Position numbers and translations under genes: made by a program. DNA of 64,000 nt, from positions 87,046-151,045 of the forward strand of contig NZ_AQWL01000006.1 in the NCBI RefSeq assembly GCF_000376425.1, written 5' to 3'. Under the pieces are notes generated by a model, which worked only from the letters and a program-made list of their open reading frames with translations, was not told the DNA's origin and did no database searches. Below are positions 1-64,000 of the stretch, one piece after another. Position 1 is the first letter of the stretch; each line of letters opens with the position of its first letter. This stretch comes from Thiobacillus denitrificans DSM 12475 (GTDB taxonomy: Bacteria; Pseudomonadota; Gammaproteobacteria; Burkholderiales; Thiobacillaceae).

Positions 1-66
1 GTGAAGAGTGAAGAGTGAAGAGTGAAGAGTGAAGAGTGAAGAGTGAAGAGTGAAGAGTGAAGAGTG
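1..66. repeat. Heptanucleotide tandem repeat (GTGAAGA)n
   Basis: Nine perfect copies of the 7-bp unit GTGAAGA followed by a partial GTG. The array starts at the window edge, so the true copy number may be larger. It lies about 200 bp upstream of cbbL and is not inside any recognisable gene. There are no spacers, so it is not a CRISPR array. Copy-number change by slipped-strand mispairing is possible for such repeats; an effect on cbb expression is only a guess. Confidence 0.95.
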
Positions 67-120
67 TTTGTTGCTACTCTTTACCCTTGAGCGCCAAAGG
101 CGCGCTCCCTTTACCTCCTT

Positions 121-262
121 AAGCTATGAACATAGATATAAGTCTATTCTATAAATAGAAAAAATCGACTGTTATTGATGATTCATCTCCTGCATGATGC
201 ATTCCATCGTGCATGACCACTTCTGGCATGGCGCGTAAACCTAACCTTTGCTAGGAGTAATC
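121..262 (+). promoter_or_regulatory. cbb promoter/operator region with LysR-type dyads
   Basis: This AT-rich stretch before cbbL stands out from the GC-rich surroundings. It holds CTATG-AA-CATAG (124-135), TCTATT-N5-AATAGA (143-159), and TGCATGATGCA (191-201) with another TGCATGA at 210-216. Dyads of this size are typical of LysR-type operators, and cbb operons are usually activated by the LysR-type regulator CbbR. No cbbR gene is in the window; it may lie to the left. Ribosome binding site AGGAG is at 253-257. Assigning the dyads to CbbR is inference. Confidence 0.5.
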
Positions 263-1684
263 ATGGCTGTTAAAACTTATAACGCTGGCGTGAAAGAGTA
301 CCGTCAGACGTACTGGACCCCGGAATACACCCCGCTGGACACCGACCTGCTGGCCTGCTTCAAGATCACCCCGCAGCCGGGTGTGGATCGCGAAGAGGTC
401 GCCGCTGCCGTGGCCGCCGAATCGTCGACCGGTACCTGGACCACGGTGTGGACCGACCTGTTGACCGACCTTGACTACTACAAGGGCCGCGCCTACCGCA
501 TCGAAGACGTGCCTGGCGACGACACCTGCTTCTACGCATTTGTCGCCTATCCGATCGATCTGTTCGAAGAAGGCTCCGTCGTCAACGTGCTGACCTCGCT
601 GGTCGGCAACGTGTTCGGCTTCAAGGCGCTGCGCGCACTGCGTCTGGAAGACGTGCGCTTCCCGATCGCCTACGTCAAGACCTGCGGCGGCCCGCCCCAG
701 GGCATTCAGGTCGAGCGTGACATTTTTAACAAGTATGGCCGTCCGTTGCTGGGCTGCACCATCAAGCCGAAGCTGGGCCTGTCGGCCAAGAACTACGGCC
801 GCGCTGTGTATGAGTGCCTGCGCGGTGGTCTGGATCTGACCAAGGACGACGAAAACGTCAACAGCCAGCCTTTCATGCGTTGGCGCAACCGCTTCGAATT
901 CGTGGTCGAAGCCTGCCAAAAAGCTGAGCGTGAGACCGGTGAGCGCAAGGGCCACTACCTGAACGTGACCGCGCCGACGCCGGAAGAGATGTACAAGCGT
1001 GCGGAGTTCGCCAAAGAGCTGGGCGCGCCGATCATCATGCACGACTACCTGGCTGGCGGTCTGACCGCTAATACGGGCCTGGCCAACTGGTGTCGCGACA
1101 ACGGCATGCTGCTGCACATTCACCGCGCCATGCACGCCGTGCTCGACCGCAACCCGCACCACGGTATCCACTTCCGCGTGCTGACCAAGGTGCTGCGTCT
1201 GTCGGGTGGCGACCACCTGCACTCCGGCACCGTGGTGGGCAAGCTGGAAGGCGACCGTGAAGCGACGCTGGGCTGGATCGACACCATGCGTGACGAATTC
1301 ATCAAGGAAGACCGTTCGCGCGGCCTCTTCTTCGATCAGGACTGGGGTTCGATGCCTGGCGTGTTCCCGGTTGCTTCCGGCGGCATTCACGTGTGGCACA
1401 TGCCTGCGCTGGTTAGCATCTTCGGCGACGATGCCTGTCTGCAGTTCGGTGGCGGTACGCTCGGCCACCCCTGGGGCAACGCCGCTGGCGCCGCCGCCAA
1501 CCGCGTCGCGCTGGAAGCCTGCGTGCAGGCACGTAACGAAGGCCGCGAGATCGAGAAGGAAGGCAAGGACATCCTGAGCACGGCCGCCGCACACAGCCCC
1601 GAATTGAAGATTGCCATGGAAACGTGGAAAGAGATCAAGTTCGAGTTCGACACTGTCGACAAACTGGACGTCGCCCACAAGTAA
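263..1684 (+). CDS. cbbL: Ribulose-1,5-bisphosphate carboxylase large subunit, form I
   Basis: This is the catalytic large subunit of form I RuBisCO, which carboxylates RuBP in the Calvin-Benson-Bassham cycle. It has 473 residues, the usual form I length. The active-site segment [11 protein letters not shown] carries the catalytic lysine, and [11 protein letters not shown] carries the carbamylated lysine and the metal-binding D and E. The loop-6 region ([11 protein letters not shown]) and GGIHVWHMP are intact. I chose the ATG at 263, five bases after AGGAG, over an in-frame TTG at 248. Sequence and the following cbbS-cbbQ-cbbO order indicate the green-like IA type, subclass IAq, which is not tied to carboxysomes. 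No carboxysome shell genes follow. Confidence 0.98.
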
Positions 1685-1782
1685 GCAGGATACGGAGATC
1701 GGGATTCGGGGAAAAACGCGGCGTAGTCGCCCCCCTTGATCCCCGGTTTCTGGCCCTGGCCCTCTATCTGAAAGGAAATTAA

Positions 1783-2139
1783 ATGTCTGAAGTAATGGAT
1801 TACAAAAGCCGCGTGAGCGATCCCGCCAGCCGCAAATTCGAGACCTTCTCCTATCTGCCCGCGATGACCAAGGACCAGATCAAGAAGCAGGTTGAATTCC
1901 TGGTGAAAAAAGGCTGGAACCCGGCTATCGAACATACCGAACCCACTCACCTGCAGGATTCCTATTGGTATATGTGGAAACTGCCGATGTTCGGCGAAAC
2001 TGATGTGGCGCGGATCCTGAGCGAAGCTGAAGCGTGTCACAAGGCCAATCCGGACAACCACGTCCGGCTGATCGGTTACAACAACTTCAACCAGTCGCAA
2101 GGCGCTTCCATGGTGATTTTCCGCGGCAAGACGGTTTAA
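1783..2139 (+). CDS. cbbS: Ribulose-1,5-bisphosphate carboxylase small subunit
   Basis: Small subunit of the L8S8 RuBisCO, 118 residues, 98 bp after cbbL and preceded by AAGGAAATTAA. The N-terminus has extra residues around VSDPASR before the conserved KFETFSYLP. This insertion is typical of the cytosolic IAq subclass and is absent from the roughly 110-residue carboxysomal IAc subunits. The core segments [10 protein letters not shown] and [12 protein letters not shown] are intact. A strong terminator follows at once, so cbbLS can be transcribed in excess over the downstream activase genes. Confidence 0.97.
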
Positions 2140-2160
2140 GTCGCGACGGGTGACCGTACC

Positions 2161-2195
2161 AGCCCCCGTCGCCCGCAGGGCGCGGGGGCTTTTTG
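2161..2195 (+). terminator. Rho-independent terminator after cbbS
   Basis: GC-rich stem AGCCCCCG / CGGGGGCT with an internal CGCCC/GGGCG pairing, followed by TTTTTG. It lies 21 bp after the cbbS stop and before cbbQ. It probably gives partial termination that sets the ratio of RuBisCO subunits to CbbQO. Confidence 0.85.
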
Positions 2196-2204
2196 TTGGT
2201 TTTG

Positions 2205-2345
2205 TTTATCCGCGAAGGACGCGAAGAAGCGCGAAGAAAACCCATCGGGTCGCTGGACGCAACCCGATGATTTCCCGGTTGCTTCAAGTGGCATGCGTGT
2301 TCTGAAGCTCTTTCTTCGCGCTTCTTCGCGTTCTTCGCGGATGAA
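2205..2345. repeat. Large palindromic (REP-like) element between cbbS and cbbQ
   Basis: Two 35-nt arms (2205-2239 and 2311-2345) are inverted complements with only two mismatches and are built from the motif CGCGAAGAA. The 71-nt loop contains a second hairpin, CATCGGGT (2243-2250) with ACCCGATG (2262-2269). The right arm ends just before the cbbQ ribosome binding site (AAGGA). A shorter relative lies between cbbQ and cbbO. This resembles dispersed extragenic palindromes that act on mRNA stability or termination. Confidence 0.8.
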
Positions 2346-2362
2346 TAAATTAAGGAATCCAA

Positions 2363-3166
2363 ATGAGCAACATCGTCGATCAGTACCGCATCACCACAGA
2401 ACCCTACTACCGTCCCGTCGCCGACGAGGTGGAGCTGTATGAAGCCGCCTATTCGGTGCGCATGCCGATGATGTTGAAGGGCCCGACCGGCTGCGGCAAG
2501 ACGCGCTTCGTCGAGTACATGGCACACAAGCTCGGCAAGCCCTTGATCACCGTCGCGTGCAACGAGGACATGACCGCCTCCGACCTGGTCGGCCGCTTTC
2601 TCCTGTCCGCGTCTGGCACCGAGTGGCAGGACGGTCCCCTCGCGATCGCCGCCCGCCACGGCGCGATCTGCTATCTCGACGAAGTGGTCGAGGCGCGCCA
2701 GGACACCACCGTGGTGATCCACCCGCTGACCGACAACCGCCGCGTGCTGCCGCTGGAGAAGAAGGGCGAGCTGGTGCACGCCCACCCCGATTTCCAGATT
2801 GTGATTTCCTACAACCCCGGCTACCAGAGCCTGATGAAGGATCTCAAGCAGTCGACCAAGCAGCGTTTCGGCGGCCTCGATTTCACCTATCCGGCGCACG
2901 ACATCGAGACCGAGATCGTCACGCACGAATCGGGCGTCAATGCCGACATCGCCGGCAAGCTGGTGTCGATCGCCGAGCGTAGCCGCAACCTCAAGGGCCA
3001 CGGCCTCGACGAGGGCCTGTCGACCCGCATGCTGATCTACGCCGGCTCGCTGATCGCCAAGGGCGTGAATCCGCAGGCCGCCTGCCGCGTCGCACTGGTG
3101 CGCCCGATCACCGACGATCCGGATATGCGCGACGCGCTGGACGCGGCGGTATCGACGTTCTTCTAA
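2363..3166 (+). CDS. cbbQ: RuBisCO activase AAA+ ATPase CbbQ
   Basis: MoxR-family AAA+ ATPase of 267 residues that works with CbbO to remodel inhibited RuBisCO and release sugar phosphates. The Walker A motif GPTGCGKT is at residues 40-47 and the Walker B segment AICYLDE near 101-107. The C-terminal helical lid has the conserved [11 protein letters not shown] segment. Its position directly after cbbLS and before cbbO matches the known cbbLSQO order of form IAq operons. AAGGA sits nine bases before the ATG. Confidence 0.96.
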
Positions 3167-3174
3167 AACCTTTT

Positions 3175-3242
3175 GTCCGCGAAGAACGCGAAGGGTCGCG
3201 AAGAAAGCCTTTCAAGAATTCACTTCGCGTTTCTCCGCGGAT
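3175..3242. repeat. Second, shorter CGCGAAG palindromic element between cbbQ and cbbO
   Basis: The left arm (3175-3207) repeats the CGCGAAGAACGCGAAG theme of the element before cbbQ; the right arm (3221-3242) is its imperfect inverted complement. It lies in the 137-bp gap between cbbQ and cbbO, so cbbQ is bracketed by members of one repeat family. Confidence 0.65.
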
Positions 3243-3303
3243 AAAAAATGAGTCGTGCGCAATTTGCGTGCACAACCCATTCTGCTTTTGAGGACAAGCC
3301 GCC

Positions 3304-5676
3304 ATGTCGATCAAACTCGAAGACTACGCTGAACTGCTGGAAGACTTGTCGCCACACAGCCGGGATGCCCTCGAGGCCAACTGGCACGAAGCGACCAAGG
3401 TGTTCTCGCCGCGCGGGCTCGACAACTACCTGAAGGGGGTGTCGGCCATCCGTGGGCTGGGGCGTGGTGACGATCTGGTGGAAACCTGGATCACGCAGGC
3501 GCCGCATGTGGCCAAGGAAGTGGGCGAGGACGTGGTGGCCGACCTGGCGACCGCCTCGCTGATGCTGGCCTCGAAGACCTCGGGCGCGGTGATCGAGCTG
3601 CTGCTCGCCAGCGCGCCGACCGCCGCCAGCCGGCTGGGCGATGCCGGGCTGTTCCTCAAGTACCTGCAGTTCATCAATACGCTGATCGCGCAGGCGCCGC
3701 GCGGCGTTCGGCCGATGCTCGACAAGTTGGAAATACTGTTCCAGCATCTGACCCTGGGCGGCCTGCGGCGCTGGGCGCTGTGGGGTGCGCACGCGCACCG
3801 CACCAACTACGAGGAGCAGATCAAGTACTTCAGTCTCGAATCGAAAGAGTCGCTGGCGATGCTGCAGAAGGAGCGCAAGGGCACCCTGCTGGTCGACGTG
3901 CAGCGCCGCATCAACATGTATCTGCGTGCGCTGTGGGCACGCGATTTCTTCATGCGCCCGACCTCGGGCGACTTCGAGGTGCGTGAAGGCTATCGCCCCT
4001 ATATCGAAGACTACCTGCTGCATCTGCCGGACGCCTACGACGACTGGGTGGTGGAAGGGCAGGAGGCGGTGTCCGGGCTGGAACTGTATCGCGCCGCCGC
4101 CGCGCACTGCGCCGCGCACATCGTCGAGACGCGCGTGCCGATTTCCGCCGAGGCGCTGAATCCAATGCAGATGGCGGTGATTTCGGTCATCGAGGACGCG
4201 CGCGTGGAAACCCTGGCGATCCGTCGTTTCCCCGGCCTGAAGCAGCTGTGGTGCAAGCTGCACGCCGCCACGCCGGAGATGGACGACAGCGTGGGCGACT
4301 ATCTCAACCGGCTGGCGCGCGCGCTGCTGGATGAGCGCTACCAGGACAGCGATCCGTGGATCGCCGAGGGCCGCGCGCTGTTTACCGCCGCTGCCCAGGA
4401 TGCTGAAGCCGGCAAGCTCGACGACAACTACACCTCATGGGAAATCGGCGTGCAGCTGGCGCACAGCCTGACCGCGAAGAAAATCGCCTTCAACCTGCGC
4501 ACCGATGTACTGAGTGCGCCGTATCGCGACGACAACCGCTACTTCTGGGAATTCGAGGAATTCGATTTCGACAAGGCGGCCGGTGCTGGCTACGAGTCCG
4601 TCAAGCAGGTGCGCAAGTACGTCAGCGTGATGGAGATGGTCAACGAAATCGACACCGAAACGGCGGGTGACGACGCCGGGGAAATCTGGGTGCTGGGTAC
4701 CGAGCTGTTCCCCTACGAGAACATCGGCGCCGAGAGCAACGGCAGATCCTACAACGAAACGGAAGGCAGGGAGCCGGTGTCCGACCCCTTCCATTATTCG
4801 GAATGGGACTACCAGATCCAGCTCGAGCGCCCGGCCTGGGCGACGGTGCAGGAGAAGCGCGCGAAGTCGGGTGACCTGCAGGTGATCGACGACATCACCG
4901 CCAGGTACAAGCGCGAGATCCACCGCATGAAATTCCTGCTCGACGCGATGCAGCCGCAAGGCGTGCAGCGCATCCGCAAGCTGGAGGACGGCGACGAGAT
5001 CGACATCAACGCGGCGATCGCCAGCTTCACCGACATCCGGCTCGGCAATCAGCCTGATCCCCGCATCATGATGCGTTCGGTCAGGAAGACGCGCGACTTC
5101 TCGATCCTGGTGCTGCTGGATCTCTCCGAGTCGACCAACGAGACGGTGCAGGACCAGGAATACTCGGTGCTCGACCTGACGCGCCAGGCCTGTGTGCTGC
5201 TGGCGGATGCCATCAACAAGGTGGGCGATCCGTTCGCGATCCACGGCTTCTGCTCGGATGGCCGCCACTACGTCGAGTACACCCGCTTCAAGGATTTCGA
5301 CCAGCACTGGGACGAAACGCCGAAGGCCAGGCTCGCCGGCATGACCGGGCAGCTCTCGACCCGCATGGGCGCGGCGATCCGCCACGCCGGCCACCACCTC
5401 AAATTGCAGCGCTCGGCGAAGAAGCTCCTGATCGTCATCACCGACGGCGAGCCGGCCGACATCGACGTGCGCGATCCGCAGTATCTGCGCTACGACACCA
5501 AGAAGGCGGTGGAAGAAGTCGCCAAGCACGGCGTCACCACCTACTGCATGAGCCTCGACCCGCGCGCCGACAACTACGTGAGCCGTATCTTCGGGCAAAA
5601 GAATTTCATGGTGGTCGATCATGTGCAACGGCTGCCGGAAAAACTGCCGATGCTCTACGCCGGCCTGACGCGCTAA
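3304..5676 (+). CDS. cbbO: RuBisCO activation protein CbbO (von Willebrand A domain)
   Basis: Partner of CbbQ in the CbbQO activase, 790 residues, the usual size. Family knowledge assigns CbbO as the adaptor that binds RuBisCO through its C-terminal VWA domain while the CbbQ hexamer supplies ATP hydrolysis. The VWA metal-ion site is visible as DLSES (D near residue 606), followed by a conserved TDGEPAD segment. The N-terminal 500 residues are the CbbO-specific helical region. The start is the ATG after GAGGACAAGCCGCC. No other cbb gene follows. Confidence 0.95.
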   Translation: MSIKLEDYAELLEDLSPHSRDALEANWHEATKVFSPRGLDNYLKGVSAIRGLGRGDDLVETWITQAPHVAKEVGEDVVADLATASLMLASKTSGAVIELLLASAPTAASRLGDAGLFLKYLQFINTLIAQAPRGVRPMLDKLEILFQHLTLGGLRRWALWGAHAHRTNYEEQIKYFSLESKESLAMLQKERKGTLLVDVQRRINMYLRALWARDFFMRPTSGDFEVREGYRPYIEDYLLHLPDAYDDWVVEGQEAVSGLELYRAAAAHCAAHIVETRVPISAEALNPMQMAVISVIEDARVETLAIRRFPGLKQLWCKLHAATPEMDDSVGDYLNRLARALLDERYQDSDPWIAEGRALFTAAAQDAEAGKLDDNYTSWEIGVQLAHSLTAKKIAFNLRTDVLSAPYRDDNRYFWEFEEFDFDKAAGAGYESVKQVRKYVSVMEMVNEIDTETAGDDAGEIWVLGTELFPYENIGAESNGRSYNETEGREPVSDPFHYSEWDYQIQLERPAWATVQEKRAKSGDLQVIDDITARYKREIHRMKFLLDAMQPQGVQRIRKLEDGDEIDINAAIASFTDIRLGNQPDPRIMMRSVRKTRDFSILVLLDLSESTNETVQDQEYSVLDLTRQACVLLADAINKVGDPFAIHGFCSDGRHYVEYTRFKDFDQHWDETPKARLAGMTGQLSTRMGAAIRHAGHHLKLQRSAKKLLIVITDGEPADIDVRDPQYLRYDTKKAVEEVAKHGVTTYCMSLDPRADNYVSRIFGQKNFMVVDHVQRLPEKLPMLYAGLTR

Positions 5677-5703
5677 AGGTTGATCGGCAGTTTCAGCGCA
5701 GGC

Positions 5704-5756
5704 TAACTTGCTTCAGCAAGTTAAGCAGTGAAGCGGCGGCCGGAGCTAAAAGCTCC
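5704..5756. repeat. Tandem hairpins downstream of cbbO
   Basis: Two perfect stem-loops lie after cbbO: TAACTTGC-TTCA-GCAAGTTA (5704-5723) and GGAGCT-AAA-AGCTCC (5742-5756). A third GC stem (GGCGCC-TTC-GGCGC) follows near 5788. None has a T-tract, so they may protect the 3' end or act as weak bidirectional terminators. No gene is seen between 5677 and 5893. Confidence 0.5.
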
Positions 5757-5893
5757 CGCTGCTTTATGCGGGCCTGACAAGGTGACGGGCGCCTTCGGCG
5801 CGGATTAGCGCAGGTGGCGCCGAGCTGCGGAGTGGCCCCGTTCGAATGCCGGAGTGCGCCGCCGAAGCCAGCGGAGGGCCCTGCTGTCCGGTC

Positions 5894-6094
5894 TTATTGT
5901 GTCTTCGGGCTGGCGGCGGGGGTCGTCAGCCATCCGGGCAGTTCGCGCGATCCCGCGTGTTCGAGGATGTACTGGTGAATCAGCCTGCGCACCACTTGCG
6001 AGGAGGTGAGGTCCTGCTGCGAGCAGATTTCCTCGAAGAGTTGTTTCTTTCTCGGATCGATCAGGAACGTCATTCTGGCGGTGCGGTTTTCCAT
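5894..6094 (-). CDS. Ribbon-helix-helix DNA-binding protein
   Basis: Small protein of 66 residues from the ATG at 6094; a longer 96-residue reading has no support. The pattern RMTFLIDPRKKQLFEEIC followed by DLTSSQVVRRLIHQYI is a ribbon-helix-helix fold: a beta strand, then two helices. Such proteins are dimeric repressors or antitoxins. No toxin gene adjoins it. Two perfect palindromes lie 32-72 bp upstream, which fits autoregulation. It is transcribed away from the spermidine-synthase-like gene. The target is unknown. Confidence 0.75.
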   Translation of the reverse strand: MENRTARMTFLIDPRKKQLFEEICSQQDLTSSQVVRRLIHQYILEHAGSRELPGWLTTPAASPKTQ

Positions 6095-6125
6095 GGAGCC
6101 TAGTATGTGCATGGGATGTGCGTGC

Positions 6126-6166
6126 AATGATAACTGGATTATCATTTTGATACCATGTAACATGGT
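6126..6166. promoter_or_regulatory. Two perfect palindromes in the divergent promoter region
   Basis: AATGATAA-N5-TTATCATT (arms 6126-6133 and 6139-6146) and ACCATGT-A-ACATGGT (6152-6166) sit in the 194-bp divergent region between the ribbon-helix-helix gene and the spermidine-synthase-like gene. They are likely operator sites for the adjacent regulator. A -10-like GATAAT on the minus strand overlaps the first palindrome. Confidence 0.6.
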
Positions 6167-6288
6167 GTTGGTTTGAAGAATCAAGCGCCCGCCACCCCTT
6201 ATCCGAGAGCCATACCCGCGCTCCTGCCCCCCCGGCAGGCTGGCTTATCGCGGGCGGGTGTCGCCGTACGCACTTCCGAAGGCGACCG

Positions 6289-7170
6289 ATGAGCAGGCAG
6301 GCGCAGTCCGCACGCCGTCCGCTGCTCGAACTGCCGGGCAGCGTCTCGGGCGAACCCGTCAAGGTACGCGTGCTTGAACCGGAGCAGGGCGATCCTGTAT
6401 GGCTCTATGAACAGATCCTGAACGGCCGCTATTCCAGGCCTTTCATCATCGACGACGGCGAGACGCGGCAACTGCTGTTCGGTCTGGACTTCATCCAGAG
6501 TTCCATGCGCCTCGACGATCCCTTCGCCCTCGATTTTGCCTACACCCGCAAAATGATGGCTTTCCTGTTGTTCGCGCCCGACCCGGGGCATGTGCTGATG
6601 ATCGGATTGGGGGGCGGTTCGCTGGCCAAGTTCTGCCATCGCCATCTGTCGCGCACCCGCCTGACCGTGGTCGAGGTCGATCCCGATGTCATCGCCCTGC
6701 GCGGCGAGTTCGACGTCCCCGACGATGCACGCCTGGCGATCGTCCAGGCCGACGCCGCCGATTATCTGCCCGCGGCCGAAGGCGACACCGACGTCCTGCT
6801 GCTGGATGGTTTCGACGCCAAGGGCATCGCCCCGGCCTTTCTCGATCGTGGTTTCTACCGGGCAGCGCGCCGCCGGCTCAGGGCGGGCGGTGTGCTCGTC
6901 GCCAACTTCGCCGGGCCGAGGAAGCACTGGTCGAGGCACCTGGCCTTGCTGGGCGAGACCTTCGCGGGACGCGTGCAGTTGGGAACTGTTCCTGGCGGCG
7001 ACAATCATATAGCCGTTGCTTTTGCCGATGCCGGCTGTTCCCTCGACTGGGGGCAGCTGGAGGAACGGGCGGGAACACTCGCCGATCGGTTTCCGCTCGA
7101 TTTTTCAGCTATCGTACGCAGCCTGCGGGAGGGGGCTGAATTGCGTTGGGTGAAGACTTCCCGCCCTTAA
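6289..7170 (+). CDS. Spermidine-synthase-like SAM-binding protein
   Basis: This 293-residue protein has the Rossmann methyltransferase fold of the polyamine aminopropyltransferase family: motif I LMIGLGGGSLAKF near residue 103, the acidic strand end VEVDPDVI, and the LLLDGFD segment. A small N-terminal domain precedes the fold, as in SpeE. The classical GGGDG signature is changed to GGGSL, which is common in the orphan spermidine synthase-like group whose substrate is uncertain. No speD (SAM decarboxylase) gene is nearby. I would not assign spermidine synthesis with confidence. Confidence 0.75.
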   Translation: MSRQAQSARRPLLELPGSVSGEPVKVRVLEPEQGDPVWLYEQILNGRYSRPFIIDDGETRQLLFGLDFIQSSMRLDDPFALDFAYTRKMMAFLLFAPDPGHVLMIGLGGGSLAKFCHRHLSRTRLTVVEVDPDVIALRGEFDVPDDARLAIVQADAADYLPAAEGDTDVLLLDGFDAKGIAPAFLDRGFYRAARRRLRAGGVLVANFAGPRKHWSRHLALLGETFAGRVQLGTVPGGDNHIAVAFADAGCSLDWGQLEERAGTLADRFPLDFSAIVRSLREGAELRWVKTSRP

Positions 7171-7205
7171 AGTCTTGCCTTTCCTAGTAACCCGGTGACC
7201 CAGCC

Positions 7206-7454
7206 ATGCAGAAAATCCATCAATATCTGAAAGAGCGGGGCGAACAGCTCGATTCCGAGATCGCCGCCGCAACGCGAATCCCGTTGGCGGACTTGCGCCT
7301 TCATCTGACGGAAATGTCGAAAAGAGGGGACATCATCGTGTGCCACTCGACGCGATTCATCAAGGGCAAGAAAACCGAAGGGATGCTGTGCCGGGTCTCG
7401 GGCTATATCCCGACCGCCAGCCCCGGCAGGAAACCCAAAGCCAAGGCATCCTAG
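7206..7454 (+). CDS. Small basic protein, possible winged helix
   Basis: 82 residues, 35 bp after the spermidine-synthase-like gene and probably cotranscribed with it. The first 65 residues read as helix-helix-helix-wing (LKERGEQLDSEIAAATRIP, then LRLHLTEMSKRGDIIV), like a short winged-helix DNA-binding domain. The tail is basic (GRKPKAKAS). I do not recognise a named family; a small transcription regulator is the best guess. Confidence 0.6.
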   Translation: MQKIHQYLKERGEQLDSEIAAATRIPLADLRLHLTEMSKRGDIIVCHSTRFIKGKKTEGMLCRVSGYIPTASPGRKPKAKAS

Positions 7455-7462
7455 GCGGTGTT

Positions 7463-7482
7463 GCGGATGCCCGGGCATCCGC
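7463..7482. terminator. Palindrome between convergent genes
   Basis: A perfect 20-bp palindrome, GCGGATGCCC / GGGCATCCGC, fills the short gap between the small basic protein (plus) and the NuoB-like gene (minus). It probably acts as a bidirectional transcription stop, though no T-tract is present. Confidence 0.55.
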
Positions 7483-7510
7483 CCGGCGGACGCGGCGGGG
7501 TTCGAGCCGC

Positions 7511-8044
7511 CTAAGCCCCCGGGTTTTCCCGATCCTGGCTGACTGCCGCAAGAATCCCCTGCAACAGGGCGATCGGGGTGGGCGGACAGCCCGGCACTTC
7601 AACGTCGACCGGGATGACATTGGAAACCCTGCCGCACGAGGCGTAGCTCTCGCCGAACAGGCCGCCGCTGCAGCCGCAGTCGCCGACCGCGATTACCCAC
7701 TTGGGCTCCGGGATGGCGTCGTGGGTGCGTTTGAGCGCCGTTTCGAGGTTGCGCGAGACCGGGCCGGTGACCAGCAGCACGTCGGCATGGCGCGGACTGG
7801 CCACGAACTTCACCCCCATGCCTTCGATGTTGTAGTGCGGTCCGTTGAGCGCGTGGATTTCCAGTTCGCAGCCGTTGCAGGAACCGGCGTCGAGGTGGCG
7901 GATCGCCACCGACTGGCCGAATACCTTGAGGATGTCCGCGTGCAGCGCCTGCTCGTGCGTGCGCAGCGCGGGGTCGGCCTGGGGCGCCGGTTCGGAGACG
8001 ATGCCGGTCTTGAAGATTTTCTGCAGGATGAGATGGGTAGCCAT
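7511..8044 (-). CDS. NuoB/HyfI-like iron-sulfur small subunit of Ehr-type complex
   Basis: 177 residues. It carries the four cysteines of the N2-type [4Fe-4S] cluster in the hydrogenase small-subunit pattern: SCNGCELEI, GDCGCSGG and PGCPP. It should sit at the membrane interface beside the large subunit and receive electrons. It is the last gene of the six-gene minus-strand complex operon, 81 bp after the large-subunit gene. Family placement with HyfI/NuoB is secure; the electron donor is unknown, because no HyfA/HyfH-type ferredoxin subunit is encoded with it. Confidence 0.88.
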   Translation of the reverse strand: MATHLILQKIFKTGIVSEPAPQADPALRTHEQALHADILKVFGQSVAIRHLDAGSCNGCELEIHALNGPHYNIEGMGVKFVASPRHADVLLVTGPVSRNLETALKRTHDAIPEPKWVIAVGDCGCSGGLFGESYASCGRVSNVIPVDVEVPGCPPTPIALLQGILAAVSQDRENPGA

Positions 8045-8125
8045 GTCAGCAATCCTTGGCGCGTGTTGTAGGAGTGGCGCCCCGCCGCGATTGCGTCGTG
8101 CGGATGTCCGGGGAGTATCGCGCGC

Positions 8126-9667
8126 TCACAGATCCGGCCCGCTGTAGGAGAGGTTGAACGATTTGTTGATGAGCGGGAAGTCGGGAACGATGTTGCCGAG
8201 TACGCCCACCTCCACCAGCGGCCAGTTCTGCCATGAGGGATCGTGCGGGTGCACGCGGTCGAGCCTGCCGTCGGCGCCGATGCGCACCGCCACCACGACT
8301 TCGCCGCGCCAGCTTTCCACCCAGCCGATCCCTTCGCACACGTTTTGAATGGCGGCGAGCGGCGCATGCAGGTCGCCCGCCGGCAGACATTCGAGAAGCG
8401 CGCGCACCAGCCGCAGCGATTCGTGAATTTCGGCAAAGCGCACCTCGGCGCGCGCCAGCACGTCGCCGCTGCGCTGGGTGGCCATGCTGACGTCGAGCTG
8501 GTCGTAGGGCGCCAGCGGGAACTGGGCGCGGGCATCCCAGGCCTGCGCGCTGGCGCGGCCGGCCAGGCCGGTCAGCCCCAGCCTGGCCGCCAGTTCGGGC
8601 TTCACGATGCCAGTGTTGCTGAAGCGATCCTGCAGCGTGGCATGCTCGTCGTAGATGGTCTTGAGTGAACGCACTTCCGCCTCGATGCGGTCGGCTTCCG
8701 CCGCGAGTTCTGCGCGGCCGCTGTCGGTGATGTCGACCGCCACCCCGCCCGGTACGATGCGGTCGTACAGGTAGCGGTGGCCGAACAGTTTCGCGCTGAG
8801 CCGCAGCCAGTCTTCCTTCAGCCGCCAGAACTGCATGAAGCCGAAGGAGAGCGCGACGTCGTTGCCGAGGTAGCCGAGGTCGCCCAGGTGGTTGGCGATG
8901 CGCTCGATTTCCAGGAACAGCGCGCGCAGCCACACGGCGCGGTCGGGCACGGTGCTGGCGGTGGCCATTTCCACCGCCATGCAGTAGGCCCAGGCGTAGG
9001 CGCTGTGGGTGTCGCCGGACACCCGTCCGGCGAGCTTGGCGCCGGTATCGATGTCCATGCCCTCGAAGCGCTTTTCGGTGCCCTTGTGGGTGTAGCCCAT
9101 CCGCTCTTCCAGCCTGAGGATGCGCTCGCCGATGACGGAGAAGCGGAAGTGTCCCGGTTCGATGGTGCCGGCGTGGATCGGACCGACCGCGATCTCGTGC
9201 ACGCCTTCGCCTTCGACGCGGATGAAGGGATAGGCGTCGGTATCGCGGGTGGCTGGCAGGCCGGGATCGAAATCCTTGCGCAGCGGGAAGGCGGTCGCCG
9301 CCCAGGCGCCGTGGCGCAGCCATTTGCGGTCGTCCACCGCGTCGCTGGCATGGATGCCGAGCAGGTCGAAGGTCGCGCGCTGCATGCGATCGGCCTGCGG
9401 GAAGATGTGGGCGAGGTCGGGATAGGCCAGCGCATCGGCCGCCAGGGCGCAGCTCACCCAGGCGAGTCCGGAACTGGTGAGCAGGACGACATGAATGCCG
9501 AAGCCGCCGCCCAGCGCGCGGTCGTCCGAACCCCACAGGGCGACGAGCTGTCCCCCTTCTTCCTTGACCGCGCGTGCCAGCGCAAGCAGCTGGCCGGTTT
9601 CCATCCGGCCGCGCCAGATGTGTTTGCCTAGCGGATCGAGGTGCCAGTCGTGTTCGCCGATCTTCAT
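8126..9667 (-). CDS. HyfG/NuoCD-like large subunit lacking NiFe ligands
   Basis: 513 residues: a NuoC-like N-terminal domain (about 1-140) fused to a NuoD/HyfG-like domain. In true group 4 [NiFe] hydrogenases the N-terminal ligands are in CGxCxxxH; here the segment reads RVSGDTHS with S217 and T220 in place of the cysteines. The C-terminal DPCxxC becomes NLSYSG (S507, G510). All four nickel ligands are therefore missing, so it cannot be an active hydrogenase. This is the hallmark of the hydrogenase-related (Ehr) group. The stop lies 2 bp from the neighbouring HyfF-like gene, showing tight coupling. Confidence 0.88.
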   Translation of the reverse strand: MKIGEHDWHLDPLGKHIWRGRMETGQLLALARAVKEEGGQLVALWGSDDRALGGGFGIHVVLLTSSGLAWVSCALAADALAYPDLAHIFPQADRMQRATFDLLGIHASDAVDDRKWLRHGAWAATAFPLRKDFDPGLPATRDTDAYPFIRVEGEGVHEIAVGPIHAGTIEPGHFRFSVIGERILRLEERMGYTHKGTEKRFEGMDIDTGAKLAGRVSGDTHSAYAWAYCMAVEMATASTVPDRAVWLRALFLEIERIANHLGDLGYLGNDVALSFGFMQFWRLKEDWLRLSAKLFGHRYLYDRIVPGGVAVDITDSGRAELAAEADRIEAEVRSLKTIYDEHATLQDRFSNTGIVKPELAARLGLTGLAGRASAQAWDARAQFPLAPYDQLDVSMATQRSGDVLARAEVRFAEIHESLRLVRALLECLPAGDLHAPLAAIQNVCEGIGWVESWRGEVVVAVRIGADGRLDRVHPHDPSWQNWPLVEVGVLGNIVPDFPLINKSFNLSYSGPDL

Positions 9668-9668
9668 T

Positions 9669-11120
9669 TCAGCCTCCCAGGAGTTGCGCAGCCTGCCGGT
9701 ACCAGTCAGCCAGGTAGGGCGGAATGAACAGGCCCAGCATCAGCACCAGGCCCAGATGCAGGAACACCGGCGCCAGCGCGGGCTGGTAGGGCAGCTTCGG
9801 CAGTTCGGTCTCGCCGAATACCATCGGCTGCACCTTGCCGAAGATTGAGGCGAAGGCCACCCCCAGCGCCAGCAGCAGGAAGGGCGTGGCCCAGGGGTGT
9901 TCGTGCATGGCGGTGGTGATGATGAGGAATTCGCTGGCGAACACGCCGAACGGCGGCACGCCGAGAATGGCGACGGTGCCCAGCATCAAGCCCCAGCCGA
10001 TGGTGGGATTGGTGCGGATCAGGCCGCGGATGCCGTCCATCAACTGGGTGCCGGCCTTCTGTGTGGCGTGGCCGACGGCGAAGAAAATGGCGGACTTGGT
10101 GAGCGAGTGCATGGTCATGTGCAAGAGCGCGGCGAAGTTCGCCACCGCGCCGCCCATGCCGAAGGCGAAGGTGATGAGGCCCATGTGCTCGATCGACGAG
10201 TAGGCGAACATGCGCTTGACGTCGGTCTGGCGCTTGATCAGGAAGGCAGCCAGCACCACCGAGAGGAGGCCGAAGCCCATCATCAGGTTGCCCGCCAGGT
10301 CGGTGCCGAGCGCACCGTCGACCAGCACCTTGGAGCGCATCACCGCGTACAGCGCGACGTTGAGCAAGAGGCCGGAGAGCACGGCGGACACCGGGGTCGG
10401 GCCTTCGGCGTGGGCGTCCGGCAGCCAGCTGTGCAGCGGTGCCAGGCCGACCTTGGTGCCGTAACCGACCAGCAGGAAGACGAAGGCGAGCGACAGCACC
10501 GTCGGCTCCAGCTGTGCCTTGACGCCGTTGAGGTGCGTCCACAACAGCGCGGTGCCGCCCGAGCCGAGCACCTTCTCCGCCGCGAAGTAGAGCAGGATGG
10601 TGCCGAACAGCGCCAGCGCGATGCCGACGCCGCACAGGATGAAATACTTCCAGGCCGCTTCCAGCGAGGCCGGGGTGCGATACAGCGACACCAGCAGCAC
10701 GGTGGCGAGCGTCGCCGCCTCCATCGCCACCCACAGGATACCCATGTTGTTGGTAGTCAGCGCCAGCAGCATGGCGCCGATGAAGATCTGGTAGCTCGCG
10801 TGATACAGGCGCAGCCGCTGGTCGTTGAGCTTGCCGTGCTCCGCCTCGATCCGCATGTAGGGGCGTGAGAACAGCGCGGTGGTGAAGGCGACGAAGGCGG
10901 TCAACGCGACCAGGAAGACGTTGAACGAGTCGATGAAGAACCAGCCGGCGCCCACCATCATCGGGCCTTGCTCGATGATGCGATGGGTCAGCAGCGCGGC
11001 CGCCAGCAGCGTGGCCAGGCTGAACAGCGCATTGATTTCCGGTGCGTGCCTGCGGCAGCCCCACAGCGCAAGGAAGATGCCGCCGGTCAGCGGAATGCCG
11101 AGTAGCCAGTAGATTTCCAC
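9669..11120 (-). CDS. HyfF-like proton-translocating membrane subunit
   Basis: 483-residue multi-spanning protein of the Mrp-antiporter/NuoLMN family, most like HyfF. The proton-channel residues are visible: E in VAMEAATL, K in GYGTKVGLAPLHSWLP, and K in MHSLTKSAIFF. The lysine that many antiporter subunits carry in the next helix is asparagine here (SGLLLNVALY). It lies between the HyfE-like gene (3-bp gap) and the large subunit (1-bp gap). It would form one of the two ion-translocating units of the complex. Confidence 0.88.
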   Translation of the reverse strand: MEIYWLLGIPLTGGIFLALWGCRRHAPEINALFSLATLLAAALLTHRIIEQGPMMVGAGWFFIDSFNVFLVALTAFVAFTTALFSRPYMRIEAEHGKLNDQRLRLYHASYQIFIGAMLLALTTNNMGILWVAMEAATLATVLLVSLYRTPASLEAAWKYFILCGVGIALALFGTILLYFAAEKVLGSGGTALLWTHLNGVKAQLEPTVLSLAFVFLLVGYGTKVGLAPLHSWLPDAHAEGPTPVSAVLSGLLLNVALYAVMRSKVLVDGALGTDLAGNLMMGFGLLSVVLAAFLIKRQTDVKRMFAYSSIEHMGLITFAFGMGGAVANFAALLHMTMHSLTKSAIFFAVGHATQKAGTQLMDGIRGLIRTNPTIGWGLMLGTVAILGVPPFGVFASEFLIITTAMHEHPWATPFLLLALGVAFASIFGKVQPMVFGETELPKLPYQPALAPVFLHLGLVLMLGLFIPPYLADWYRQAAQLLGG

Positions 11121-11123
11121 GAC

Positions 11124-11786
11124 TTATTTTTCCTTGAGCTTTTCCATGTGCTTCAGATCCAGCGAATCGAAGGTTTCGCGAATCTGGAAGAAGAAGATCG
11201 AGAGCACGAACACCCCCACCATCACGTCGAGCGCCACGCCCAGTTCCACCACCAGCGGCATGCCGTAGGTGGCGCTGGTGGCGGCGAAGAACAGGCTGTT
11301 TTCCATCGCCAGAAAGCCGATCACCTGGGGAATCGCCTTTTTGCGGGTGATCATCATGAGGAAGGCCAGCAGCACGCAGGCCAGCGCGATGCCCAGCGTC
11401 GAGCGCATCACCGTGCCGGACAGTTCCGAGATGGGCAGCGCCAGGTTGAACGCGAAGATCACCAGCACGATGCCGATCAGCATGGTGGTGGGGATGTTGA
11501 TCATCGGCTCGACGTCGCGGTCGACGTCGAGTTTTTTCACGATGCGGTAGAAGTACCAGGGCATCGCGATCACCTTGAGCACCAGAGTGAGCGCTGCCGA
11601 GTAATACAGGTGATGCTGGTGGGTCGACCAGGCCACCAGCGCGGTGGACGCCGCCAGCGCCGCCCCCTGCCAGGCGAACAGGGTGATGAGCCCGGTGATG
11701 CGGCGCTGCGACAGCATGGCAAAGGAGATCAGCAGCAGAAGGGCTGCCAGCAGGTTGACGATCTGCAGGTGGTAGCTCAGCGTCAT
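11124..11786 (-). CDS. HyfE-like membrane subunit
   Basis: 220 residues with about six membrane segments. It resembles the HyfE family, whose membrane helices relate to NuoK (conserved E in FLAMENSLFF), with a charged C-terminal tail (DLKHMEKLKEK). It lies 1 bp after the HyfC-like gene. HyfE-like subunits are typical of group 4 hydrogenase and Ehr complexes and are absent from standard complex I, so this helps place the operon. Confidence 0.85.
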   Translation of the reverse strand: MTLSYHLQIVNLLAALLLLISFAMLSQRRITGLITLFAWQGAALAASTALVAWSTHQHHLYYSAALTLVLKVIAMPWYFYRIVKKLDVDRDVEPMINIPTTMLIGIVLVIFAFNLALPISELSGTVMRSTLGIALACVLLAFLMMITRKKAIPQVIGFLAMENSLFFAATSATYGMPLVVELGVALDVMVGVFVLSIFFFQIRETFDSLDLKHMEKLKEK

Positions 11787-11787
11787 G

Positions 11788-12735
11788 TCAGACCTCCAGC
11801 AGGAAATGGATCAGCATGCCCAGCACCGCCAGCAGGAAAGCGGTACCCAGATATTCCGGCGCGCGGAACAGCCGCAGCTTGGCCGAGATGGCTTCGATGA
11901 ATGCCAGGAAGGCGCCGCCCAGCATGAGCTTCAGCAGTATCGCGCCCACGGCCAGGGAGAACGCGCCGGCACTATCGCCCCGCGCCGCGATGCCCCACGG
12001 CAGGAACAACGCTATGCCGAGCGCCGAATAAGTGAACAGCTTCAAGGCGACGGCCCACTCGATCAGCGCCAGATGGCGGGCGGAATACTCCAGGATCATG
12101 GCCTCGTGGATCATGGTCAGTTCGAGGTGGGTGCTCGGGTTGTCGACCGGGATGCGCGCGTTTTCCGCCGTCGAGACCATCCAGAACGCCACCGCCGCGA
12201 AGGCCAGGCTGGGGTAGATCACGAATTCCTTGTGTGCCAGGGTTTCGACGATCACTGGCAGTTCGGTGGAGTGTGAAATCAGGCTGGCGGTGAAAAACAC
12301 CATCAGCAGCGCCGGTTCGGCGAGGAAGGACACCAGCATCTCGCGGCGCGCGCCAAGGGTGCCGAACGAGGTGCCGATGTCCATCGCCGCCAGCGCCAGG
12401 AACACCCGCGCCAGCGCGAAGATGCCGACCAGGGCGATGACGTCGGCGGCGGGCGAGAACGGCAGGTCGTTGGCGATGGTCGGCACGATGCCGGCCGCGA
12501 GCGCCATGCAGGCGAAGATCATGTAGGGCGCGAAGCGGAACAGCGGCGAGGCGTTGTGGGCGATCACCGCGTCCTTGTGGAACAGCTTCTTCAGCGTGCG
12601 GTAGGGCTGGGTGATCGGTGGCGCGTTGCGCCCCTGCAGCCAGGCGCGGCACTGGTTGACCCAGCCCATCAACAGGGGCGCCAGCAGGATGGCCAGAAAG
12701 GTCTGGGCGAGTTGCAGAAGGATGCCGGTACTCAT
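11788..12735 (-). CDS. HyfC/NuoH-like membrane anchor subunit
   Basis: 314 residues from the ATG at 12735, whose ATGA overlaps the stop of the HyfB-like gene. It belongs to the NuoH/HyfC family that joins the peripheral arm to the membrane arm. Conserved loops are visible: QPYRTLKKLF, the acidic ENARIPVDNPSTHLELTMIH segment, and a C-terminal helix pair. About eight membrane segments. A longer start at 12789 is rejected because it would run deep into the upstream gene. Confidence 0.88.
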   Translation of the reverse strand: MSTGILLQLAQTFLAILLAPLLMGWVNQCRAWLQGRNAPPITQPYRTLKKLFHKDAVIAHNASPLFRFAPYMIFACMALAAGIVPTIANDLPFSPAADVIALVGIFALARVFLALAAMDIGTSFGTLGARREMLVSFLAEPALLMVFFTASLISHSTELPVIVETLAHKEFVIYPSLAFAAVAFWMVSTAENARIPVDNPSTHLELTMIHEAMILEYSARHLALIEWAVALKLFTYSALGIALFLPWGIAARGDSAGAFSLAVGAILLKLMLGGAFLAFIEAISAKLRLFRAPEYLGTAFLLAVLGMLIHFLLEV

Positions 12736-14747
12736 CGTGTGAAAACCAGAAGAAAGATCAGGGTGGCGAAGCTGTAGATCAGGTACCACTGGATGCGGCC
12801 ATGCTGTAGTCGCCCGGCCTGCTCCGACAGCCAGCCGGTCACCCGTGCGATCGGTTCATAGAGAACGAACCAGAGCTTGTCCAGCGAGGCACCGCTGTAG
12901 CGCGGCTTGCGGTCGAAGGGATCGGGGGTTTCCCGCTCCACCCGCATGAAAACTTCGAAAATCTGCCGGATCGGCTGACCGAAGCCTTCGGCGCTGTCCT
13001 GCATGCGCGCATCCTGTTCCGGATAGCCGCAGTCCCACGGATCGCTGCGGCGCACCCGGCCGTGGTAGATGCGGCGTACCCACAGGATGGTCAGCAGCAG
13101 CACCGCCGCCACCACGGCGAAGAAGATCAGCGGCGCGTAGCTCGCGCGTTCCGCCGAGACCGGCGCCAGTATCAGCCAGTTGCCGTCGTTCACCAGCGTC
13201 TGCCCGGTCAGCAAGTACACCACCGGGGCGAGCCAGCCGATGACCTGGGCGGGGAACAGGCCCAGCAGCACGCAGCCGGCCGCCAGCCACAGCATGCCGA
13301 GGCGTTCCGGCCAGCCGGCCTCGTGCGCGTCATGCAGCGCTGGGTGGCGCGGCTGGCCGAGGAAGACGACGCCGTAGAACTTGACCATCACGTAGGCGGC
13401 GAGCGCCGCGGCCAGCGCCACGGTGGCCGCGGCCACCGGGATCACCATGTTGAGGTAGGGCTGGCTGAGCCCCGGAGTGAGCAGGAAGGCCTGCAACAGC
13501 AGCCATTCCGAGACGAAGCCGTTCAACGGCGGCAGGCCGGCGATGGCCAGCGCGCCGACCAGGGTCAGCCAGGCGGTCCACGGCATGAAGCGCATCAGGC
13601 CGCCCAGCTGGCCCATCTGGCGCGCGCCGGTGGCGTGCAGCACCGAGCCGGTGCCGACGAACAGCAGGCCCTTGAAGAAGGCGTGGTTGAGCGCGTGATA
13701 GAGCAGCGCGGTCAGCGTCAGCGCCGCCAGCGCACCCTTGCCGTCGGTGTAGAAAATCAGCGTGAGGCCGAACGCGGCGATGATCACGCCGATGTTCTCG
13801 ATCGACGACCAGGCCAGCAGGCGCTTCATGTCCGACTGCACCGCGGCGAAGATCACGCCGTACAGCGCAGTGATCAAACCCAGCGCCAGCGCCAGTGTGC
13901 CCCACCAACCGATCTGCACATTGAGCAGATCGAAGGTCACCCGCAACAGGCCATAGATGGCAGTCTTCAGCATCACCCCCGACATCAGTGCGGACACCGG
14001 CGAAGGCGCGGCCGGGTGCGCCTCCGGCAGCCACACGTGCATCGGCACCAGCCCTGCCTTGGCGCCGAAACCGAACAGCGCCAGCAGGTAGGCGGCCGAG
14101 GCCCAGAGCGGGGTCATCTCGGCCACGCGCATGGTGTCGAAGGTGTAGTCGCCGTGCCCGCCCTGCAGTACGCCGAAGGTCAGCAGCAGCGCCACCGCGC
14201 CGATGTGCGCGATCAGAAGATAGAGAAAGCCGGCGCGGCGGATTTCGGGAATCTTGTGGTCGGTGGTGACGAGAAAATAGGACGACAGCGCCATCACTTC
14301 CCACGCCACCATGAAGGCGTAGGCATCGTCGGCCAGCAGCACCGTGACCATGCCCGCCAGGAACAGGTGGTACCACAGAGCCAGTAGCGCGAGCGGGCCC
14401 GCGGCCATGCTGCGGAAATAGCCGGAGGCATACACGCTGACGCCGAATGCCGCCCCGCCCAGGAGCACCATGAAAAAAGCGGACAGCGCGTCCAGCCGCA
14501 AATGGAAGGGCAGGTCGGGCAGGCCGATGGGCAGCACGGCCGTGGACACGGGCCCGGTCATCCCGGCCACGCCCACTCCCGCAATGGCGAGCGCGCCGAG
14601 CGCGCCGAGCGGGAACACCAGCCGGCTCAGCAGCTGCTGCGCATCTTGCAGCAGCAGGGCGGCAAACCCCAGCGCCAGCCAGAACAACACGACGCCCCAG
14701 GCCCATTGGACCGGATTGGAGAAAAGCATAGGAAGGGTTTCCATCAT
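12732..14747 (-). CDS. HyfB/NuoL-like proton-translocating subunit
   Basis: 671 residues, first gene of the complex block. It is a large antiporter-family subunit with the expected charged residues: E in VAWEVMALSSYF, K in FGAKAGLVPMHVWLPEAH, K in SGVMLKTAIYGLLR and K in HAFFKGLLFVG. The C-terminal WDCGYPEQD segment is typical of HyfB rather than of NuoL. No NuoL-type lateral helix is obvious. It begins 175 bp after the SulP stop on the same strand, and no terminator separates them, so cotranscription with usp-sulP is likely. Confidence 0.88.
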   Translation of the reverse strand: MMETLPMLFSNPVQWAWGVVLFWLALGFAALLLQDAQQLLSRLVFPLGALGALAIAGVGVAGMTGPVSTAVLPIGLPDLPFHLRLDALSAFFMVLLGGAAFGVSVYASGYFRSMAAGPLALLALWYHLFLAGMVTVLLADDAYAFMVAWEVMALSSYFLVTTDHKIPEIRRAGFLYLLIAHIGAVALLLTFGVLQGGHGDYTFDTMRVAEMTPLWASAAYLLALFGFGAKAGLVPMHVWLPEAHPAAPSPVSALMSGVMLKTAIYGLLRVTFDLLNVQIGWWGTLALALGLITALYGVIFAAVQSDMKRLLAWSSIENIGVIIAAFGLTLIFYTDGKGALAALTLTALLYHALNHAFFKGLLFVGTGSVLHATGARQMGQLGGLMRFMPWTAWLTLVGALAIAGLPPLNGFVSEWLLLQAFLLTPGLSQPYLNMVIPVAAATVALAAALAAYVMVKFYGVVFLGQPRHPALHDAHEAGWPERLGMLWLAAGCVLLGLFPAQVIGWLAPVVYLLTGQTLVNDGNWLILAPVSAERASYAPLIFFAVVAAVLLLTILWVRRIYHGRVRRSDPWDCGYPEQDARMQDSAEGFGQPIRQIFEVFMRVERETPDPFDRKPRYSGASLDKLWFVLYEPIARVTGWLSEQAGRLQHGRIQWYLIYSFATLIFLLVFTR

Positions 14748-14922
14748 GTTTGTTGTAAGCCTACCGTGCCCGGGTTCCCGACTTGCCGCGCGAGCTGCCG
14801 GGCAGGGCGGTCGCCAGGTCGGCTTTCAGGAGGCGGCCGAAGCAGGGTTTCCGGCCAGCCGGGAAGCAATTCATCTGTTTCGGTTCCTGTGCGTGTGAAG
14901 GCGGGTTGTCGTCGGATCGGCT

Positions 14923-17046
14923 CTATCGTGCTGAAGGGATCAGGCAGAACAGATCGTCTGCTGCATTTTCGCCCAGCTGCTCGTAAATTGCAGTGATCGC
15001 CTGGTCTTCCGTGGCAAACAGATTGTTCTGGCCAATGACGTCGTACAGGCTGGTGGCGCGCATCACATCCAGTACCTGTCGTTTCAGGCCGCTGAACACC
15101 AGCGTGACACCGGTGCTGCGCAGGCGTTCGACCAGGTGATGGACGACTTCCTCGCCGGACGCGTCCAGCTGGTTGATGCCGTCGCCCACCACCAGTATGT
15201 ATCTGGCGTCGGGATGGTTGGCCACGGCTTCCAGTACCGCGTCTTCGAAGTAGGCGACGTTGGCGAAGTAGAGCGAGCCGTCGAAGCGGATCGCCACCAG
15301 ATGCTTGCTGGTGGGTAGATCGGGGTAGACCTTGAGGTCGCGCAGGGTGCCGTCGCTGTAGCGGCCGAGGATGGCGACGCGCGGCGACATCGTGCGGTAC
15401 AGGTACAGGCCGAGCGCCAGACCCGCGCCCACCATGATGCCGTTGTCGAGATGCGGCGCAAACGCAAGGGTGGCGATAAAGGTCGCCACGGCGGCGATGC
15501 CGTCGTGCTTGCTGGCGTGCCAGGCGTGCTTGACCGCCTTGAGATTCACCAGCCCGATCACCGCCATGATGATGATGGCAGCCAGCACCGCCTGCGGCAG
15601 GTGGTACAGCAGCGGCGTCAGAAACAGTAGCGTCAGCAGCACGAACAGCGCGGTAATGACCGAGCTCATGCCGGTTTTGGCGCCTGCATTCATGTTGACC
15701 GCGGAGCGCGAGAATGAGCCCGACACCGGAAACGCCTGGGTCAGGCTGCCCACCACGTTGGAAAGCCCCTGGCCGATCAATTCCTGATTGGGGTCGAGGC
15801 GCTGCCGGGTCTTGGCGGCGATGGCCTTGGCAATGGAAATGGCTTCCATGAAGCCCACCAGCGAGATGACCAGCGCAGTGGACAGCAGCGAGCCGAGGGC
15901 GTCCAGATTGAAATCGGGCATCTTCACGCTGGGCAGCCCTTCGGGGATCGCGCCCACCACTTCGCCGCCGCCCACCAGCTTGAAGTCGCTTGCAGTGAGC
16001 TTGCGCAGCCGGTAGCGCGTATCGTCCAGCGCCACGTCCTGCGGCGCCCGGTCCAGTGCATAAATGGCGAGGGTCGCGCCGTCCGCATCCACGCTGCGCA
16101 CGACTTGCAAATGTCGCAGCGCGGCTTTTTCCTTGTTGAAGGCATCTTCCGCGGCGCGGGCTTCAATGCGGGCCAGTTCCAGCTCGGCCGCCATCTGCAC
16201 CGTGCGAACGCTTTCTTCGCCCGCCGTTTTCTGCATGGACTTGAGCGCAGCGGATTTTTCCACGATCAAGGTATTGAGATCGTCCACCCGCCTGGCGGCC
16301 GCCATGCTTTGCTGCACCACCGCCAGCAATGCTGGGTCGGCGATCTGCTCGGGCTTGCCGGCCGCGTTTCTTTCGAAGCCGATCGACCATGACAGCAGCG
16401 TCGTCACTACCACCGCGATCAGCACACCGGGCAGCTTCGGCTTGTATTTCCTGATGCTCCACATGATGGCGATCGCCAGCACGCCCATCGCCAGCGTCGG
16501 CAGGTGGGTGTCGCCGATCAGCCTGAACACGCCGACGATGTCGTTGATGAAGTGCTCGCTGCGCCCCATCGGCACGCCGAACAGCTTGGATACCTGCGAC
16601 AGCCCGATGATCATCGCCGCCGCATTGGTAAAGCCGACGATGACCGGGTGCGACAGAAAGTTGACGATCACCCCCAGCTTGAACACGCCCAGCAGCAACT
16701 GCACGATGCCCACCAGCAGTGCCAGCATGATGGCCAGCGCGACAAACTGGTCCGACCCCGGCGTGGCGAGTACCGCCAGCGACGATGCGGTGAGCAGCGA
16801 TACCACCGCCACCGGCCCGGTGGCGAGCTGATTCGAACTGCCCCACAGTGCCGCCACCGCCACCGGCAGGAACGCCGCATACAGGCCGAAATAGGCGGGC
16901 ATCCCGGCCAGCTGCGCGTAGGCCATGGACTGCGGGATCAGCACCAGCGCCACGGTGATGCCCGCCAGGAAATCGGCCTTGAGGATGTCGCCCTTGAGGG
17001 GAAACCAGTGCAGGAACGGAAAGAATTTTTTCAGGGAAGCAGGCAT
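14923..17046 (-). CDS. SulP-family anion transporter with STAS domain and coiled-coil insertion (SulP1)
   Basis: 707 residues from the ATG at 17046, 26 bp after the stress-type gene. The SulP signature (IPQSMAYAQLAGMPAYFGLYAAF) and a C-terminal STAS domain (about 560-690) are clear. Unusually, a soluble insertion of about 140 residues (225-365) interrupts the membrane domain; residues 250-312 are alanine/glutamate/lysine-rich and look coiled-coil. The SulP at 22948 has the same insertion; the one at 26191 does not. SulP proteins carry bicarbonate, sulfate and other anions. Proximity to gamma-carbonic anhydrases and RuBisCO favours bicarbonate; a sulfur oxidiser could also use it for sulfate. 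Confidence 0.9.
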   Translation of the reverse strand: MPASLKKFFPFLHWFPLKGDILKADFLAGITVALVLIPQSMAYAQLAGMPAYFGLYAAFLPVAVAALWGSSNQLATGPVAVVSLLTASSLAVLATPGSDQFVALAIMLALLVGIVQLLLGVFKLGVIVNFLSHPVIVGFTNAAAMIIGLSQVSKLFGVPMGRSEHFINDIVGVFRLIGDTHLPTLAMGVLAIAIMWSIRKYKPKLPGVLIAVVVTTLLSWSIGFERNAAGKPEQIADPALLAVVQQSMAAARRVDDLNTLIVEKSAALKSMQKTAGEESVRTVQMAAELELARIEARAAEDAFNKEKAALRHLQVVRSVDADGATLAIYALDRAPQDVALDDTRYRLRKLTASDFKLVGGGEVVGAIPEGLPSVKMPDFNLDALGSLLSTALVISLVGFMEAISIAKAIAAKTRQRLDPNQELIGQGLSNVVGSLTQAFPVSGSFSRSAVNMNAGAKTGMSSVITALFVLLTLLFLTPLLYHLPQAVLAAIIIMAVIGLVNLKAVKHAWHASKHDGIAAVATFIATLAFAPHLDNGIMVGAGLALGLYLYRTMSPRVAILGRYSDGTLRDLKVYPDLPTSKHLVAIRFDGSLYFANVAYFEDAVLEAVANHPDARYILVVGDGINQLDASGEEVVHHLVERLRSTGVTLVFSGLKRQVLDVMRATSLYDVIGQNNLFATEDQAITAIYEQLGENAADDLFCLIPSAR

Positions 17047-17072
17047 GAGCGTGTTTTTTCTGTGGGCGGGGT

Positions 17073-17465
17073 TCAGTGCTTCTTGTCGTGCGCAGCGGCG
17101 GTCACCAGCGGACATTCCAGCCGTTTCCAGGGGTCGCTGGTGCGGTCCTGAGCCAGTGCCTCCCAGCCTTCGCGCGAGTCGATCACCAGCGCCGCGATAT
17201 GTTCGTGGGCATTGGCATAGTCCACCAGATCGCGCCGCCGCAGGCTGGGTTTCACCGCCAGGCTGAACGGCAAACCGGCTTCGCGCAGTGTTGCCAGAAA
17301 GCCGTCCAGCTCGGGCGGCGGCGTCTTGCCGGCAGCAATGACCTGGATTTCAAGATCGGCTTCAAGGCGGCGGCAAAGTTCGAGTGCGGAAGTCAGCAAG
17401 CGTGGCTCCACATGGCCTTCGCGCACGGCGAGGAGGACGGTTCGTTGTTTGCCGGGATGCGTCAT
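17073..17465 (-). CDS. Universal stress protein-like, SulP-linked (USP1)
   Basis: 130 residues with the alternating strand/helix pattern of the UspA fold (RTVLLAVREGH, LEIQVIAAG, AALVIDSREG, CPLVTAA). The ATP-binding G-x2-G-x9-G motif is not evident, so nucleotide binding is doubtful. It is the first gene of the minus-strand operon, directly after the sigma-54-type promoter and before SulP1. A second stress-type gene is fused in expression to the third SulP, suggesting that these proteins modulate SulP carriers. The role is inferred. Confidence 0.65.
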   Translation of the reverse strand: MTHPGKQRTVLLAVREGHVEPRLLTSALELCRRLEADLEIQVIAAGKTPPPELDGFLATLREAGLPFSLAVKPSLRRRDLVDYANAHEHIAALVIDSREGWEALAQDRTSDPWKRLECPLVTAAAHDKKH

Positions 17466-17496
17466 GGCCGAGCTTGAGTGATGGACAACCCGTTAT

Positions 17497-17513
17497 AGCA
17501 GCATCCGTGCCAG
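17497..17513 (-). promoter_or_regulatory. Sigma-54 (-24/-12) promoter of the usp-sulP-complex operon
   Basis: The minus strand reads CTGGCACGGATGCTGCT. This matches the sigma-54 consensus YTGGCACG-N4-TTGCW at nearly every position, with the exact GG-N10-GC spacing (GG at 17511-17510, GC at 17499-17498). Transcription would start near 17487, about 22 nt before the ATG at 17465. The divergent neighbour encodes an NtrC-type activator with an intact GAFTGA motif, which is what such a promoter needs. Confidence 0.8.
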
Positions 17514-17603
17514 TCCGGCGCTTTCATGCAAGGAATTGAATTAGCGCATGAAATTCCAGGCCGTGCGATTGCGTGCGGAAGCACGGGTGTTGCGTATCGA
17601 AAT

Positions 17604-17650
17604 GGTTAAAGCGCATTCTTTCCGGGTAGAAAGGTTAAATTTTGGTTAAA
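17604..17650. promoter_or_regulatory. Triple GGTTAAA motif, candidate activator site
   Basis: GGTTAAA occurs at 17604-17610, 17633-17639 and 17644-17650; the last two are 11 bp apart, one helical turn. They lie about 93-140 bp upstream of the -24 element, the normal place for an upstream activating sequence of an NtrC-type regulator. The surrounding DNA is AT-rich. A TTAACC core recurs upstream of the third SulP gene. Confidence 0.4.
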
Positions 17651-17687
17651 TCTTTGTTATTTATGCATTAATCTTAAAATTTTTCAG

Positions 17688-17728
17688 GATGTTGCAATGC
17701 GTGTATTTATATTGCATTTGGCAACATC
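17688..17728. promoter_or_regulatory. Inverted repeat upstream of the sensor-kinase gene
   Basis: GATGTTGCAATGC (17688-17700) faces GCATTTGGCAACATC (17714-17728). The outer eight bases GATGTTGC/GCAACATC are perfect. The dyad ends 18 bp before the kinase start codon and may be an operator, for example for autoregulation by the encoded two-component system. Confidence 0.5.
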
Positions 17729-17746
17729 AGATGGCATGCTGGCGCC

Positions 17747-19240
17747 ATGCATTCGCTGCGCCGCAAGATCACGCTCGGCTATTACGCGCTGGCCACCCTG
17801 ACCGTCGGCCTGTCTGTGTTCGCCTTTTTCGAGTTGCGGCTCATCGGCGACAAGGTCGTCGCGGGCGGCCACATTGCCGAATTCTTCGATGCCACCCTGG
17901 AAATCCGCCGCTTCGAGAAAAACATTTTTCTCTATCGGCAGGTGGAGGATCTGACCGAAAACCGGGCTTATATCCGGCAGGCACAGGCGCTGCTGCAGAA
18001 TCACCGCGCAGCTTTCGTCAGCTTCGCCGGCGCGCGCCAAACCGATGCGTTGGCACGTTCTTTGAGACGTTACGCCGCGCGCATGGAGGCCTACACGGCA
18101 GGCGATCCGGTCCCGGCCGCCGATCTGGAAAACGAAATCCGCCAGATCGGCAAGACGATGGTCAGCGCGGCCGAGGCGATCGCCCGCGCTGAACGGACAG
18201 ACTTGCAAGCCTCGCTGGCCCGGCATCGCCAGGTGCTGGCAGGCTCGATCGTGTTTCTGGCGCTGGCGGCGGTGGCGCTCGGGCTGCTGGTGTCGCGGCG
18301 CGTCGCGCGGCCGCTGCAGCGCCTGGAAGAGGACATGGCCGCGGTGGCCAGCGGCAGGCTGACCCGCCTGGAGCCGGTCTCGCCCGACCGCGAAATCGTT
18401 TCGCTTACCCGGGCCTTCAACCAGATGATGCGCGAACTGGAACTACGCCAGCAGCAACTGTTGCGCGCCGAGAAACTGGCCTCGCTCGGCACCCTGCTGT
18501 CAGGGGTGGCGCATGAACTCAACAATCCGCTGTCCAATATTTCGAGTTCCTGCCAGATCCTGCTGGAGGAGGGCGAGGCGACCGATCCCGTGCTGCGCGA
18601 CGAACTGCTGGCGGAAATCGACGCGCAGACGCTGCGCGCACGCAACATCGTGCGCTCGTTGCTGGACTTCGCGCGCGACCGCGAAATCCGCCGCGAAGTC
18701 CTGCCGCTTGCGCCACTGATCGAGGAAACCCTGCGTTTCGTCAAGGGCCAGGTGCCCAGCCGCGTCGCCGTGACGGTCGATATTCCGGCGGATCTGTGCG
18801 TGACCGGCGACCGGCAGCGATTGCAGCAGGTGTTTCTCAACCTCATCCGCAACGCCCTTGAGGCGGTGGACGCCGCCGGCCATGTGGCGCTTGTCGCCCG
18901 GTCGCGTCCGGCAGTGCGCGCAGCGCCGGATGGCAAAAACCGGTTTACCTTCGGCCATTGCGCCAGCAGTGGCAAGGTGGCCGACATCGCGGTGCGCGAC
19001 GACGGCCACGGCATCCCCGCCACCCTGCTGCCGCGCATCTTCGATCCCTTCCTCACCACCAAGGAAGTGGGCAAGGGGTCGGGACTGGGACTGTTCATTG
19101 CCTTCGAGATCGTCGAAGAACATGGCGGCTGCATTGCCGTGGAAAGCGAGCCCGGCACGGGAACGGTTTTCCATGTCTGCCTACCCGTGCAGGAAAACCC
19201 CTGCCCCCAAGGGGGCACCGAACAATCGGAGAACTCATGA
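17747..19240 (+). CDS. Membrane sensor histidine kinase, NtrB-like
   Basis: 497 residues. TM1 about 12-33, a periplasmic sensor region 34-163 with no named domain, TM2 about 165-184, a HAMP linker, then HisKA with the phosphorylation site in GVAHELNNPLSN (H256). The ATPase domain has N-box FLNLIRNALEAVD, G1 VRDDGHGIP and G2 GKGSGLGLFI. It is translationally coupled to the response regulator (ATGA). No Shine-Dalgarno is obvious before the ATG. Because it diverges from the usp-sulP-complex operon, it probably senses the state that operon corrects. The ligand is unknown. Confidence 0.9.
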   Translation: MHSLRRKITLGYYALATLTVGLSVFAFFELRLIGDKVVAGGHIAEFFDATLEIRRFEKNIFLYRQVEDLTENRAYIRQAQALLQNHRAAFVSFAGARQTDALARSLRRYAARMEAYTAGDPVPAADLENEIRQIGKTMVSAAEAIARAERTDLQASLARHRQVLAGSIVFLALAAVALGLLVSRRVARPLQRLEEDMAAVASGRLTRLEPVSPDREIVSLTRAFNQMMRELELRQQQLLRAEKLASLGTLLSGVAHELNNPLSNISSSCQILLEEGEATDPVLRDELLAEIDAQTLRARNIVRSLLDFARDREIRREVLPLAPLIEETLRFVKGQVPSRVAVTVDIPADLCVTGDRQRLQQVFLNLIRNALEAVDAAGHVALVARSRPAVRAAPDGKNRFTFGHCASSGKVADIAVRDDGHGIPATLLPRIFDPFLTTKEVGKGSGLGLFIAFEIVEEHGGCIAVESEPGTGTVFHVCLPVQENPCPQGGTEQSENS

Positions 19241-20595
19241 CCAGCGGCAAACTCCTGATCGTGGACGACGAAAAAGTCGCCATGAAAAACCTCGAGCACG
19301 TGATGAAAAAGGAGGGCTACGCGGTCACCGCCACCCAGAGCGGGAGCAACGCCCAGGCCCTGCTTGAAAAGCAGTCCTTTGACGTGGTGCTTACCGACCT
19401 GCGCATGGAGAAGGTGGACGGCATGCAGATACTCCGGCGCTGCCGCGAAAGCCACCCCGATACCGAAGTCATCCTGATCACCGGCTACGCCACCCTGGAA
19501 TCCGCCGTCGAGGCGATGAAGCGCGGCGCCTTCTACTACATCGCCAAACCCTACCGTCTGGACGAGGTGCGCAAGGTGGTGGCCGAAGCGCTGGAGAAAA
19601 TCCGCCTCAAGCGCGAAAACCGCAGCCTCAGGGAACAGGTGGAAAGCTACCAGGGCAAGGTGCGCATCCTCACCCAGGATCACCACATGCAACACCTGCT
19701 CGACATGGCGCGGCAGGTTGCGCCGACCGACTGCAACATCCTCATCACCGGCGAATCCGGCACCGGCAAGGAGCTGTTCGCCCGCTACCTGCACCATCAC
19801 AGCCGGCGCGCGTCCGGTCCTTTCGTGGCGGTGAATTGCGGCGCATTCAACGAGGAGCTGCTGGCCAACGAGCTGTTCGGTCACGTCAAGGGCGCCTTTA
19901 CCGGCGCCCACGCCGACAAGCAAGGGCTGCTGGAAGCGGCCAGCGGCGGCACGCTGTTTCTCGACGAGATCACCGAAATGTCGCCCGCCATGCAGGTCAA
20001 GTTGCTGCGCGTGATCCAGGAAAAGGAAGTGCTGCCCTTGGGTGCCACCCGGCCCATCGCGGTGGACGTGCGTTTCATCGCCGCCACCAATCGCGATGTG
20101 CAGGAAATGGTCAAGGCCGGCGGCTTCCGCCAGGATCTCTATTTCCGTCTCAACGTCGTCAACCTGCATATCCCCGCCTTGAGCGCCCGCAAGGAGGACG
20201 TGCCGCTGCTGGCCCAGCATTTCCTGCTCAAGCACGCCGCCCTGATGGGCAAGGATGTCGGCGAGCTTGCGCCCGACACCCTCGAACTGCTGCGCGCCTA
20301 CGACTTTCCCGGCAACGTGCGCGAACTGGAAAACATCGTCGAGCGCGGCGTCGCGCTCTCCAATGGCCACCGCATCGAACCCGCCCAGCTGCCGGAAGAC
20401 CTGCGCGAACTGTCGATCCGCACCTTCCGCAAAAAAGAGGGGCGCATCCCCAGCCTGGAAGAGCAGGAGCAGGACTACATCAACTGGGTGCTGCAAGAAG
20501 CCGGCGGCAACCAGACCCTTGCCGCGCAAATCCTCGGCATCGATCGTGTGTCCTTGTGGCGCAAGCTGAAACGGTACGAGGTGGAGAAAGGGTGA
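19237..20595 (+). CDS. NtrC-family sigma-54-dependent response regulator
   Basis: 452 residues. Receiver domain with phospho-acceptor D54 (VVLTDLRM); AAA+ domain with Walker A GESGTGKE (172-179), sigma-54-contacting GAFTGA (219-224) and Walker B GTLFLDE; C-terminal Fis-type helix-turn-helix (TLAAQILGIDRVSLWRKLKR). All parts needed for sigma-54 activation are present. Its start codon overlaps the kinase stop. The best visible target is the -24/-12 promoter across the divergent region. Confidence 0.94.
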   Translation: MTSGKLLIVDDEKVAMKNLEHVMKKEGYAVTATQSGSNAQALLEKQSFDVVLTDLRMEKVDGMQILRRCRESHPDTEVILITGYATLESAVEAMKRGAFYYIAKPYRLDEVRKVVAEALEKIRLKRENRSLREQVESYQGKVRILTQDHHMQHLLDMARQVAPTDCNILITGESGTGKELFARYLHHHSRRASGPFVAVNCGAFNEELLANELFGHVKGAFTGAHADKQGLLEAASGGTLFLDEITEMSPAMQVKLLRVIQEKEVLPLGATRPIAVDVRFIAATNRDVQEMVKAGGFRQDLYFRLNVVNLHIPALSARKEDVPLLAQHFLLKHAALMGKDVGELAPDTLELLRAYDFPGNVRELENIVERGVALSNGHRIEPAQLPEDLRELSIRTFRKKEGRIPSLEEQEQDYINWVLQEAGGNQTLAAQILGIDRVSLWRKLKRYEVEKG

Positions 20596-20608
20596 TGCGG
20601 GCAGAACC

Positions 20609-20641
20609 GGCAGGCGGCCGCTTTCGTGCCATCTGCCTGCC
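20609..20641. terminator. Stem-loop between convergent genes
   Basis: GGCAGGC (20609-20615) pairs with GCCTGCC (20635-20641) in the gap between the response regulator and the convergent peptidase gene. There is no T-tract; it is a plausible weak bidirectional terminator. Confidence 0.35.
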
Positions 20642-20677
20642 TTAACGGGGCGGGAGCAGGAGGCCAATCAGGTCGAC

Positions 20678-21682
20678 TCAGGCGCTTCCGGGCGTTTGTC
20701 GAACGGGGCAGGCGGGCGGCGGCAGGCAGTTTTCCGCGCCCGCTACCCGTTGCTCTTCCATTTCGTTCAGGGTAAGCGCGTACTCGTTGTTTTCGGGCGC
20801 GATCCGCTGGGCGCAGCGCGCCGCCATCCGGGCTGAACGGATGCATTGCTGCCTGGCCAAAGCGTAGGCAAGGTTGTTCCAGGCAGCGGCGGTGCCGGAC
20901 TCGATGCGCAGGGCACGGCGGAATGCCTGTTCGGCTTGCCGGGCGTGGCCGAGGGCGTAATCGGCGTTGCCCAGCCCGAGCCAGGCGACGGGATTGTCCG
21001 GCCATCGTTCGGTCGACGCCTGGTAGGCAGTACGGGCTTCCTCATGCATGCCGAGGCTTTCGAGAGCGCTTGCGGTTTCCAGGTAGGGTGTGGCCTGGGG
21101 CCGTGCCGGAAAGGCGCCGGGGGCGAGCACGACTATGCCCCATCGTGCGGCGCGGTCCCAGGTGTTCAGAAACACGCGCAAGGGCGTGATGCGCCTTGGC
21201 GCGGTGCCCGAGCGCAGGATGAGTTCCTGCCGCTCCAGGTCGTAGCCGATTGCCACCGCATAGTGCCAGCGCGGCAGCCAGTCCAGCCCCAGATTTTGCA
21301 GGACCAGCACGGGATGGCCGGCTGCAATTTCTGTCAGCAGGGCATCCAGTGCGGGCTCGATCGCCAGTGCCAGCAATCCCTGCCGGCGCGTGGCCGCCAC
21401 GATTTCCGCCTGCAGGCTGCCCTCGCGGGCGGGCAGGTAGACCTGGGGAACGAGCGCTTCGGGCGTGACGGCTTTGCCGCGCGCATTCAGCATCGTGGCC
21501 AGCGCGGCCGGCCCGCACTGGTAGCGTTCCTGGGGAAAGAAGGGGGTGGCGGCCAGTTCCACCCTGGCCGGGAGTTCGGCCAATCGCGTGTCCGGGATTG
21601 GTGTCCGATGGGCGCAGGCCGCAAGCAGGACACCCATGAATAGAACGCCCGCCAGAAGGCGGGCGCGGCAGGCATTCCTCAT
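20678..21682 (-). CDS. PA2778-family C39-like cysteine peptidase lipoprotein with TPR
   Basis: 334 residues. An N-terminal signal with lipobox (VLLAAC, modified Cys at about 23) predicts a membrane-anchored, periplasm-facing lipoprotein. The peptidase part has the active-site segment YQCGPAALATML and the histidine in PRWHYAVAIGYD, the C39-like arrangement. The C-terminal third (about 210-300) holds tetratricopeptide-like helices. It lies 10 bp after the PA2779-type gene on the same strand. Pairs of this kind occur in pseudomonads and other proteobacteria; I know of no established substrate. Confidence 0.82.
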   Translation of the reverse strand: MRNACRARLLAGVLFMGVLLAACAHRTPIPDTRLAELPARVELAATPFFPQERYQCGPAALATMLNARGKAVTPEALVPQVYLPAREGSLQAEIVAATRRQGLLALAIEPALDALLTEIAAGHPVLVLQNLGLDWLPRWHYAVAIGYDLERQELILRSGTAPRRITPLRVFLNTWDRAARWGIVVLAPGAFPARPQATPYLETASALESLGMHEEARTAYQASTERWPDNPVAWLGLGNADYALGHARQAEQAFRRALRIESGTAAAWNNLAYALARQQCIRSARMAARCAQRIAPENNEYALTLNEMEEQRVAGAENCLPPPACPVRQTPGSA

Positions 21683-21692
21683 CGAAACGGAC

Positions 21693-22088
21693 TTACTTGA
21701 TGGGATGCACGAAGGGGAAGATGTCGGTTACGCCGATGGCGTCGGTGATGATGAAGACGATGAAGATCAGCACAACAACGCCCAGCACGTCGCCGCCGGC
21801 AGGCAGTTCAGTGATGTGCTGATTGATCCGGGCGACTTCGGCATCGGTCAGGTTCGCCACTCGGTTCCTGGCGTCTTGAACGTCGACCCCTAGGGCAGAC
21901 AGCCGGTGCTGCAGGTCTTCCCGTTCCAGCAGGGATGCCAGCCGGTGACGATCCATCCTGCCCTGTTCGGCGGCCAGTACTTGGGCGGTGCCGACCATCC
22001 CGGCCTGGACCGGCGCAATCTGCGCGCCCAGAAACGAGGCGGCCAGCAACAGGGAAGCGAATTTCTTGATTGAGTGATGGAAACGCAT
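21693..22088 (-). CDS. PA2779-family membrane protein
   Basis: 131 residues from the ATG at 22088, eight bases after a perfect AGGAGG in the leader. It has a signal peptide (about 1-29, ending PVQAG), a helical middle with the family segment LGVDVQDARNRVANLTDAEV, then LPAGG at 95-99 followed by a hydrophobic helix (101-115). It is cotranscribed with the C39-like peptidase. C39 peptidases cut after double glycine, so the GG at 98-99 before the hydrophobic tail could be the cleavage site; this is inference. Confidence 0.82.
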   Translation of the reverse strand: MRFHHSIKKFASLLLAASFLGAQIAPVQAGMVGTAQVLAAEQGRMDRHRLASLLEREDLQHRLSALGVDVQDARNRVANLTDAEVARINQHITELPAGGDVLGVVVLIFIVFIITDAIGVTDIFPFVHPIK

Positions 22089-22224
22089 GGGGCCTCCTTG
22101 GCGAATTGGGCTCGTGGATGGATGGTGCAGACCCTGCCCGCAAGGCAGGCACCTTGTTGCAACATAGCACAGTCCCCATCGTTGCAAGGCCGGCCGGCGG
22201 GAACAACCTGGTGAAAAACTACAG

Positions 22225-22785
22225 CTAGAACTCGTTGCGGATGCGCTTGTAGCCCTTCACCAGTTCGTGGTTGGCCTGTGCCACGCTTTCCGAGAAATCG
22301 CTGACATCCGCCGTCACCCGCTCGATTCCGGCCAGATCCGCATTGGAGCGGATGTTGGCGGTCGAGGGGATGTAGAAGCGCTGCGGCACCTCGCAGCCTT
22401 CGACCACCGAGTTGTGGCGGATCACCGAATGGCTGCCGACCACGCAGTTGAACAGCACCGAGTTGAAGCCGACAAACACATGGTCGCCGACCGTGCACGG
22501 CCCATGCACGATGGAACGGTGCGCAATCGAGGTGCCGCGCCCGATGTTGACCCCGCCCCCCGCCTTGCAGTGAATCACCACCCCGTCCTGAATATTCGAA
22601 TCGGCGCCGATGACGATGGGCTCCATGTCGCCGTCGTCATCGACCTCGTCCGCGCGTATCACCGCATACGGGCCGATGAACACATTGGCTTCCACGACGA
22701 TCTTGCCGCAGAGGATGGCGGTGGGGTCGACGAAGGCGGTCTCGTGTACCTGGGGGATGTCTCCGTTGGGATTGCGACGAATCAT
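22225..22785 (-). CDS. Gamma-class carbonic anhydrase family protein (CA1)
   Basis: 186-residue left-handed beta-helix (hexapeptide repeat) protein of the CamH/CcmM-N type. The three zinc-ligand histidines are in place as H72 (VVIHCKAG), H89 and H94 (IAHRSIVHG), with the 17- and 5-residue spacing of CamH. The C-terminus is a helical tail. It is divergent from SulP2 (162 bp between starts) and has a close paralogue at the other end of SulP2. Interconversion of CO2 and bicarbonate next to an anion carrier is the likely role; activity of this subclass varies. Confidence 0.85.
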   Translation of the reverse strand: MIRRNPNGDIPQVHETAFVDPTAILCGKIVVEANVFIGPYAVIRADEVDDDGDMEPIVIGADSNIQDGVVIHCKAGGGVNIGRGTSIAHRSIVHGPCTVGDHVFVGFNSVLFNCVVGSHSVIRHNSVVEGCEVPQRFYIPSTANIRSNADLAGIERVTADVSDFSESVAQANHELVKGYKRIRNEF

Positions 22786-22875
22786 GCGTGGCCTCGATCG
22801 ATGTGCGGGCCGGAAACCGGCTTGCCCTGAATCCGCGGCGTGCGGGCGGGCCGGCGGCTTCCGGTACGTCGTGTC

Positions 22876-22924
22876 AAAATGTTAGAATATTACATTTTTC
22901 AACACTAATGTTGCTGTAAGCAAC
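22876..22924. promoter_or_regulatory. Dyads in the CA1/SulP2 divergent promoter
   Basis: This AT-rich region contains AAAATGT-N9-ACATTTT (22876-22898), enclosing a -10-like TAGAAT, and GTTGCT-GTA-AGCAAC (22910-22924). The second dyad shares the GTTGC/GCAAC half-site with the inverted repeat upstream of the sensor-kinase gene. No -24/-12 element is present here. Confidence 0.45.
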
Positions 22925-22947
22925 TAGTCAGCGTTCGGGGCGGCATC

Positions 22948-25122
22948 ATGTACGACAACAAATGGCTTGTACGGTTTTTTCCCTTTCTGGCCTGGTTTCC
23001 CGTCAATTCCATCGTCCTGCGCGGCGACATGATGGCCGGCATCACCGGCGCGCTGGTGCTGGTGCCGAAGGCGATGGCGTATGCTCAGCTGTCGGGGCTG
23101 CCGGTGTATTTCGGCCTGTATACGGCGTTCATCCCTGCGATCCTGGGAGCGTTGTGGGGATCTTCGCGGCAGCTGGCAACCGGCCCGGTGGCGATCGTGT
23201 CGCTGATGACGGCCGCGGCACTGGCGCCGCTGGCGATCCCGTTTTCCGAGGAGTACATCGGTCTCGCGCTGCTGCTGACGCTGATGGTCGGCGTCATCCA
23301 GTTCAGCCTGGGCGTGCTCAAGCTGGGCACCATCGTCAACTTCGTGTCGCATCCGGTGATTCTGGGCTTCATGAATGCGGCGGCCATCATCATCGCGCTC
23401 TCCCAGCTTGACCTGCTGCTGGGCATCCCCAAGGGCCGCAGCGATTCCTTCCTGGTGGATATCTGGGAAATGTTCACTTACCTGCCGCAGACCCATCTGC
23501 CCACGCTGGCGATGTCGGTGTTCGCGCTGGTGCTGATGCTGGGGATGAAGAAGATCCCGCTGCTGGCCAAGCCCAGCGTGCTGGTTGCGGTGGTGATCAC
23601 CACCCTGGTCAGCTTTGCGGTCGGCTTTGCGCACAAGACCAGCGGCGCGCCCGACACGATCGCCGACCCCGCCGCGCGCGAACTGGTGGCGAGCTACGCC
23701 CAGGCGCAGGCGCGCATCGACGACATCAAGGCCGATGTCACGGCGAAAACGGCCGCATTGCGGGTGCTGGAAAAGACGAACGACGCCCGCGCCGCGGCCG
23801 ACCTCAACTACCAGATCGACTTGCTGAATCTGGAGGCCTCCGGCTTCGAGCAGCAAAACAAGGAACGCCTGCAATACATCCGCAAGCTGGGTTTCGAGCG
23901 CGCCGACGCGCCTGAGGAGCAGTCGGCCATGCTGTATCTGCAAGGCGCCGTCCCCGACGGCGTGAAGACCGACGGCCAGCACTGGCACATCAAGAAAATC
24001 GAAAACGGCACGATGAACCTGACCGGCGGTGGCGACGTGGTCGGCAACATCCCGGCAGGCCTGCCGTCCTTCCGCGTGCCGGCGCTGTCGCTCGACGCCT
24101 TCATGCAGCTGTTTGCCGCCGCGCTGATCATTGCGCTGGTCGCTTTCATGGAAAGCATCTCGATGGCCAAGGCGTTGGCGGCAAAGACCAAGCAGCGACT
24201 CGATCCCAACCAGGAACTGATCGGCCAGGGCGTCGCCAACATGGGCGGCTCGTTCTTCCAGGCCTATCCGGCCACCGGTTCCTTCACCGGCTCGGTGATC
24301 AACCTGCAGGCGGGCGCGAAAACCGGCCTGGCCATGGTGTTCAACGGGGTGTTCGTCGCGATCACGCTGCTGTTTCTGACGCCCTTACTCTACCATCTGC
24401 CGAAGGCGACGCTGGGCGTCATCATCCTGCTGGCGGTCGCCGGCCTGCTCACCCCGGCCGCGATCAAGCATGCCTGGAAGGCCAGCAAGGCGGACGGCGC
24501 GGTGGCGATCGTCACCTTCTGCGTCACGCTGATCGCCGCCCCGCACCTGGACAAGGGCATCCTGATCGGCGCGGCGCTGGCGCTGGCGCTGTTCCTGTAC
24601 CGCACCATGAAACCGCGCGTCGCCCAGCTCGGCCGCTACGCCGACGGCACCCTGCGCGACGTCAATGTGAACCCGGGCCTGCCCACCAGCGAGCATGTCG
24701 TCGCCATGCGCTTCGACGGCCAGCTGTACTTCGCCAACGTCTCCTACTTCGAGGACACCATCCTCGAAGCGGTGGCCGAACATCCCAAGGCCCGCTACGT
24801 GCTGGTGGTGGGCGACGGCATCAACAACCTGGATGCCACCGGCGAGGAGGTCATCCAGCACCTCAACGAGCGCCTGCATGGAAGCGGCATCACCCTGGTG
24901 TTCTCCGGCCTCAAGAAACAGGTGCTCGACGTGATGCGCAACACCGGCCTGTTCGACGAGATCGGCCAGCAGCACATTTTCGCCAACGAGGACCAGGCGC
25001 TGGCGGCCATCTACGAATGGCTGGGCGAGACGGGCAGGGACGATCTATTCTGTCCGGTCAGCAAGCCGCAGCAGGAACAGCCGTCGTCCCTGCCCGCGCT
25101 TGAGCCGGGCATCGCGCGTTAG
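22948..25122 (+). CDS. SulP-family anion transporter with STAS domain and coiled-coil insertion (SulP2)
   Basis: 724 residues, paralogous to SulP1 over its whole length. The SulP core (VPKAMAYAQLSGLPVYFGLY), an insertion of about 135 residues at 230-365 with a coiled-coil-like stretch (247-315), and a C-terminal STAS domain are present. Both SulP1 and SulP2 share the segment GGGxVVGxIPxGLPS at the re-entry into the membrane. It is sandwiched between two gamma-carbonic anhydrases: CA1 divergent, CA2 convergent with stop codons overlapping by three to four bases. This neighbourhood argues for bicarbonate as substrate. Confidence 0.9.
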   Translation: MYDNKWLVRFFPFLAWFPVNSIVLRGDMMAGITGALVLVPKAMAYAQLSGLPVYFGLYTAFIPAILGALWGSSRQLATGPVAIVSLMTAAALAPLAIPFSEEYIGLALLLTLMVGVIQFSLGVLKLGTIVNFVSHPVILGFMNAAAIIIALSQLDLLLGIPKGRSDSFLVDIWEMFTYLPQTHLPTLAMSVFALVLMLGMKKIPLLAKPSVLVAVVITTLVSFAVGFAHKTSGAPDTIADPAARELVASYAQAQARIDDIKADVTAKTAALRVLEKTNDARAAADLNYQIDLLNLEASGFEQQNKERLQYIRKLGFERADAPEEQSAMLYLQGAVPDGVKTDGQHWHIKKIENGTMNLTGGGDVVGNIPAGLPSFRVPALSLDAFMQLFAAALIIALVAFMESISMAKALAAKTKQRLDPNQELIGQGVANMGGSFFQAYPATGSFTGSVINLQAGAKTGLAMVFNGVFVAITLLFLTPLLYHLPKATLGVIILLAVAGLLTPAAIKHAWKASKADGAVAIVTFCVTLIAAPHLDKGILIGAALALALFLYRTMKPRVAQLGRYADGTLRDVNVNPGLPTSEHVVAMRFDGQLYFANVSYFEDTILEAVAEHPKARYVLVVGDGINNLDATGEEVIQHLNERLHGSGITLVFSGLKKQVLDVMRNTGLFDEIGQQHIFANEDQALAAIYEWLGETGRDDLFCPVSKPQQEQPSSLPALEPGIAR

Positions 25123-25679
25123 AACTCGTTGCGGATGCGCTTGTAGCCCTTGACCAGCTCGTGGTTGGCCTGCGCCACGCTTTCTGAGAAATCGGCCGCA
25201 TCGGGAGTGACGCGTTCGATGCGGGCCAGCTCCTCGTCCGAGTGGATATTGCAGGTGGAGGGAATGTAGAAGCCGTCGGGCACGCTACAGCCTTCGACCA
25301 CCGAGTTGTGGCGCACCACCGAGCCTGCGCCCACCACGCAGTTGAACAGCACCGAATTGAAGCCGATGAAGACGCGGTCCCCCACCGCGCAGGGGCCATG
25401 TACGATGGAGCGGTGGGCGATCGACGTGTGTTCGCCGATCTCGACCCGGCCGCCTGCCTTGGAATGGATCACCACGCCATCCTGGATGTTCGAATGGGCG
25501 CCGATGACGATGGGTTCCATGTGGCCGTTGTCATCGACTTCGTCGGCACGGATCACCGCATAGGGGCCGATGAAGACATTCTCGCCGACGATGATGTGGC
25601 CGCAGAGGATGGCGGTAGGGTCGACGAAGGCGGTGTCGTGCACGACCGGCAGGTCGCCTCGGGGGTTGCGACGAATCAA
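25119..25679 (-). CDS. Gamma-class carbonic anhydrase family protein (CA2)
   Basis: 186 residues, a close paralogue of CA1 with the same length and the same ligands H72, H89 and H94. The 3' ends of the two genes are nearly identical at the DNA level, so this is a recent duplication or a converted pair in direct orientation. Its stop overlaps the convergent SulP2 stop. It lies upstream of the stress-type gene at 26194 only in map order; the two share a strand, and a separate promoter in the 50-bp gap or readthrough from SulP3-USP2 could drive it. Confidence 0.85.
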   Translation of the reverse strand: MIRRNPRGDLPVVHDTAFVDPTAILCGHIIVGENVFIGPYAVIRADEVDDNGHMEPIVIGAHSNIQDGVVIHSKAGGRVEIGEHTSIAHRSIVHGPCAVGDRVFIGFNSVLFNCVVGAGSVVRHNSVVEGCSVPDGFYIPSTCNIHSDEELARIERVTPDAADFSESVAQANHELVKGYKRIRNEF

Positions 25680-25729
25680 GGTAAATCCTTCCTGTGGATG
25701 GGCTGAAAAGTGGCGGGCAGGCGGCCTGC

Positions 25730-26194
25730 TCAGGCATGCCCCTGCGCCGGAGGGAAGAAAAAACCGGCCAGGCGTGCAAAGGCGCCGGTGCGATCGACCC
25801 GCATCATCTGCGGGCCTTCATTGCCGGTCCGGGCCGGCAGCATGCGGCGTGTCCGTCCGTCGCACACGATCATATCGGGACGCCAGCTGCGGATCAGCGC
25901 GGACAGGGCGGCGCGCGGCTCACCCCATATCACGGTGGCTCGCGCCCGGCCCAGGCCGTGCCGCAACAGGTCGTGGTCAAGCCGCTTCTGCTCGGCCGGC
26001 GCGAGGCGGGCGGCGCGCTCGTCGGGCAGATTGCCGGCAGGCCCATCCAGATCGAAGCCGGATCGGGTGTCCAGCACGCTCACTACCAGCAGTTCGATCT
26101 CTCCGGCCGCGGCGATCTCGCCGGCCCGGCGCAGCAAGGCCGATCCGCTGTGACCGTGGGTGAATGGAACCAGGATGCGTTGATGGGTTTTCAT
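25730..26194 (-). CDS. Universal stress protein family, coupled to SulP3 (USP2)
   Basis: 154 residues; start ATG overlaps the SulP3 stop (ATGA), so the two are translationally coupled. The fold is UspA-like: RILVPFTHGHSGSALLRRA, IELLVVSVLD, PDMIVCDGRT. The typical nucleotide loop is only partly recognisable. It is the second stress-type gene paired with a SulP gene in this window, though gene order is reversed relative to USP1-SulP1. CA2 follows 50 bp downstream on the same strand. A regulatory role on the carrier is inferred. Confidence 0.75.
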   Translation of the reverse strand: MKTHQRILVPFTHGHSGSALLRRAGEIAAAGEIELLVVSVLDTRSGFDLDGPAGNLPDERAARLAPAEQKRLDHDLLRHGLGRARATVIWGEPRAALSALIRSWRPDMIVCDGRTRRMLPARTGNEGPQMMRVDRTGAFARLAGFFFPPAQGHA

Positions 26195-28017
26195 GGCTGG
26201 ACTCCTGCGGGAATGAAGGGATGCGGGTGGCTGGCCGGCTCGACCTGCGCCGGCATGCATTCGCGGAAAACGCGCGCGCTGCAGGTGCGGCAGACATCGC
26301 GGTTCAGGTGGCGGTAGATTTCGGCGATGGCATCGGTCTTGGAATCGAACAGGTTGGCGCCGCCGATTGCTTTCAGGGCGCCGTTTTCCGCCAGCTGTTC
26401 CCGCACCCTGTCCTTGGCGCCGATGAGGTAGAGCCCGCCGCCCGTGCGGCACCGCCGCTGCGCTTCGCTGGCAAGGGCTTCGGCGCCGGCCATGTCGATG
26501 AAGTTGATGCCGTGCGCGATGATGGCCACGTGCTTCTGTTCGGGCTGCGCCAGATCCTGGGCAGCCAGTTTTTCGCGCACGTGCGCGGTGGCACCGAAGA
26601 ACAGCGAACCGTCGATGCGCACGAAGCGCAGCTGCGGACATTGCGGGGCGTGGGCGGCATCGGTGAACTTGCGTTTGCGGTTGTGCGGGTTGGGTGCGCG
26701 CACGTGCACCTGAGGCTTCGAGGTGCGCGCCAGATACAGCGAAAGCGACATCAGCACGCCGATGATGATGGCCTCTTCCAGCGTCAGGAACAGCGTCGCC
26801 GCGAAGGTGGCGGCCATGATGGCGAATTCGGAGCGATTGGTCTTTACCGTATGGGCGATTTCCTTGAAGTCGATCAGCCCCCAGGCCACCAGGAACAGAA
26901 TGCCGGCCATGGCCGCGTTGGGCAGGAAACGTGCCCACGGCGCCACCAGCAGCACCACCAGCAGCAGGAAGAAGCCCGCCATCATCGCCGCCAGTGGCGT
27001 CTTGGCGCCGGCGGCGTAGTTCACCCCGCTGCGGTTGAAGGAGCCGGTGGCGACGTAGCCGGAAAAGAACGCGCCGGCAATGTTCGACATCCCCTGGCCG
27101 ATGAATTCCTGGTTGCCATCGACGTGCTGGCCGGAGCGCGCCGCCAGCGCGCGGGCGATCGACACCGCCTCGGTCAGCGCCAGGAGCGTCACCGCCACCA
27201 CGCCGGAAGCGACCGCGCGGATGCTTTCGCCGTCCAGCGCCGGCGCCGACAGTGGCGGCAGGCTCGCCGGCAGCGCACCCACCGTGGACAGCTGCATTCC
27301 CTGCCAGGCGCTCAACGCCGCGGCCGCAGCCGAACCGCCCAGCATCGCCACGATCATGTAGGGCCACTTCGGCAGAAACTGTTTCACCGCGATACCCAGC
27401 ACCAGCGTCAACATGGCCACTGCCGTCACGCCGGGCTGCACCTGATCGAGCTGGCTGAACAGCGCACTCCAGGTGTCGCTGAAGGAGGATCCGCGCGCAA
27501 TCTCGAGGCCGAAGAAATGCTTCACCTGGTTGGTGGCGATCAGGATCGCCGCCCCGGCGGTGAACCCGGTCACCACCGAATGCGAGATGAAATTGACTAG
27601 CGTGCCCATGCGTGCCAGCCCCATCACCAGCTGGATAATCCCCACCAGGAATGTCAGTGTCAGCGCCAGGCTCACGTACTGTGCCGATCCCGGCTCGGCA
27701 TGCGGCGACAGCACCGAGAACAGCACGATCGAGGCCGCCGTGGTCGGCCCCGACACCAGGTGCCAGGAGGAACCGAACAGCGCCGCGATGATGGCCGGAA
27801 TCATCCCGGCATACAGCCCGTATTCCGGCGGCATGCCCGCAATGGTGGCAAACGCCACGCCCTGCGGCAGCGCCACCAGCGCGCCGGTCAGCCCGGCCAT
27901 CAAATCGTCGCGCAGGCTCTGCCGGTTGACGCGGTTGCGCCAGCGCAGGAAGGGCAGCAGACGCGGCCAGTCGAGGCGGAGGGGAGGGATGCCCAGGCGG
28001 GCAAGAGGAGTAGTCAT
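26191..28017 (-). CDS. SulP-family anion transporter with STAS domain, no insertion (SulP3)
   Basis: 608 residues with the standard SulP layout: a membrane domain starting at LPQGVAFATIAGMPPEYGLYAGM, then a C-terminal STAS domain (about 470-580). It lacks the long insertion of SulP1 and SulP2; the equivalent loop is about 30 residues. The STAS domain ends in a cysteine-containing tail (CRTCSARVFRECMPA), which is unusual. It is more distant from the other two carriers, so it may handle a different anion or affinity range. It is translationally coupled to USP2. Confidence 0.9.
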   Translation of the reverse strand: MTTPLARLGIPPLRLDWPRLLPFLRWRNRVNRQSLRDDLMAGLTGALVALPQGVAFATIAGMPPEYGLYAGMIPAIIAALFGSSWHLVSGPTTAASIVLFSVLSPHAEPGSAQYVSLALTLTFLVGIIQLVMGLARMGTLVNFISHSVVTGFTAGAAILIATNQVKHFFGLEIARGSSFSDTWSALFSQLDQVQPGVTAVAMLTLVLGIAVKQFLPKWPYMIVAMLGGSAAAAALSAWQGMQLSTVGALPASLPPLSAPALDGESIRAVASGVVAVTLLALTEAVSIARALAARSGQHVDGNQEFIGQGMSNIAGAFFSGYVATGSFNRSGVNYAAGAKTPLAAMMAGFFLLLVVLLVAPWARFLPNAAMAGILFLVAWGLIDFKEIAHTVKTNRSEFAIMAATFAATLFLTLEEAIIIGVLMSLSLYLARTSKPQVHVRAPNPHNRKRKFTDAAHAPQCPQLRFVRIDGSLFFGATAHVREKLAAQDLAQPEQKHVAIIAHGINFIDMAGAEALASEAQRRCRTGGGLYLIGAKDRVREQLAENGALKAIGGANLFDSKTDAIAEIYRHLNRDVCRTCSARVFRECMPAQVEPASHPHPFIPAGVQP

Positions 28018-28067
28018 CGCAGGAAAAGTCCGACCGTGAGAGTTGATCGGATCGTAGCGATAAGCGC

Positions 28068-28108
28068 GTTAACCGCGGGTTAAGCGGCGGGAAAGCCTTG
28101 GTTAAGCC
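28068..28108. promoter_or_regulatory. TTAACC repeats upstream of SulP3
   Basis: Reading the minus strand, GCTTAACC occurs at 28107-28100 and again at 28085-28078, 22 bp apart (two helical turns), followed by a third copy GGTTAAC near 28074-28068. They lie about 50-90 bp upstream of the SulP3 start. Spaced repeats of this kind are typical response-regulator sites. The core resembles the GGTTAAA repeats in front of USP1-SulP1. Confidence 0.4.
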
Positions 28109-28299
28109 GAGTGATGGCGTTGCCGGGCCGGGCGCCGCTGTTGTGAATTCGTGGTAGATGCCGATATTCCGTCGCCGCGCGCGCCGTCGACGCGCCCGCG
28201 TATCCCGGGCCGCCTTGTTTTGGTCATGTCGCGGGCGTGGCACGATCCATGCGTCGATGAGCGAACCATGAATTCATGGGACAACCGCAGGGACAAAAA

Positions 28300-28962
28300 A
28301 TGAACGCAATCCGGCACATGATTCTGACTGCAAGCGCTGCTACCGCACTCGTCATGGCCCCGGCGGCCAGCGCGCTACCGCTTTCCATCACCAGCGGCAC
28401 GTTCATGCCCGGCTCGGGGTATGGCGTGGATTCGCAGGAAAACGGCGCCACGCTGCTGGATGTGCGGTTTTCGACAAGCGACTTCGCCGTGCAGGACTTC
28501 AGCCTGGACAATATCGGGGACTATTTCACGTTCAAATTCGGCACCGTCGATTTCCGTGAAACGGACACGGGAAACGGTTCCAATGCCGGGATCCGGGCGC
28601 ATGAAACGGACTATCTCGACGTGATGGCCCGCCTGATCTTTGCCGGCGGCCCGGGAATCGTTGCGGATATCGCCGCGGCCGGCACCGCGATTCCCGGGCT
28701 GATCGGCGACCCGGCGGCGGACTACCTGCTTGCCTGGGATCCGCTGACGGTGGATATCGGCCTGGGCGGCAAACTGGAAATCGCCTTCGCTCCCCTCAGT
28801 TTCAGCGGCAGCGGCCTGCAGGACCAGATGGCGACCGTTACGCTGCTGAGCCTGCCGGAGGCGTCCCACGGCCAGGCGGTTCCGGAACCCGCCACCCTGT
28901 CGCTGCTGGCTCTGGGCCTGCTCGGCTTCGCCGTGACGCGCGGCAAATCCTCGAAGACCTGA
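28300..28962 (+). CDS. PEP-CTERM sorting domain protein
   Basis: 220 residues from the ATG at 28300. Signal peptide (about 1-26, ending PAASA), a secreted beta-rich middle region without a named domain, and a C-terminal PEP-CTERM tag: VPEPATLSLLALGLLGF followed by a basic end. Such proteins are processed by exosortase and tend to be linked to exopolysaccharide. No exosortase gene is in the window, so it must be elsewhere. The 282-bp region upstream (28018-28299) has no gene other than the SulP3 promoter motifs. Confidence 0.85.
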   Translation: MNAIRHMILTASAATALVMAPAASALPLSITSGTFMPGSGYGVDSQENGATLLDVRFSTSDFAVQDFSLDNIGDYFTFKFGTVDFRETDTGNGSNAGIRAHETDYLDVMARLIFAGGPGIVADIAAAGTAIPGLIGDPAADYLLAWDPLTVDIGLGGKLEIAFAPLSFSGSGLQDQMATVTLLSLPEASHGQAVPEPATLSLLALGLLGFAVTRGKSSKT

Positions 28963-28990
28963 GACGGATGCGGGTTGGCCTCCGCTGCAC

Positions 28991-30250
28991 TTACCGCGCG
29001 AACAGCACCGACACTGTCGTGCCCTGGTGCTCGCCGCTTTCCAGCCGCACCTGCCAGCCGTAGCGGTCGCAGATCTGTTTGACCAGCGACAGGCCGATGC
29101 CGGCGCCGGTGCTGGCCATGTCGCGGAAATGGCGCAGGAAGGCCTGGTCGATGGCGTCACCGGGGAGGCCGCGGCCGGTGTCGGAGATGACCAGGCTGTG
29201 GCTGTCCTGATGGATGGTGACGCTGCCGGCGTCGGTGTAGGAAAAGGCGTTGCGCACCAGGTTGCTGATGAGGATGTCGACCAGGCCGCAATCGGCGACG
29301 ACGACGAGCTCGGGGTCGGTCTGCACGTCAACGGCCACCGGTTTGCTCGCCAGGATGTGGCGCTGCTTTTCCACCGCTTCCTCGACCACCGCTGCGATCC
29401 GGCAGCCGCCGCCGGGCTGGGCGTGATCTTCGCGCGCCATTAGCAGCAGGGCGGTGCCGAGTTCGGCCATGTCGCGCGCGGCGCGTTCGATGCGTTGCAC
29501 GCGCGCTTTCTGCTTTTCGTTCAGCTTGTCGTCGTCCAGCAGAACTTCGGTGGCGCTGAGGATGACGGCCAGTGCCGTGCGCAGTTCGTGGCTCATGTCG
29601 GCGCCGAAGGCCCGCTCGCGTTCCATGAAGGCGCGCATGCGGCTCAACTGGCGGTCGAACACGCCGGCCAGTTCCTCGATTTCGCGATCGTGGAAATGTT
29701 CGGCCAGCGGCTGATCCCAGTCTTCCGGCCGGCGGTGGCGCACTCGCGCGGCCAGATCGGCCACCGGCGCGACGGCCGCGCCGGAAAGAAAGATGCCGAG
29801 CAAAGTGGAGAGCAGGGTCATGGCGACGGCGACGATGCTGAGCTGCTGGACAAAACGCTGCTCGCGCTTGAGCTTCAGGCTGATGTCGTAGAGCAGGTAA
29901 TAGCGCGTGTTGTCGCGGTCCAGCACGGCGGCCCGGTAGAACAGGGTGCCGACGCGGACTTCGTGACGTCCTGGCGGTAGCCTCGCGAGGTAATCCGGCA
30001 CGCCGTCCGCCTGATCCGCTTCCCGCACATAGCCCTGCAGGGTGACCGTTGCGGGCGGCAGGGAAAGGGGGTTGCGCCCGCGGCGGGCGATGTAGTCGTC
30101 GAGCTCGGCGCTCAAGGTTTCGTCCACCAGACGCACGCTCAGGTCGTGGGCGGACTGGTACACCATCACCGCCATCACCACGCTGAGCAGCGCGCCAAAC
30201 GCCGCGAAATAGAGCGCGACGCGCGCGCGCAGGCTATGCAGGCGGAACAT
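28991..30250 (-). CDS. Sensor histidine kinase, OmpR-type system
   Basis: 419 residues. TM1 about 11-31, a short periplasmic region, TM2 about 137-158, a HAMP-like linker, HisKA with H221 in DMSHELRTALAVI, ATPase N-box SNLVRNAFSYTD, G1 ISDTGRGLPG and G2 GAGIGLSLVKQI. It overlaps the 3' end of the response-regulator gene by 17 bp, so the two are made together. The domain plan resembles QseC/TctE-type kinases; the signal is not identifiable. Confidence 0.9.
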   Translation of the reverse strand: MFRLHSLRARVALYFAAFGALLSVVMAVMVYQSAHDLSVRLVDETLSAELDDYIARRGRNPLSLPPATVTLQGYVREADQADGVPDYLARLPPGRHEVRVGTLFYRAAVLDRDNTRYYLLYDISLKLKREQRFVQQLSIVAVAMTLLSTLLGIFLSGAAVAPVADLAARVRHRRPEDWDQPLAEHFHDREIEELAGVFDRQLSRMRAFMERERAFGADMSHELRTALAVILSATEVLLDDDKLNEKQKARVQRIERAARDMAELGTALLLMAREDHAQPGGGCRIAAVVEEAVEKQRHILASKPVAVDVQTDPELVVVADCGLVDILISNLVRNAFSYTDAGSVTIHQDSHSLVISDTGRGLPGDAIDQAFLRHFRDMASTGAGIGLSLVKQICDRYGWQVRLESGEHQGTTVSVLFAR

Positions 30251-30941
30251 CCGGCGCCTTCAGCTGGTAGCCCACGCCGCGCACGGTATGCAGCAGCGGC
30301 GGCAGGTCGGGCGGGTCGATGGCCGCACGCAGGGTGTGCATGTGCACGCGCAGGGAATCGGAATCGGGTGGCGAGTCACCCCACGCCGCCTGTTCGATTT
30401 CACGCCGCCACACCACGTTGGGCGAGCGCTTCATCAGTTGCTCCAGAATGCGTAGCGGCAGCATCGGCAGGGTGAGGATGCGGCCGGCCCGCTGCACGAC
30501 GCGGGTGCCGAGGTCGAACACCAGGTCGGCCACCTGCAGCCGGTTCAGCTGCTCGCCGCCCTGGGCGCGCCGCACCAGCGCGGCGAGCCGGAGTTCCAGT
30601 TCGCGCAGCTCGAACGGTTTGACCAGGTAATCGTCGGCGCCCTCGCCGAAGCCAGCGATCTTGTCGTCGAGCGTGGCGCGCGCGGTCAGCATCAGCACCG
30701 GCGTCGCCGATTGCGCATCCTGGCGCAGGCGGCGGCACAGGGTGAGGCCGTCGATACCGGGCAGCATCAGGTCGAGCACGATGACGTCGTGCGGCTGGGT
30801 GACCGCCAGATGCAGGCCGGTCACGCCATCCTGGGCCACGTCCACCTGATGGCCATGGCCTTCCAGAAAGTCGGCAATATTCGCCGCCAGGTCCGCGTTG
30901 TCCTCCACGATCAGGACGGAAAAAACGGCGGAGTCGTTCAT
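30234..30941 (-). CDS. OmpR-family response regulator
   Basis: 235 residues from the ATG at 30941; a TTG start at 30950 is possible. Receiver domain with D57 in DVIVLDLMLPGIDG and the conserved K in YLVKPFELREL; C-terminal winged helix with the HMHTLRAAIDPPDLPPLLHT region. It precedes its kinase with a 17-bp overlap. A regulon cannot be read from the sequence; the PEP-CTERM gene and SulP3 are close by but are separate units. Confidence 0.92.
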   Translation of the reverse strand: MNDSAVFSVLIVEDNADLAANIADFLEGHGHQVDVAQDGVTGLHLAVTQPHDVIVLDLMLPGIDGLTLCRRLRQDAQSATPVLMLTARATLDDKIAGFGEGADDYLVKPFELRELELRLAALVRRAQGGEQLNRLQVADLVFDLGTRVVQRAGRILTLPMLPLRILEQLMKRSPNVVWRREIEQAAWGDSPPDSDSLRVHMHTLRAAIDPPDLPPLLHTVRGVGYQLKAPDVPPA

Positions 30942-31041
30942 GGCGGGCAATGAGGAGTAGGGGCGGGCATGGGATATTTCAGCATTGCGCCGGCGTCCAG
31001 CCGAGCCCGGATCGGGCGCATTGCGCGACAGCGCGCTGCCC

Positions 31042-31452
31042 TCATTGCGGGCGGGGACGGCGTGTCAGCGGCAGAATGTGCGCGTCCTGTCGGGGCGGAT
31101 CGCGATCGGCAAGCAACTGCAGGGCCTGGTGGAATTCGCCCGGGAGCCGTTTCATGGTTTCGGCTGCCTGCGGCAGGTAGTAGACGATCTCGAACGGCAC
31201 GCGCTCATCCAGCGCGGTACGCGCCTGCGGGCGAAAATGCTGCCATGCCAGCTCGACCCAGGCCTTGTTCTGGCTATCGACGAATATGTATTCCTCGGTA
31301 TCGAGCACGGCCATGTATTGCAGATTGCGGATGGGTACAAACAGGCATTTTCCGGCGCGTGCCAGCAGGGTATGCGCGAGATTGTAGGTAGCGGCGGGCA
31401 GGAACCCCGGCACGCGTGCGATTTCCTGTTCACGATAGAAGCGTTCTTCCAT
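31042..31452 (-). CDS. Conserved-looking hypothetical protein
   Basis: 136 residues, about 100 bp upstream of the response regulator on the same strand. It is soluble, with alternating hydrophobic strands (CLFVPIRNLQYMAVLDTEEYIFVDSQ) and a C-terminal basic proline-rich tail. No domain I can name. Codon use matches the neighbours. It may be cotranscribed with the two-component genes. Confidence 0.6.
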   Translation of the reverse strand: MEERFYREQEIARVPGFLPAATYNLAHTLLARAGKCLFVPIRNLQYMAVLDTEEYIFVDSQNKAWVELAWQHFRPQARTALDERVPFEIVYYLPQAAETMKRLPGEFHQALQLLADRDPPRQDAHILPLTRRPRPQ

Positions 31453-31577
31453 GTTGCAACGGTAGCATTCCAGGCGCGTCCAGGGAAGTTTTTCATCCGG
31501 AACCGGGTGCCGGCGAAGCCGGCGTGCCGATCCGCCGCGTAACGCGGCAAAATAGCTGTTTCAACCTGTTGCGGCGC

Positions 31578-31931
31578 ATGGACATGACCTCAAGCATTTT
31601 CGACACCCACCTGGAGCACTTCGATCGCGACGTGATCGAGGCCTCGCACACCGTGCCCGTCCTGGTCGATTTCTGGGCCGACTGGTGCCCGCCCTGCCGC
31701 GCGCTGACGCCGGTGCTGGAGCGCGTCATTGCGCAGCATGCCGGCAGGCTCCACATGGCCAAGGTCGAGGTCGACGAAGGCGCCAACATGAAGCTTGCGG
31801 GCCGCTACGGCCTGCGCGGCTTTCCCACCGTGCTGCTGTTCGTCAAGGGTGAAATCGTCGGGCGCTTTTCCAGCGCCAGGCCGGAACACTGGGTGCGCGA
31901 GTTCATCGCCGAGCACACCGATATTGAATGA
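31578..31931 (+). CDS. Thioredoxin-fold protein with CPPC active site
   Basis: 117 residues from the ATG at 31578 (a second ATG lies 6 bp on). Classical thioredoxin fold: PVLVDFWADWCPPCRALTPVLE, the cis-proline in GFPTVLLFVKG, and a C-terminal helix. The active site is CPPC rather than the CGPC of canonical thioredoxin, which shifts redox potential in studied variants. No signal peptide, so cytoplasmic. The stop overlaps the start of the PIN-domain gene by 8 bp. Confidence 0.9.
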   Translation: MDMTSSIFDTHLEHFDRDVIEASHTVPVLVDFWADWCPPCRALTPVLERVIAQHAGRLHMAKVEVDEGANMKLAGRYGLRGFPTVLLFVKGEIVGRFSSARPEHWVREFIAEHTDIE

Positions 31932-32433
31932 ATTCCTGCTGGTGCTCGACACCAATGTGGTGCTCGACCTGCTGCATTTCGACGACGCCACCGCCCGGCC
32001 GCTAAGGCTCGCGCTGGAAAATGGACGCGTGCGCTGCGTGGTGGCCGCCGCCACCCTGGACGAGTTGCGGCGGGTGCTGGCGTATCCGGAGTTTGGCCTG
32101 GACGCGGCGCGGCAGGCAGCGCTGTTCGCGCGCTATCAAACCCTGTCGGTTGTCGCCGACGCGGCGGCGGCCGTGCCTGGACGGCCCCGCAAGGGGGCTC
32201 CGATCCACGACGGGCTCTTGTACCCTTCAGAACGGAAGCCCGTGTGGGATCGTATGCCGCGTTGCAGCGACCCCGACGATCAGAAATTCATCGAGCTGGC
32301 CGCTGCGGCTCAAGCACAGGCGCTGGTCAGCAAGGATCGCGCGGTGCTGAAGCTGCGCCGCCGCTGCGCGCCGTGGTTCCGGGTGCTGAGTCCGGCCGAG
32401 GCCGTGCGCTGGCTGGACGAGACGCCGGCCTGA
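31924..32433 (+). CDS. PIN-domain ribonuclease (toxin-like)
   Basis: About 169 residues. No ATG is available; the likely start is TTG at 31924, overlapping the thioredoxin stop, or GTG at 31942. The PIN fold is clear: VLDTNVVLDLL with the first catalytic Asp, then TLDELRRVLAYP, CSDPDDQKFIELA and ALVSKDRAVLKL with further acidic residues. This is the COG1569-type putative toxin family. No antitoxin gene precedes it. Translational coupling to a thioredoxin suggests a housekeeping rather than an addiction role; that is inference. Confidence 0.78.
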   Translation: MNEFLLVLDTNVVLDLLHFDDATARPLRLALENGRVRCVVAAATLDELRRVLAYPEFGLDAARQAALFARYQTLSVVADAAAAVPGRPRKGAPIHDGLLYPSERKPVWDRMPRCSDPDDQKFIELAAAAQAQALVSKDRAVLKLRRRCAPWFRVLSPAEAVRWLDETPA

Positions 32434-32446
32434 GAGCTTCGGGCCT

Positions 32447-33352
32447 TCAGGCCGCGTCCTGCGGCTGGAACCTGCGCCGTGCCGCCTCGCTCACCGCCAG
32501 CACCGCCGGGTGGCTCAGTCGCCGCTCCACCGAAATGGCGAAAAAGCGTTCGCGGATCTCCAGCGTCTGCCCCAGTTCGATCACCTCGTACTGCCGCATC
32601 ACCTCCGGCGCCGTGGTCAGCGGCACCGGGAACACCCCCGCGCCCGCCTGGCCGAAAGCGCTCATCAACGCGTTGTCGTCGAACTCGCCGACGACGCTGG
32701 GCTGGATGCCGCGCCGTTCCAGCCAGCGCAGCAGCGGCGCACGCAGCGCGCTGTCCTCGCCTGGAATCAGCAGCGGCGCGCCGTGGAGATGGGCCGGAAA
32801 GTCCGGCCCCAGGGCGCCGGCAATCGCGCGCGCGGCCAGAAAGGCGATGCCGCATTCGCCGAGGGGGTGGCTGTAGCCCTTGATGTCCATGCTCGACGGC
32901 AGCTGCCGGTCGGCCAGCACCATGTCGAGGCGGTGGATCGACAGTTCGGCGGCCAGCTGTTCCAGCCGGCCCTCCTTGCATACCAGCTTGACCGGTTCGG
33001 CCAGGGTGAGCGCGGGGGCCAGCAGCTGGTAAGCGATCACCTTGGGCACGACGTCGGCGATGCCGACGCGGAACGGATGGACGCGTGCGGTGGTGCGATT
33101 TTGCAGGGCCTCCTCGAGTTCGGCGCCGACGTGGAAAATTTCATCGGCGTAGGCCAGGGCGGTGCGCCCGGCGTCGGTCAGTTCGAGCCGGCGCCCGCTG
33201 CGGCGGAACAATGCCACCCCCAGGCGTTGTTCGAGCACGCCGATCTGGCCGGACAGCGTCTGCGGCGTCAAGTGCAGCTTCTCGGCAGCGCGGTTGATGG
33301 CGCCGGTTTTTGCGACGGTGCGGAAGTAGTGCAGATGTCGGTAATTGAGCAT
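32447..33352 (-). CDS. nhaR: LysR-family regulator, NhaR-like
   Basis: 301 residues. The N-terminal helix-turn-helix reads INRAAEKLHLTPQTLSGQIGVLEQRLG, very close to NhaR, which in enterobacteria senses sodium and activates nhaA and other genes. The C-terminal effector domain is full length. It is divergent from htpX and no nhaA is in the window. An inverted repeat lies in the shared promoter region. The stop is 13 bp from the convergent PIN gene stop. Confidence 0.85.
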   Translation of the reverse strand: MLNYRHLHYFRTVAKTGAINRAAEKLHLTPQTLSGQIGVLEQRLGVALFRRSGRRLELTDAGRTALAYADEIFHVGAELEEALQNRTTARVHPFRVGIADVVPKVIAYQLLAPALTLAEPVKLVCKEGRLEQLAAELSIHRLDMVLADRQLPSSMDIKGYSHPLGECGIAFLAARAIAGALGPDFPAHLHGAPLLIPGEDSALRAPLLRWLERRGIQPSVVGEFDDNALMSAFGQAGAGVFPVPLTTAPEVMRQYEVIELGQTLEIRERFFAISVERRLSHPAVLAVSEAARRRFQPQDAA

Positions 33353-33376
33353 GGTGCGGAATCTATTCGGTAAAAT

Positions 33377-33414
33377 CGAACAATAGCAGTAGAAAAATCG
33401 AATTTTATTGTTCG
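33377..33414. promoter_or_regulatory. Dyad between nhaR and htpX
   Basis: A perfect inverted repeat CGAACAATA (33377-33385) with TATTGTTCG (33406-33414) lies 25 bp upstream of nhaR, within an AT-rich stretch holding two copies of AAAATCGAA. Such a dyad is typical of LysR-type autoregulation and could also control htpX. Confidence 0.55.
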
Positions 33415-33510
33415 TATTCCGTCTATATTCTGTCGAGTGTCCGCAACAATGCGGGATCGCCGCGCCGGTGCCGGCAACCCGCGCGCGGCGGGGCTTAACT
33501 GGAGAACACC

Positions 33511-34386
33511 ATGAAGCGTATCGTTTTATTCCTGGCCACTAACCTGGCCATCGTGCTGGTGCTGTCGTTCACCATGCGCATCCTGGGCGTCGAGCCCTAT
33601 CTCACCGCGAACGGGCTGAACCTTGGCTCGCTGCTGATCTTCGCCGCGGTGATGGGCTTTGGCGGCTCACTCATTTCACTCGCCATTTCGAAGTGGATGG
33701 CAAAGAAATCGATGGGCGTGCGGGTGATCGAGACGCCGTCGAATTCGACCGAGTTCTGGCTGGTCGAGACCGTGAAAAAATACGCGGCCGACGCCGGGAT
33801 CGGCATGCCCGAAGTCGGGATTTTCGATTCGCCCGAGGTCAACGCCTTCGCCACCGGCATGAACAAGAACAATGCACTGGTCGCCGTGTCTGCGGGGCTG
33901 CTTAATACCATGACGCGGCCTGAAGCCGAAGCGGTGATCGGTCACGAAGTCGCCCACGTCGCCAACGGCGACATGGTGACGCTGGCGCTGATCCAGGGGG
34001 TAGTGAACACCTTCGTCATGTTCCTGTCGCGCGTCATCGGCCATACCGTCGACCGCGTGGTGTTCAAGAACGAGGAAGGCCACGGTCCGGCGTTCTTCGT
34101 CACCATGATCGTGGCGGAACTGGTGCTCGGCATCCTTGCGTCGATCATCGTCATGTGGTTCTCGCGCCAGCGCGAATTCCGCGCCGACCGCGGCGGCGCC
34201 TCGCTTGCCGGCAAGGGCGCGATGATCGCCGCGCTGGAGCGCCTGAACAGCCTGCACCCGCACCCGCTGCCTGACAAGATGGCGGCGTTCGGCATCGCCG
34301 GCGGCAGCCCGCAGGGCTGGAAGCGCCTGTTCATGACGCATCCGCCGCTAGAAGAGCGCATCGCCGCGCTGCGCGCGGTGCAGTAA
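33511..34386 (+). CDS. htpX: Membrane zinc metalloprotease HtpX
   Basis: 291 residues, normal length. Two N-terminal membrane segments (about 5-25 and 35-55), the zinc site [10 protein letters not shown] (HExxH), and a third ligand Glu in the later [11 protein letters not shown] segment. M48-family HtpX degrades misfolded inner-membrane proteins. GGAG precedes the ATG. It is followed 24 bp later by a TerC-family gene. Confidence 0.95.
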
Positions 34387-34410
34387 CGCGGTCGAGGCCG
34401 GGGCGGGCGC

Positions 34411-35379
34411 ATGGGCGCCGCATTGCATGTCGGCGAGCCGTGGATGTGGGCGGCGTTCGTCGGCTTCGTGCTGGCGATGCTCGCCGTCGACCTGTTCCTG
34501 GCCGGCGGCAACAAGGCGCACAAGGTCGGCTTCGGGGAAGCGGCGGCCTGGTCGTTCGTCTGGTTTGCGCTCGCCATGCTGTTCAACTTCGTCCTGTGGT
34601 GGCATCTCAGGGCGGCGTATGGCGTCGAGGTGGCCGACGTCAAGGCGCTGGAATTCCTGACCGGCTACCTGATCGAGAAATCGCTCGCGGTCGACAATAT
34701 CTTCGTCTTCCTGATGATCTTCGGCTTCTTCGCCGTGCCGGCGGAATACCAGCGGCGCGTGCTGATCTACGGCGTGATCGGCGCGATCGTGCTGCGCGCC
34801 GCCATGATCCTGGCGGGTGCCTGGCTGGTGCAGGAGTTCCACTGGATCCTCTATCTGTTCGGCGCTTTTCTCGTCGTCACCGGCATCAAGATGCTGACGT
34901 TCGCCGAAGCGGTGCAGGATCTGAACAGGAATCCGCTGCTCGGCTGGATCAAACGCCGCTTGCCGCTGACGCCGGATTATCGCGGCGAGAAATTCTGGGT
35001 GATGGAAAACGGCGTGCGCGTCTTCACCCCGCTGTTCCTGGTGCTCGTCATGATCGAACTGTCCGACCTGATTTTCGCGGTCGACTCGATCCCGGCGATT
35101 TTCGCCATTACCACCGATCCCTTCATCGTCTTTACGTCCAACATTTTCGCCATCCTCGGTCTGCGTGCGATGTACTTCATGCTGGCCGGCATGGCCGAGC
35201 GCTTTCATTTGCTGAAATACGGCCTGGCCATCGTGTTGTTGTTCGTGGGGATGAAGATGCTGATCGTCGACTTCTACAAAATCCCGGTAGGCTTGTCGCT
35301 CGGCATCGTCGGACTCATCATCGCCGGCTTTGTATTTGCCAGCCTGTGGGCGACGCGGAAACAAGCCACACCAGACTGA
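34411..35379 (+). CDS. TerC-family integral membrane protein
   Basis: 322 residues with about nine membrane segments. The TerC/Alx motifs are present: EFLTGYLIEKSLAVDNIFVF with acidic residues in the membrane, and ELSDLIFAVDSIPAIFA. TerC-family members are implicated in manganese export and metal loading of secreted proteins. It is 24 bp after htpX, too close for a yybP-ykoY riboswitch, so it is probably read with htpX. Confidence 0.9.
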   Translation: MGAALHVGEPWMWAAFVGFVLAMLAVDLFLAGGNKAHKVGFGEAAAWSFVWFALAMLFNFVLWWHLRAAYGVEVADVKALEFLTGYLIEKSLAVDNIFVFLMIFGFFAVPAEYQRRVLIYGVIGAIVLRAAMILAGAWLVQEFHWILYLFGAFLVVTGIKMLTFAEAVQDLNRNPLLGWIKRRLPLTPDYRGEKFWVMENGVRVFTPLFLVLVMIELSDLIFAVDSIPAIFAITTDPFIVFTSNIFAILGLRAMYFMLAGMAERFHLLKYGLAIVLLFVGMKMLIVDFYKIPVGLSLGIVGLIIAGFVFASLWATRKQATPD

Positions 35380-35458
35380 AGTCGGCGACACATGCCAGGT
35401 GCGGCGGACCAATCCGTCGTCCCGTTCCCAGGAGTTGAACCCCAGCCGGAGGGCATAG

Positions 35459-36514
35459 ATGCCGATCAAAATCGATTCCCCACTCGCACGCCGCATTGCG
35501 GCTTTCATCTTCCTGTTCTTCATTTTCGGGCTCACCTTCTGGGTGCTGTCGCCGTTTTTCGCCTCGCTGGCGTGGGCGGGAGTCCTTGCTTATGTCACCT
35601 GGCCGCTCTATCAGCGCGTGTGTCGCCGCCTGCCGGGGCGCGACAACCTGGCGGCGTTTCTGATGACACTGGGCGTGGTTGCGACGCTGCTGCTGCCGCT
35701 GCTGTGGGTGATGTTCGTTCTGGTGATGGATGTGGCGGCGGCTTCGGCGACCCTCAAGCAACTTGCCATCCACGGCCTGCCGCCGCTGCCTGCAGGCGTG
35801 CGTGCCTGGCCGGGTGGAGAATGGATCGTGGCGCAGTATCAGCGCGTGCAGGCCGACCCGACCTGGGTGCGCGCGCAGGTCGACGCGCTGGGGCTGACCG
35901 ATACGGCGCAGTTGAAAGCGCTGGCGGGCGGTGTCGGGCGCAACGCGGCGAAATTCGGCCTGGCGGTGTTTGCGCTGTTCTTTCTGTACCGTCACGGCGC
36001 CAGCGTGCTGATCCAGTTTCGCCGGGTGGCCACGCGCTGGCTGGGCGAGGCGGCGCGCGGCTACATCCAGGCGGTGGGGGTGACCGTGCGCGCCGTGGTG
36101 TTCGGCATCGTGCTCACTGCGCTGGCGCAGGGTGTGCTAGCCGGGCTGGGCTACTGGGTCGCCGGGATCGACGCGCCCGCACTGTGGGGGGTGATCACCG
36201 CCCTGGTGTCGCTGATTCCTTTCGTCGGTCCGGTGGTGTGGATCAGCCTGTCGCTGGGCCTGCTGGCGCACGGCGAAACCCAGGCAGCGCTGGGTCTGTT
36301 CCTGTGGGGGGCGCTGGTGGTGAGCTGGATCGACAACCTGATTCGCCCGCTCGTCATCAGCGGGCCGACGCGGATTCCGTTCCTGCTGGTATTTCTGGGC
36401 GTACTCGGCGGTCTCAATGCGTTCGGCCTGATCGGCCTGTTTCTGGGGCCGGTGCTGCTCGCGGTGTCGGTGGCCATCTGGCGCGAATGGCTGGTGCATG
36501 CGCGTTCGGCCTGA
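35459..36514 (+). CDS. AI-2E/PerM-family transporter
   Basis: 351 residues with about eight membrane segments and the conserved C-terminal region GPVVWISLSLGLLAHGE and SWIDNLIRPLVISG. The family includes PerM/YdiK-type permeases, AI-2 exporter candidates and Na+(Li+)/H+ antiporters; the substrate cannot be read here. GGAGGG lies five bases before the ATG. It follows the TerC gene by 79 bp. Confidence 0.88.
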   Translation: MPIKIDSPLARRIAAFIFLFFIFGLTFWVLSPFFASLAWAGVLAYVTWPLYQRVCRRLPGRDNLAAFLMTLGVVATLLLPLLWVMFVLVMDVAAASATLKQLAIHGLPPLPAGVRAWPGGEWIVAQYQRVQADPTWVRAQVDALGLTDTAQLKALAGGVGRNAAKFGLAVFALFFLYRHGASVLIQFRRVATRWLGEAARGYIQAVGVTVRAVVFGIVLTALAQGVLAGLGYWVAGIDAPALWGVITALVSLIPFVGPVVWISLSLGLLAHGETQAALGLFLWGALVVSWIDNLIRPLVISGPTRIPFLLVFLGVLGGLNAFGLIGLFLGPVLLAVSVAIWREWLVHARSA

Positions 36515-36803
36515 GGCTGGCGCGAATCGGGTGTTATCGGGACGGCCGGCTGATGTTTGAATCCGGCAGTGTCGTTTCACACCGCCCCGCGCAGTCCGGG
36601 CAAGCTGAACCTCAATGCCGCTTCAGGCCGAATCAATAATGCGCCCCGGATGGTATCCTTGCGCCTCGCCCGTCGGAGGCAGCTAATCCCCCAGAGGCCG
36701 CGCATTCCCGCGTTCGGCACGCAACACCGAACGGCATGGGCGCCCGTTGCCGCCATGCACGCTTCCGGCACGACAAATTTCCGACAGACAAAGACTCGCC
36801 GCC

Positions 36804-37106
36804 ATGAACAACAAAATGACTTACGCCGGTTTCTACAACGACAAGCACGGCGTCACCATGCTGGCGCGCGTCGTGCTCGACGGCTGGCTGTTCGGCTTCA
36901 TTCCGGAATCGGAGGACTGCACCGGCTGGCAGCTGGGCCAGATGCAGGTGCTGGCGGAGAAGATCGAAGCCGAGTGGGACAAATACGGCAACCTGCCCAG
37001 CCGCCTGCCGCCCGAACTGCGCGAGCGCCACGCAAGCCTCTACAAGATGGCCACCGAGCGTGCGCGCGAAAGGGGCTGGGATCCCGAGCTCGGCGAAGAC
37101 GAGTAA
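36804..37106 (+). CDS. Small conserved hypothetical protein
   Basis: 100 residues from the ATG at 36804. Acidic, soluble: MTYAGFYNDKHGVTMLARVV, then WLFGFIPESEDC and a helical end ERARERGWDPELGEDE. No known domain. It lies 49 bp before the RNA methyltransferase gene and may share its transcript. The 289-bp gap before it (36515-36803) shows no gene or clear structure. Confidence 0.6.
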   Translation: MNNKMTYAGFYNDKHGVTMLARVVLDGWLFGFIPESEDCTGWQLGQMQVLAEKIEAEWDKYGNLPSRLPPELRERHASLYKMATERARERGWDPELGEDE

Positions 37107-37155
37107 ACCCCGGCGGGGACGCCCCTGCCGCCTGACAACCTGCCTGATCTCCCCG

Positions 37156-38403
37156 ATGGAACTCACCCCGCCGCTGTTGCAACTCGCCACCCAGGCGCTC
37201 GATCTGGTGCTGGACTTCAAGCGCCCGGCCGACGCCGTGCTGTCGGCGTTTTTCCGCGAACACAAGAAGCTTGGCGCGCGCGACCGCGCGTTCGTGGCGG
37301 AAGCCGTGTTCGGCGTGCTACGGCGCTACCGTTACCTGTCGGTGGTGGTGCCGGCGGCCAATCCGCGCACGCTGATCATCGCCTGGCTGATCAAGGCGCA
37401 CGGGATGAGCGGCGCGACGCTGGAAAAATTCGCCAAGCCCGAACTCATCGACCATATTCGCCACGCCCAGACGGCCGAATTGCCGCTGGCGGTGGCGGCC
37501 GAACTGCCCGACTGGGTGATCGAAAAACTGCAGCCATCGATGAGCGATACCGAGATCCTCGCGCTCGGCCGCGCCCTGCAGCAGCCGGCGCCGCTCGACG
37601 TGCGGGTGAACGCGCACAAGGCCGGCCGCGATGCGGTGCTGGCGCAGTTGCAGACGGAAGGGCTGGCGGTCGAGGCGACACCGTATTCGCCGTGGGGTAT
37701 CCGCTTCAAGAATCATCCGGCGATCAATCGCCATCCGCTGTTTCTCGACGGCAGCCTGGAAGTGCAGGACGAGGGCAGCCAGCTGCTGGCCCTGCTGCTC
37801 GGCGCGCGGCGCGGCGAGATGGTGTGCGACTTCTGCGCCGGCGCCGGCGGCAAGACGCTCGCCATCGGCGCGATGATGGCGTCGACCGGCCGCCTGTATG
37901 CCTTCGATGTGGCGGAAAAGCGGCTCGCCAACCTGAAGCCGCGGCTGGCGCGCTCGGGGCTGTCCAACGTGATGCCGCAACTGATCGCCTCGGAAAACGA
38001 CACCCGGGTGAAGCGGCTGGCGGGCAAGCTCGACCGCGTGTTGGTCGACGCGCCGTGCTCGGGTCTGGGCACGCTGCGCCGCAACCCCGACCTCAAATTC
38101 CGCCAGTCGCCCGAAAGCGTGGATGAGCTGACGCGGAAGCAGACGTCCATCCTGCACGCAGCGGCGAAGCTGCTGAAATCCGGCGGCCGGCTGGTGTATG
38201 CCACCTGCAGCCTGTTGCCAGAAGAGAATGAAGCCATTGTCGAGGCGCTGCTGGCCGAAGGCGGCTTCAGCCTGCTGCCGGTGAACGAACTGCTGGCGCA
38301 AAACAAGATCGGCCTCGATACCGGCGCCATGCTGAGACTGTCGCCGGCCGTGCACGGGACGGATGGTTTTTTTGCCGCCGTGCTGGTCAAGACGGGCGAT
38401 TGA
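37156..38403 (+). CDS. RsmB/NOP2-family RNA m5C methyltransferase
   Basis: 415 residues. An N-terminal helical region (about 1-130) resembles the NusB-like part of RsmB. The SAM domain has motif I VCDFCAGAGGKTLAIG, motif IV DAPCSGLGTLRRNPD, and motif VI YATCSLLPEENE. The two cysteines of DAPC and ATCS are the general and nucleophilic cysteines of this class. The target, 16S rRNA C967 or a tRNA/rRNA relative, is likely but not certain because the N-terminal domain is short. Confidence 0.85.
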   Translation: MELTPPLLQLATQALDLVLDFKRPADAVLSAFFREHKKLGARDRAFVAEAVFGVLRRYRYLSVVVPAANPRTLIIAWLIKAHGMSGATLEKFAKPELIDHIRHAQTAELPLAVAAELPDWVIEKLQPSMSDTEILALGRALQQPAPLDVRVNAHKAGRDAVLAQLQTEGLAVEATPYSPWGIRFKNHPAINRHPLFLDGSLEVQDEGSQLLALLLGARRGEMVCDFCAGAGGKTLAIGAMMASTGRLYAFDVAEKRLANLKPRLARSGLSNVMPQLIASENDTRVKRLAGKLDRVLVDAPCSGLGTLRRNPDLKFRQSPESVDELTRKQTSILHAAAKLLKSGGRLVYATCSLLPEENEAIVEALLAEGGFSLLPVNELLAQNKIGLDTGAMLRLSPAVHGTDGFFAAVLVKTGD

Positions 38404-38464
38404 CCCGTCATGACCTTGCAGTTATCAATGCGGCGTTTCCCCACGGCCACCTCGATGAGCTGAC

Positions 38465-40279
38465 ATGACCACTGCGTCGTTCCATCCCGACACGCTGGGC
38501 ACGCTGTGCGGCTTGTTCCGCGCACGCGTCGCAGCAACGCCGGACCAGGTGGCCTACCGCCAGTTCGACGAAGTGCGCGATGCCTGGGTGAGTTTCACCT
38601 GGACCCAGGTGGCGGCGCAGGTGGCGCGCTGGCAGGCTGCGCTGGCGAAGGGAGGACTGGTTCCCGGCGATCGCGTGGCGGTGATGCTGAAAAACAGCGT
38701 CGAGTGGGTGATTTTCGACCAGGCCGCGCTGGCACTGGGGCTGGTGACCGTGCCCCTGTACCTCGACGACCGCCCGGACAGCGCCGCGTATATCCTCAAC
38801 CATGCCGGCGTCAAGCTGCTGCTGGTCGAGGGCAAGTTCCAGCACAAGAAGCTGGCCGAAATCGCCGGATCAGCCCCCGCCTTGCAGCACATCGTCAGCC
38901 TGACCGCGCCGGACAACGGGCTGGCAAACTGGAACACGCGTTTCGTGGTGGCGGCCGACTGGCTGGCCGCGGCGGCCGCCACGCCGGTGCCCGAGCGCCG
39001 TCCGGACGCCGGGATGCTGGCCAGCATCGTCTACACCTCGGGCACCACCGGGCGCCCCAAGGGGGTGATGCTGACGCACGACAATCTGCTGTGGAATGCG
39101 TTTTATGCGTCGCAATGTGCGGATTTCGGGGCGCACGAGGTGTTCCTGTCCTTTCTGCCTATGTCGCACACACTGGAGCGTACCGGCGGCTATTACCTGC
39201 CGATGCTGATCGGTGCCGAAGTCGCCTATGCGCGCTCGATCGCCCAGCTGGGGCAGGATCTGCAGGACATCCGCCCCACCGTGCTGATCTCGGTACCGCG
39301 CATCTACGAACGAGTGTACGGGCGCATCCAGGATGGGCTGGCGAAGAAAGGCCGGTTCGCCAGGATGCTGTTCAAGCTGGCGGTGCGGGTCGGCTGGCGG
39401 CGGTTCGAGCGCGCCCAGGGACGGGCCGGCTGGCATCCCGGACTGCTGTTGTGGCCGTTGTTGCACGCGCTGGTGGCGAGCAACGTCGTCGCCAGGCTGG
39501 GTGGCCGGCTGAGGCTGGCGATTTCCGGAGGCGCCGCGCTCTCGCCCGAGATCGCACAGGTGTTCATCGGCCTCGGTGTGCCGATCTACCAAGGCTACGG
39601 ACTGACCGAAACCAGCCCGGTGGTGTGTGTCAACCGCCCCGGTTCAAACGTTCCAGCCAGCATCGGCCCCCCCTTGCCCGGTGTTGAGGTGAAGATCGGC
39701 AATAACGACGAACTGCTCACGCGCAGCCGCTGCGTGATGCGCGGCTACTGGCAGGACGAAGCAGCCACCCGCGCCATGATCGATGCCGACGGCTGGCTGC
39801 ACAGCGGCGACCAGGCCAGCGTGGACGCCGGCGGCCACTACACGATCGTCGGACGGCTCAAGGACATCGTCGTGCTGAGCAACGGCGAGAAGGTGCCGCC
39901 CACCGAGATGGAAGCGGCCATCCTGCTCGATCCCCTGTTCGAGCAGGTGATGGTCGTCGGCGAAGGCCGGCCTTACCTGGCCGCGCTGGCCGTGCTCAAC
40001 GAGGAACACTGGCAGGCTTTTGCCGCCGGCCTCAATGCCGATCCCCGGCAGTCTGCGAGCTTGCGCGACCCCAGGGTGGTGAAGGCACTCACCCAGCGTG
40101 TGGCCCGTCATCTCAGGCACTTCCCGGGCTACGCCCAGATCCGCCGGTTGCACCCGGAGCTCGAACCGTGGACGCTGGAAGACGGCCTGCTGACCCCCAC
40201 GCTCAAAATCAAGCGCAACCAGGTGCTCGATCGTTACCGCGCGGCGATCGAGGCGATGTATGCCGATTTCACGCGCTGA
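38465..40279 (+). CDS. Long-chain fatty acyl-CoA synthetase
   Basis: 604 residues, AMP-forming ANL superfamily. Motifs: P-loop IVYTSGTTGRPKGVMLTH, YQGYGLTETSPVV, SGDQASVDAGGHY and GRLKDIVVLSNGEKVPPTEME. It activates long-chain fatty acids with ATP and CoA. The downstream FadL-type outer-membrane channel and the desaturase suggest one fatty-acid uptake and modification group. The start at 38465 follows GATGAGCTG, a weak ribosome site. Confidence 0.92.
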   Translation: MTTASFHPDTLGTLCGLFRARVAATPDQVAYRQFDEVRDAWVSFTWTQVAAQVARWQAALAKGGLVPGDRVAVMLKNSVEWVIFDQAALALGLVTVPLYLDDRPDSAAYILNHAGVKLLLVEGKFQHKKLAEIAGSAPALQHIVSLTAPDNGLANWNTRFVVAADWLAAAAATPVPERRPDAGMLASIVYTSGTTGRPKGVMLTHDNLLWNAFYASQCADFGAHEVFLSFLPMSHTLERTGGYYLPMLIGAEVAYARSIAQLGQDLQDIRPTVLISVPRIYERVYGRIQDGLAKKGRFARMLFKLAVRVGWRRFERAQGRAGWHPGLLLWPLLHALVASNVVARLGGRLRLAISGGAALSPEIAQVFIGLGVPIYQGYGLTETSPVVCVNRPGSNVPASIGPPLPGVEVKIGNNDELLTRSRCVMRGYWQDEAATRAMIDADGWLHSGDQASVDAGGHYTIVGRLKDIVVLSNGEKVPPTEMEAAILLDPLFEQVMVVGEGRPYLAALAVLNEEHWQAFAAGLNADPRQSASLRDPRVVKALTQRVARHLRHFPGYAQIRRLHPELEPWTLEDGLLTPTLKIKRNQVLDRYRAAIEAMYADFTR

Positions 40280-40305
40280 CCAACCCTTGTTTCCGGAGAT
40301 CCCCG

Positions 40306-41553
40306 ATGCCTGCTTTGCCCCTTAACCGTTTGACGCTCGGCCTGGCCCTGGCCGGATTGGCAGGGCTGAGCCACGCGGCCGGCTTCGCACTGATCGAGCT
40401 GAATGCCAGCGGGCTGGGCAATGCCTACGCCGGTGCCGCCGCCGTGGCAGAGGATGCCAGCACGGTCTATTTCAACCCCGCGGGCATGACGCTGCTGCCG
40501 GACCGACAACTGGTGGTGGCGGGACACCTGATCAAGCACAAGGCGGAGTTTGGGGGCGAGGGGCGATTCATAGATCCTTCACAGACACCGGTTTCCGGCG
40601 GGCAGGGCGGCGATGCCGGCGACTGGGCGCTGGTGCCGAACGCCTATTTTGCGTACCGCCTGACGCCGGACGTGCATCTGGGACTGGGCCTCAACAGCCC
40701 CTTCGGCCTCAAGACCGAATACGACTCCGACTGGATCGGTCGCTTTCAGGCTATCAAATCGGAAGTGAAAACCGTCAATCTCAATCCGTCGATTGCCTAC
40801 AAGGTCAGCGATGTCTTCTCGGTGGGCGCGGGCCTCAATCTGCAGTGGATCGAGGCGACGCTGACTCACCGGCAGCCGCTTGCCGCAGCGATTCCTCCGC
40901 CGTCCACGCTCATGAAGATCAAGGGCGACGACTACGGCTGGGGCTATAACCTGGGCGCGCTCTGGCAGATTTCGCCGGCCACCCGCGTCGGCCTGTCCTA
41001 CCGTTCCGAAATCGATTACAAACTCGAAGGCTCGTCCAGCACCCATGACCCGGTGATCGCCCCACTCGACGGGCCGGTCACAGCGAAGGTCACCTTGCCC
41101 GACAGCGCGTCGCTGAGCGTGTTCCACCAGCTGTCATCCCGGTGGGACTTGCTCGCCGACGTGACCTGGACCGGCTGGAGCGACTTCGATGATCTTCCCA
41201 TTGAGGGCACGGTGAACAAGAACACCCCCGAGAACTGGAAGAACATCCTGCGCTACTCGCTGGGCGCGACCTGGCACATGAGCGAGAAACTGAGCCTGCG
41301 CGGGGGCGTCGCCTACGACGAGGCGCCGGTGTCCGATCTCGACCGGACCGCCCGGATTCCCGATGGCGCCCGCACCTGGATCGCGTTCGGGGGACAGTAT
41401 CGGCTGGGCAAGGGACGCGCGATCGATTTCGGCTACGCCCATCTCTTCGTCAACGATCCGGGCCTGCAGATCACCGACAACCTCACGACGCTCACCGGCG
41501 AGTACGACAGCGCGGTCGACATCCTGAGCGCGCAGTACACGCACAGCTTCTGA
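40306..41553 (+). CDS. FadL/OmpP1-family outer membrane transporter
   Basis: 415 residues from the ATG at 40306. Signal peptide about 1-24 (LSHAA/GFAL); mature start GFALIELNASGLGNAYAGAAA and the DASTVYFNPAGM segment are FadL hallmarks, and the C-terminal THSF ends in phenylalanine as in outer-membrane barrels. It takes up hydrophobic compounds such as long-chain fatty acids. It follows the acyl-CoA synthetase directly, 26 bp apart. Confidence 0.93.
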   Translation: MPALPLNRLTLGLALAGLAGLSHAAGFALIELNASGLGNAYAGAAAVAEDASTVYFNPAGMTLLPDRQLVVAGHLIKHKAEFGGEGRFIDPSQTPVSGGQGGDAGDWALVPNAYFAYRLTPDVHLGLGLNSPFGLKTEYDSDWIGRFQAIKSEVKTVNLNPSIAYKVSDVFSVGAGLNLQWIEATLTHRQPLAAAIPPPSTLMKIKGDDYGWGYNLGALWQISPATRVGLSYRSEIDYKLEGSSSTHDPVIAPLDGPVTAKVTLPDSASLSVFHQLSSRWDLLADVTWTGWSDFDDLPIEGTVNKNTPENWKNILRYSLGATWHMSEKLSLRGGVAYDEAPVSDLDRTARIPDGARTWIAFGGQYRLGKGRAIDFGYAHLFVNDPGLQITDNLTTLTGEYDSAVDILSAQYTHSF

Positions 41554-41560
41554 GCCTGCC

Positions 41561-42868
41561 TTGAGCAATCCCGTTCTTTTCGACAATCTGCTGACGCGTC
41601 TCATCGACGACAGTCAGGACATCGTCCTGCTGTGGCAGTTGAGTGTGCTGGCGGCATGCGCCCTGGCGGCCTGGGGCGCGATGCGGCTGGTCAGGCGCTA
41701 TTTTGATGCGCCGGCCTCGCTCTGGCCTGCCGGCCGCGCGGGAATCCGCCGTGTCGGCTTCCCGCTGGCGATGCTGCTGGCGGTATTGCTGGGGCGCGAC
41801 ATCGCGCATATCTGGCTGGCCAACACGCATCTGCTGAACCTGGCGGTACCGCTGCTGCTGGCGCTGGCGGGGGTGCGGCTGGCGGTGTACGCGCTGCGCT
41901 ATGTGTTCGAGTCGCGCGCATCGCTCAGACTATGGGAGCGCACCGTTGCCTGGTTGATCTGGGGCGCGTTCGCGCTGCACATCACCGGCCTCCTGCCGCG
42001 CATCCATGCGGCGATGGAAGCGCTGTCGTTCCAGTCGGGCGGCCATCGCTTCTCGTTGTGGCTGCTGGTCCAGGCGGCGGCGGTGATCGTGGCAGCGGTC
42101 ATCCTGGCGCTGGCGCTGGCGCGTATCGTCGAAAGCCGCCTGATGGGCGTCACGCAGATGAATCTGTCGCTGCGGATGGCGTTGTCGAAGGCTACGCGCA
42201 CCGTACTGCTGATTCTGGCGGTGCTGGTGGCCCTGCCAGCGGTGGGAATCGACCTCACCGTCCTGTCGGTGTTTGGCGGCGCGCTCGGCGTCGGCATCGG
42301 TTTTGGCCTGCAGAAAGTCGCCAGCAACTACGTTTCCGGCTTCATCATCCTGCTCGACCGCTCGGTGCGCATCGGCGATCTGGTGACGGTCGACAACAAA
42401 TATGGCGAAGTCAGCCAGATCAAAACGCGTTACACGCTGCTGAAAGCGCCCGACGGCACCGAAAGCATCGTTCCCAATGAAACCCTGATCACGCAGACGG
42501 TCGTCAACCATTCATTGTCCAAACCCAATCTGCGGGTTGCATTGTCGGTGCAGGTATCCTACGACAGTGATCTGGAGCAGGCCGAGGCGCTGATGCTGGA
42601 GGCGGCACACAGCCAGAGCCGGGTGATTTTCGACGATCCCGACAATTTGCCGCGGGTGTATCTGAAGGAGTTTGCCGATAATGGCATCCTGCTGGAACTG
42701 GCCGTATGGATACGCGATCCCAGCGAAGGACAGAACAATCTGCGCTCCGACATCAACTGGGCGATCTGGCGCCTTTTCCGCAAGGCGGGGATCGAAATTC
42801 CCTTCCCGCAGCGGGTGATGCATTGGGCTCCGTCTCCAGGCCACGAAGCGGATAAGCATTTATTTTAA
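41561..42868 (+). CDS. MscS-family mechanosensitive channel
   Basis: 435 residues; begins with TTG at 41561, 7 bp after the FadL stop, with no clear Shine-Dalgarno, so coupling to FadL is likely. About five N-terminal membrane segments, then the MscS pore helix (VFGGALGVGIGFGLQKVASNYVSG) and the beta domain (RSVRIGDLVTVDNKYGEV). It releases solutes on hypo-osmotic shock. The extended N-terminus places it in the larger MscS-like group. Confidence 0.9.
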   Translation: MSNPVLFDNLLTRLIDDSQDIVLLWQLSVLAACALAAWGAMRLVRRYFDAPASLWPAGRAGIRRVGFPLAMLLAVLLGRDIAHIWLANTHLLNLAVPLLLALAGVRLAVYALRYVFESRASLRLWERTVAWLIWGAFALHITGLLPRIHAAMEALSFQSGGHRFSLWLLVQAAAVIVAAVILALALARIVESRLMGVTQMNLSLRMALSKATRTVLLILAVLVALPAVGIDLTVLSVFGGALGVGIGFGLQKVASNYVSGFIILLDRSVRIGDLVTVDNKYGEVSQIKTRYTLLKAPDGTESIVPNETLITQTVVNHSLSKPNLRVALSVQVSYDSDLEQAEALMLEAAHSQSRVIFDDPDNLPRVYLKEFADNGILLELAVWIRDPSEGQNNLRSDINWAIWRLFRKAGIEIPFPQRVMHWAPSPGHEADKHLF

Positions 42869-42923
42869 TGGGATTTGTGCGTATATTGGCGGGCTATTTT
42901 GCCCTTTTTATGGAACATGCGTT

Positions 42924-44096
42924 ATGCAAGCTGGTTTGATTGACCTGCCCTGGTGGGCTTATGTGCTGGTGGGCCTCGGCCTGACGCACATCACCATTGC
43001 TGCGGTCACTATTTTTCTGCACCGTTCGCAGGCGCACCGCGCCGTCGATCTGCACCCGGTCGTCAGCCATTTCTTCCGCTTCTGGCTGTGGCTGACCAGC
43101 GGTATGGTGACCAAGGAATGGGTCGCCATCCACCGCAAGCATCACGCCAAATGCGAAACGCCCGAAGATCCGCACAGTCCACAGACCCGGGGCCTCAGGA
43201 AAGTGTTATGGGAAGGCGCCGAGTTGTATCGCGCCGAGGCCAAGGTGGCCGCGACGTTGGAAAAATACGGCCACGGCACGCCCGACGACTGGATGGAGCG
43301 CAACGTCTACAGCCGCCATTCGGCCGCCGGCATCTGGCTGATGATGGCGATCAACCTCGTCCTGTTCGGCCCCATCGGCCTGACCCTCTGGGCCGTGCAA
43401 ATGGCGTGGATTCCGATCACCGCTGCCGGCATCATCAACGGCGTGGGCCATTACTGGGGCTATCGCAACTTCGCCTGCGAGGATGCCAGCACCAACATCT
43501 TCCCGTGGGGCATCCTCATCGGCGGCGAAGAACTGCACAACAACCATCACGCCTACGGCACCTCGGCGCGGCTGTCGAACAAGTGGTACGAGTTCGACAT
43601 CGGCTGGCTGTACATCAAGCTGATGTCCTACGTCGGCCTGGCCACCGTCCGCAAGGTGGCGCCGACGGTGAAATGGCAGCCGGCCAAGCCACTGTGCGAT
43701 CTCGACACCCTGCAGGCCGTCATCACCCACCGCTACGACGTGATGACCCGCTTCATGAAGAGCGTGCGTGCCGACAGCGCAGCCGAGATCGCCAAGCTGA
43801 AAGCCGGCGCGCATCTGCCGCAGAACTGGAACCTCGACAGCTTCCGCCGCTGGCTGCATAAAGAGCCCGCCGAACTCGCAGCGGTCGACAAGACCGAACT
43901 GGAGACCCTGCTGGGCAAGAGTGAGCGCCTGCAAACCGTCTATCGCATGCGTCAGGAACTGGCCGCCATCTGGGGACGTTCCACAGCCAGTCGCGAGCAA
44001 CTGCTGGAGCAGTTGCAGGCCTGGTGCAAGCGTGCCGAAGACAGCGGCATCCAGTCGCTGAAGGATTTCTCGGTGCGCCTGCGCTGCTATGCCTGA
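42924..44096 (+). CDS. Acyl-lipid/acyl-CoA fatty acid desaturase
   Basis: 390 residues. Three histidine boxes of membrane di-iron desaturases: HRSQAHR, HRKHH, and HNNHH. Four membrane segments surround them. The C-terminal 130 residues beyond the catalytic domain are helical and charged and carry no named domain. Likely a delta-9-type enzyme, given similarity to bacterial stearoyl-CoA desaturases. It closes the lipid gene group and is followed by a strong bidirectional terminator. Confidence 0.9.
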   Translation: MQAGLIDLPWWAYVLVGLGLTHITIAAVTIFLHRSQAHRAVDLHPVVSHFFRFWLWLTSGMVTKEWVAIHRKHHAKCETPEDPHSPQTRGLRKVLWEGAELYRAEAKVAATLEKYGHGTPDDWMERNVYSRHSAAGIWLMMAINLVLFGPIGLTLWAVQMAWIPITAAGIINGVGHYWGYRNFACEDASTNIFPWGILIGGEELHNNHHAYGTSARLSNKWYEFDIGWLYIKLMSYVGLATVRKVAPTVKWQPAKPLCDLDTLQAVITHRYDVMTRFMKSVRADSAAEIAKLKAGAHLPQNWNLDSFRRWLHKEPAELAAVDKTELETLLGKSERLQTVYRMRQELAAIWGRSTASREQLLEQLQAWCKRAEDSGIQSLKDFSVRLRCYA

Positions 44097-44143
44097 TCTT
44101 TCCGGTGGCCTGCTGCGAGCCGCCGGGGGTAGCGACGCTCCGG

Positions 44144-44196
44144 CGGTCGACCAATAAAAAACCCGCCACGTTGGCGGGTTTTTTATTGGTCGACCG
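44144..44196. terminator. Bidirectional terminator with 25-bp perfect arms
   Basis: Arms 44144-44168 and 44172-44196 are perfect inverted complements around a 3-nt loop (CGT). The core ACCCGCCA/TGGCGGGT is flanked by A6 and T6 tracts, so it works in both directions between the convergent desaturase and rpmG. The outermost bases contain the self-complementary GGTCGACC. Confidence 0.95.
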
Positions 44197-44202
44197 GCTG
44201 GG

Positions 44203-44370
44203 TTACTTCAGCTTGGTTTCCTTGTACATCACATGCTTGCGAGCCTTGGGATCGAACTTGCTGATCTCCATTTTCTCGGGCATGGTCTTCTTGTTCTTGG
44301 TGGTGGTATAGAAGTGGCCGGTGCCCGCAGTGGACTCCAGCTTGATTTTTTCGCGTCCGCCTTTTGCCAT
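44203..44370 (-). CDS. rpmG: 50S ribosomal protein L33
   Basis: 55 residues, the exact bacterial L33 length, beginning [20 protein letters not shown] and ending [10 protein letters not shown]. It lacks the zinc-binding CxxC pairs, so it is the zinc-independent form. It lies 11 bp downstream of rpmB in the usual rpmB-rpmG order. The bidirectional terminator follows. Confidence 0.97.
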
Positions 44371-44381
44371 GATCTAACTCC

Positions 44382-44618
44382 TTAAACGGCTTCGCCGCGG
44401 GCGCGCAGGTCGGCCAGGACGGACTCGATGCCGTTCTTGTCGATGGTGCGGAGCGCAGCATTGGACAGACGCAGACGAACCCAGCGGTTTTCGCTCTCGA
44501 CCCAGAACCGGCGGTATTGCAGGTTGGGCAGGAAACGACGCTTGGTTTTGTTGTTGGCGTGGGAAACGTTGTTCCCGACCATGGGCTTCTTGCCCGTCAC
44601 GACACATACGCGAGCCAT
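44382..44618 (-). CDS. rpmB: 50S ribosomal protein L28
   Basis: 78 residues, standard length: [20 protein letters not shown], then [20 protein letters not shown]. First gene of the rpmB-rpmG pair. The 113-bp gap upstream (44619-44731) should hold the promoter; three copies of GGGTTAAC occur in it at 44642-44674. Confidence 0.97.
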
Positions 44619-44731
44619 GATGCTGCTCCAGAAAGAAATTGAGGGTTAACCGGTGAGGGTTAACGAAAGGGTTAACCCGAGAACCGCGATTTATACCACA
44701 GCTCGCTGACGCGAGGCAAGTTCGGGCGGGC

Positions 44732-45406
44732 TCAGAGATGGCCCGCTTCCATGAACGAAAGCGAGGACGCGCCGGCGACGATGAAGTGGTCGAGTACGCG
44801 GATGTCCACCAACGCCAGCGCATTTGCCAGCTGCCGGGTGAGGCTGCGGTCGGCCTGGCTCGGTTCGGCCACCCCGCTGGGGTGGTTGTGCGCCAGGATC
44901 AGGGCGGCGGCGTTGTGCGCCAGTGCGCGCTTGATGATCTCGCGCGGGTAGACGCTGGTTTGCGTCAGCGTGCCGCGAAATAGCTCTTCCACCGCGATCA
45001 CCCGGTTTTGCGCGTCGAGAAATACGCAGCAAAACACTTCATACTCCCTGGCGCGCAGGATCAGCCGCAGATAGTCGCGCACGGCAGCGGGAGATGTCAG
45101 CGCGTCGCCCGCCTGCATGTCCTCGGCCAGGGTGCGCCGCGCCATTTCCATTACCGCCTGCAACAGCGCATATTTGGCTTCGCCCACGCCGGGGGCTTCG
45201 CAGGCCGATTTCTTGTCGGCGCGGCACAGGCCGCCGAGGCTGCCGAAACGCCCGATCAGTTCGCGCCCGAGATCGACCGCACTTTTGCCAACCACGCCGG
45301 TACGCAGAAATACCGCAACCAACTCGGCGTCGGTCAGGGTTGCGGCCCCCTGTTTCAACAGCTTCTCGCGCGGCCGCGCGTCTTCCGGCCAGTCTCGAAT
45401 CGCCAT
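44732..45406 (-). CDS. radC: RadC/JAB-domain protein
   Basis: 224 residues from the ATG at 45406; upstream in-frame starts would overlap coaBC and are rejected. The N-terminal helix-hairpin-helix region ([16 protein letters not shown]) is followed by the JAB1/MPN-like metal motif HNHPSG with an upstream E and a downstream D. Usually called a DNA repair protein, but the biochemical role is unsettled. It is divergent from coaBC with only 34 bp between starts. Confidence 0.92.
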
Positions 45407-45440
45407 GATCCTTCCCCCTCCCGTAGAATGTGCCATTTTC

Positions 45441-46640
45441 ATGGAAAGCGGGCAGGGAATCGAGACCGTGTCGCTGGCGCACAAAAAAATCATTCTCGGC
45501 GTGACCGGCGGCATCGCCGCCTATAAGGCGGCGGAACTGTGCCGTCTGCTGATCAAGGCTGGCGCCGACGTTCAGGTGGTGATGACGGCCGCCGCGCAGC
45601 AGTTCGTCACGCCGCTGACGTTTCAGGCGCTGTCCGGCAAACCGGTGCTGACTTCGCTGTGGGACGCCGCCGGCGGCGACGGCATGGCGCACATCCACCT
45701 GTCGCGCGATGCCGACCTGCTGCTGGTGGCGCCGGCCGCGGCCGATTTCCTCGCCAAGCTCGTGCACGGACGTGCCGACGACCTGCTGTCGACCCTGTGT
45801 CTGGCGCGCACCTGCGGGCTTGCCGTTGCGCCGGCGATGAACCGGGAAATGTGGGCGGCCGCACCGACCCAGCGCAATCTGGCGCAGTTGCGCGCGGATG
45901 GCGTGAGCGTGCTGGGGCCGGCCGCGGGCGAGCAGGCCTGCGGTGAAATGGGACCGGGACGGATGCTGGAACCAGCCGAGATCCTGGCCGCGCTGCCCCT
46001 GGGGGCAGGCGCGCTGGCGGGAAAACGGGTCCTGATCACAGCGGGCCCCACCTTCGAGCCGATCGACCCGGTGCGTGGGCTGACCAATCTGAGCTCCGGC
46101 AAGATGGGCTATGCGGTGGCGCAGGCGGCAGCCGAGGCCGGCGCCGAGGTGTGCCTGGTGTCGGGGCCGACCTGCCTTGCCGCGCCGGCGGGCGTGCGCC
46201 GTGTCGACGTGCAAAGCGCGGCCGAGATGCGCGCCGCGGTACTGCGTGAATTGCCCGGCGATGTGTTCATTGCGGTGGCAGCGGTGGCCGATTACCGGGT
46301 GGATGCCGCCGCGGCGCAGAAGCTCAAGAAAAGCGATGCCGGACTGACCCTACATCTGATCGCCAATCCCGACATCCTGGCCGAAGTCGCCGCTTTGCCC
46401 GGCGCTCCGTTTTGCGTGGGCTTCGCCGCCGAGACCGAGCGCCTGGACGAGCATGCCGAAGCCAAACGTATCCGTAAAAAGCTGCCACTGCTGGTCGGCA
46501 ACCTGGCGCAGGACACGCTGGGACAGGACAACGCCGAACTGGTGCTGTTCGATGACCGCGGCCGGCATCCGCTGCCGCGTGCCGGCAAACTTTCCCAGGC
46601 GCGCCACCTGATCCGGCACCTTGCAACCCTGCTCAACTGA
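45441..46640 (+). CDS. coaBC: Bifunctional CoaBC (PPC synthetase/decarboxylase)
   Basis: 399 residues from ATG 45441; GTG at 45468 (preceded by AGGGA, giving 390 residues) is an equally plausible start. The CoaC half has the flavin-binding [10 protein letters not shown], the PAMNREMW motif and the ACGE catalytic cysteine segment. The CoaB half has [20 protein letters not shown] and the KLKK motif. It makes 4'-phosphopantetheine in coenzyme A synthesis. It is followed 16 bp later by dut, a widely conserved order. Confidence 0.94.
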
Positions 46641-46656
46641 CGAAATCCCGACGAAT

Positions 46657-47103
46657 ATGAAGATGGATGTGAAGATTCTCGACGCTCGCCTGCGCGATCA
46701 ACTGCCGCATTACGCCACGGCCGGTTCCGCCGGGCTCGATCTGCGCGCCTGCATCGATGCGCCGATCATGCTTTCACCCGGAGAAACCCGGCTGGTCCCC
46801 ACCGGACTTGCCATCCATCTGGCCGACCCCGGCTATGCAGCGCTGATCCTGCCGCGCTCCGGCCTCGGCCACAAACACGGTATCGTGCTGGGCAATCTGG
46901 TGGGGCTGATCGACTCGGATTATCAAGGCCAGCTCATGGTTTCCGCCTGGAACCGCAGCCAGCAGGCGTTCGAGCTCACGCCGCTGGAACGGCTGGCCCA
47001 GCTCGTTATCGTGCCGGTGATGCAGGCCGAATTCAATCTGGTGGACGACTTCGAAGCCAGTCAGCGTGGCGAAGGCGGGTTCGGCAGCACGGGCCGGCAG
47101 TAG
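46657..47103 (+). CDS. dut: dUTP pyrophosphatase
   Basis: 148 residues. All trimeric dUTPase motifs are visible: [41 protein letters not shown] and the C-terminal [10 protein letters not shown]. It hydrolyses dUTP to dUMP to keep uracil out of DNA. In operon with coaBC. A 183-bp gap follows (47104-47286) with no recognisable structure. Confidence 0.97.
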
Positions 47104-47286
47104 CGTCGGATTTTCTTACACGGGATCGTTCGGGCGCCGGGTCGGCTGGGCTGCTAGGGCGTCGATACGCCGGGGCATGGATTTTGCTGGGTAAGTGCCA
47201 TGTCGGCTGGCTTACCGGAGCGAAATCGGGGCCAGCCATTGCGGAAATAATAAATCCAAGAGGTTGAGCCTGCTGGCGCATCCGTC

Positions 47287-48738
47287 ATGTCCCACACGTC
47301 CGTATTGCGGTTTGGCCTGATCCTTGCCACAGCTCTGGTGCTGCTGGCGGGGCTCGCCACGTTCGCGATTTACCAGTCGAGGCCGCAGGCGCAATCCGCG
47401 CAAGAAGAGTTCGACAAGCCGGTGATGGCCGCACAGATCGAGTTCCTGGCCGAGGCCATGCAGCGCAGTGCGGCGCGTATCGCCGCCCACCCGCAGACGC
47501 TGGCGTGCTTCGTCAGCGCCGAGCCGGACGTGTGCCAGACCCAGGCCGTCAACCTGTATGCCTTGAATCAGGACGCCACCGTGCTGTTCGTCACCGAAGG
47601 CCAGCGTCAGCTGCTGCCGGGTTTCCTGCCCGGCGACACCCGGCGGCTGCTGGCCAGCAGCGCCGGCCGCGGCGGCACGGGAGCGACGGCCACCGCCACC
47701 TTCAATCTTTCGCTGTCGCATCCGGTGGTGGACAGCGACGGCAAACGGCTGGGGGTCGTCATCGTCGAGCAGAGCGTGCCGCAGCTGCAGGCCCTGTTCG
47801 ACACCCTGCCACTGCCGGATGCCGCCGCCTACGCCGAGCTGCAGCAAAACCAGACGGGTGATGCGTCGGTGGTGCTGATGCGGCGCGGAAACCAGGCGAT
47901 CAAGCGTCATGCCCAGCCTACCCAGATCGCGCTGGCGGGAACGCCGTGGCAGATCGCCGTGTGGCGCCCCGTCACGCCGGTGGTTGAAAGCGTGGTGCCC
48001 TATGTGCTGGGCTGGCTGGTAGCCAGCCTGATCATCGCCATTCTGGTGATGGCCACCATTCTGGCGGTACGCAACCGCGTCAGCGACAATCTGCGCATGC
48101 TGGTGAAATTCACCAACGACCTGCGTCAGCAGCGCTTGCGTACCCACTATCCGGTCAGCCTGATGGAATTCCAGACACCGCTCGAGACCATGCAGAAGCT
48201 TGGCAGGGTGATGCTGGGGCGGCAGAAGGAGGCGACGTCGCTGGCGCGGATCGATCACCTGTCACAAGTCAACAACCGGCGCAGCTTCGATGAAAAGCAA
48301 AAGGAATTGTTCGCCAGCATGAAGGATGGCTGGTCGCACAGCCTGTTGATCCTCGACATCGACAATTTCAAACAGGTCAACGATACCTTCGGCCACGAGG
48401 CAGGCGATCAGCTCATCATCAAGTTCGGCAATGCGCTCAAGACCTGCCTTCGCAACAGCGATTTCATCGCCCGCCTGGGTGGCGACGAATTCTGCGTGCT
48501 GTTCCCCTATACCCCGCTAGACCGTGCGCAGGAACTGGCCGAGCGTCTACGCGCCAACATGCCGGAAAGCGTGGAACTCATTCCCGGGGTGACGCAGAAA
48601 TTGTCGTGGAGCGGCGGCTTGTCCGAATACAGCCGCGACGACAAGGAAGAGAACGAAGCGCTGGCGCGCGCCGATGCGGCATTGCTGGAAGCCAAGCGTG
48701 GCGGCCGCAATGCCACGCGGATCAGGGCCGCCGCCTGA
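47287..48738 (+). CDS. Membrane diguanylate cyclase (GGDEF)
   Basis: 483 residues. TM1 about 7-28, a periplasmic sensing region (30-235) of cache-like size, TM2 about 240-262, then a GGDEF domain with GGDEF at 398-402. An inhibitory site RxxD (RNSD) sits five residues before it, so product inhibition is expected. It makes cyclic di-GMP. The stop overlaps the convergent lnt stop by 17 bp. Confidence 0.92.
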   Translation: MSHTSVLRFGLILATALVLLAGLATFAIYQSRPQAQSAQEEFDKPVMAAQIEFLAEAMQRSAARIAAHPQTLACFVSAEPDVCQTQAVNLYALNQDATVLFVTEGQRQLLPGFLPGDTRRLLASSAGRGGTGATATATFNLSLSHPVVDSDGKRLGVVIVEQSVPQLQALFDTLPLPDAAAYAELQQNQTGDASVVLMRRGNQAIKRHAQPTQIALAGTPWQIAVWRPVTPVVESVVPYVLGWLVASLIIAILVMATILAVRNRVSDNLRMLVKFTNDLRQQRLRTHYPVSLMEFQTPLETMQKLGRVMLGRQKEATSLARIDHLSQVNNRRSFDEKQKELFASMKDGWSHSLLILDIDNFKQVNDTFGHEAGDQLIIKFGNALKTCLRNSDFIARLGGDEFCVLFPYTPLDRAQELAERLRANMPESVELIPGVTQKLSWSGGLSEYSRDDKEENEALARADAALLEAKRGGRNATRIRAAA

Positions 48739-50233
48739 GCCTGGCCGCCAGCAGGGCGATGCCCAGAGTGCCCCATAACGCCAGCACCGGCGCATTGCCC
48801 CAGCGCACATAGGGCGTACTGCCGGCATAAGCCTGGATTTCGCCGGAAAGACGGCCCGCCGTAAACAGCGGCAGGCTGGCCAGCACACGGCCTTTTGCAT
48901 CGATGATCGCGGTGACCCCGGTATTGGTGGCGCGCAGCATCATGCGCCCGCTTTCCAGCGCGCGCATCTGCGACATCTGCGCATGCTGCCAGGGTGCGAA
49001 CGAATCGCCGAACCAGGCCAGATTGCTCATGTTCACCAGTACGCTCGCTTCGGGAAGCTGGCGGATAATTTCCTCGCCGAAAGCGTCCTCGTAGCAGATG
49101 TTGACCGCCACCCGCTGGCCGCCGATGGCGAGCGGACGCTGGTCGATCGCGCCGCGCGCAAAATCCGACAGTGGAATGTGCAGCACCTGAATGATCCAGC
49201 CCCACACGGCCTTCAGCGGAATGGTTTCGCCGAACGGCACCAGATGCACTTTGTGATAGTGCTGGCTGGGCGCGCTGCCGAGGCTGATCGCGCTGTTGTA
49301 GTAGGCGCCCTGCGGCGAGCCGGTCGGCAGTCCGGCCAGCACGTCGCCGCCGTTTTTCCGGCCGATCGACGTCAGTGCAGCGCGATAGCTGGCGGGGAGG
49401 TCGGCTTCGAACAGCGGCAGCGCGGTTTCCGGCAGCACGATCAGCTGCGCGGGCGAGGCGGCCGCCATGCGCGCGTAGCCTTCCAGGGTGGCGCGGGTTT
49501 TTTCCGGCTGCCATTTCATGTCCTGCGGGATGTTGCCTTGCAGCAGCGCGACCGTTGTCGGTGCTCCGTCCGGTGTGGTCCACATGATTCCGCGCAAGCC
49601 TTGGCCGCCGGCCGTCAGCGCCACGAGACAGGCTGCCACCCATAATTTCGGCCTCGTGCGGCGCGGGCTGGTCAACATCCATGCCAGCCCTGCCGCCGCA
49701 AGCGCCAGCAGGAACGACACGCCATACACGCCGAACAGCGGCGCGAAGCCCGCCAGCGGGCTGGCGGGCACTTGCGAATAGCCCATCACCAGCCACGGAA
49801 AGCCGGTGAAAATCCAGCCGCGCACCCATTCCGACACGCTCCACAGCAACGGGATCAGCACCAGCAAACGCAGCGCCGGCGGGATGCGCCAGCGTCCTTC
49901 GGGGTAAGCCTGCAGGGCACCGACTGCGGCCGGGAACAGCGCCAGGAACGCGCAAAACAAAAAGGTTGCCAGCGTCGCTAGCCAGGCTGCCATGCCGCCG
50001 TATACCGACAGGCTGACAAATACCCAGCTCACCCCGGCGATGAAAAAGCCCAGCCCCCACGCCAGGCCGATGAGGAAGCCTGTGCGCATCGAGGGCGTAC
50101 GCGCCAGCAGCCCGAACAGAACGGCGAGGCTCGCCGCCGGCAAGGGCCAGAACGCGAACGGGGCGAAGCCGGCGACGGCCAGCGCTCCGCCAAGCAGGCT
50201 GACGAGCAGGATCGGAAAGGAGGCGCGCGGCAT
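48722..50233 (-). CDS. lnt: Apolipoprotein N-acyltransferase
   Basis: 503 residues with about six N-terminal membrane segments and a nitrilase-like periplasmic domain. The catalytic set is visible: E in LPETALPLF, K in KVHLVPFGE, and C in NICYEDAFGEE. It adds the third acyl chain to lipoproteins in the inner membrane. No corC/ybeX homologue precedes it here; pyrC' ends 38 bp upstream of the start on the other side of the map. Confidence 0.95.
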   Translation of the reverse strand: MPRASFPILLVSLLGGALAVAGFAPFAFWPLPAASLAVLFGLLARTPSMRTGFLIGLAWGLGFFIAGVSWVFVSLSVYGGMAAWLATLATFLFCAFLALFPAAVGALQAYPEGRWRIPPALRLLVLIPLLWSVSEWVRGWIFTGFPWLVMGYSQVPASPLAGFAPLFGVYGVSFLLALAAAGLAWMLTSPRRTRPKLWVAACLVALTAGGQGLRGIMWTTPDGAPTTVALLQGNIPQDMKWQPEKTRATLEGYARMAAASPAQLIVLPETALPLFEADLPASYRAALTSIGRKNGGDVLAGLPTGSPQGAYYNSAISLGSAPSQHYHKVHLVPFGETIPLKAVWGWIIQVLHIPLSDFARGAIDQRPLAIGGQRVAVNICYEDAFGEEIIRQLPEASVLVNMSNLAWFGDSFAPWQHAQMSQMRALESGRMMLRATNTGVTAIIDAKGRVLASLPLFTAGRLSGEIQAYAGSTPYVRWGNAPVLALWGTLGIALLAARLRRRP

Positions 50234-50270
50234 GACGGCCAGCTAGCCGCCATCGACGGCGCGGCGTCGG

Positions 50271-51551
50271 TCAGTGCGGGGCTTCAAAATCGATATGGCC
50301 GTCGATCAGCGTGTAGCGCACCCGGCCCTGCATCGGGTGGTTGAGGAAGGGCGTGTTGTCGCCCTGGCTGGCCAGGGCTTTGGGGGTGACGACCCAGTCG
50401 GCGGTTTCGTCGAAGATGCAGATGTCGGCGTAGCTGCCAACCGCCAGATTGCCGCCGGGAACACCCAGGATCTGCGCCGGCTTCCATGAAATCAGATCGA
50501 TCGCCTGCATCAGCGGCACGCCCATCTCGCGCGCCCATTTCAGCGTCAGCGGCAGCAGCAGTTCGACGCCGGACGCACCCGGCACGGATTCGCCGAACGG
50601 TACCTGCTTGGCGTCTTCGTCGACCGGCGTGTGGTCGGAGCACAGCGCGTCGATGGACCCATCGCGCAGCGCCTCGCGGATGGCGTCGCGGTCACGCAGG
50701 CTCCTCAGTGGCGGCACCAGATGCAGGTGCGAGTCGAAACTGATGAGATCGTTTTCCGACAGGTGCACGTGGGGCGTGGCGACGTCGCAGGTGACCGCCA
50801 GACCCTGCGCCTTGGCTGCGCGCACCATCGCGATGCTCTCGCGCGCCGACAGCCGGGCAAGATGGATGCGGGCGCCGGTTTCGCGCGCCAGTTGCAGAAT
50901 CGTTGCCAGCGCCACCGTCTCGGCCAGAACGGGAATACCGGGCAGCCCCAGCCGCGATGCGACCGCACCGTCGTGCGCCACGCCGCCGCGCGCCAGCGAC
51001 ACATCCTGTGGCCGCAGCCAGAGGACGAAGCCGAAGGTGGCGGCGTATTCCATCGCGCGCAGCAGCACCTGGTTGTTGGCCATCGGTGCGTCGGCCTGGG
51101 TGAAGGCGCGGCAGCCCGCTTCGGTCAGTTCGGCCATCTCGGTCAGCATCATGCCTTCGAGTTTTTGCGTCATGGCGCCGATCGGATAGACACGTGGCCC
51201 CGGCAGATTCTTGGCGCGGAATTTCAGCATTTCCACCAGTCCCGGCTCATCCAGCGGCGGATCGGTGTCGGGCGGGCAGGCCAGCGAGGTGATGCCGCCT
51301 GCGGCGGCGGCGAGCATTTCGGATTCCAGCGTGGCGCGGTATTCAAAGCCGGGTTCGCGCAGGCGCACCGACAAATCCACCAGGCCGGGACAGACGACGA
51401 GGCCGCTGGCATCGAGCGTGCGGTTGGCGTGGAAATCGGCGGGCGCAGTGCCGATGCCGACGATCTTGCCGGCGGCGACGTAGACATCGGCGACTTCGTC
51501 GCGCGTACTCATCGGGTCGATCACGCGCCCGTTCCTGATCAGGATTTTCAT
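50271..51551 (-). CDS. Dihydroorotase-like PyrC' (metal ligands lost)
   Basis: 426 residues of the dihydroorotase family. The first metal motif, normally DxHxHLREPG, reads [10 protein letters not shown]: both histidines are replaced (S61, R63). Other ligand segments are also degenerate. This matches the inactive PyrC' that forms a structural complex with aspartate transcarbamoylase in pseudomonads, with catalytic PyrC encoded elsewhere. Its start overlaps the pyrB stop (ATGA). Confidence 0.9.
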
Positions 51552-52498
51552 GCCGTTCCCCCCGCCAGCAGCGCCATTACCGCCATCCGTACCGCAATAC
51601 CGTAGGTCACCTGCGGCAGGATCACCGACTGCGGGCCGTCGGCCACTTCGGAGTCGATTTCCACGCCGCGGTTCATCGGCCCGGGGTGCATCACGATCGC
51701 ATCGGCCTTGGCGAGCGCGAGCTTGTCAGGCGTCAGGCCGAAGAACTTGAAGTATTCCTGGGCACTCGGCAGCAGCGCGCCCTTCATGCGCTCGTTCTGC
51801 AGGCGCAGCATGATGACGACGTCGCAGCCACGCAGACCGGCTTCCATGTCGTGGAACACCCTGACGCCCATCTGCTCGACCCCGGTGGGGAGCAGGGTTT
51901 TCGGCCCGATGACGCGCACTTCCGGCACCCCCAGCGTGGTCAGTGCGTGGATCTGCGAGCGCGCCACGCGCGAATGCAGCACGTCGCCGACGATGGCCAC
52001 GGTCAGGTTGTGAAACTCGCCCTTGTAGCGGCGGATGGTGAACATGTCGAGCAGGCCCTGTGTCGGGTGTGCGTGGCGGCCGTCGCCGGCGTTGACCACC
52101 GAGATGTGCGGCGCGACGTGGCGCGCGATGAAGTGCGCCGCGCCCGATTGCCCATGGCGCACGATGAACATGTCGGCGTGCATCGCGGCGAGATTGTCGA
52201 CGGTGTCGAGAATCGCCTCGCCCTTGGTCTGGCTGGAGGTGGCGATATTGAGATTGACCACGTCGGCGGACAGCCGCTTGGCGGCGATCTCGAAGGTGGT
52301 GCGGGTGCGCGTCGATGGCTCGAAGAACAGGTTGAAGATCGATTTGCCGCGCAGCAGCGGGACCTTCTTGACCTCGCGCTCGCCGACATCCATGAAGGAT
52401 TCGGCGGTGTCGAGGATCTGTGTGAGGATGGCGCGCGGCAGGCCGTCGAGCGTGAGCAGGTGGCGCAGCCTGCCGTCTTCAGTGAGTTGTGGGTTCAT
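51548..52498 (-). CDS. pyrB: Aspartate carbamoyltransferase catalytic subunit
   Basis: 316 residues from ATG 52498. Carbamoyl-phosphate motif [23 protein letters not shown], and the aspartate-site region [13 protein letters not shown] are present. It commits carbamoyl phosphate to pyrimidine synthesis. ATGA overlaps on both sides (pyrR before, pyrC' after) point to coordinated translation and a PyrB-PyrC' holoenzyme. Confidence 0.96.
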
Positions 52499-52989
52499 GC
52501 AATCGAAAGGGTCAGATGGCCGTCGTCCAGCCGCGAAAGATTGATGTTCTGGTGCTCGGGGACGTCGAGCACGAGGCCGGCGAAATCCGGGCGGATCGGC
52601 AGCTCGTGGCCGCCGCGGTCTACCAGCACCGCCAGCCGGATCGAGGCCGGGCGGCCGTAGTCGAACAGTTCGTTCATTGCCGCGCGCACCGTGCGCCCGC
52701 TGTGCAGCACATCGTCGACCAGCAGGATGGCACGATCTTCCAGGTCGAACGGCAGACTGGACGGTTTCACCTGCGGATGCAGGCCGATGCGCGAAAAGTC
52801 GTCGCGGTAGAAAGAAATGTCGAGCGTGCCGAGCGGCATGCTGCACTGCAGCATCGCATGCAGGCGCTCGGCCACCCATGCGCCGCCGGTATGGATGCCG
52901 ACGATGAGGGTGTCGGGGGCGAGCGAGGGGGCAATGGCGGCGGCGAGTCGTACTATCAGGGTGTTGGCGTCAGGCAGTGAGGCGTGCAT
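52495..52989 (-). CDS. pyrR: PyrR bifunctional regulator/uracil phosphoribosyltransferase
   Basis: 164 residues from ATG 52989, with the PRPP loop [14 protein letters not shown] and the [10 protein letters not shown] segment. In Gram-positives PyrR binds attenuator RNA; in proteobacteria its regulatory role is less clear. It overlaps ruvX by 20 bp and pyrB by 4 bp. I see no attenuator structure in the leader, because the upstream DNA is coding. Confidence 0.94.
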
Positions 52990-53407
52990 CGAAGAACCCT
53001 TGCAGAATGAGTTGTGCGGCGACGGCGTCCAGCAGCGCCTTGTTTTTCTTGCCGTGGATGCCGCGCGCGTGGAGTTCGGATTCGGCCGCCGTGCTGGTGT
53101 GGCGCTCGTCAACCAGGAACACCGGCAGGTTGAAGCGCGATTCTAATTTGCGCGCGAAGTTTTTGGCCACCCGTGTCATTTCATGTTCGCTGCCGTCGGC
53201 GTGGGTGGGCAGCCCCAGCACCAGCAACACCGGCCGCCACTCGGCGACCAGCCTGGCGATGGCGATGAGCCGCTCCTCGCTGGAACCGGCCTGGATCACG
53301 GTAAGCGGATGCGCGATTCCGATCGACAATTCGCCCGACGCCACGCCGGTGCGTTTCAGGCCGAGATCGAAGGCCAGCACGGTGCCATGGGTTTCCGCGA
53401 AGCTCAA
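52970..53407 (-). CDS. ruvX: RuvX/YqgF pre-16S rRNA nuclease
   Basis: 145 residues; start is TTG at 53407 in a TTGA overlap with the yqgE stop. RNase H-like fold: [16 protein letters not shown] with the first catalytic Asp, the [12 protein letters not shown] segment, and a C-terminal [13 protein letters not shown] with the other acidic residues. It trims 16S rRNA precursors. Coupled to yqgE and pyrR. Confidence 0.94.
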
Positions 53408-53961
53408 GCGTGCCCGGCTTCTTCGGAGAGGCTGGCGAAGTCGATGCCGAGGAGCCGCATTGCGGCGGACAGGCGTTCTTCGGGTGCCAGGTCAAAAATT
53501 ACCTGTGGGTCGGCAGCCACCGAAAGCCAGGCGTTCTGCTTGATTTCGTCTTCCAGCTGGCCGGCCGACCAGCCCGCATAACCCAGCGATACCATGAATT
53601 TTTCCGGCCCCGCGTCCTGGCTCACCGCTTCCAGCACGTCCTTCGAGGATGTGAGGCTGACGGTGTCATTGACGGTAAGGGTGGAACTGAAGGTGAGCGG
53701 CGGCGTGTGCAGCACAAAACCGCGTTCGGTTTGTACCGGGCCGCCGAAATAAACCGTGTTCCGGTGCAGGCGTTGCGGCAGGGACAGCCCGATCTGTTCG
53801 AACAGGGTCGACAAGTCCAGTTCGATCGGCCGGTTGACCACCACGCCCAGCGCACCCTGGTCGCTGTGGTCGCAGATATAGGTCAGCGTGCCGTTGAAAT
53901 TGGGATCGACCATGCCCGGCATGGCGATCAGGAAATGGTGGGTGAGGTTGATGGTATCCAT
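53404..53961 (-). CDS. yqgE: YqgE/AlgH family protein
   Basis: 185 residues. Conserved N-terminus [21 protein letters not shown], then [10 protein letters not shown] and the C-terminal [13 protein letters not shown] segment. Widely conserved with ruvX; function unsettled. First gene of the yqgE-ruvX-pyrR-pyrB-pyrC' operon, divergent from the photolyase gene (94 bp). Confidence 0.95.
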
Positions 53962-54055
53962 GATTGCCTTCCCATTGTAATCTGCCTCAAATCGAGCCGG
54001 CGTTTCTACAAGCGCCCCTTACCCCCTTTTTACACTATAGCGGCCAGTTCGCCCG

Positions 54056-55492
54056 ATGCCTGAATACACTCGCGCCTTGGTCTGGTTTCGCCGCGATCTG
54101 CGCGACTTCGACCATGCCGCACTTTTCCATGCGCTCAAGCATGCCCGGCAGGTGGTCTGTGCCTTTATCTTCGACCGGGAAATTCTGGATGCGCTCCCCG
54201 ATGCGTCCGACCGCCGGGTCGCGTTCATCCACGCCAGCGTCGGCGAGTTGCAGCAGGCTCTGCAAGCCCGCGGCGGCGGCCTCGTCGTCAGATACGGCGT
54301 CGCGCGCAACGAAATCGTGCAGCTGGCGGCCGAATTCCAGGCCGACGCCGTGTTTTTCAACCACGACGATGACCCCGCCGCACTGGCGCGCGACGCCGCC
54401 GTGGAGGCTGCGCTGCACTGCCGCGGCATTGCGGCTCATCACTACAAGGATGCGGTGATCTTTGAGCGCGAGGAAGTGCTCACCGCCAGCGGAACGCCTT
54501 TCAGTGTCTTCACCCCCTACAAGAATGCCTGGCTGAAAATGCTGACGCCGTTTTGCCTGCAGGCCTATCCGGTGGATGCCTACGCTGGCCGGCTGGCCGC
54601 GCAGTCGACGGCCGTCCCGAGCTTGCAGGAGATGGGGTTTGCCCCAGCCGGGCTTGCCGCGCTCAAATTGCCTGCCGGCATGGCGGGCGGTGCGCGCCTG
54701 TTTGACGAGTTTCTGCAGCGCATCGACCGTTATCAGGAAACGCGCGACTTTCCAGCGGTGAAAGGCGTGTCGTATCTGTCGGCCCATCTGCGCTTCGGTA
54801 CGGTGTCCATCCGCCAGCTCGCCGCCGCGGCCTGGCAGGCAGGCGGGCGCGGCGCGCAAACCTGGCTGTCCGAACTGATCTGGCGCGATTTCTATCATCA
54901 GATCCTCTGGCACCGCCCCGACGTGGCCAGCGGGCATAGCTTCAAGCGGCAGCACGACGCACTGCCGTGGCCGAATCCCCCCGGCCATTTTGCGGCGTGG
55001 TGCGACGCGCGCACCGGTTACCCGCTGGTCGATGCCGCGATGCGCCAGCTCAACCAGACCGGCTACATGCACAACCGCCTGCGTATGATCACCGCCTCGT
55101 TTCTGACCAAGGATCTGCTGGTCGAGTGGCGCCTCGGCGAGCGCTACTTCGCCGACAGGCTGCTTGATTACGACCTCGCCGCTAACAGCGGCGGCTGGCA
55201 GTGGGCAGCCTCGGTCGGCTGCGATGCCCAACCGTGGTTTCGCATCTTCAATCCGGTCACCCAGTCGGAAAAATTCGATCCGCAAGGCCGTTTCATTCGC
55301 CGCTATCTGCCCGAGCTTGCGGCCGTTCCGGACTCCTTCATCCACGCGCCGTGGACCTTGCCAGCCCGTGAGCAGGCACGCACCGGCGTGATCATCGGCC
55401 GGACCTATCCCGCACCCATCGTCGATCATGCGGTTCAGCGCGTGCGGGCGCTGGCGCTGTTCAAGACAGCCGCGCCGGCAGGTTCGGCATAG
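54056..55492 (+). CDS. phrB: Deoxyribodipyrimidine photolyase
   Basis: 478 residues. N-terminal antenna domain (LVWFRRDLRDFDHAALFHAL) and C-terminal FAD domain with WRDFYHQILWHRPD, NQTGYMHNRLRM, SFLTKDLLVEWRLGE and DYDLAANSGGWQW. The tryptophans of the electron-transfer chain appear intact, supporting a CPD photolyase. It repairs UV pyrimidine dimers with light. Confidence 0.95.
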   Translation: MPEYTRALVWFRRDLRDFDHAALFHALKHARQVVCAFIFDREILDALPDASDRRVAFIHASVGELQQALQARGGGLVVRYGVARNEIVQLAAEFQADAVFFNHDDDPAALARDAAVEAALHCRGIAAHHYKDAVIFEREEVLTASGTPFSVFTPYKNAWLKMLTPFCLQAYPVDAYAGRLAAQSTAVPSLQEMGFAPAGLAALKLPAGMAGGARLFDEFLQRIDRYQETRDFPAVKGVSYLSAHLRFGTVSIRQLAAAAWQAGGRGAQTWLSELIWRDFYHQILWHRPDVASGHSFKRQHDALPWPNPPGHFAAWCDARTGYPLVDAAMRQLNQTGYMHNRLRMITASFLTKDLLVEWRLGERYFADRLLDYDLAANSGGWQWAASVGCDAQPWFRIFNPVTQSEKFDPQGRFIRRYLPELAAVPDSFIHAPWTLPAREQARTGVIIGRTYPAPIVDHAVQRVRALALFKTAAPAGSA

Positions 55493-55869
55493 GGCCAGGC
55501 CGGCGTTCGGCCGGTAGGGGCGGGGAACGCCCGGCCGCCCGGTTTCAGTTCCGCATGGCCCCGCGTCTCGTTCCGGGGAAAACCTTCGACGGGACCGCGG
55601 GCATCGCGCTGGGAGTGGGGCAAGCGGTTGCCGACCTCGCCCGGTGCGTGACTCCGGGGCGATCGCTGCCCAAGCGTGCGCGTGTGCTCAAGTATGCCGT
55701 TCCGGCTCCGTTAAGATGGCACCCGTACCCCGGCTGGGTGCGGCCCGTACCGGCGATATCGGGGAGCTGGACGGAGAAGAATGAAGAATGCGGACAAATT
55801 CAAAATGGCTTCCGCGCTAAGTAAAGTCAATTGTGCAACCCTCCAGCCAAGAGAGGACGCTCTGCCTTG
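55493..55869. other. Intergenic region with GC hairpins
   Basis: 377 bp without a supported gene. Near the photolyase stop are GGCCG-GCGTT-CGGCC (55498-55512) and GGGCG-N5-CGCCC (55518-55532), probably a transcription stop without T-tract. The 3' end (55770-55830) is more AT-rich and may hold the promoter of the following cyclic-di-GMP gene. I looked for a cyclic-di-GMP riboswitch and saw none. Confidence 0.5.
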
Positions 55870-57981
55870 ATGCGATTGCCAGGACAAGACACCCACAGCC
55901 GCATCGGCATGCTGTTGCTGGCCGCGAGCATCCCGCTGCTGTTATGGCAGGCCGTGCCGGCCAACCAGTTGGTGATTTCGGCCCCGGCTTTCCTGGCGGC
56001 GCATTCGATGATGGAAATTTTTGCCGTCGTCATTGCAGCGCTGATCTTCTTTACCGGCCATGGCGCGCAGGAAACCATCCGCTCGGTGCGTTCCATCGTG
56101 CTTGGCTGCACCTTCCTGGCGGTGGCGCTGTTCGATACGCTGCATTTCCTGTCCTATCTCGGGATGCCGGATCTGGTCAGCCCCAACTCTCCCCACAAAT
56201 CGATCCTGTTCTGGCTGTGCGGCCGCATTGCCGCCGGCGTGGGGCTTCTGGCCTACATCCTGATTCCGGAGGCGCCTGCGCTGCGCGCCCCGATGCGGCG
56301 TCTCGCCCTCGCCGCCACGCTGTTGACGGTGGGGGCGATCGCGTATGGCTTTCTGGCTGCGCCGCAGGCCATGCCGGCCATGTACGTGCCCGGCATGGGG
56401 TTGACGATACTCAAGCTTGCGCTCGAATGGGGGGTGTTCATTTTCTACCTGGCGATTGCCGGAGTGCTGGCCCTGCGCCGCAACCGGGTGATCCACTGCG
56501 ATATCGGCAGCCTCATGCTGGCCTTGCTGTTGATGGCTGCGGGCGAACTGTTCTTCATCGTGTACGTCGAGGTGAGCAGCACCGCCAATCTGCTGGGGCA
56601 TGCCTACAAGGCGGTGGCCTACTATTTCCTCTATCTCGCGATCTATGCCGATGCCGTGAGCCGGCCATTCCGCCAGATGCGGCACATGCTCACCCATGAC
56701 GACCTGACCGGCCTGCCCAATCGCACCGCATTCAACGAGCAGCTCAATCTGGCGCTGGTGCGCGCCCACCAGGATGCGCCCTGCGCCGTCCTGTTGCTGG
56801 ATCTGGATCACTTCCAGAATGTGAACGACACGCTGGGCCACGAACAGGGCGATATGCTGCTGGTGGCCGTTGCCGGACGTCTCCGCGCCAGCCTGCCGAA
56901 AACGGCCTTCATGGCCCGCTTCAGCGGCGACGAGTTCGTGATCCTGCTGGAAAATGCAACGGTCGAGCGGGCCAGACAGGTGGGCCAGGCGCTGCTGCAG
57001 GCCATGACGCGCGAGTTCGACCTGGGCAACGACCGGCTGGGGATCAGCGCCAGCCTGGGCATCGTCATCTATCCGACGGACGGCGAATCGGCCAGTGCCC
57101 TGATGCGCTATGCCGACCTCGCCCTGCATCGCGCCAAATCGGCCGGACGCGACTGCCTGACCGTGTTCAGCCGCGATCTGTCGGAGGAAATCCAGCGCCG
57201 CGTGCTGCTGGAAGCGCGCCTGAAACATGCCCTGGAACGCAAGGAGCTTGCGCTGTACTACCAGCCCAAGCTGGAGATCCTGTCCGGTCGCCTGGTGGGC
57301 TGGGAGGCGCTGTTGCGCTGGCAGTCGCCGGAACTGGGTGCAGTCAGCCCGGAAGAGTTCATTCCGGTCGCCGAACAGAGTGGCTTGATCCTGCCGATCG
57401 GCGACTGGGTGTTGCGCGAGGCCTGCCGCCAGATGCGTGCGTGGCAGGATCTCGGCCTCACCGCCGGCAGCATGGCGGTCAACCTGTCGACGCGGCAGTT
57501 CCGGCAGAGGCATCTGGCCGAGGAAATCAGCACGGCGCTCAGCGACAGCGGACTGGCGCCCGCCGCGCTCGAACTGGAAATCACCGAGTCGTCCCTGATG
57601 GATAATCTGGCCGCCGCCGCCAGCGTGCTGGCCGAACTGGAGCAGCTGGGCATCCGCATCGCGGTGGACGATTTCGGCACCGGCTATTCGTCGCTGAACT
57701 ACCTGAAGATGTTTTCCATCCACTGCCTGAAGATCGACCGTTCGTTCATCCGTGACATTCCGGGCGACGAAAACGACACCGCCATCGTACGCACCATCAT
57801 CGCGCTGGCCCGAAGCCTGGACCTGACCGTGGTGGCGGAGGGCGTCGAGACGGACGCTCAACTGGCCTATCTGCGCGCCAACCACTGCGACCAGACCCAG
57901 GGCTATCTGTTCAGCCGGCCACTGCCGCCGGATGATTGCGTCAGCCTGATGCGCGCCGGTCTGCGCCGCGCGGCGGCGTAG
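55870..57981 (+). CDS. MASE3-GGDEF-EAL membrane protein
   Basis: 703 residues from the ATG at 55870 (a TTG at 55831 would add 13). An N-terminal MASE3-type membrane sensor of about seven helices (SMMEIFAVVIAALIF, LFDTLHFLSYLGMPDL), then a GGDEF domain with SGDEF at 352-356, then an EAL domain with EALLRW at 479, DDFGTGYSSLNYLK and the DRSFI loop. The cyclase motif begins with S and lacks the RxxD inhibitory site (PKTA there). EAL residues look intact, so phosphodiesterase activity is likely; cyclase activity is uncertain. Confidence 0.9.
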   Translation: MRLPGQDTHSRIGMLLLAASIPLLLWQAVPANQLVISAPAFLAAHSMMEIFAVVIAALIFFTGHGAQETIRSVRSIVLGCTFLAVALFDTLHFLSYLGMPDLVSPNSPHKSILFWLCGRIAAGVGLLAYILIPEAPALRAPMRRLALAATLLTVGAIAYGFLAAPQAMPAMYVPGMGLTILKLALEWGVFIFYLAIAGVLALRRNRVIHCDIGSLMLALLLMAAGELFFIVYVEVSSTANLLGHAYKAVAYYFLYLAIYADAVSRPFRQMRHMLTHDDLTGLPNRTAFNEQLNLALVRAHQDAPCAVLLLDLDHFQNVNDTLGHEQGDMLLVAVAGRLRASLPKTAFMARFSGDEFVILLENATVERARQVGQALLQAMTREFDLGNDRLGISASLGIVIYPTDGESASALMRYADLALHRAKSAGRDCLTVFSRDLSEEIQRRVLLEARLKHALERKELALYYQPKLEILSGRLVGWEALLRWQSPELGAVSPEEFIPVAEQSGLILPIGDWVLREACRQMRAWQDLGLTAGSMAVNLSTRQFRQRHLAEEISTALSDSGLAPAALELEITESSLMDNLAAAASVLAELEQLGIRIAVDDFGTGYSSLNYLKMFSIHCLKIDRSFIRDIPGDENDTAIVRTIIALARSLDLTVVAEGVETDAQLAYLRANHCDQTQGYLFSRPLPPDDCVSLMRAGLRRAAA

Positions 57982-57988
57982 AAACCCC

Positions 57989-58022
57989 AATGAAGAAGCC
58001 GGGCATGCCCGGCTTCTTCATT
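57989..58022. terminator. 34-bp perfect palindrome between convergent genes
   Basis: The 34 bases form a perfect palindrome with core GCCGGGCATGCCCGGC flanked by GAAGAA/TTCTTC. It lies between the MASE3 protein gene and the convergent fbp gene, and most likely ends transcription from both sides. The T-rich part is short. Confidence 0.8.
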
Positions 58023-58056
58023 CCAGCAAAACGCGATCCGAACCCGGACAGAGCGC

Positions 58057-59070
58057 TTACGCGGCCTTTACGTGATGGTAGCCGGTCACGGTGTCGACCT
58101 CGGTTTTGGAGCCGAGGATCACCGGCACGCGCTGGTGCAGGCCTTCGGGAGCGAGGTCGAGGATGCGCTGATAGCCGGTGGTGGCAGCGCCGCCGGCCTG
58201 CTCGACGATGAAGGCCATCGGGTTGGCTTCGTACAGCAGGCGCAGCTTGCCGGCCTTGGCGGGGTCCTTGGTGTCCTTGGGGTACATGAAGATGCCGCCG
58301 CGGGTGAGGATGCGGTGCACTTCGGCGACCATCGAGGCGACCCAGCGCATGTTGAAATCCTTGCCGCGCGGCCCGGTCTTGCCGGCCAGGCACTCGTCGA
58401 CATAGCGCTGCACCGGCTTTTCCCAGAAGCGCATGTTGGATGCGTTGATCGCGAATTCCCTGGTCTCGGTGGGGATCTTCATATTGGGGTGGGTCAGCAC
58501 GAACTCGCCGACGTCGCGGTCGAGCGTGAAGCCGTTGGTGCCGTGGCCGAAGGTCAGCACCAGCATGGTCGAGGAGCCGTAGATCGCGTAGCCGGCGCAG
58601 ACCTGCTGGGTGCCGGTTTGCAGAAAGTCTTCCATCTTGGCGGCGCGGCCCGCAACCGGGGCCTTGAGGATCGAGAAGATGGTGCCGACCGAGATGTTGA
58701 CGTCGACGTTCGACGAGCCGTCGAGCGGATCGAAAACCAGCAGGTACTTGCCGAGCGGATACTGGCCGGGAATGGCATACACCTCGTCCATCTCTTCCGA
58801 CGCCATGCCGGCGAGGTGGCCGGCCCACTCGTTGGAGCGGATCATGATCTCGTTGGTGATGACGTCGAGCTTCTTCTGTGTCTCGCCCTGCACGTTCTCG
58901 GAATCCAGCGAACCCATCACACCCAGCAGCGCGCCCTTGTTGACCGCGTTGGAAATCGCCTTGCAGGCAGTGACGACGTCGTTCAGCAGCGAGGTGAAAT
59001 CGCCGGTGGCGCCGGCGGTGCGACGCTGCTCTTCAATGATGAACTGGGTAAGGGTGGTGCCGGTGTGCAT
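58057..59070 (-). CDS. fbp: Fructose-1,6-bisphosphatase class I
   Basis: 337 residues from the ATG at 59070; GGAG lies 8 bases before it. Metal/substrate motif [13 protein letters not shown], plus [14 protein letters not shown] and the allosteric N-terminal region. It dephosphorylates fructose-1,6-bisphosphate for gluconeogenesis and regeneration of RuBP in the Calvin cycle, so it belongs with the cbb genes functionally although 53 kb away. A 16-bp palindrome is 57 bp upstream. Confidence 0.96.
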
Positions 59071-59126
59071 GATGACGGTCTCCAGAAAGTGGATAAACAA
59101 ATGGAAATATTAGAACAATCAAACAT

Positions 59127-59142
59127 TTTATCACGTGATAAA
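59127..59142. promoter_or_regulatory. Palindromic operator candidate upstream of fbp
   Basis: TTTATCACGTGATAAA is a perfect 16-bp palindrome in an AT-rich region 57-72 bp upstream of the fbp start. It contains T-N11-A spacings typical of LysR-type sites. CbbR control of fbp is possible but unproven. Confidence 0.5.
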
Positions 59143-59299
59143 GACAGTCAATCCCTTGTCCGGGACGATGAGATGAACGGAAGTCCCGGCCGAGGCTCAC
59201 CATTCGGACAGGCAGGCGGGGTGGCGTGCGACAGGTTCTTGCGGGATTTGCCGATTTGGGGCGGGGGGCCGTCGGTATACCATGCTGCGGCCGACGGAA

Positions 59300-60193
59300 T
59301 CAGTCAGTGCCGACGAGCTGATCCGAGCGGGTGAAGGTCCAGGTACGGGTGATCGACAGGATGTCGGCTTTCTTGCGCATGTCGTCGGGGAAGGCGGCGT
59401 AGGGCGAGGCGAGCTCGACGATCCTGACCGCGGCGGCATCGAGAATCTTGGAACCGGATGGCCGATCGATTTCGATCTTTTCGATGCGGCCATCGGCGTA
59501 GATCGACACGGTGAGCTTGAGGCTGCCGTATATGCCCTGGCGGCGCGCGGCTTCGGGATAGTTGACGTTGCCGATGCGCTCGACCTTGGCGACCCAGTCC
59601 TCGACATAGCGCGCAAACGCGTATTCCTTGACGTTGGCGCCGACGAAGGCGCGCTTGGGACGTTTCTGGTAATCGTCCCACTGCTGCGAGATGCGCGCCT
59701 GCAGCTGCGCCATTTCGCGCGCCTGCTGATTGAGCTGGCTGGTGTCGATGACGGGCTGAACCGGAGCGGGTGGCGCCGCCGCTGGCGTCTCTTGCAGCTG
59801 GGCGTCGGGCTGCAGCTGGCTCAACAGGGTTCTGGCCTGCTGTTCCAGTTCGGCCACGCGCGCCTGCAGCATCCTTTCTTCGCTGCCTGTCTGGGTTTCG
59901 CTGCTGGCGGGCAGTGGGCTTTTCTGCCGCCGCTCTTCGTCGGTGTTGCCGCCGCCCGCCAGGTTCACCTGCGCCAGCGCGTCGGGGCTGAGCGGCGATT
60001 CCGCGCTTCTGGCGTTGACCAGCACCACCTCCATCGGCACGCTGGTGTCCTCGAACAGGCGCGGGTTGATGTGCACGATCTGGGTCGACAGCAGCATGCC
60101 GTGCAGCGCTGCCGAAGCCAGCATGGCGAGCGCCATGCGCGTGCCTTGCCTGGAGGGTTTGGCGAGAGAAGGAGGCGAAGCGGCGGACACCAT
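59300..60193 (-). CDS. TonB-family energy transducer
   Basis: 297 residues. An N-terminal membrane anchor (about 20-36), a long alanine/glutamine-rich linker with coiled-coil-like stretches, then a C-terminal TonB domain (about 195-290: NYPEAARRQGIYGSLKLTV, IDRPSGSKILDAAAVRIVE). No exbB or exbD adjoins it. It starts 30 bp after the RNase II-family stop and is probably cotranscribed with it. Unlike ordinary TonB, the linker is poor in proline-lysine repeats. Confidence 0.85.
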   Translation of the reverse strand: MVSAASPPSLAKPSRQGTRMALAMLASAALHGMLLSTQIVHINPRLFEDTSVPMEVVLVNARSAESPLSPDALAQVNLAGGGNTDEERRQKSPLPASSETQTGSEERMLQARVAELEQQARTLLSQLQPDAQLQETPAAAPPAPVQPVIDTSQLNQQAREMAQLQARISQQWDDYQKRPKRAFVGANVKEYAFARYVEDWVAKVERIGNVNYPEAARRQGIYGSLKLTVSIYADGRIEKIEIDRPSGSKILDAAAVRIVELASPYAAFPDDMRKKADILSITRTWTFTRSDQLVGTD

Positions 60194-60222
60194 GCAAGCG
60201 AAAAATGAGGGGAAACCCGATT

Positions 60223-62091
60223 CTACGGAAGGGCGGTGCCGCTGTCAGGCGGCGTATCCAGGGTCTCCCGATACTCGGCGTGAAAGCTGATGTCGAGCAG
60301 ATCGATATCCGAGATCGCCAGCCGTACTTTAGCCCCCGGCACGATGCCGGCCACCGACGGCGCGCGCGTCACCATCGGCAAGCTGTCGAAGCGCACCAGA
60401 TCCTCGCGGATCACGTTGGCGGTCACCTCGCTCACGTTTTCCTGGATCAGCCAGCGCAGCATCCAGTAGCGCTCCAGGCGGCGCTGAAAGTCGTTGTAGG
60501 CGTCGTAGGCCAGCTCGAATTCGCGCACCACCGAAAACAGCTGCTCGCTGCGTGGCGGGTACACCGGGTCGGTCTGCTGCGCCAGCGAAATCAACTGGCG
60601 CTGGTTGACCAGGTCGACGTAGCGCCGCAGCGGCGAGGTCGACCACGCGTACTGGTCGACGCCCAGGCCCTGATGCGGATCGGGCGCGGTCGTCATGCGC
60701 GTCTTGCCGTTCGCCTGCGCGCGGTAAATGCCGGGCACCCGCTTTTCCGCTAGCCAGCCACCCCAGTGCGTATTGGCAAAAATCATCAGCTCCGACACCA
60801 CCTTGTCGATCGGGCTGCCGCGCTTGCGCGGCACGATGTCGATGCGTTCGCCGTCGAGCTTGAAACTGTAATCGACGCGGTCGGCCGCGTCGGCCTTGCC
60901 GCGCCCGGCTTCCAGCACGGCGGCGAAATCCCACAGCCAGACCAGTTCGCGGCGGTAGGGATAATCCGTGCCCGTGGGGTTGCCGAGGGTGTCGGCGTTG
61001 AATTGAACTTCGAGTGTCTCGTGGCGCAGATTGTCGGCGATGTGCACCATTTCCAGCTTGGTCTCGGTGCCGAGTACGCGCAGATCGGGGGCCACGTCGA
61101 CGTACAGCGACAGCGCCGGGCAGTCGTGCGACTCGCCCAGCGTGTAATGGTGGATCAGCGCCTCCGGCAGCATGGTGATCTTGTCGCCGGGGTAATAGAC
61201 GGTCGACAGCCGTTCGCGCGCCACCCGGTCGAGTTCCGAGCCGGGCGCGATGCCGAGCGCCGGCGCGGCGATGTGGATGCCGACGCGGACGCGGCCGTCG
61301 CCGAGCCACTCTACCGACAATGCGTCGTCGATTTCGGTGGTCGCCTCGTCGTCCATTGAGAACGCGCGCACGTGGCTGCGCGGGAGTTCAGGCGGATCGA
61401 TGGACTCGGCCACCGGCGCAAAGCCGGTGCCGCGCGGAAAGTACTCCAGTAGGAAGCTCGCCAGATGGAAGTCGAGCGTCGACGGGATCGCGCCGCAGCG
61501 CTCGATCAGCCGCAGTTGCGACAAGCCCGTGGCCGTCGCCGCGTCGTCCAGCGCCTTGTATTCCAGCGTGTTCTTGTCCGGCGCGATAAGGATGCGCGGA
61601 ATCAGCGAGGCGTATTCGGGCGGCAGCCGGAAGGCTGCGAGTTCGGCCGCCAGATGCGCCTGCCTTTCCGCCGCCAGCCGCTTCTTCTTCAGCCCGGCCT
61701 TGGCTGCCGCCAGCGTCTCGGCGGGTGCCGGGCGGTAGCGGCCGCGGCCCTTCTTGTGGAAATAGATCGGCGAGGCGTGCAGCTTCAGCAGCAGCGCCAC
61801 CGCTTCCGGTGGCGTTGGCGCGTGGCCGTAATACTCTCGCGCCAGCTGTTCGAAGCCGAATTCGTCGCTGCCCGCCGCCTCCCACAGGAAGTCGGCGTCG
61901 AGGTCGCCGCTCAGCGTCTCGGCTTCGCCCATCACCTCGGCAGGGGCAGGCGTGGCAAAGCGCAACAGGATATTGGCCGCCTTGATCTTGCTGCGCTTGC
62001 CGGATGCAGTTTCCACCTGCGCCGTGGCGTCGGTTTCGGACAGGATGGAGCCGGCCTTGAAATGGCCGTCCTCTTCAAAAATGAGGTGCAT
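60223..62091 (-). CDS. RNase II family (RNB) exoribonuclease
   Basis: 622 residues. N-terminal region without a clear cold-shock domain, then the RNB catalytic domain with SMDDEATTEIDDALSVE (the acidic cluster) and the downstream YAWSTSPLRRYVDLVNQRQL. It degrades RNA 3' to 5'. The final 60 residues look like a small beta-barrel (GIVPGAKVRLAISDID). It follows the esterase gene by 6 bp and precedes tonB. Confidence 0.9.
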   Translation of the reverse strand: MHLIFEEDGHFKAGSILSETDATAQVETASGKRSKIKAANILLRFATPAPAEVMGEAETLSGDLDADFLWEAAGSDEFGFEQLAREYYGHAPTPPEAVALLLKLHASPIYFHKKGRGRYRPAPAETLAAAKAGLKKKRLAAERQAHLAAELAAFRLPPEYASLIPRILIAPDKNTLEYKALDDAATATGLSQLRLIERCGAIPSTLDFHLASFLLEYFPRGTGFAPVAESIDPPELPRSHVRAFSMDDEATTEIDDALSVEWLGDGRVRVGIHIAAPALGIAPGSELDRVARERLSTVYYPGDKITMLPEALIHHYTLGESHDCPALSLYVDVAPDLRVLGTETKLEMVHIADNLRHETLEVQFNADTLGNPTGTDYPYRRELVWLWDFAAVLEAGRGKADAADRVDYSFKLDGERIDIVPRKRGSPIDKVVSELMIFANTHWGGWLAEKRVPGIYRAQANGKTRMTTAPDPHQGLGVDQYAWSTSPLRRYVDLVNQRQLISLAQQTDPVYPPRSEQLFSVVREFELAYDAYNDFQRRLERYWMLRWLIQENVSEVTANVIREDLVRFDSLPMVTRAPSVAGIVPGAKVRLAISDIDLLDISFHAEYRETLDTPPDSGTALP

Positions 62092-62097
62092 GAAAAA

Positions 62098-62655
62098 TCA
62101 GAAATCCAGAATGGTTTGGAAGTGGCGCTCGAACCCAGCGAAGCCGTGGTTGCCGCCGTCCTCGATGATCTGTCTGGCGCCCGCGTAGTAAGCGACGGCA
62201 TCGCGGTAGTCGAGCACTTCGTCGCCGGTCTGCGCCAGCAGCAGATAGCGTTCGGGGCGGGTGATCGCGGTCACGTCGAGCGCAGCGAGTTCGGCCAGGT
62301 GCGCCGCGGTGAGTTCCCATTTCTCGCCGCTGTGCCAATTGGTCTGCGGGCCGAGCGCGCCGCGCATCAGGACATGCGCATGCACCGCCGGATTGACCAG
62401 TACTGCCTTCCAGTCGTGCTTTTCCGCCAGATACGTGGCGTAGAAGCCGCCCAGCGAACTGCCGACCAGGGTGACCGGGCCAGGCCGGCGCGGCACCAGT
62501 TCCGCTTCAATCAGGGCGATGGCTTCGCGCGGGCTGTTGGGCAGCGCCGGACAATAGTAGTCGGCTGCCCGGCCGATAGCCGCTATGTGCTCGCCGAGCT
62601 GGCGGGCCTTGCCGGACGCGGGGGAGGAGTTGAATCCGTGGAGGTAGGCGATCAT
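62098..62655 (-). CDS. YqiA-like alpha/beta-hydrolase esterase
   Basis: 185 residues. The oxyanion HGF motif (IAYLHGFNSSPASGKA) and nucleophile elbow GSSLGGFYAT match the YqiA/YcfP family; a late H (GGNHGFAGFE) fits the catalytic histidine. Small cytoplasmic esterase of unknown natural substrate. First gene of the operon with the RNB enzyme and TonB. Confidence 0.88.
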   Translation of the reverse strand: MIAYLHGFNSSPASGKARQLGEHIAAIGRAADYYCPALPNSPREAIALIEAELVPRRPGPVTLVGSSLGGFYATYLAEKHDWKAVLVNPAVHAHVLMRGALGPQTNWHSGEKWELTAAHLAELAALDVTAITRPERYLLLAQTGDEVLDYRDAVAYYAGARQIIEDGGNHGFAGFERHFQTILDF

Positions 62656-62765
62656 CCGCGGATTTTACCGGGGCGGCCGGGATAACAGAAATTGTCGAGG
62701 GTCGAACCGGTCACGCGCCGCCGCTCCCTCTGCGGAAACGGTGAGGGCGGGTACCCGGGGAAGAT

Positions 62766-63158
62766 TCATGATGGCAGTCGCCACGCGTCGAGCGCGGCTA
62801 GCAGCTGGCTGAAAATGGCGTCTAGTTCACTGCCCAGGCCGTCGAGCTGCAGGTTGGCGTAAGGCTGGAACACGCGGGAAGCCGGGCGGTGGGCAACCCA
62901 GGTCAGACCGTTTTCTGCATACAGATGAATGCGCAGAGGGATATCGATGCCGGCGGTTTTGTCGGTAGCCCACACCTTGACGGCATAGTCGGGGCGGAAT
63001 ACTTCGAGGATCTGGTCGGCCGGCACCGCGATACCTTTCTGGGCGCAGTTGGCCTGGCCGTTGATGTGCGCGACCAGGCCCATCGGGTAGGCCGCAATCG
63101 TGGCGATGAGTTTTTCGGCGGCCTCGGGGACGCTGAGCGAAACGGCAAAGTGGATCAT
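62766..63158 (-). CDS. DUF302 domain protein
   Basis: 130 residues, DUF302 type: VPEAAEKLIATIAAYPMGLVAHI, then QILEVFRPDYAVKVW. No signal peptide is evident. Function unknown; members are widespread in proteobacteria. It is separated from the esterase gene by 110 bp, and its stop is not followed by a clear terminator. Confidence 0.82.
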   Translation of the reverse strand: MIHFAVSLSVPEAAEKLIATIAAYPMGLVAHINGQANCAQKGIAVPADQILEVFRPDYAVKVWATDKTAGIDIPLRIHLYAENGLTWVAHRPASRVFQPYANLQLDGLGSELDAIFSQLLAALDAWRLPS

Positions 63159-63482
63159 GTCTTCTCCAGAGCGGGCTGTGGCAGACTAAGACCGGCATTA
63201 TCGAACCCGCACAGCGCCCGCACAAATGCGTGCTCGCCAGGGCTATAAATGGCAGGCATCGTATTGGCGTGGCCGGGCATGCTGGCACACTTCCTGTGTG
63301 AGCATACGGCGAAACCCGACGCAACGCCGAATCTCGCATCCAAAGGCGCGCCGCTTCAGGCGAAAGCGCGAGAAGCGCGCAACGAACCGGAGCGGACGCA
63401 TGCACTGGATTGGGGCGTAATGCGATAAAACATGGTGCATACGGACGTGTGAAGCCTGTTTTTAATTCGACAGGAGCGCCTA
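63159..63482. other. Intergenic region upstream of cynS
   Basis: About 324 bp with no convincing gene. A small dyad CACAC-TTCCT-GTGTG lies at 63286-63300 and an AT-rich GATAAAAC segment at 63425-63432, with AGGAG at 63473-63477 before a short reading frame. I see no clear -35/-10 pair. Confidence 0.45.
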
Positions 63483-63608
63483 TGTCCGGCCCGGACAATC
63501 CATTCGACTCTGCTGAGTCAAGCCAACCCGAAAGGGAACCCCCTGCCGTTCGCCGGCAGTTTCATCCACCTCGTCAAGCATAAGGACCCTCATCATGACC
63601 CGCACTGA
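63483..63608 (+). CDS. Possible 41-residue leader peptide before cynS
   Basis: An ATG at 63483 preceded by AGGAG (63473-63477) opens a 41-residue frame that ends at 63608, overlapping the cynS start by 14 bases in another frame. The frame is rich in proline, serine and histidine (MSGPDNPFDSAESSQPEREP at the start). Overlap with the next start suggests translational coupling or a regulatory peptide. It could also be chance; conservation is needed to decide. Confidence 0.3.
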   Translation, partial: CPARTIHSTLLSQANPKGNPLPFAGSFIHLVKHKDPHHDPH

Positions 63609-64000
63609 AATCACCGACCTCATCCTCGCTGCCAAGCACAAGAAAGGCCTCAAATGGGCCGATATCGCCAAGAAGGTCGGCCAGAGCAAGGAATGGACAA
63701 CCGCCGCCCTGCTCGGCCAGATGACGCTCGACAAGAAACAGGCCGCCACCGTCGGCAAGCTGCTGGGCTTGCCGCCCGAAGCCGTCGACCAATTGCAGTG
63801 GGTGCCGTACAAGGGCAGCCTGCCGACCGCTGTTCCTGCCGATCCGCTGCTCTATCGCTTCTACGAGCTGATCATGGTGTACGGCACCACGATCAAGTCG
63901 CTGATCCACGAGGAATTCGGCGACGGCATCATGAGCGCGATCGATTTTTCGATGGATATCTCGCGGGTGGAGGACCCGAAAGGGGATCGGGTAAAGATTG
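63595..64000 (+). CDS. cynS: Cyanate hydratase (5' part, cut by window end)
   Basis: The first 135 codons are present. The N-terminal domain (KGLKWADIAKKVGQSKEWTTA) is helix-turn-helix-like and the catalytic domain has YRFYELIMVYGTTIKSLIHE and DGIMSAIDF, which hold the Arg, Glu and Ser of the active site in E. coli CynS. It converts cyanate and bicarbonate to ammonia and CO2, providing nitrogen and CO2. The last residues of the protein lie beyond the window. Confidence 0.95.
   Translation, partial: MTRTEITDLILAAKHKKGLKWADIAKKVGQSKEWTTAALLGQMTLDKKQAATVGKLLGLPPEAVDQLQWVPYKGSLPTAVPADPLLYRFYELIMVYGTTIKSLIHEEFGDGIMSAIDFSMDISRVEDPKGDRVKI

Follow-up and report, generated by a model that had tools for sequence, protein, structure and literature searches.

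Within the window, as we call the whole 64,000-nucleotide stretch of Thiobacillus denitrificans DSM 12475 DNA analyzed here, profile searches identified an island (positions 14923 to 28017) beside the RuBisCO genes cbbLSQO that encodes three SulP carriers, two gamma-carbonic anhydrases and proteins of the universal stress protein (Usp) type (Table 1). The six-gene, complex-I-like hyfBCEFGI operon (7511-14747, reverse strand) continues from the first carrier gene on the same strand, SulP1 lying 175 bp upstream of hyfB. Of the RuBisCO genes (290-5676), cbbO ends 9.2 kb and cbbL 13.2 kb from SulP1. A preliminary description of this DNA had reported three SulP genes within 13 kb, two gamma-carbonic anhydrases, a two-component system, a complex operon joined to the first SulP gene on one strand and RuBisCO next door, and all of these were recovered; a second two-component system, of the OmpR type, lies just outside the island. 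Of the two stress-type proteins also claimed, the one overlapping the end of SulP3 is a Usp, while the one preceding SulP1 owes the label Usp-like only to its position and to inspection by eye. The island also contains genes for a C39-peptidase/TPR protein and a DUF6627 protein (20678-22088; Pfam), which fall outside its theme.

Table 1. Positions, strands and basis of assignment of the features at the locus
Feature	Position	Strand	Basis
cbbL, RuBisCO large subunit	290..1684	+	NF003252, 792 bits (cut-off 438)
cbbS, RuBisCO small subunit	1795..2139	+	position behind cbbL; weak CcmM small-subunit-like match, 20.6 bits, below cut-off
cbbQ (name presumed from position)	2363-3166	+	GvpN-type AAA match, below cut-off
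cbbO-like (name presumed from position)	3304-5676	+	no NCBIfam match
hyfI, NuoB-like, four proximal-cluster cysteines	7511..8044	-	PF01058; MbhJ alignment
hyfG, NuoC/D-like, without [NiFe] cysteines	8126..9667	-	PF00346 and PF00329; HycE alignment
hyfF, antiporter-like membrane subunit	9669..11120	-	NF005045, 861.5 bits (cut-off 543)
hyfE, small membrane subunit	11124..11786	-	NF008556, 89 bits, below cut-off 136
hyfC, NuoH-like subunit	11788..12735	-	PF00146
hyfB, antiporter-like membrane subunit	12732..14747	-	NF005086, 894.7 bits (cut-off 667)
SulP1 (SulP1cc), domain inserted between two membrane repeats	14923..17046	-	PF00916 in two pieces and STAS; AlphaFold models
Small Usp-like protein	17073..17465	-	no Pfam match; by eye and position
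Sigma-54-like promoter element TGGCACGGATGCTGC	17498..17512	-	31 bp ahead of Usp-like start; one mismatch
Histidine kinase, NtrC-type system, divergent from SulP1-hyf operon	17747-19240	+	Pfam
NtrC-type sigma-54 activator (response regulator), divergent from operon	19237-20595	+	Pfam
Putative gamma-carbonic anhydrase 1	22225..22785	-	hexapeptide fold; Zn ligands
SulP2, SulP1-type insert, 55% identical to SulP1	22948..25122	+	PF00916 and STAS
Putative gamma-carbonic anhydrase 2	25119..25679	-	hexapeptide fold; Zn ligands
Universal stress protein, overlapping SulP3 end	25730..26194	-	PF00582
SulP3, no insert	26191..28017	-	PF00916 unbroken and STAS
OmpR-type histidine kinase	28991-30250	-	profile matches
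OmpR-type response regulator	30234-30941	-	profile matches

Carriers, carbonic anhydrases and operon control

All three carriers score above the cut-offs of PF00916, PF01740 and TIGR00815, and thus belong to the SulP/SLC26 family. The insert, which in SulP1 spans about 15949-16377, marks at ~130 residues a SulP subfamily whose members are labeled sulfate permease by the annotation model. The preliminary description had pointed to the SulP bicarbonate carrier BicA; however, the curated equivalog model NF050096 does not class SulP1, SulP2 and SulP3 as BicA orthologues (144, 127 and 184 bits, respectively, against a cut-off of 880). Among solved structures, AtSULTR4;1, a sulfate transporter of plants, comes nearest, and SulP1 resembles plant sulfate transporters more than BicA.

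These best structural and sequence matches favor sulfate export, the alternative that the preliminary description itself had raised: SulP1-3 would export cytoplasmic sulfate, possibly exchanged for bicarbonate, and the hyf-encoded complex would handle the accompanying ions. The animal carrier SLC26A1 performs sulfate/bicarbonate exchange, and an exchange of this kind, if true, would unite waste export and carbon import. The genome carries two aprA genes, so that sulfate is made in the cytoplasm and the alternative has to be weighed, and a Na_sulph_symp gene (PF00939; four loci) and a chromate transporter (nine loci) recur near SulP1-type genes. However, aprA is on another contig than the island, no sulfur-oxidation gene is found among the 11 of 22 recurrent flanking clusters that were scanned with Pfam (two of these giving no match; the other 11 were judged by eye only), and the recurrent partners are instead RuBisCO, carbonic anhydrase and the known CO2-capture complex DabB-DabA (DAB). 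We regard sulfate export, with or without such an exchange, as unlikely.

The two putative gamma-carbonic anhydrases have CcmM and 'carbonic anhydrase' as their top named models, with scores below the cut-offs of those models. The residues expected of the Cam/CcmM type, namely the three histidines that bind Zn and the catalytic residues near them, are retained: H72, H89, H94, R44, D46, E47, N64, Q66, D67 and N172, whose equivalence to Cam numbering we assume, are invariant in 11/11 sequences.

The Usp-like gene is probably the first gene of the SulP1-hyf operon, and a relative of it precedes SulP1 in 19 of the 44 genes scanned, the window included. In one other locus (L056), a SulP with a STAS domain carries fused Usp domains. 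A scan for sigma-54 elements returned no more matches in total than chance. Comparable elements are found upstream of the operon in relatives: the best element reaches at least 18 of 21.5 in 19/19 genes with a Usp-like gene in front and in 5/25 without one, and at least 20 of 21.5 in 14/19 and 0/25, respectively. This conserved -24/-12 element is a predicted sigma-54 site. The NtrC-type kinase/regulator pair lies beside SulP1 in many relatives, and relatives of the OmpR-type pair lie near SulP3 in some loci.

A hyf complex lacking [NiFe] ligands

In an alignment to HycE, both CxxC pairs of the [NiFe] site are substituted in HyfG, and neither pair was found in the HyfG proteins of relatives (absent in 45/45 tested). 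HyfI, aligned to MbhJ, conserves the proximal Fe-S cysteines, a pattern present in 43/43 relatives tested. Because both [NiFe] cysteine pairs are missing, we assign the predicted complex to the energy-converting-hydrogenase-related (Ehr) type, whose members likewise comprise six genes in the order B-C-E-F-G-I, lack [NiFe] ligands and retain the proximal Fe-S cysteines. The full gene order is seen in 44 of 51 loci, the remaining seven being interrupted by the end of the locus. To our knowledge, the function of Ehr complexes is reported as unknown.

Annotation models label HyfB and HyfF as hydrogenase 4 and the carriers as sulfate permease, which would suggest a functional [NiFe] hydrogenase-4 linked by accident to ordinary sulfate permeases. 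This is contradicted by the missing HyfG ligands, in the window as in its relatives, and by directional synteny across many genomes, and we consider it highly improbable.

Gene order and the exchange of Ehr and DAB

Among 101 genomes of the same family, SulP1-type genes (at least 63% identity; four members without the insert) lie within 1.5 kb of hyfB in 19 of 49 cases among the matches listed, and all 19 are upstream, on the hyfB strand. A gamma-carbonic anhydrase gene is equally close to 13 of 46 hyfB genes, again invariably upstream and on the hyfB strand (13/13). Within 10 kb, 35/46 hyfB genes have a listed SulP or gamma-carbonic anhydrase gene; counting the insert-less SulPs (52-53%) of G015 and G036, which are directly upstream of hyfB and were, like fragments, omitted from the SulP lists, the figure is 37/46. 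Conversely, 11 hyfB genes (nine, counting those two) have no such listed neighbor, several of them being partial or at contig ends. RuBisCO is found within 20 kb of at least 13/46 hyfB genes. Because gene order is conserved in relatives, the clustering in the island goes beyond chance.

Elsewhere in the same SulP1 clade, DabB-DabA stands downstream in place of Ehr. SulP1-type genes lie within 6 kb of DabA (PF10070) in 11 of 49 cases among the matches listed, ten of the 11 being upstream on the DabA strand. In an order-wide sample that was not selected for hyf (40 genomes, from among 51 with SulP1 outside the family), Ehr or DAB is downstream in 18/21 SulP1 loci that reach 63% identity, and directly downstream in 0/18 below that identity; two loci whose best match is SulP2 (L212 and L213) were left out of these counts. 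The preliminary description had named a lack of synteny in relatives as evidence against it; SulP1 proved to be joined to Ehr or DAB in the same family and in other families of the order alike. The SulP1 tree requires at least eight changes between Ehr and DAB. It was built by a quick method from rows that neither contain a stop nor lie at the edge of a locus, and the long branches flagged in it fall outside the 59-row clade on which this count is based.

The exchange is seen in two single-strand operons, SulP3-gammaCA-SulP1-hyfBCEFGI (L186) and SulP3-gammaCA-SulP1-DabB-DabA (L189), which differ mainly in having Ehr or DAB as partner. Gamma-carbonic anhydrase also accompanies DAB operons (L183, L189), so its association is with SulP and not just with Ehr. 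Because DabA is a known inorganic-carbon protein, the swap supports a carbon role, and the occurrence of DAB in the position of Ehr suggests that the mystery complex also aids carbon entry.

Outside these lineages, Ehr operons are mostly without SulP or gamma-carbonic anhydrase alongside, whereas the window has both. A SulP gene adjoins Ehr in 2/57 genomes (covering all but four of the 61 others that carry hyfB) and in 13/80 named loci, and the SulP-less loci include those of Burkholderia and Variovorax; Ehr is therefore not solely a carbon device. The many genomes with Ehr but no SulP, together with the Usp and two-component genes within the cluster, would fit parts that are merely co-induced by a single condition, be it alkaline pH, low CO2 or envelope stress, and are coupled neither physically nor energetically, Ehr being a general pH/ion-balance pump. 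In the same vein, the sections available of a report on Acidithiobacillus caldus, in which hyf adjoins a beta-carbonic anhydrase gene, suggest pH and CO2 homeostasis for that pair (PMC3826726). However, the gene order is tight and directional, and the complex found behind SulP1 in place of Ehr is DAB, which captures CO2 and is related to subunits of complex I, so that we judge mere co-induction distinctly unlikely.

A proposed role in inorganic-carbon uptake

The genome to which the window belongs has no match to DabA (PF10070, E 1e-20), to BMC shell protein (PF00936) or to beta-carbonic anhydrase. We favor, with moderate confidence, the interpretation that the island is an inorganic-carbon uptake module in which Ehr replaces DAB, in an autotroph without a detected carboxysome shell protein. 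The term 'carbon-concentrating', used in the preliminary description, goes too far: the genome gave no match to a BMC shell protein, and with carbonic anhydrase in the cytoplasm any inorganic carbon accumulated there would leak away as CO2. Of the carbon system of SulP, gamma-carbonic anhydrase and Ehr proposed there, the carbon role is favored by synteny and the DAB swap, while BicA orthology and the concentrating function find no support.

In this uptake module, for which we infer substrate, direction, energy coupling and the target and signal of the regulator, SulP1, and probably also SulP2 and SulP3, would carry bicarbonate inward, and the gamma-carbonic anhydrases would convert cytoplasmic bicarbonate to CO2 and back, feeding RuBisCO. 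HyfBCEFGI would provide the energy coupling that is the task of DAB in the sister loci: it would use or build up an ion gradient to power SulP1, or else power the hydration of CO2 together with the gamma-carbonic anhydrase. The NtrC-type system would turn on the Usp-SulP1-hyf operon via the predicted sigma-54 promoter.

Complex-I architecture is coupled to CO2 hydration in cyanobacterial NDH-1MS/Cup and carries gamma-carbonic anhydrase in mitochondria, as in structure entry 9f5x, where a CAG1 chain and a complex-I 49 kDa chain occur together. The window resembles these systems in carrying genes for a complex-I-type architecture near genes for putative gamma-carbonic anhydrases. It shares with DAB/DAC (DabA-DabB; Halothiobacillus, Hydrogenovibrio) the complex-I-type antiporter subunits and, through its relatives, the position behind the same SulP1, but its operon lacks DabA and instead encodes NuoB-, NuoC/D- and NuoH-like subunits with a single Fe-S cluster motif. 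DAB2 is described, in the portion available of one source, as a PMF-driven vectorial carbonic anhydrase (PMC13144422). According to excerpts of another, the carboxysome-side SulP-CS of Thiomicrospira pelophila, located like the window's carriers beside RuBisCO genes, accumulates inorganic carbon in E. coli, while another SulP of that species gave no rescue; this is a carboxysome organism, and the excerpts mention no Ehr (PMC12628692). The can2-sulP cluster of Acidithiobacillus ferrooxidans, whose can2 transcript is lower at high CO2 (PMC6458275, in part), and the A. caldus pair (PMC3826726) likewise join SulP or hyf to a carbonic anhydrase in a sulfur-oxidizing autotroph, but the enzyme is of the beta rather than the gamma class, and the sections available do not report SulP and hyf together. 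In the open-license literature, which excludes most subscription papers and all preprints, we recognized no paper joining SulP with Ehr.

A bolder possibility, which we put forward only tentatively and as a whole, is that Ehr in these bacteria is a third complex-I-derived inorganic-carbon pump, alongside DAB and the NDH-1MS of cyanobacteria. It would be a membrane machine with redox or ion coupling that works with gamma-carbonic anhydrase and a dedicated SulP bearing a periplasmic hairpin domain, and a plug-in energy module exchanged with DAB many times in evolution. The repeated exchange of Ehr and DAB behind one SulP clade offers a clean experimental handle, and makes two questions testable jointly, namely the role of Ehr and the carbon supply of sulfur-oxidizing autotrophs that are without a detected carboxysome, beta-carbonic anhydrase or DAB.

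Gene content of the island and nature of the hyf complex

All of the island elements named in the preliminary description, which had read them as a carbon-concentrating system, are present in the window (C6:87046–151045 of a 3.6 Mb genome; see table), confirming the clustering; only the smaller stress protein, encoded beside SulP1, lacks a family match. Beyond the DUF6627 gene, which like the adjoining C39-peptidase/TPR gene is unrelated to the island theme, follow gamma-CA1, SulP2 (plus strand), gamma-CA2, a Usp gene and SulP3, and past these a gene for a PEP-CTERM protein, then an OmpR-type pair. Elsewhere in the window, a single open reading frame matching a fatty-acid desaturase (PF00487) at its start and an ISL3-type transposase (PF01610) at its end could represent a desaturase joined to an IS remnant. 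Another RuBisCO large-subunit gene lies outside the window (C6:71089–71982), about 16 kb before cbbL.

Features of the window and their coordinates
Feature	Position	Strand	Remark
cbbLSQO-type genes	290–5676		
hyfI-G-F-E-C-B	7511–14747	minus	six-gene operon
SulP1	14923–17046	minus	175 bp from hyf operon
Small Usp-like gene	17073–17465	minus	beside SulP1
Sigma-54-like element	17498–17512		31 bp before Usp-like gene start
Histidine kinase and NtrC-type activator	17747–20595		divergent from SulP1-hyf side
C39-peptidase/TPR and DUF6627 genes	20678–22088		adjoin each other inside island
Usp gene and SulP3	25730–28017		Usp gene overlaps SulP3 end
PEP-CTERM protein	28238–28962 (preceding element included)		
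Sigma-54-like element	28238–28252		in front of PEP-CTERM protein
Desaturase/transposase reading frame	42924–44096		single reading frame

The top models for both gamma-carbonic anhydrases were CcmM and Cam-type, with scores under those models' cut-offs, and a structure search with gamma-CA1 returned Cam-type structures first. Ten residues at metal or active-site positions, which we take to correspond to Cam numbering, are invariant in all 11 gamma-CA sequences. The genome contains no further gene of this type at E 1e-30 and no match to beta-CA.

HyfB and HyfF score above cut-off in curated hydrogenase-4 models, and HyfI keeps the four proximal-cluster cysteines, as do all 43 relatives tested. 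Aligned with HycE, HyfG lacks both cysteine pairs (RVSGDTH versus RVCGICG; NLSYSGP versus DPCYSCT), which are absent from all 45 relatives tested as well. Of 51 loci, 44 show the gene order B-C-E-F-G-I in full; in the remaining seven the locus end cuts it short. Judged by its sequence, the complex is an Ehr, the term applied to complexes of such make-up in passages of PMC10284858, where their function is called unknown, and of PMC6349859, where charge translocation is suspected. In another class of the phylum, some Ehr operons carry two consecutive hyfB genes (L087, L088), and in four loci a small XRE-type regulator gene, recognized by eye, lies about 105–120 bp upstream.

Synteny around SulP1 and the exchange of Ehr for DAB

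Among 101 genomes of the same family, 46 encode hyfB (E 1e-60), 66 gamma-CA (1e-30), 34 DabA and 89 RuBisCO. For 19 of the 49 SulP1-type genes listed, hyfB is no more than 1.5 kb away, and each of the 19 sits upstream of it and on its strand; within 6 kb, 24 have hyfB, 11 have DabA (10 on the DabA strand), none has both and 14 have neither. Seven of these 14 have cbb genes on the same stretch (L055, L057, L064, L065, L066, L068, L069), and another of them, L073, has a DabB-like gene that runs to the contig end. Gamma-CA is found within 1.5 kb of hyfB in 13 of 46 cases, always upstream and on the same strand (SulP1-gammaCA-hyfB in L041 and L042; SulP3-gammaCA-hyfB in L040, with one small opposite-strand gene ahead of hyfB), and RuBisCO within 20 kb in at least 13 of 46. 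A distant extra SulP (28% identity to SulP3) follows SulP1 in L037 (11998–13719), L039 (10440–12242) and L057 (9820–11568), and sits between SulP1 and hyfB in the first two.

Where SulP1 lacks hyf genes, a DabB-like gene and DabA often come next; the four DabA candidates tested were all confirmed as PF10070 (E < 1e-225). An order-wide search, started from SulP1 rather than from hyf, gave matches (1e-140) in 60 of 399 genomes; 51 of the loci lie outside the family, and 40 of these were read. At 63% identity or more, hyfB lies directly downstream in 10 of the 21 SulP1 loci outside the family, DabB in five and both in none; since three more (L191, L192, L197) have hyfB farther downstream, 18 of 21 are followed by Ehr or DAB. 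Below 63% identity, neither gene lies directly downstream of any of 18 SulP1-type genes, despite RuBisCO-type genes in L208, L214 and L215 and a DabA relative nearby in L214–L216. The two arrangements are exemplified, each on one strand, by L186 (HK-RR-SulP3-gammaCA-SulP1-hyfBCEFGI) and L189 (SulP3-gammaCA-SulP1-DabB-DabA). A tree of 77 SulP1-type proteins, built with a quick method, contains one group of 59 (support 100), 29 of them linked to Ehr and 16 to DAB, plus 14 others, and requires at least eight partner changes among the linked members. Nothing speaks more strongly for Ehr having a carbon role here than its repeated replacement by DAB, a complex that PMC13144422 describes as capturing CO2.

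Putative promoter and regulation

Across the window and its relatives, all 19 SulP1 genes with a Usp-like gene in front (18 distinct, as L099 repeats L042) have a sigma-54-like element scoring at least 18 of 21.5, 14 of them at least 20, at 31 to 256 bp from the start; among 25 lacking the Usp-like gene, five reach 18 and none 20. The NtrC-type pair adjoining the SulP1-hyf operon is the obvious candidate activator. The second Usp apparently serves SulP3 as a regulatory partner. In a relative (L056, 16388–18979), a SulP with STAS is fused to Usp domains in two stretches.

Sulfate transport and the reach of the carbon link

The carriers may instead export sulfate, or exchange it for bicarbonate. 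Two aprA genes are encoded on another contig of this genome, so sulfate forms in the cytoplasm and has to exit, and a Na_sulph_symp family carrier recurs near SulP1-type genes in four loci, as does a chromate-transporter-family gene on the same stretches as such genes in nine (e.g., L183:4376–5722); however, the 11 of 22 recurrent flanking gene clusters that were scanned with Pfam include no sulfur-oxidation gene. A Chr carrier is reported as a bicarbonate transporter in part of PMC10880623.

The carbon link does not extend to Ehr generally. Across the phylum, hyfB (1e-100) occurs in 62 of 398 genomes, and SulP lies within 10 kb in two of the 57 searched; among the best 80 named hyfB loci, 13 have SulP and four gamma-CA within that distance. 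These are from Thiobacillus (L097, L098, L109), Sulfuritalea (L127, L157), other Rhodocyclaceae and a few more, while Gallionella-type and Burkholderia Ehr mostly lack such a link. The association with carbon therefore belongs to certain lineages.

Within these lineages, the carbon reading now has more behind it than proximity: synteny is conserved and directional, and the swap with DAB is repeated. Sulfate export or exchange stays beside it as the alternative. Ehr would either supply ions to SulP1 or, with gamma-CA, hydrate CO2. On the carbon reading, the island would add a variant to the known inorganic-carbon uptake systems and give Ehr a testable function.
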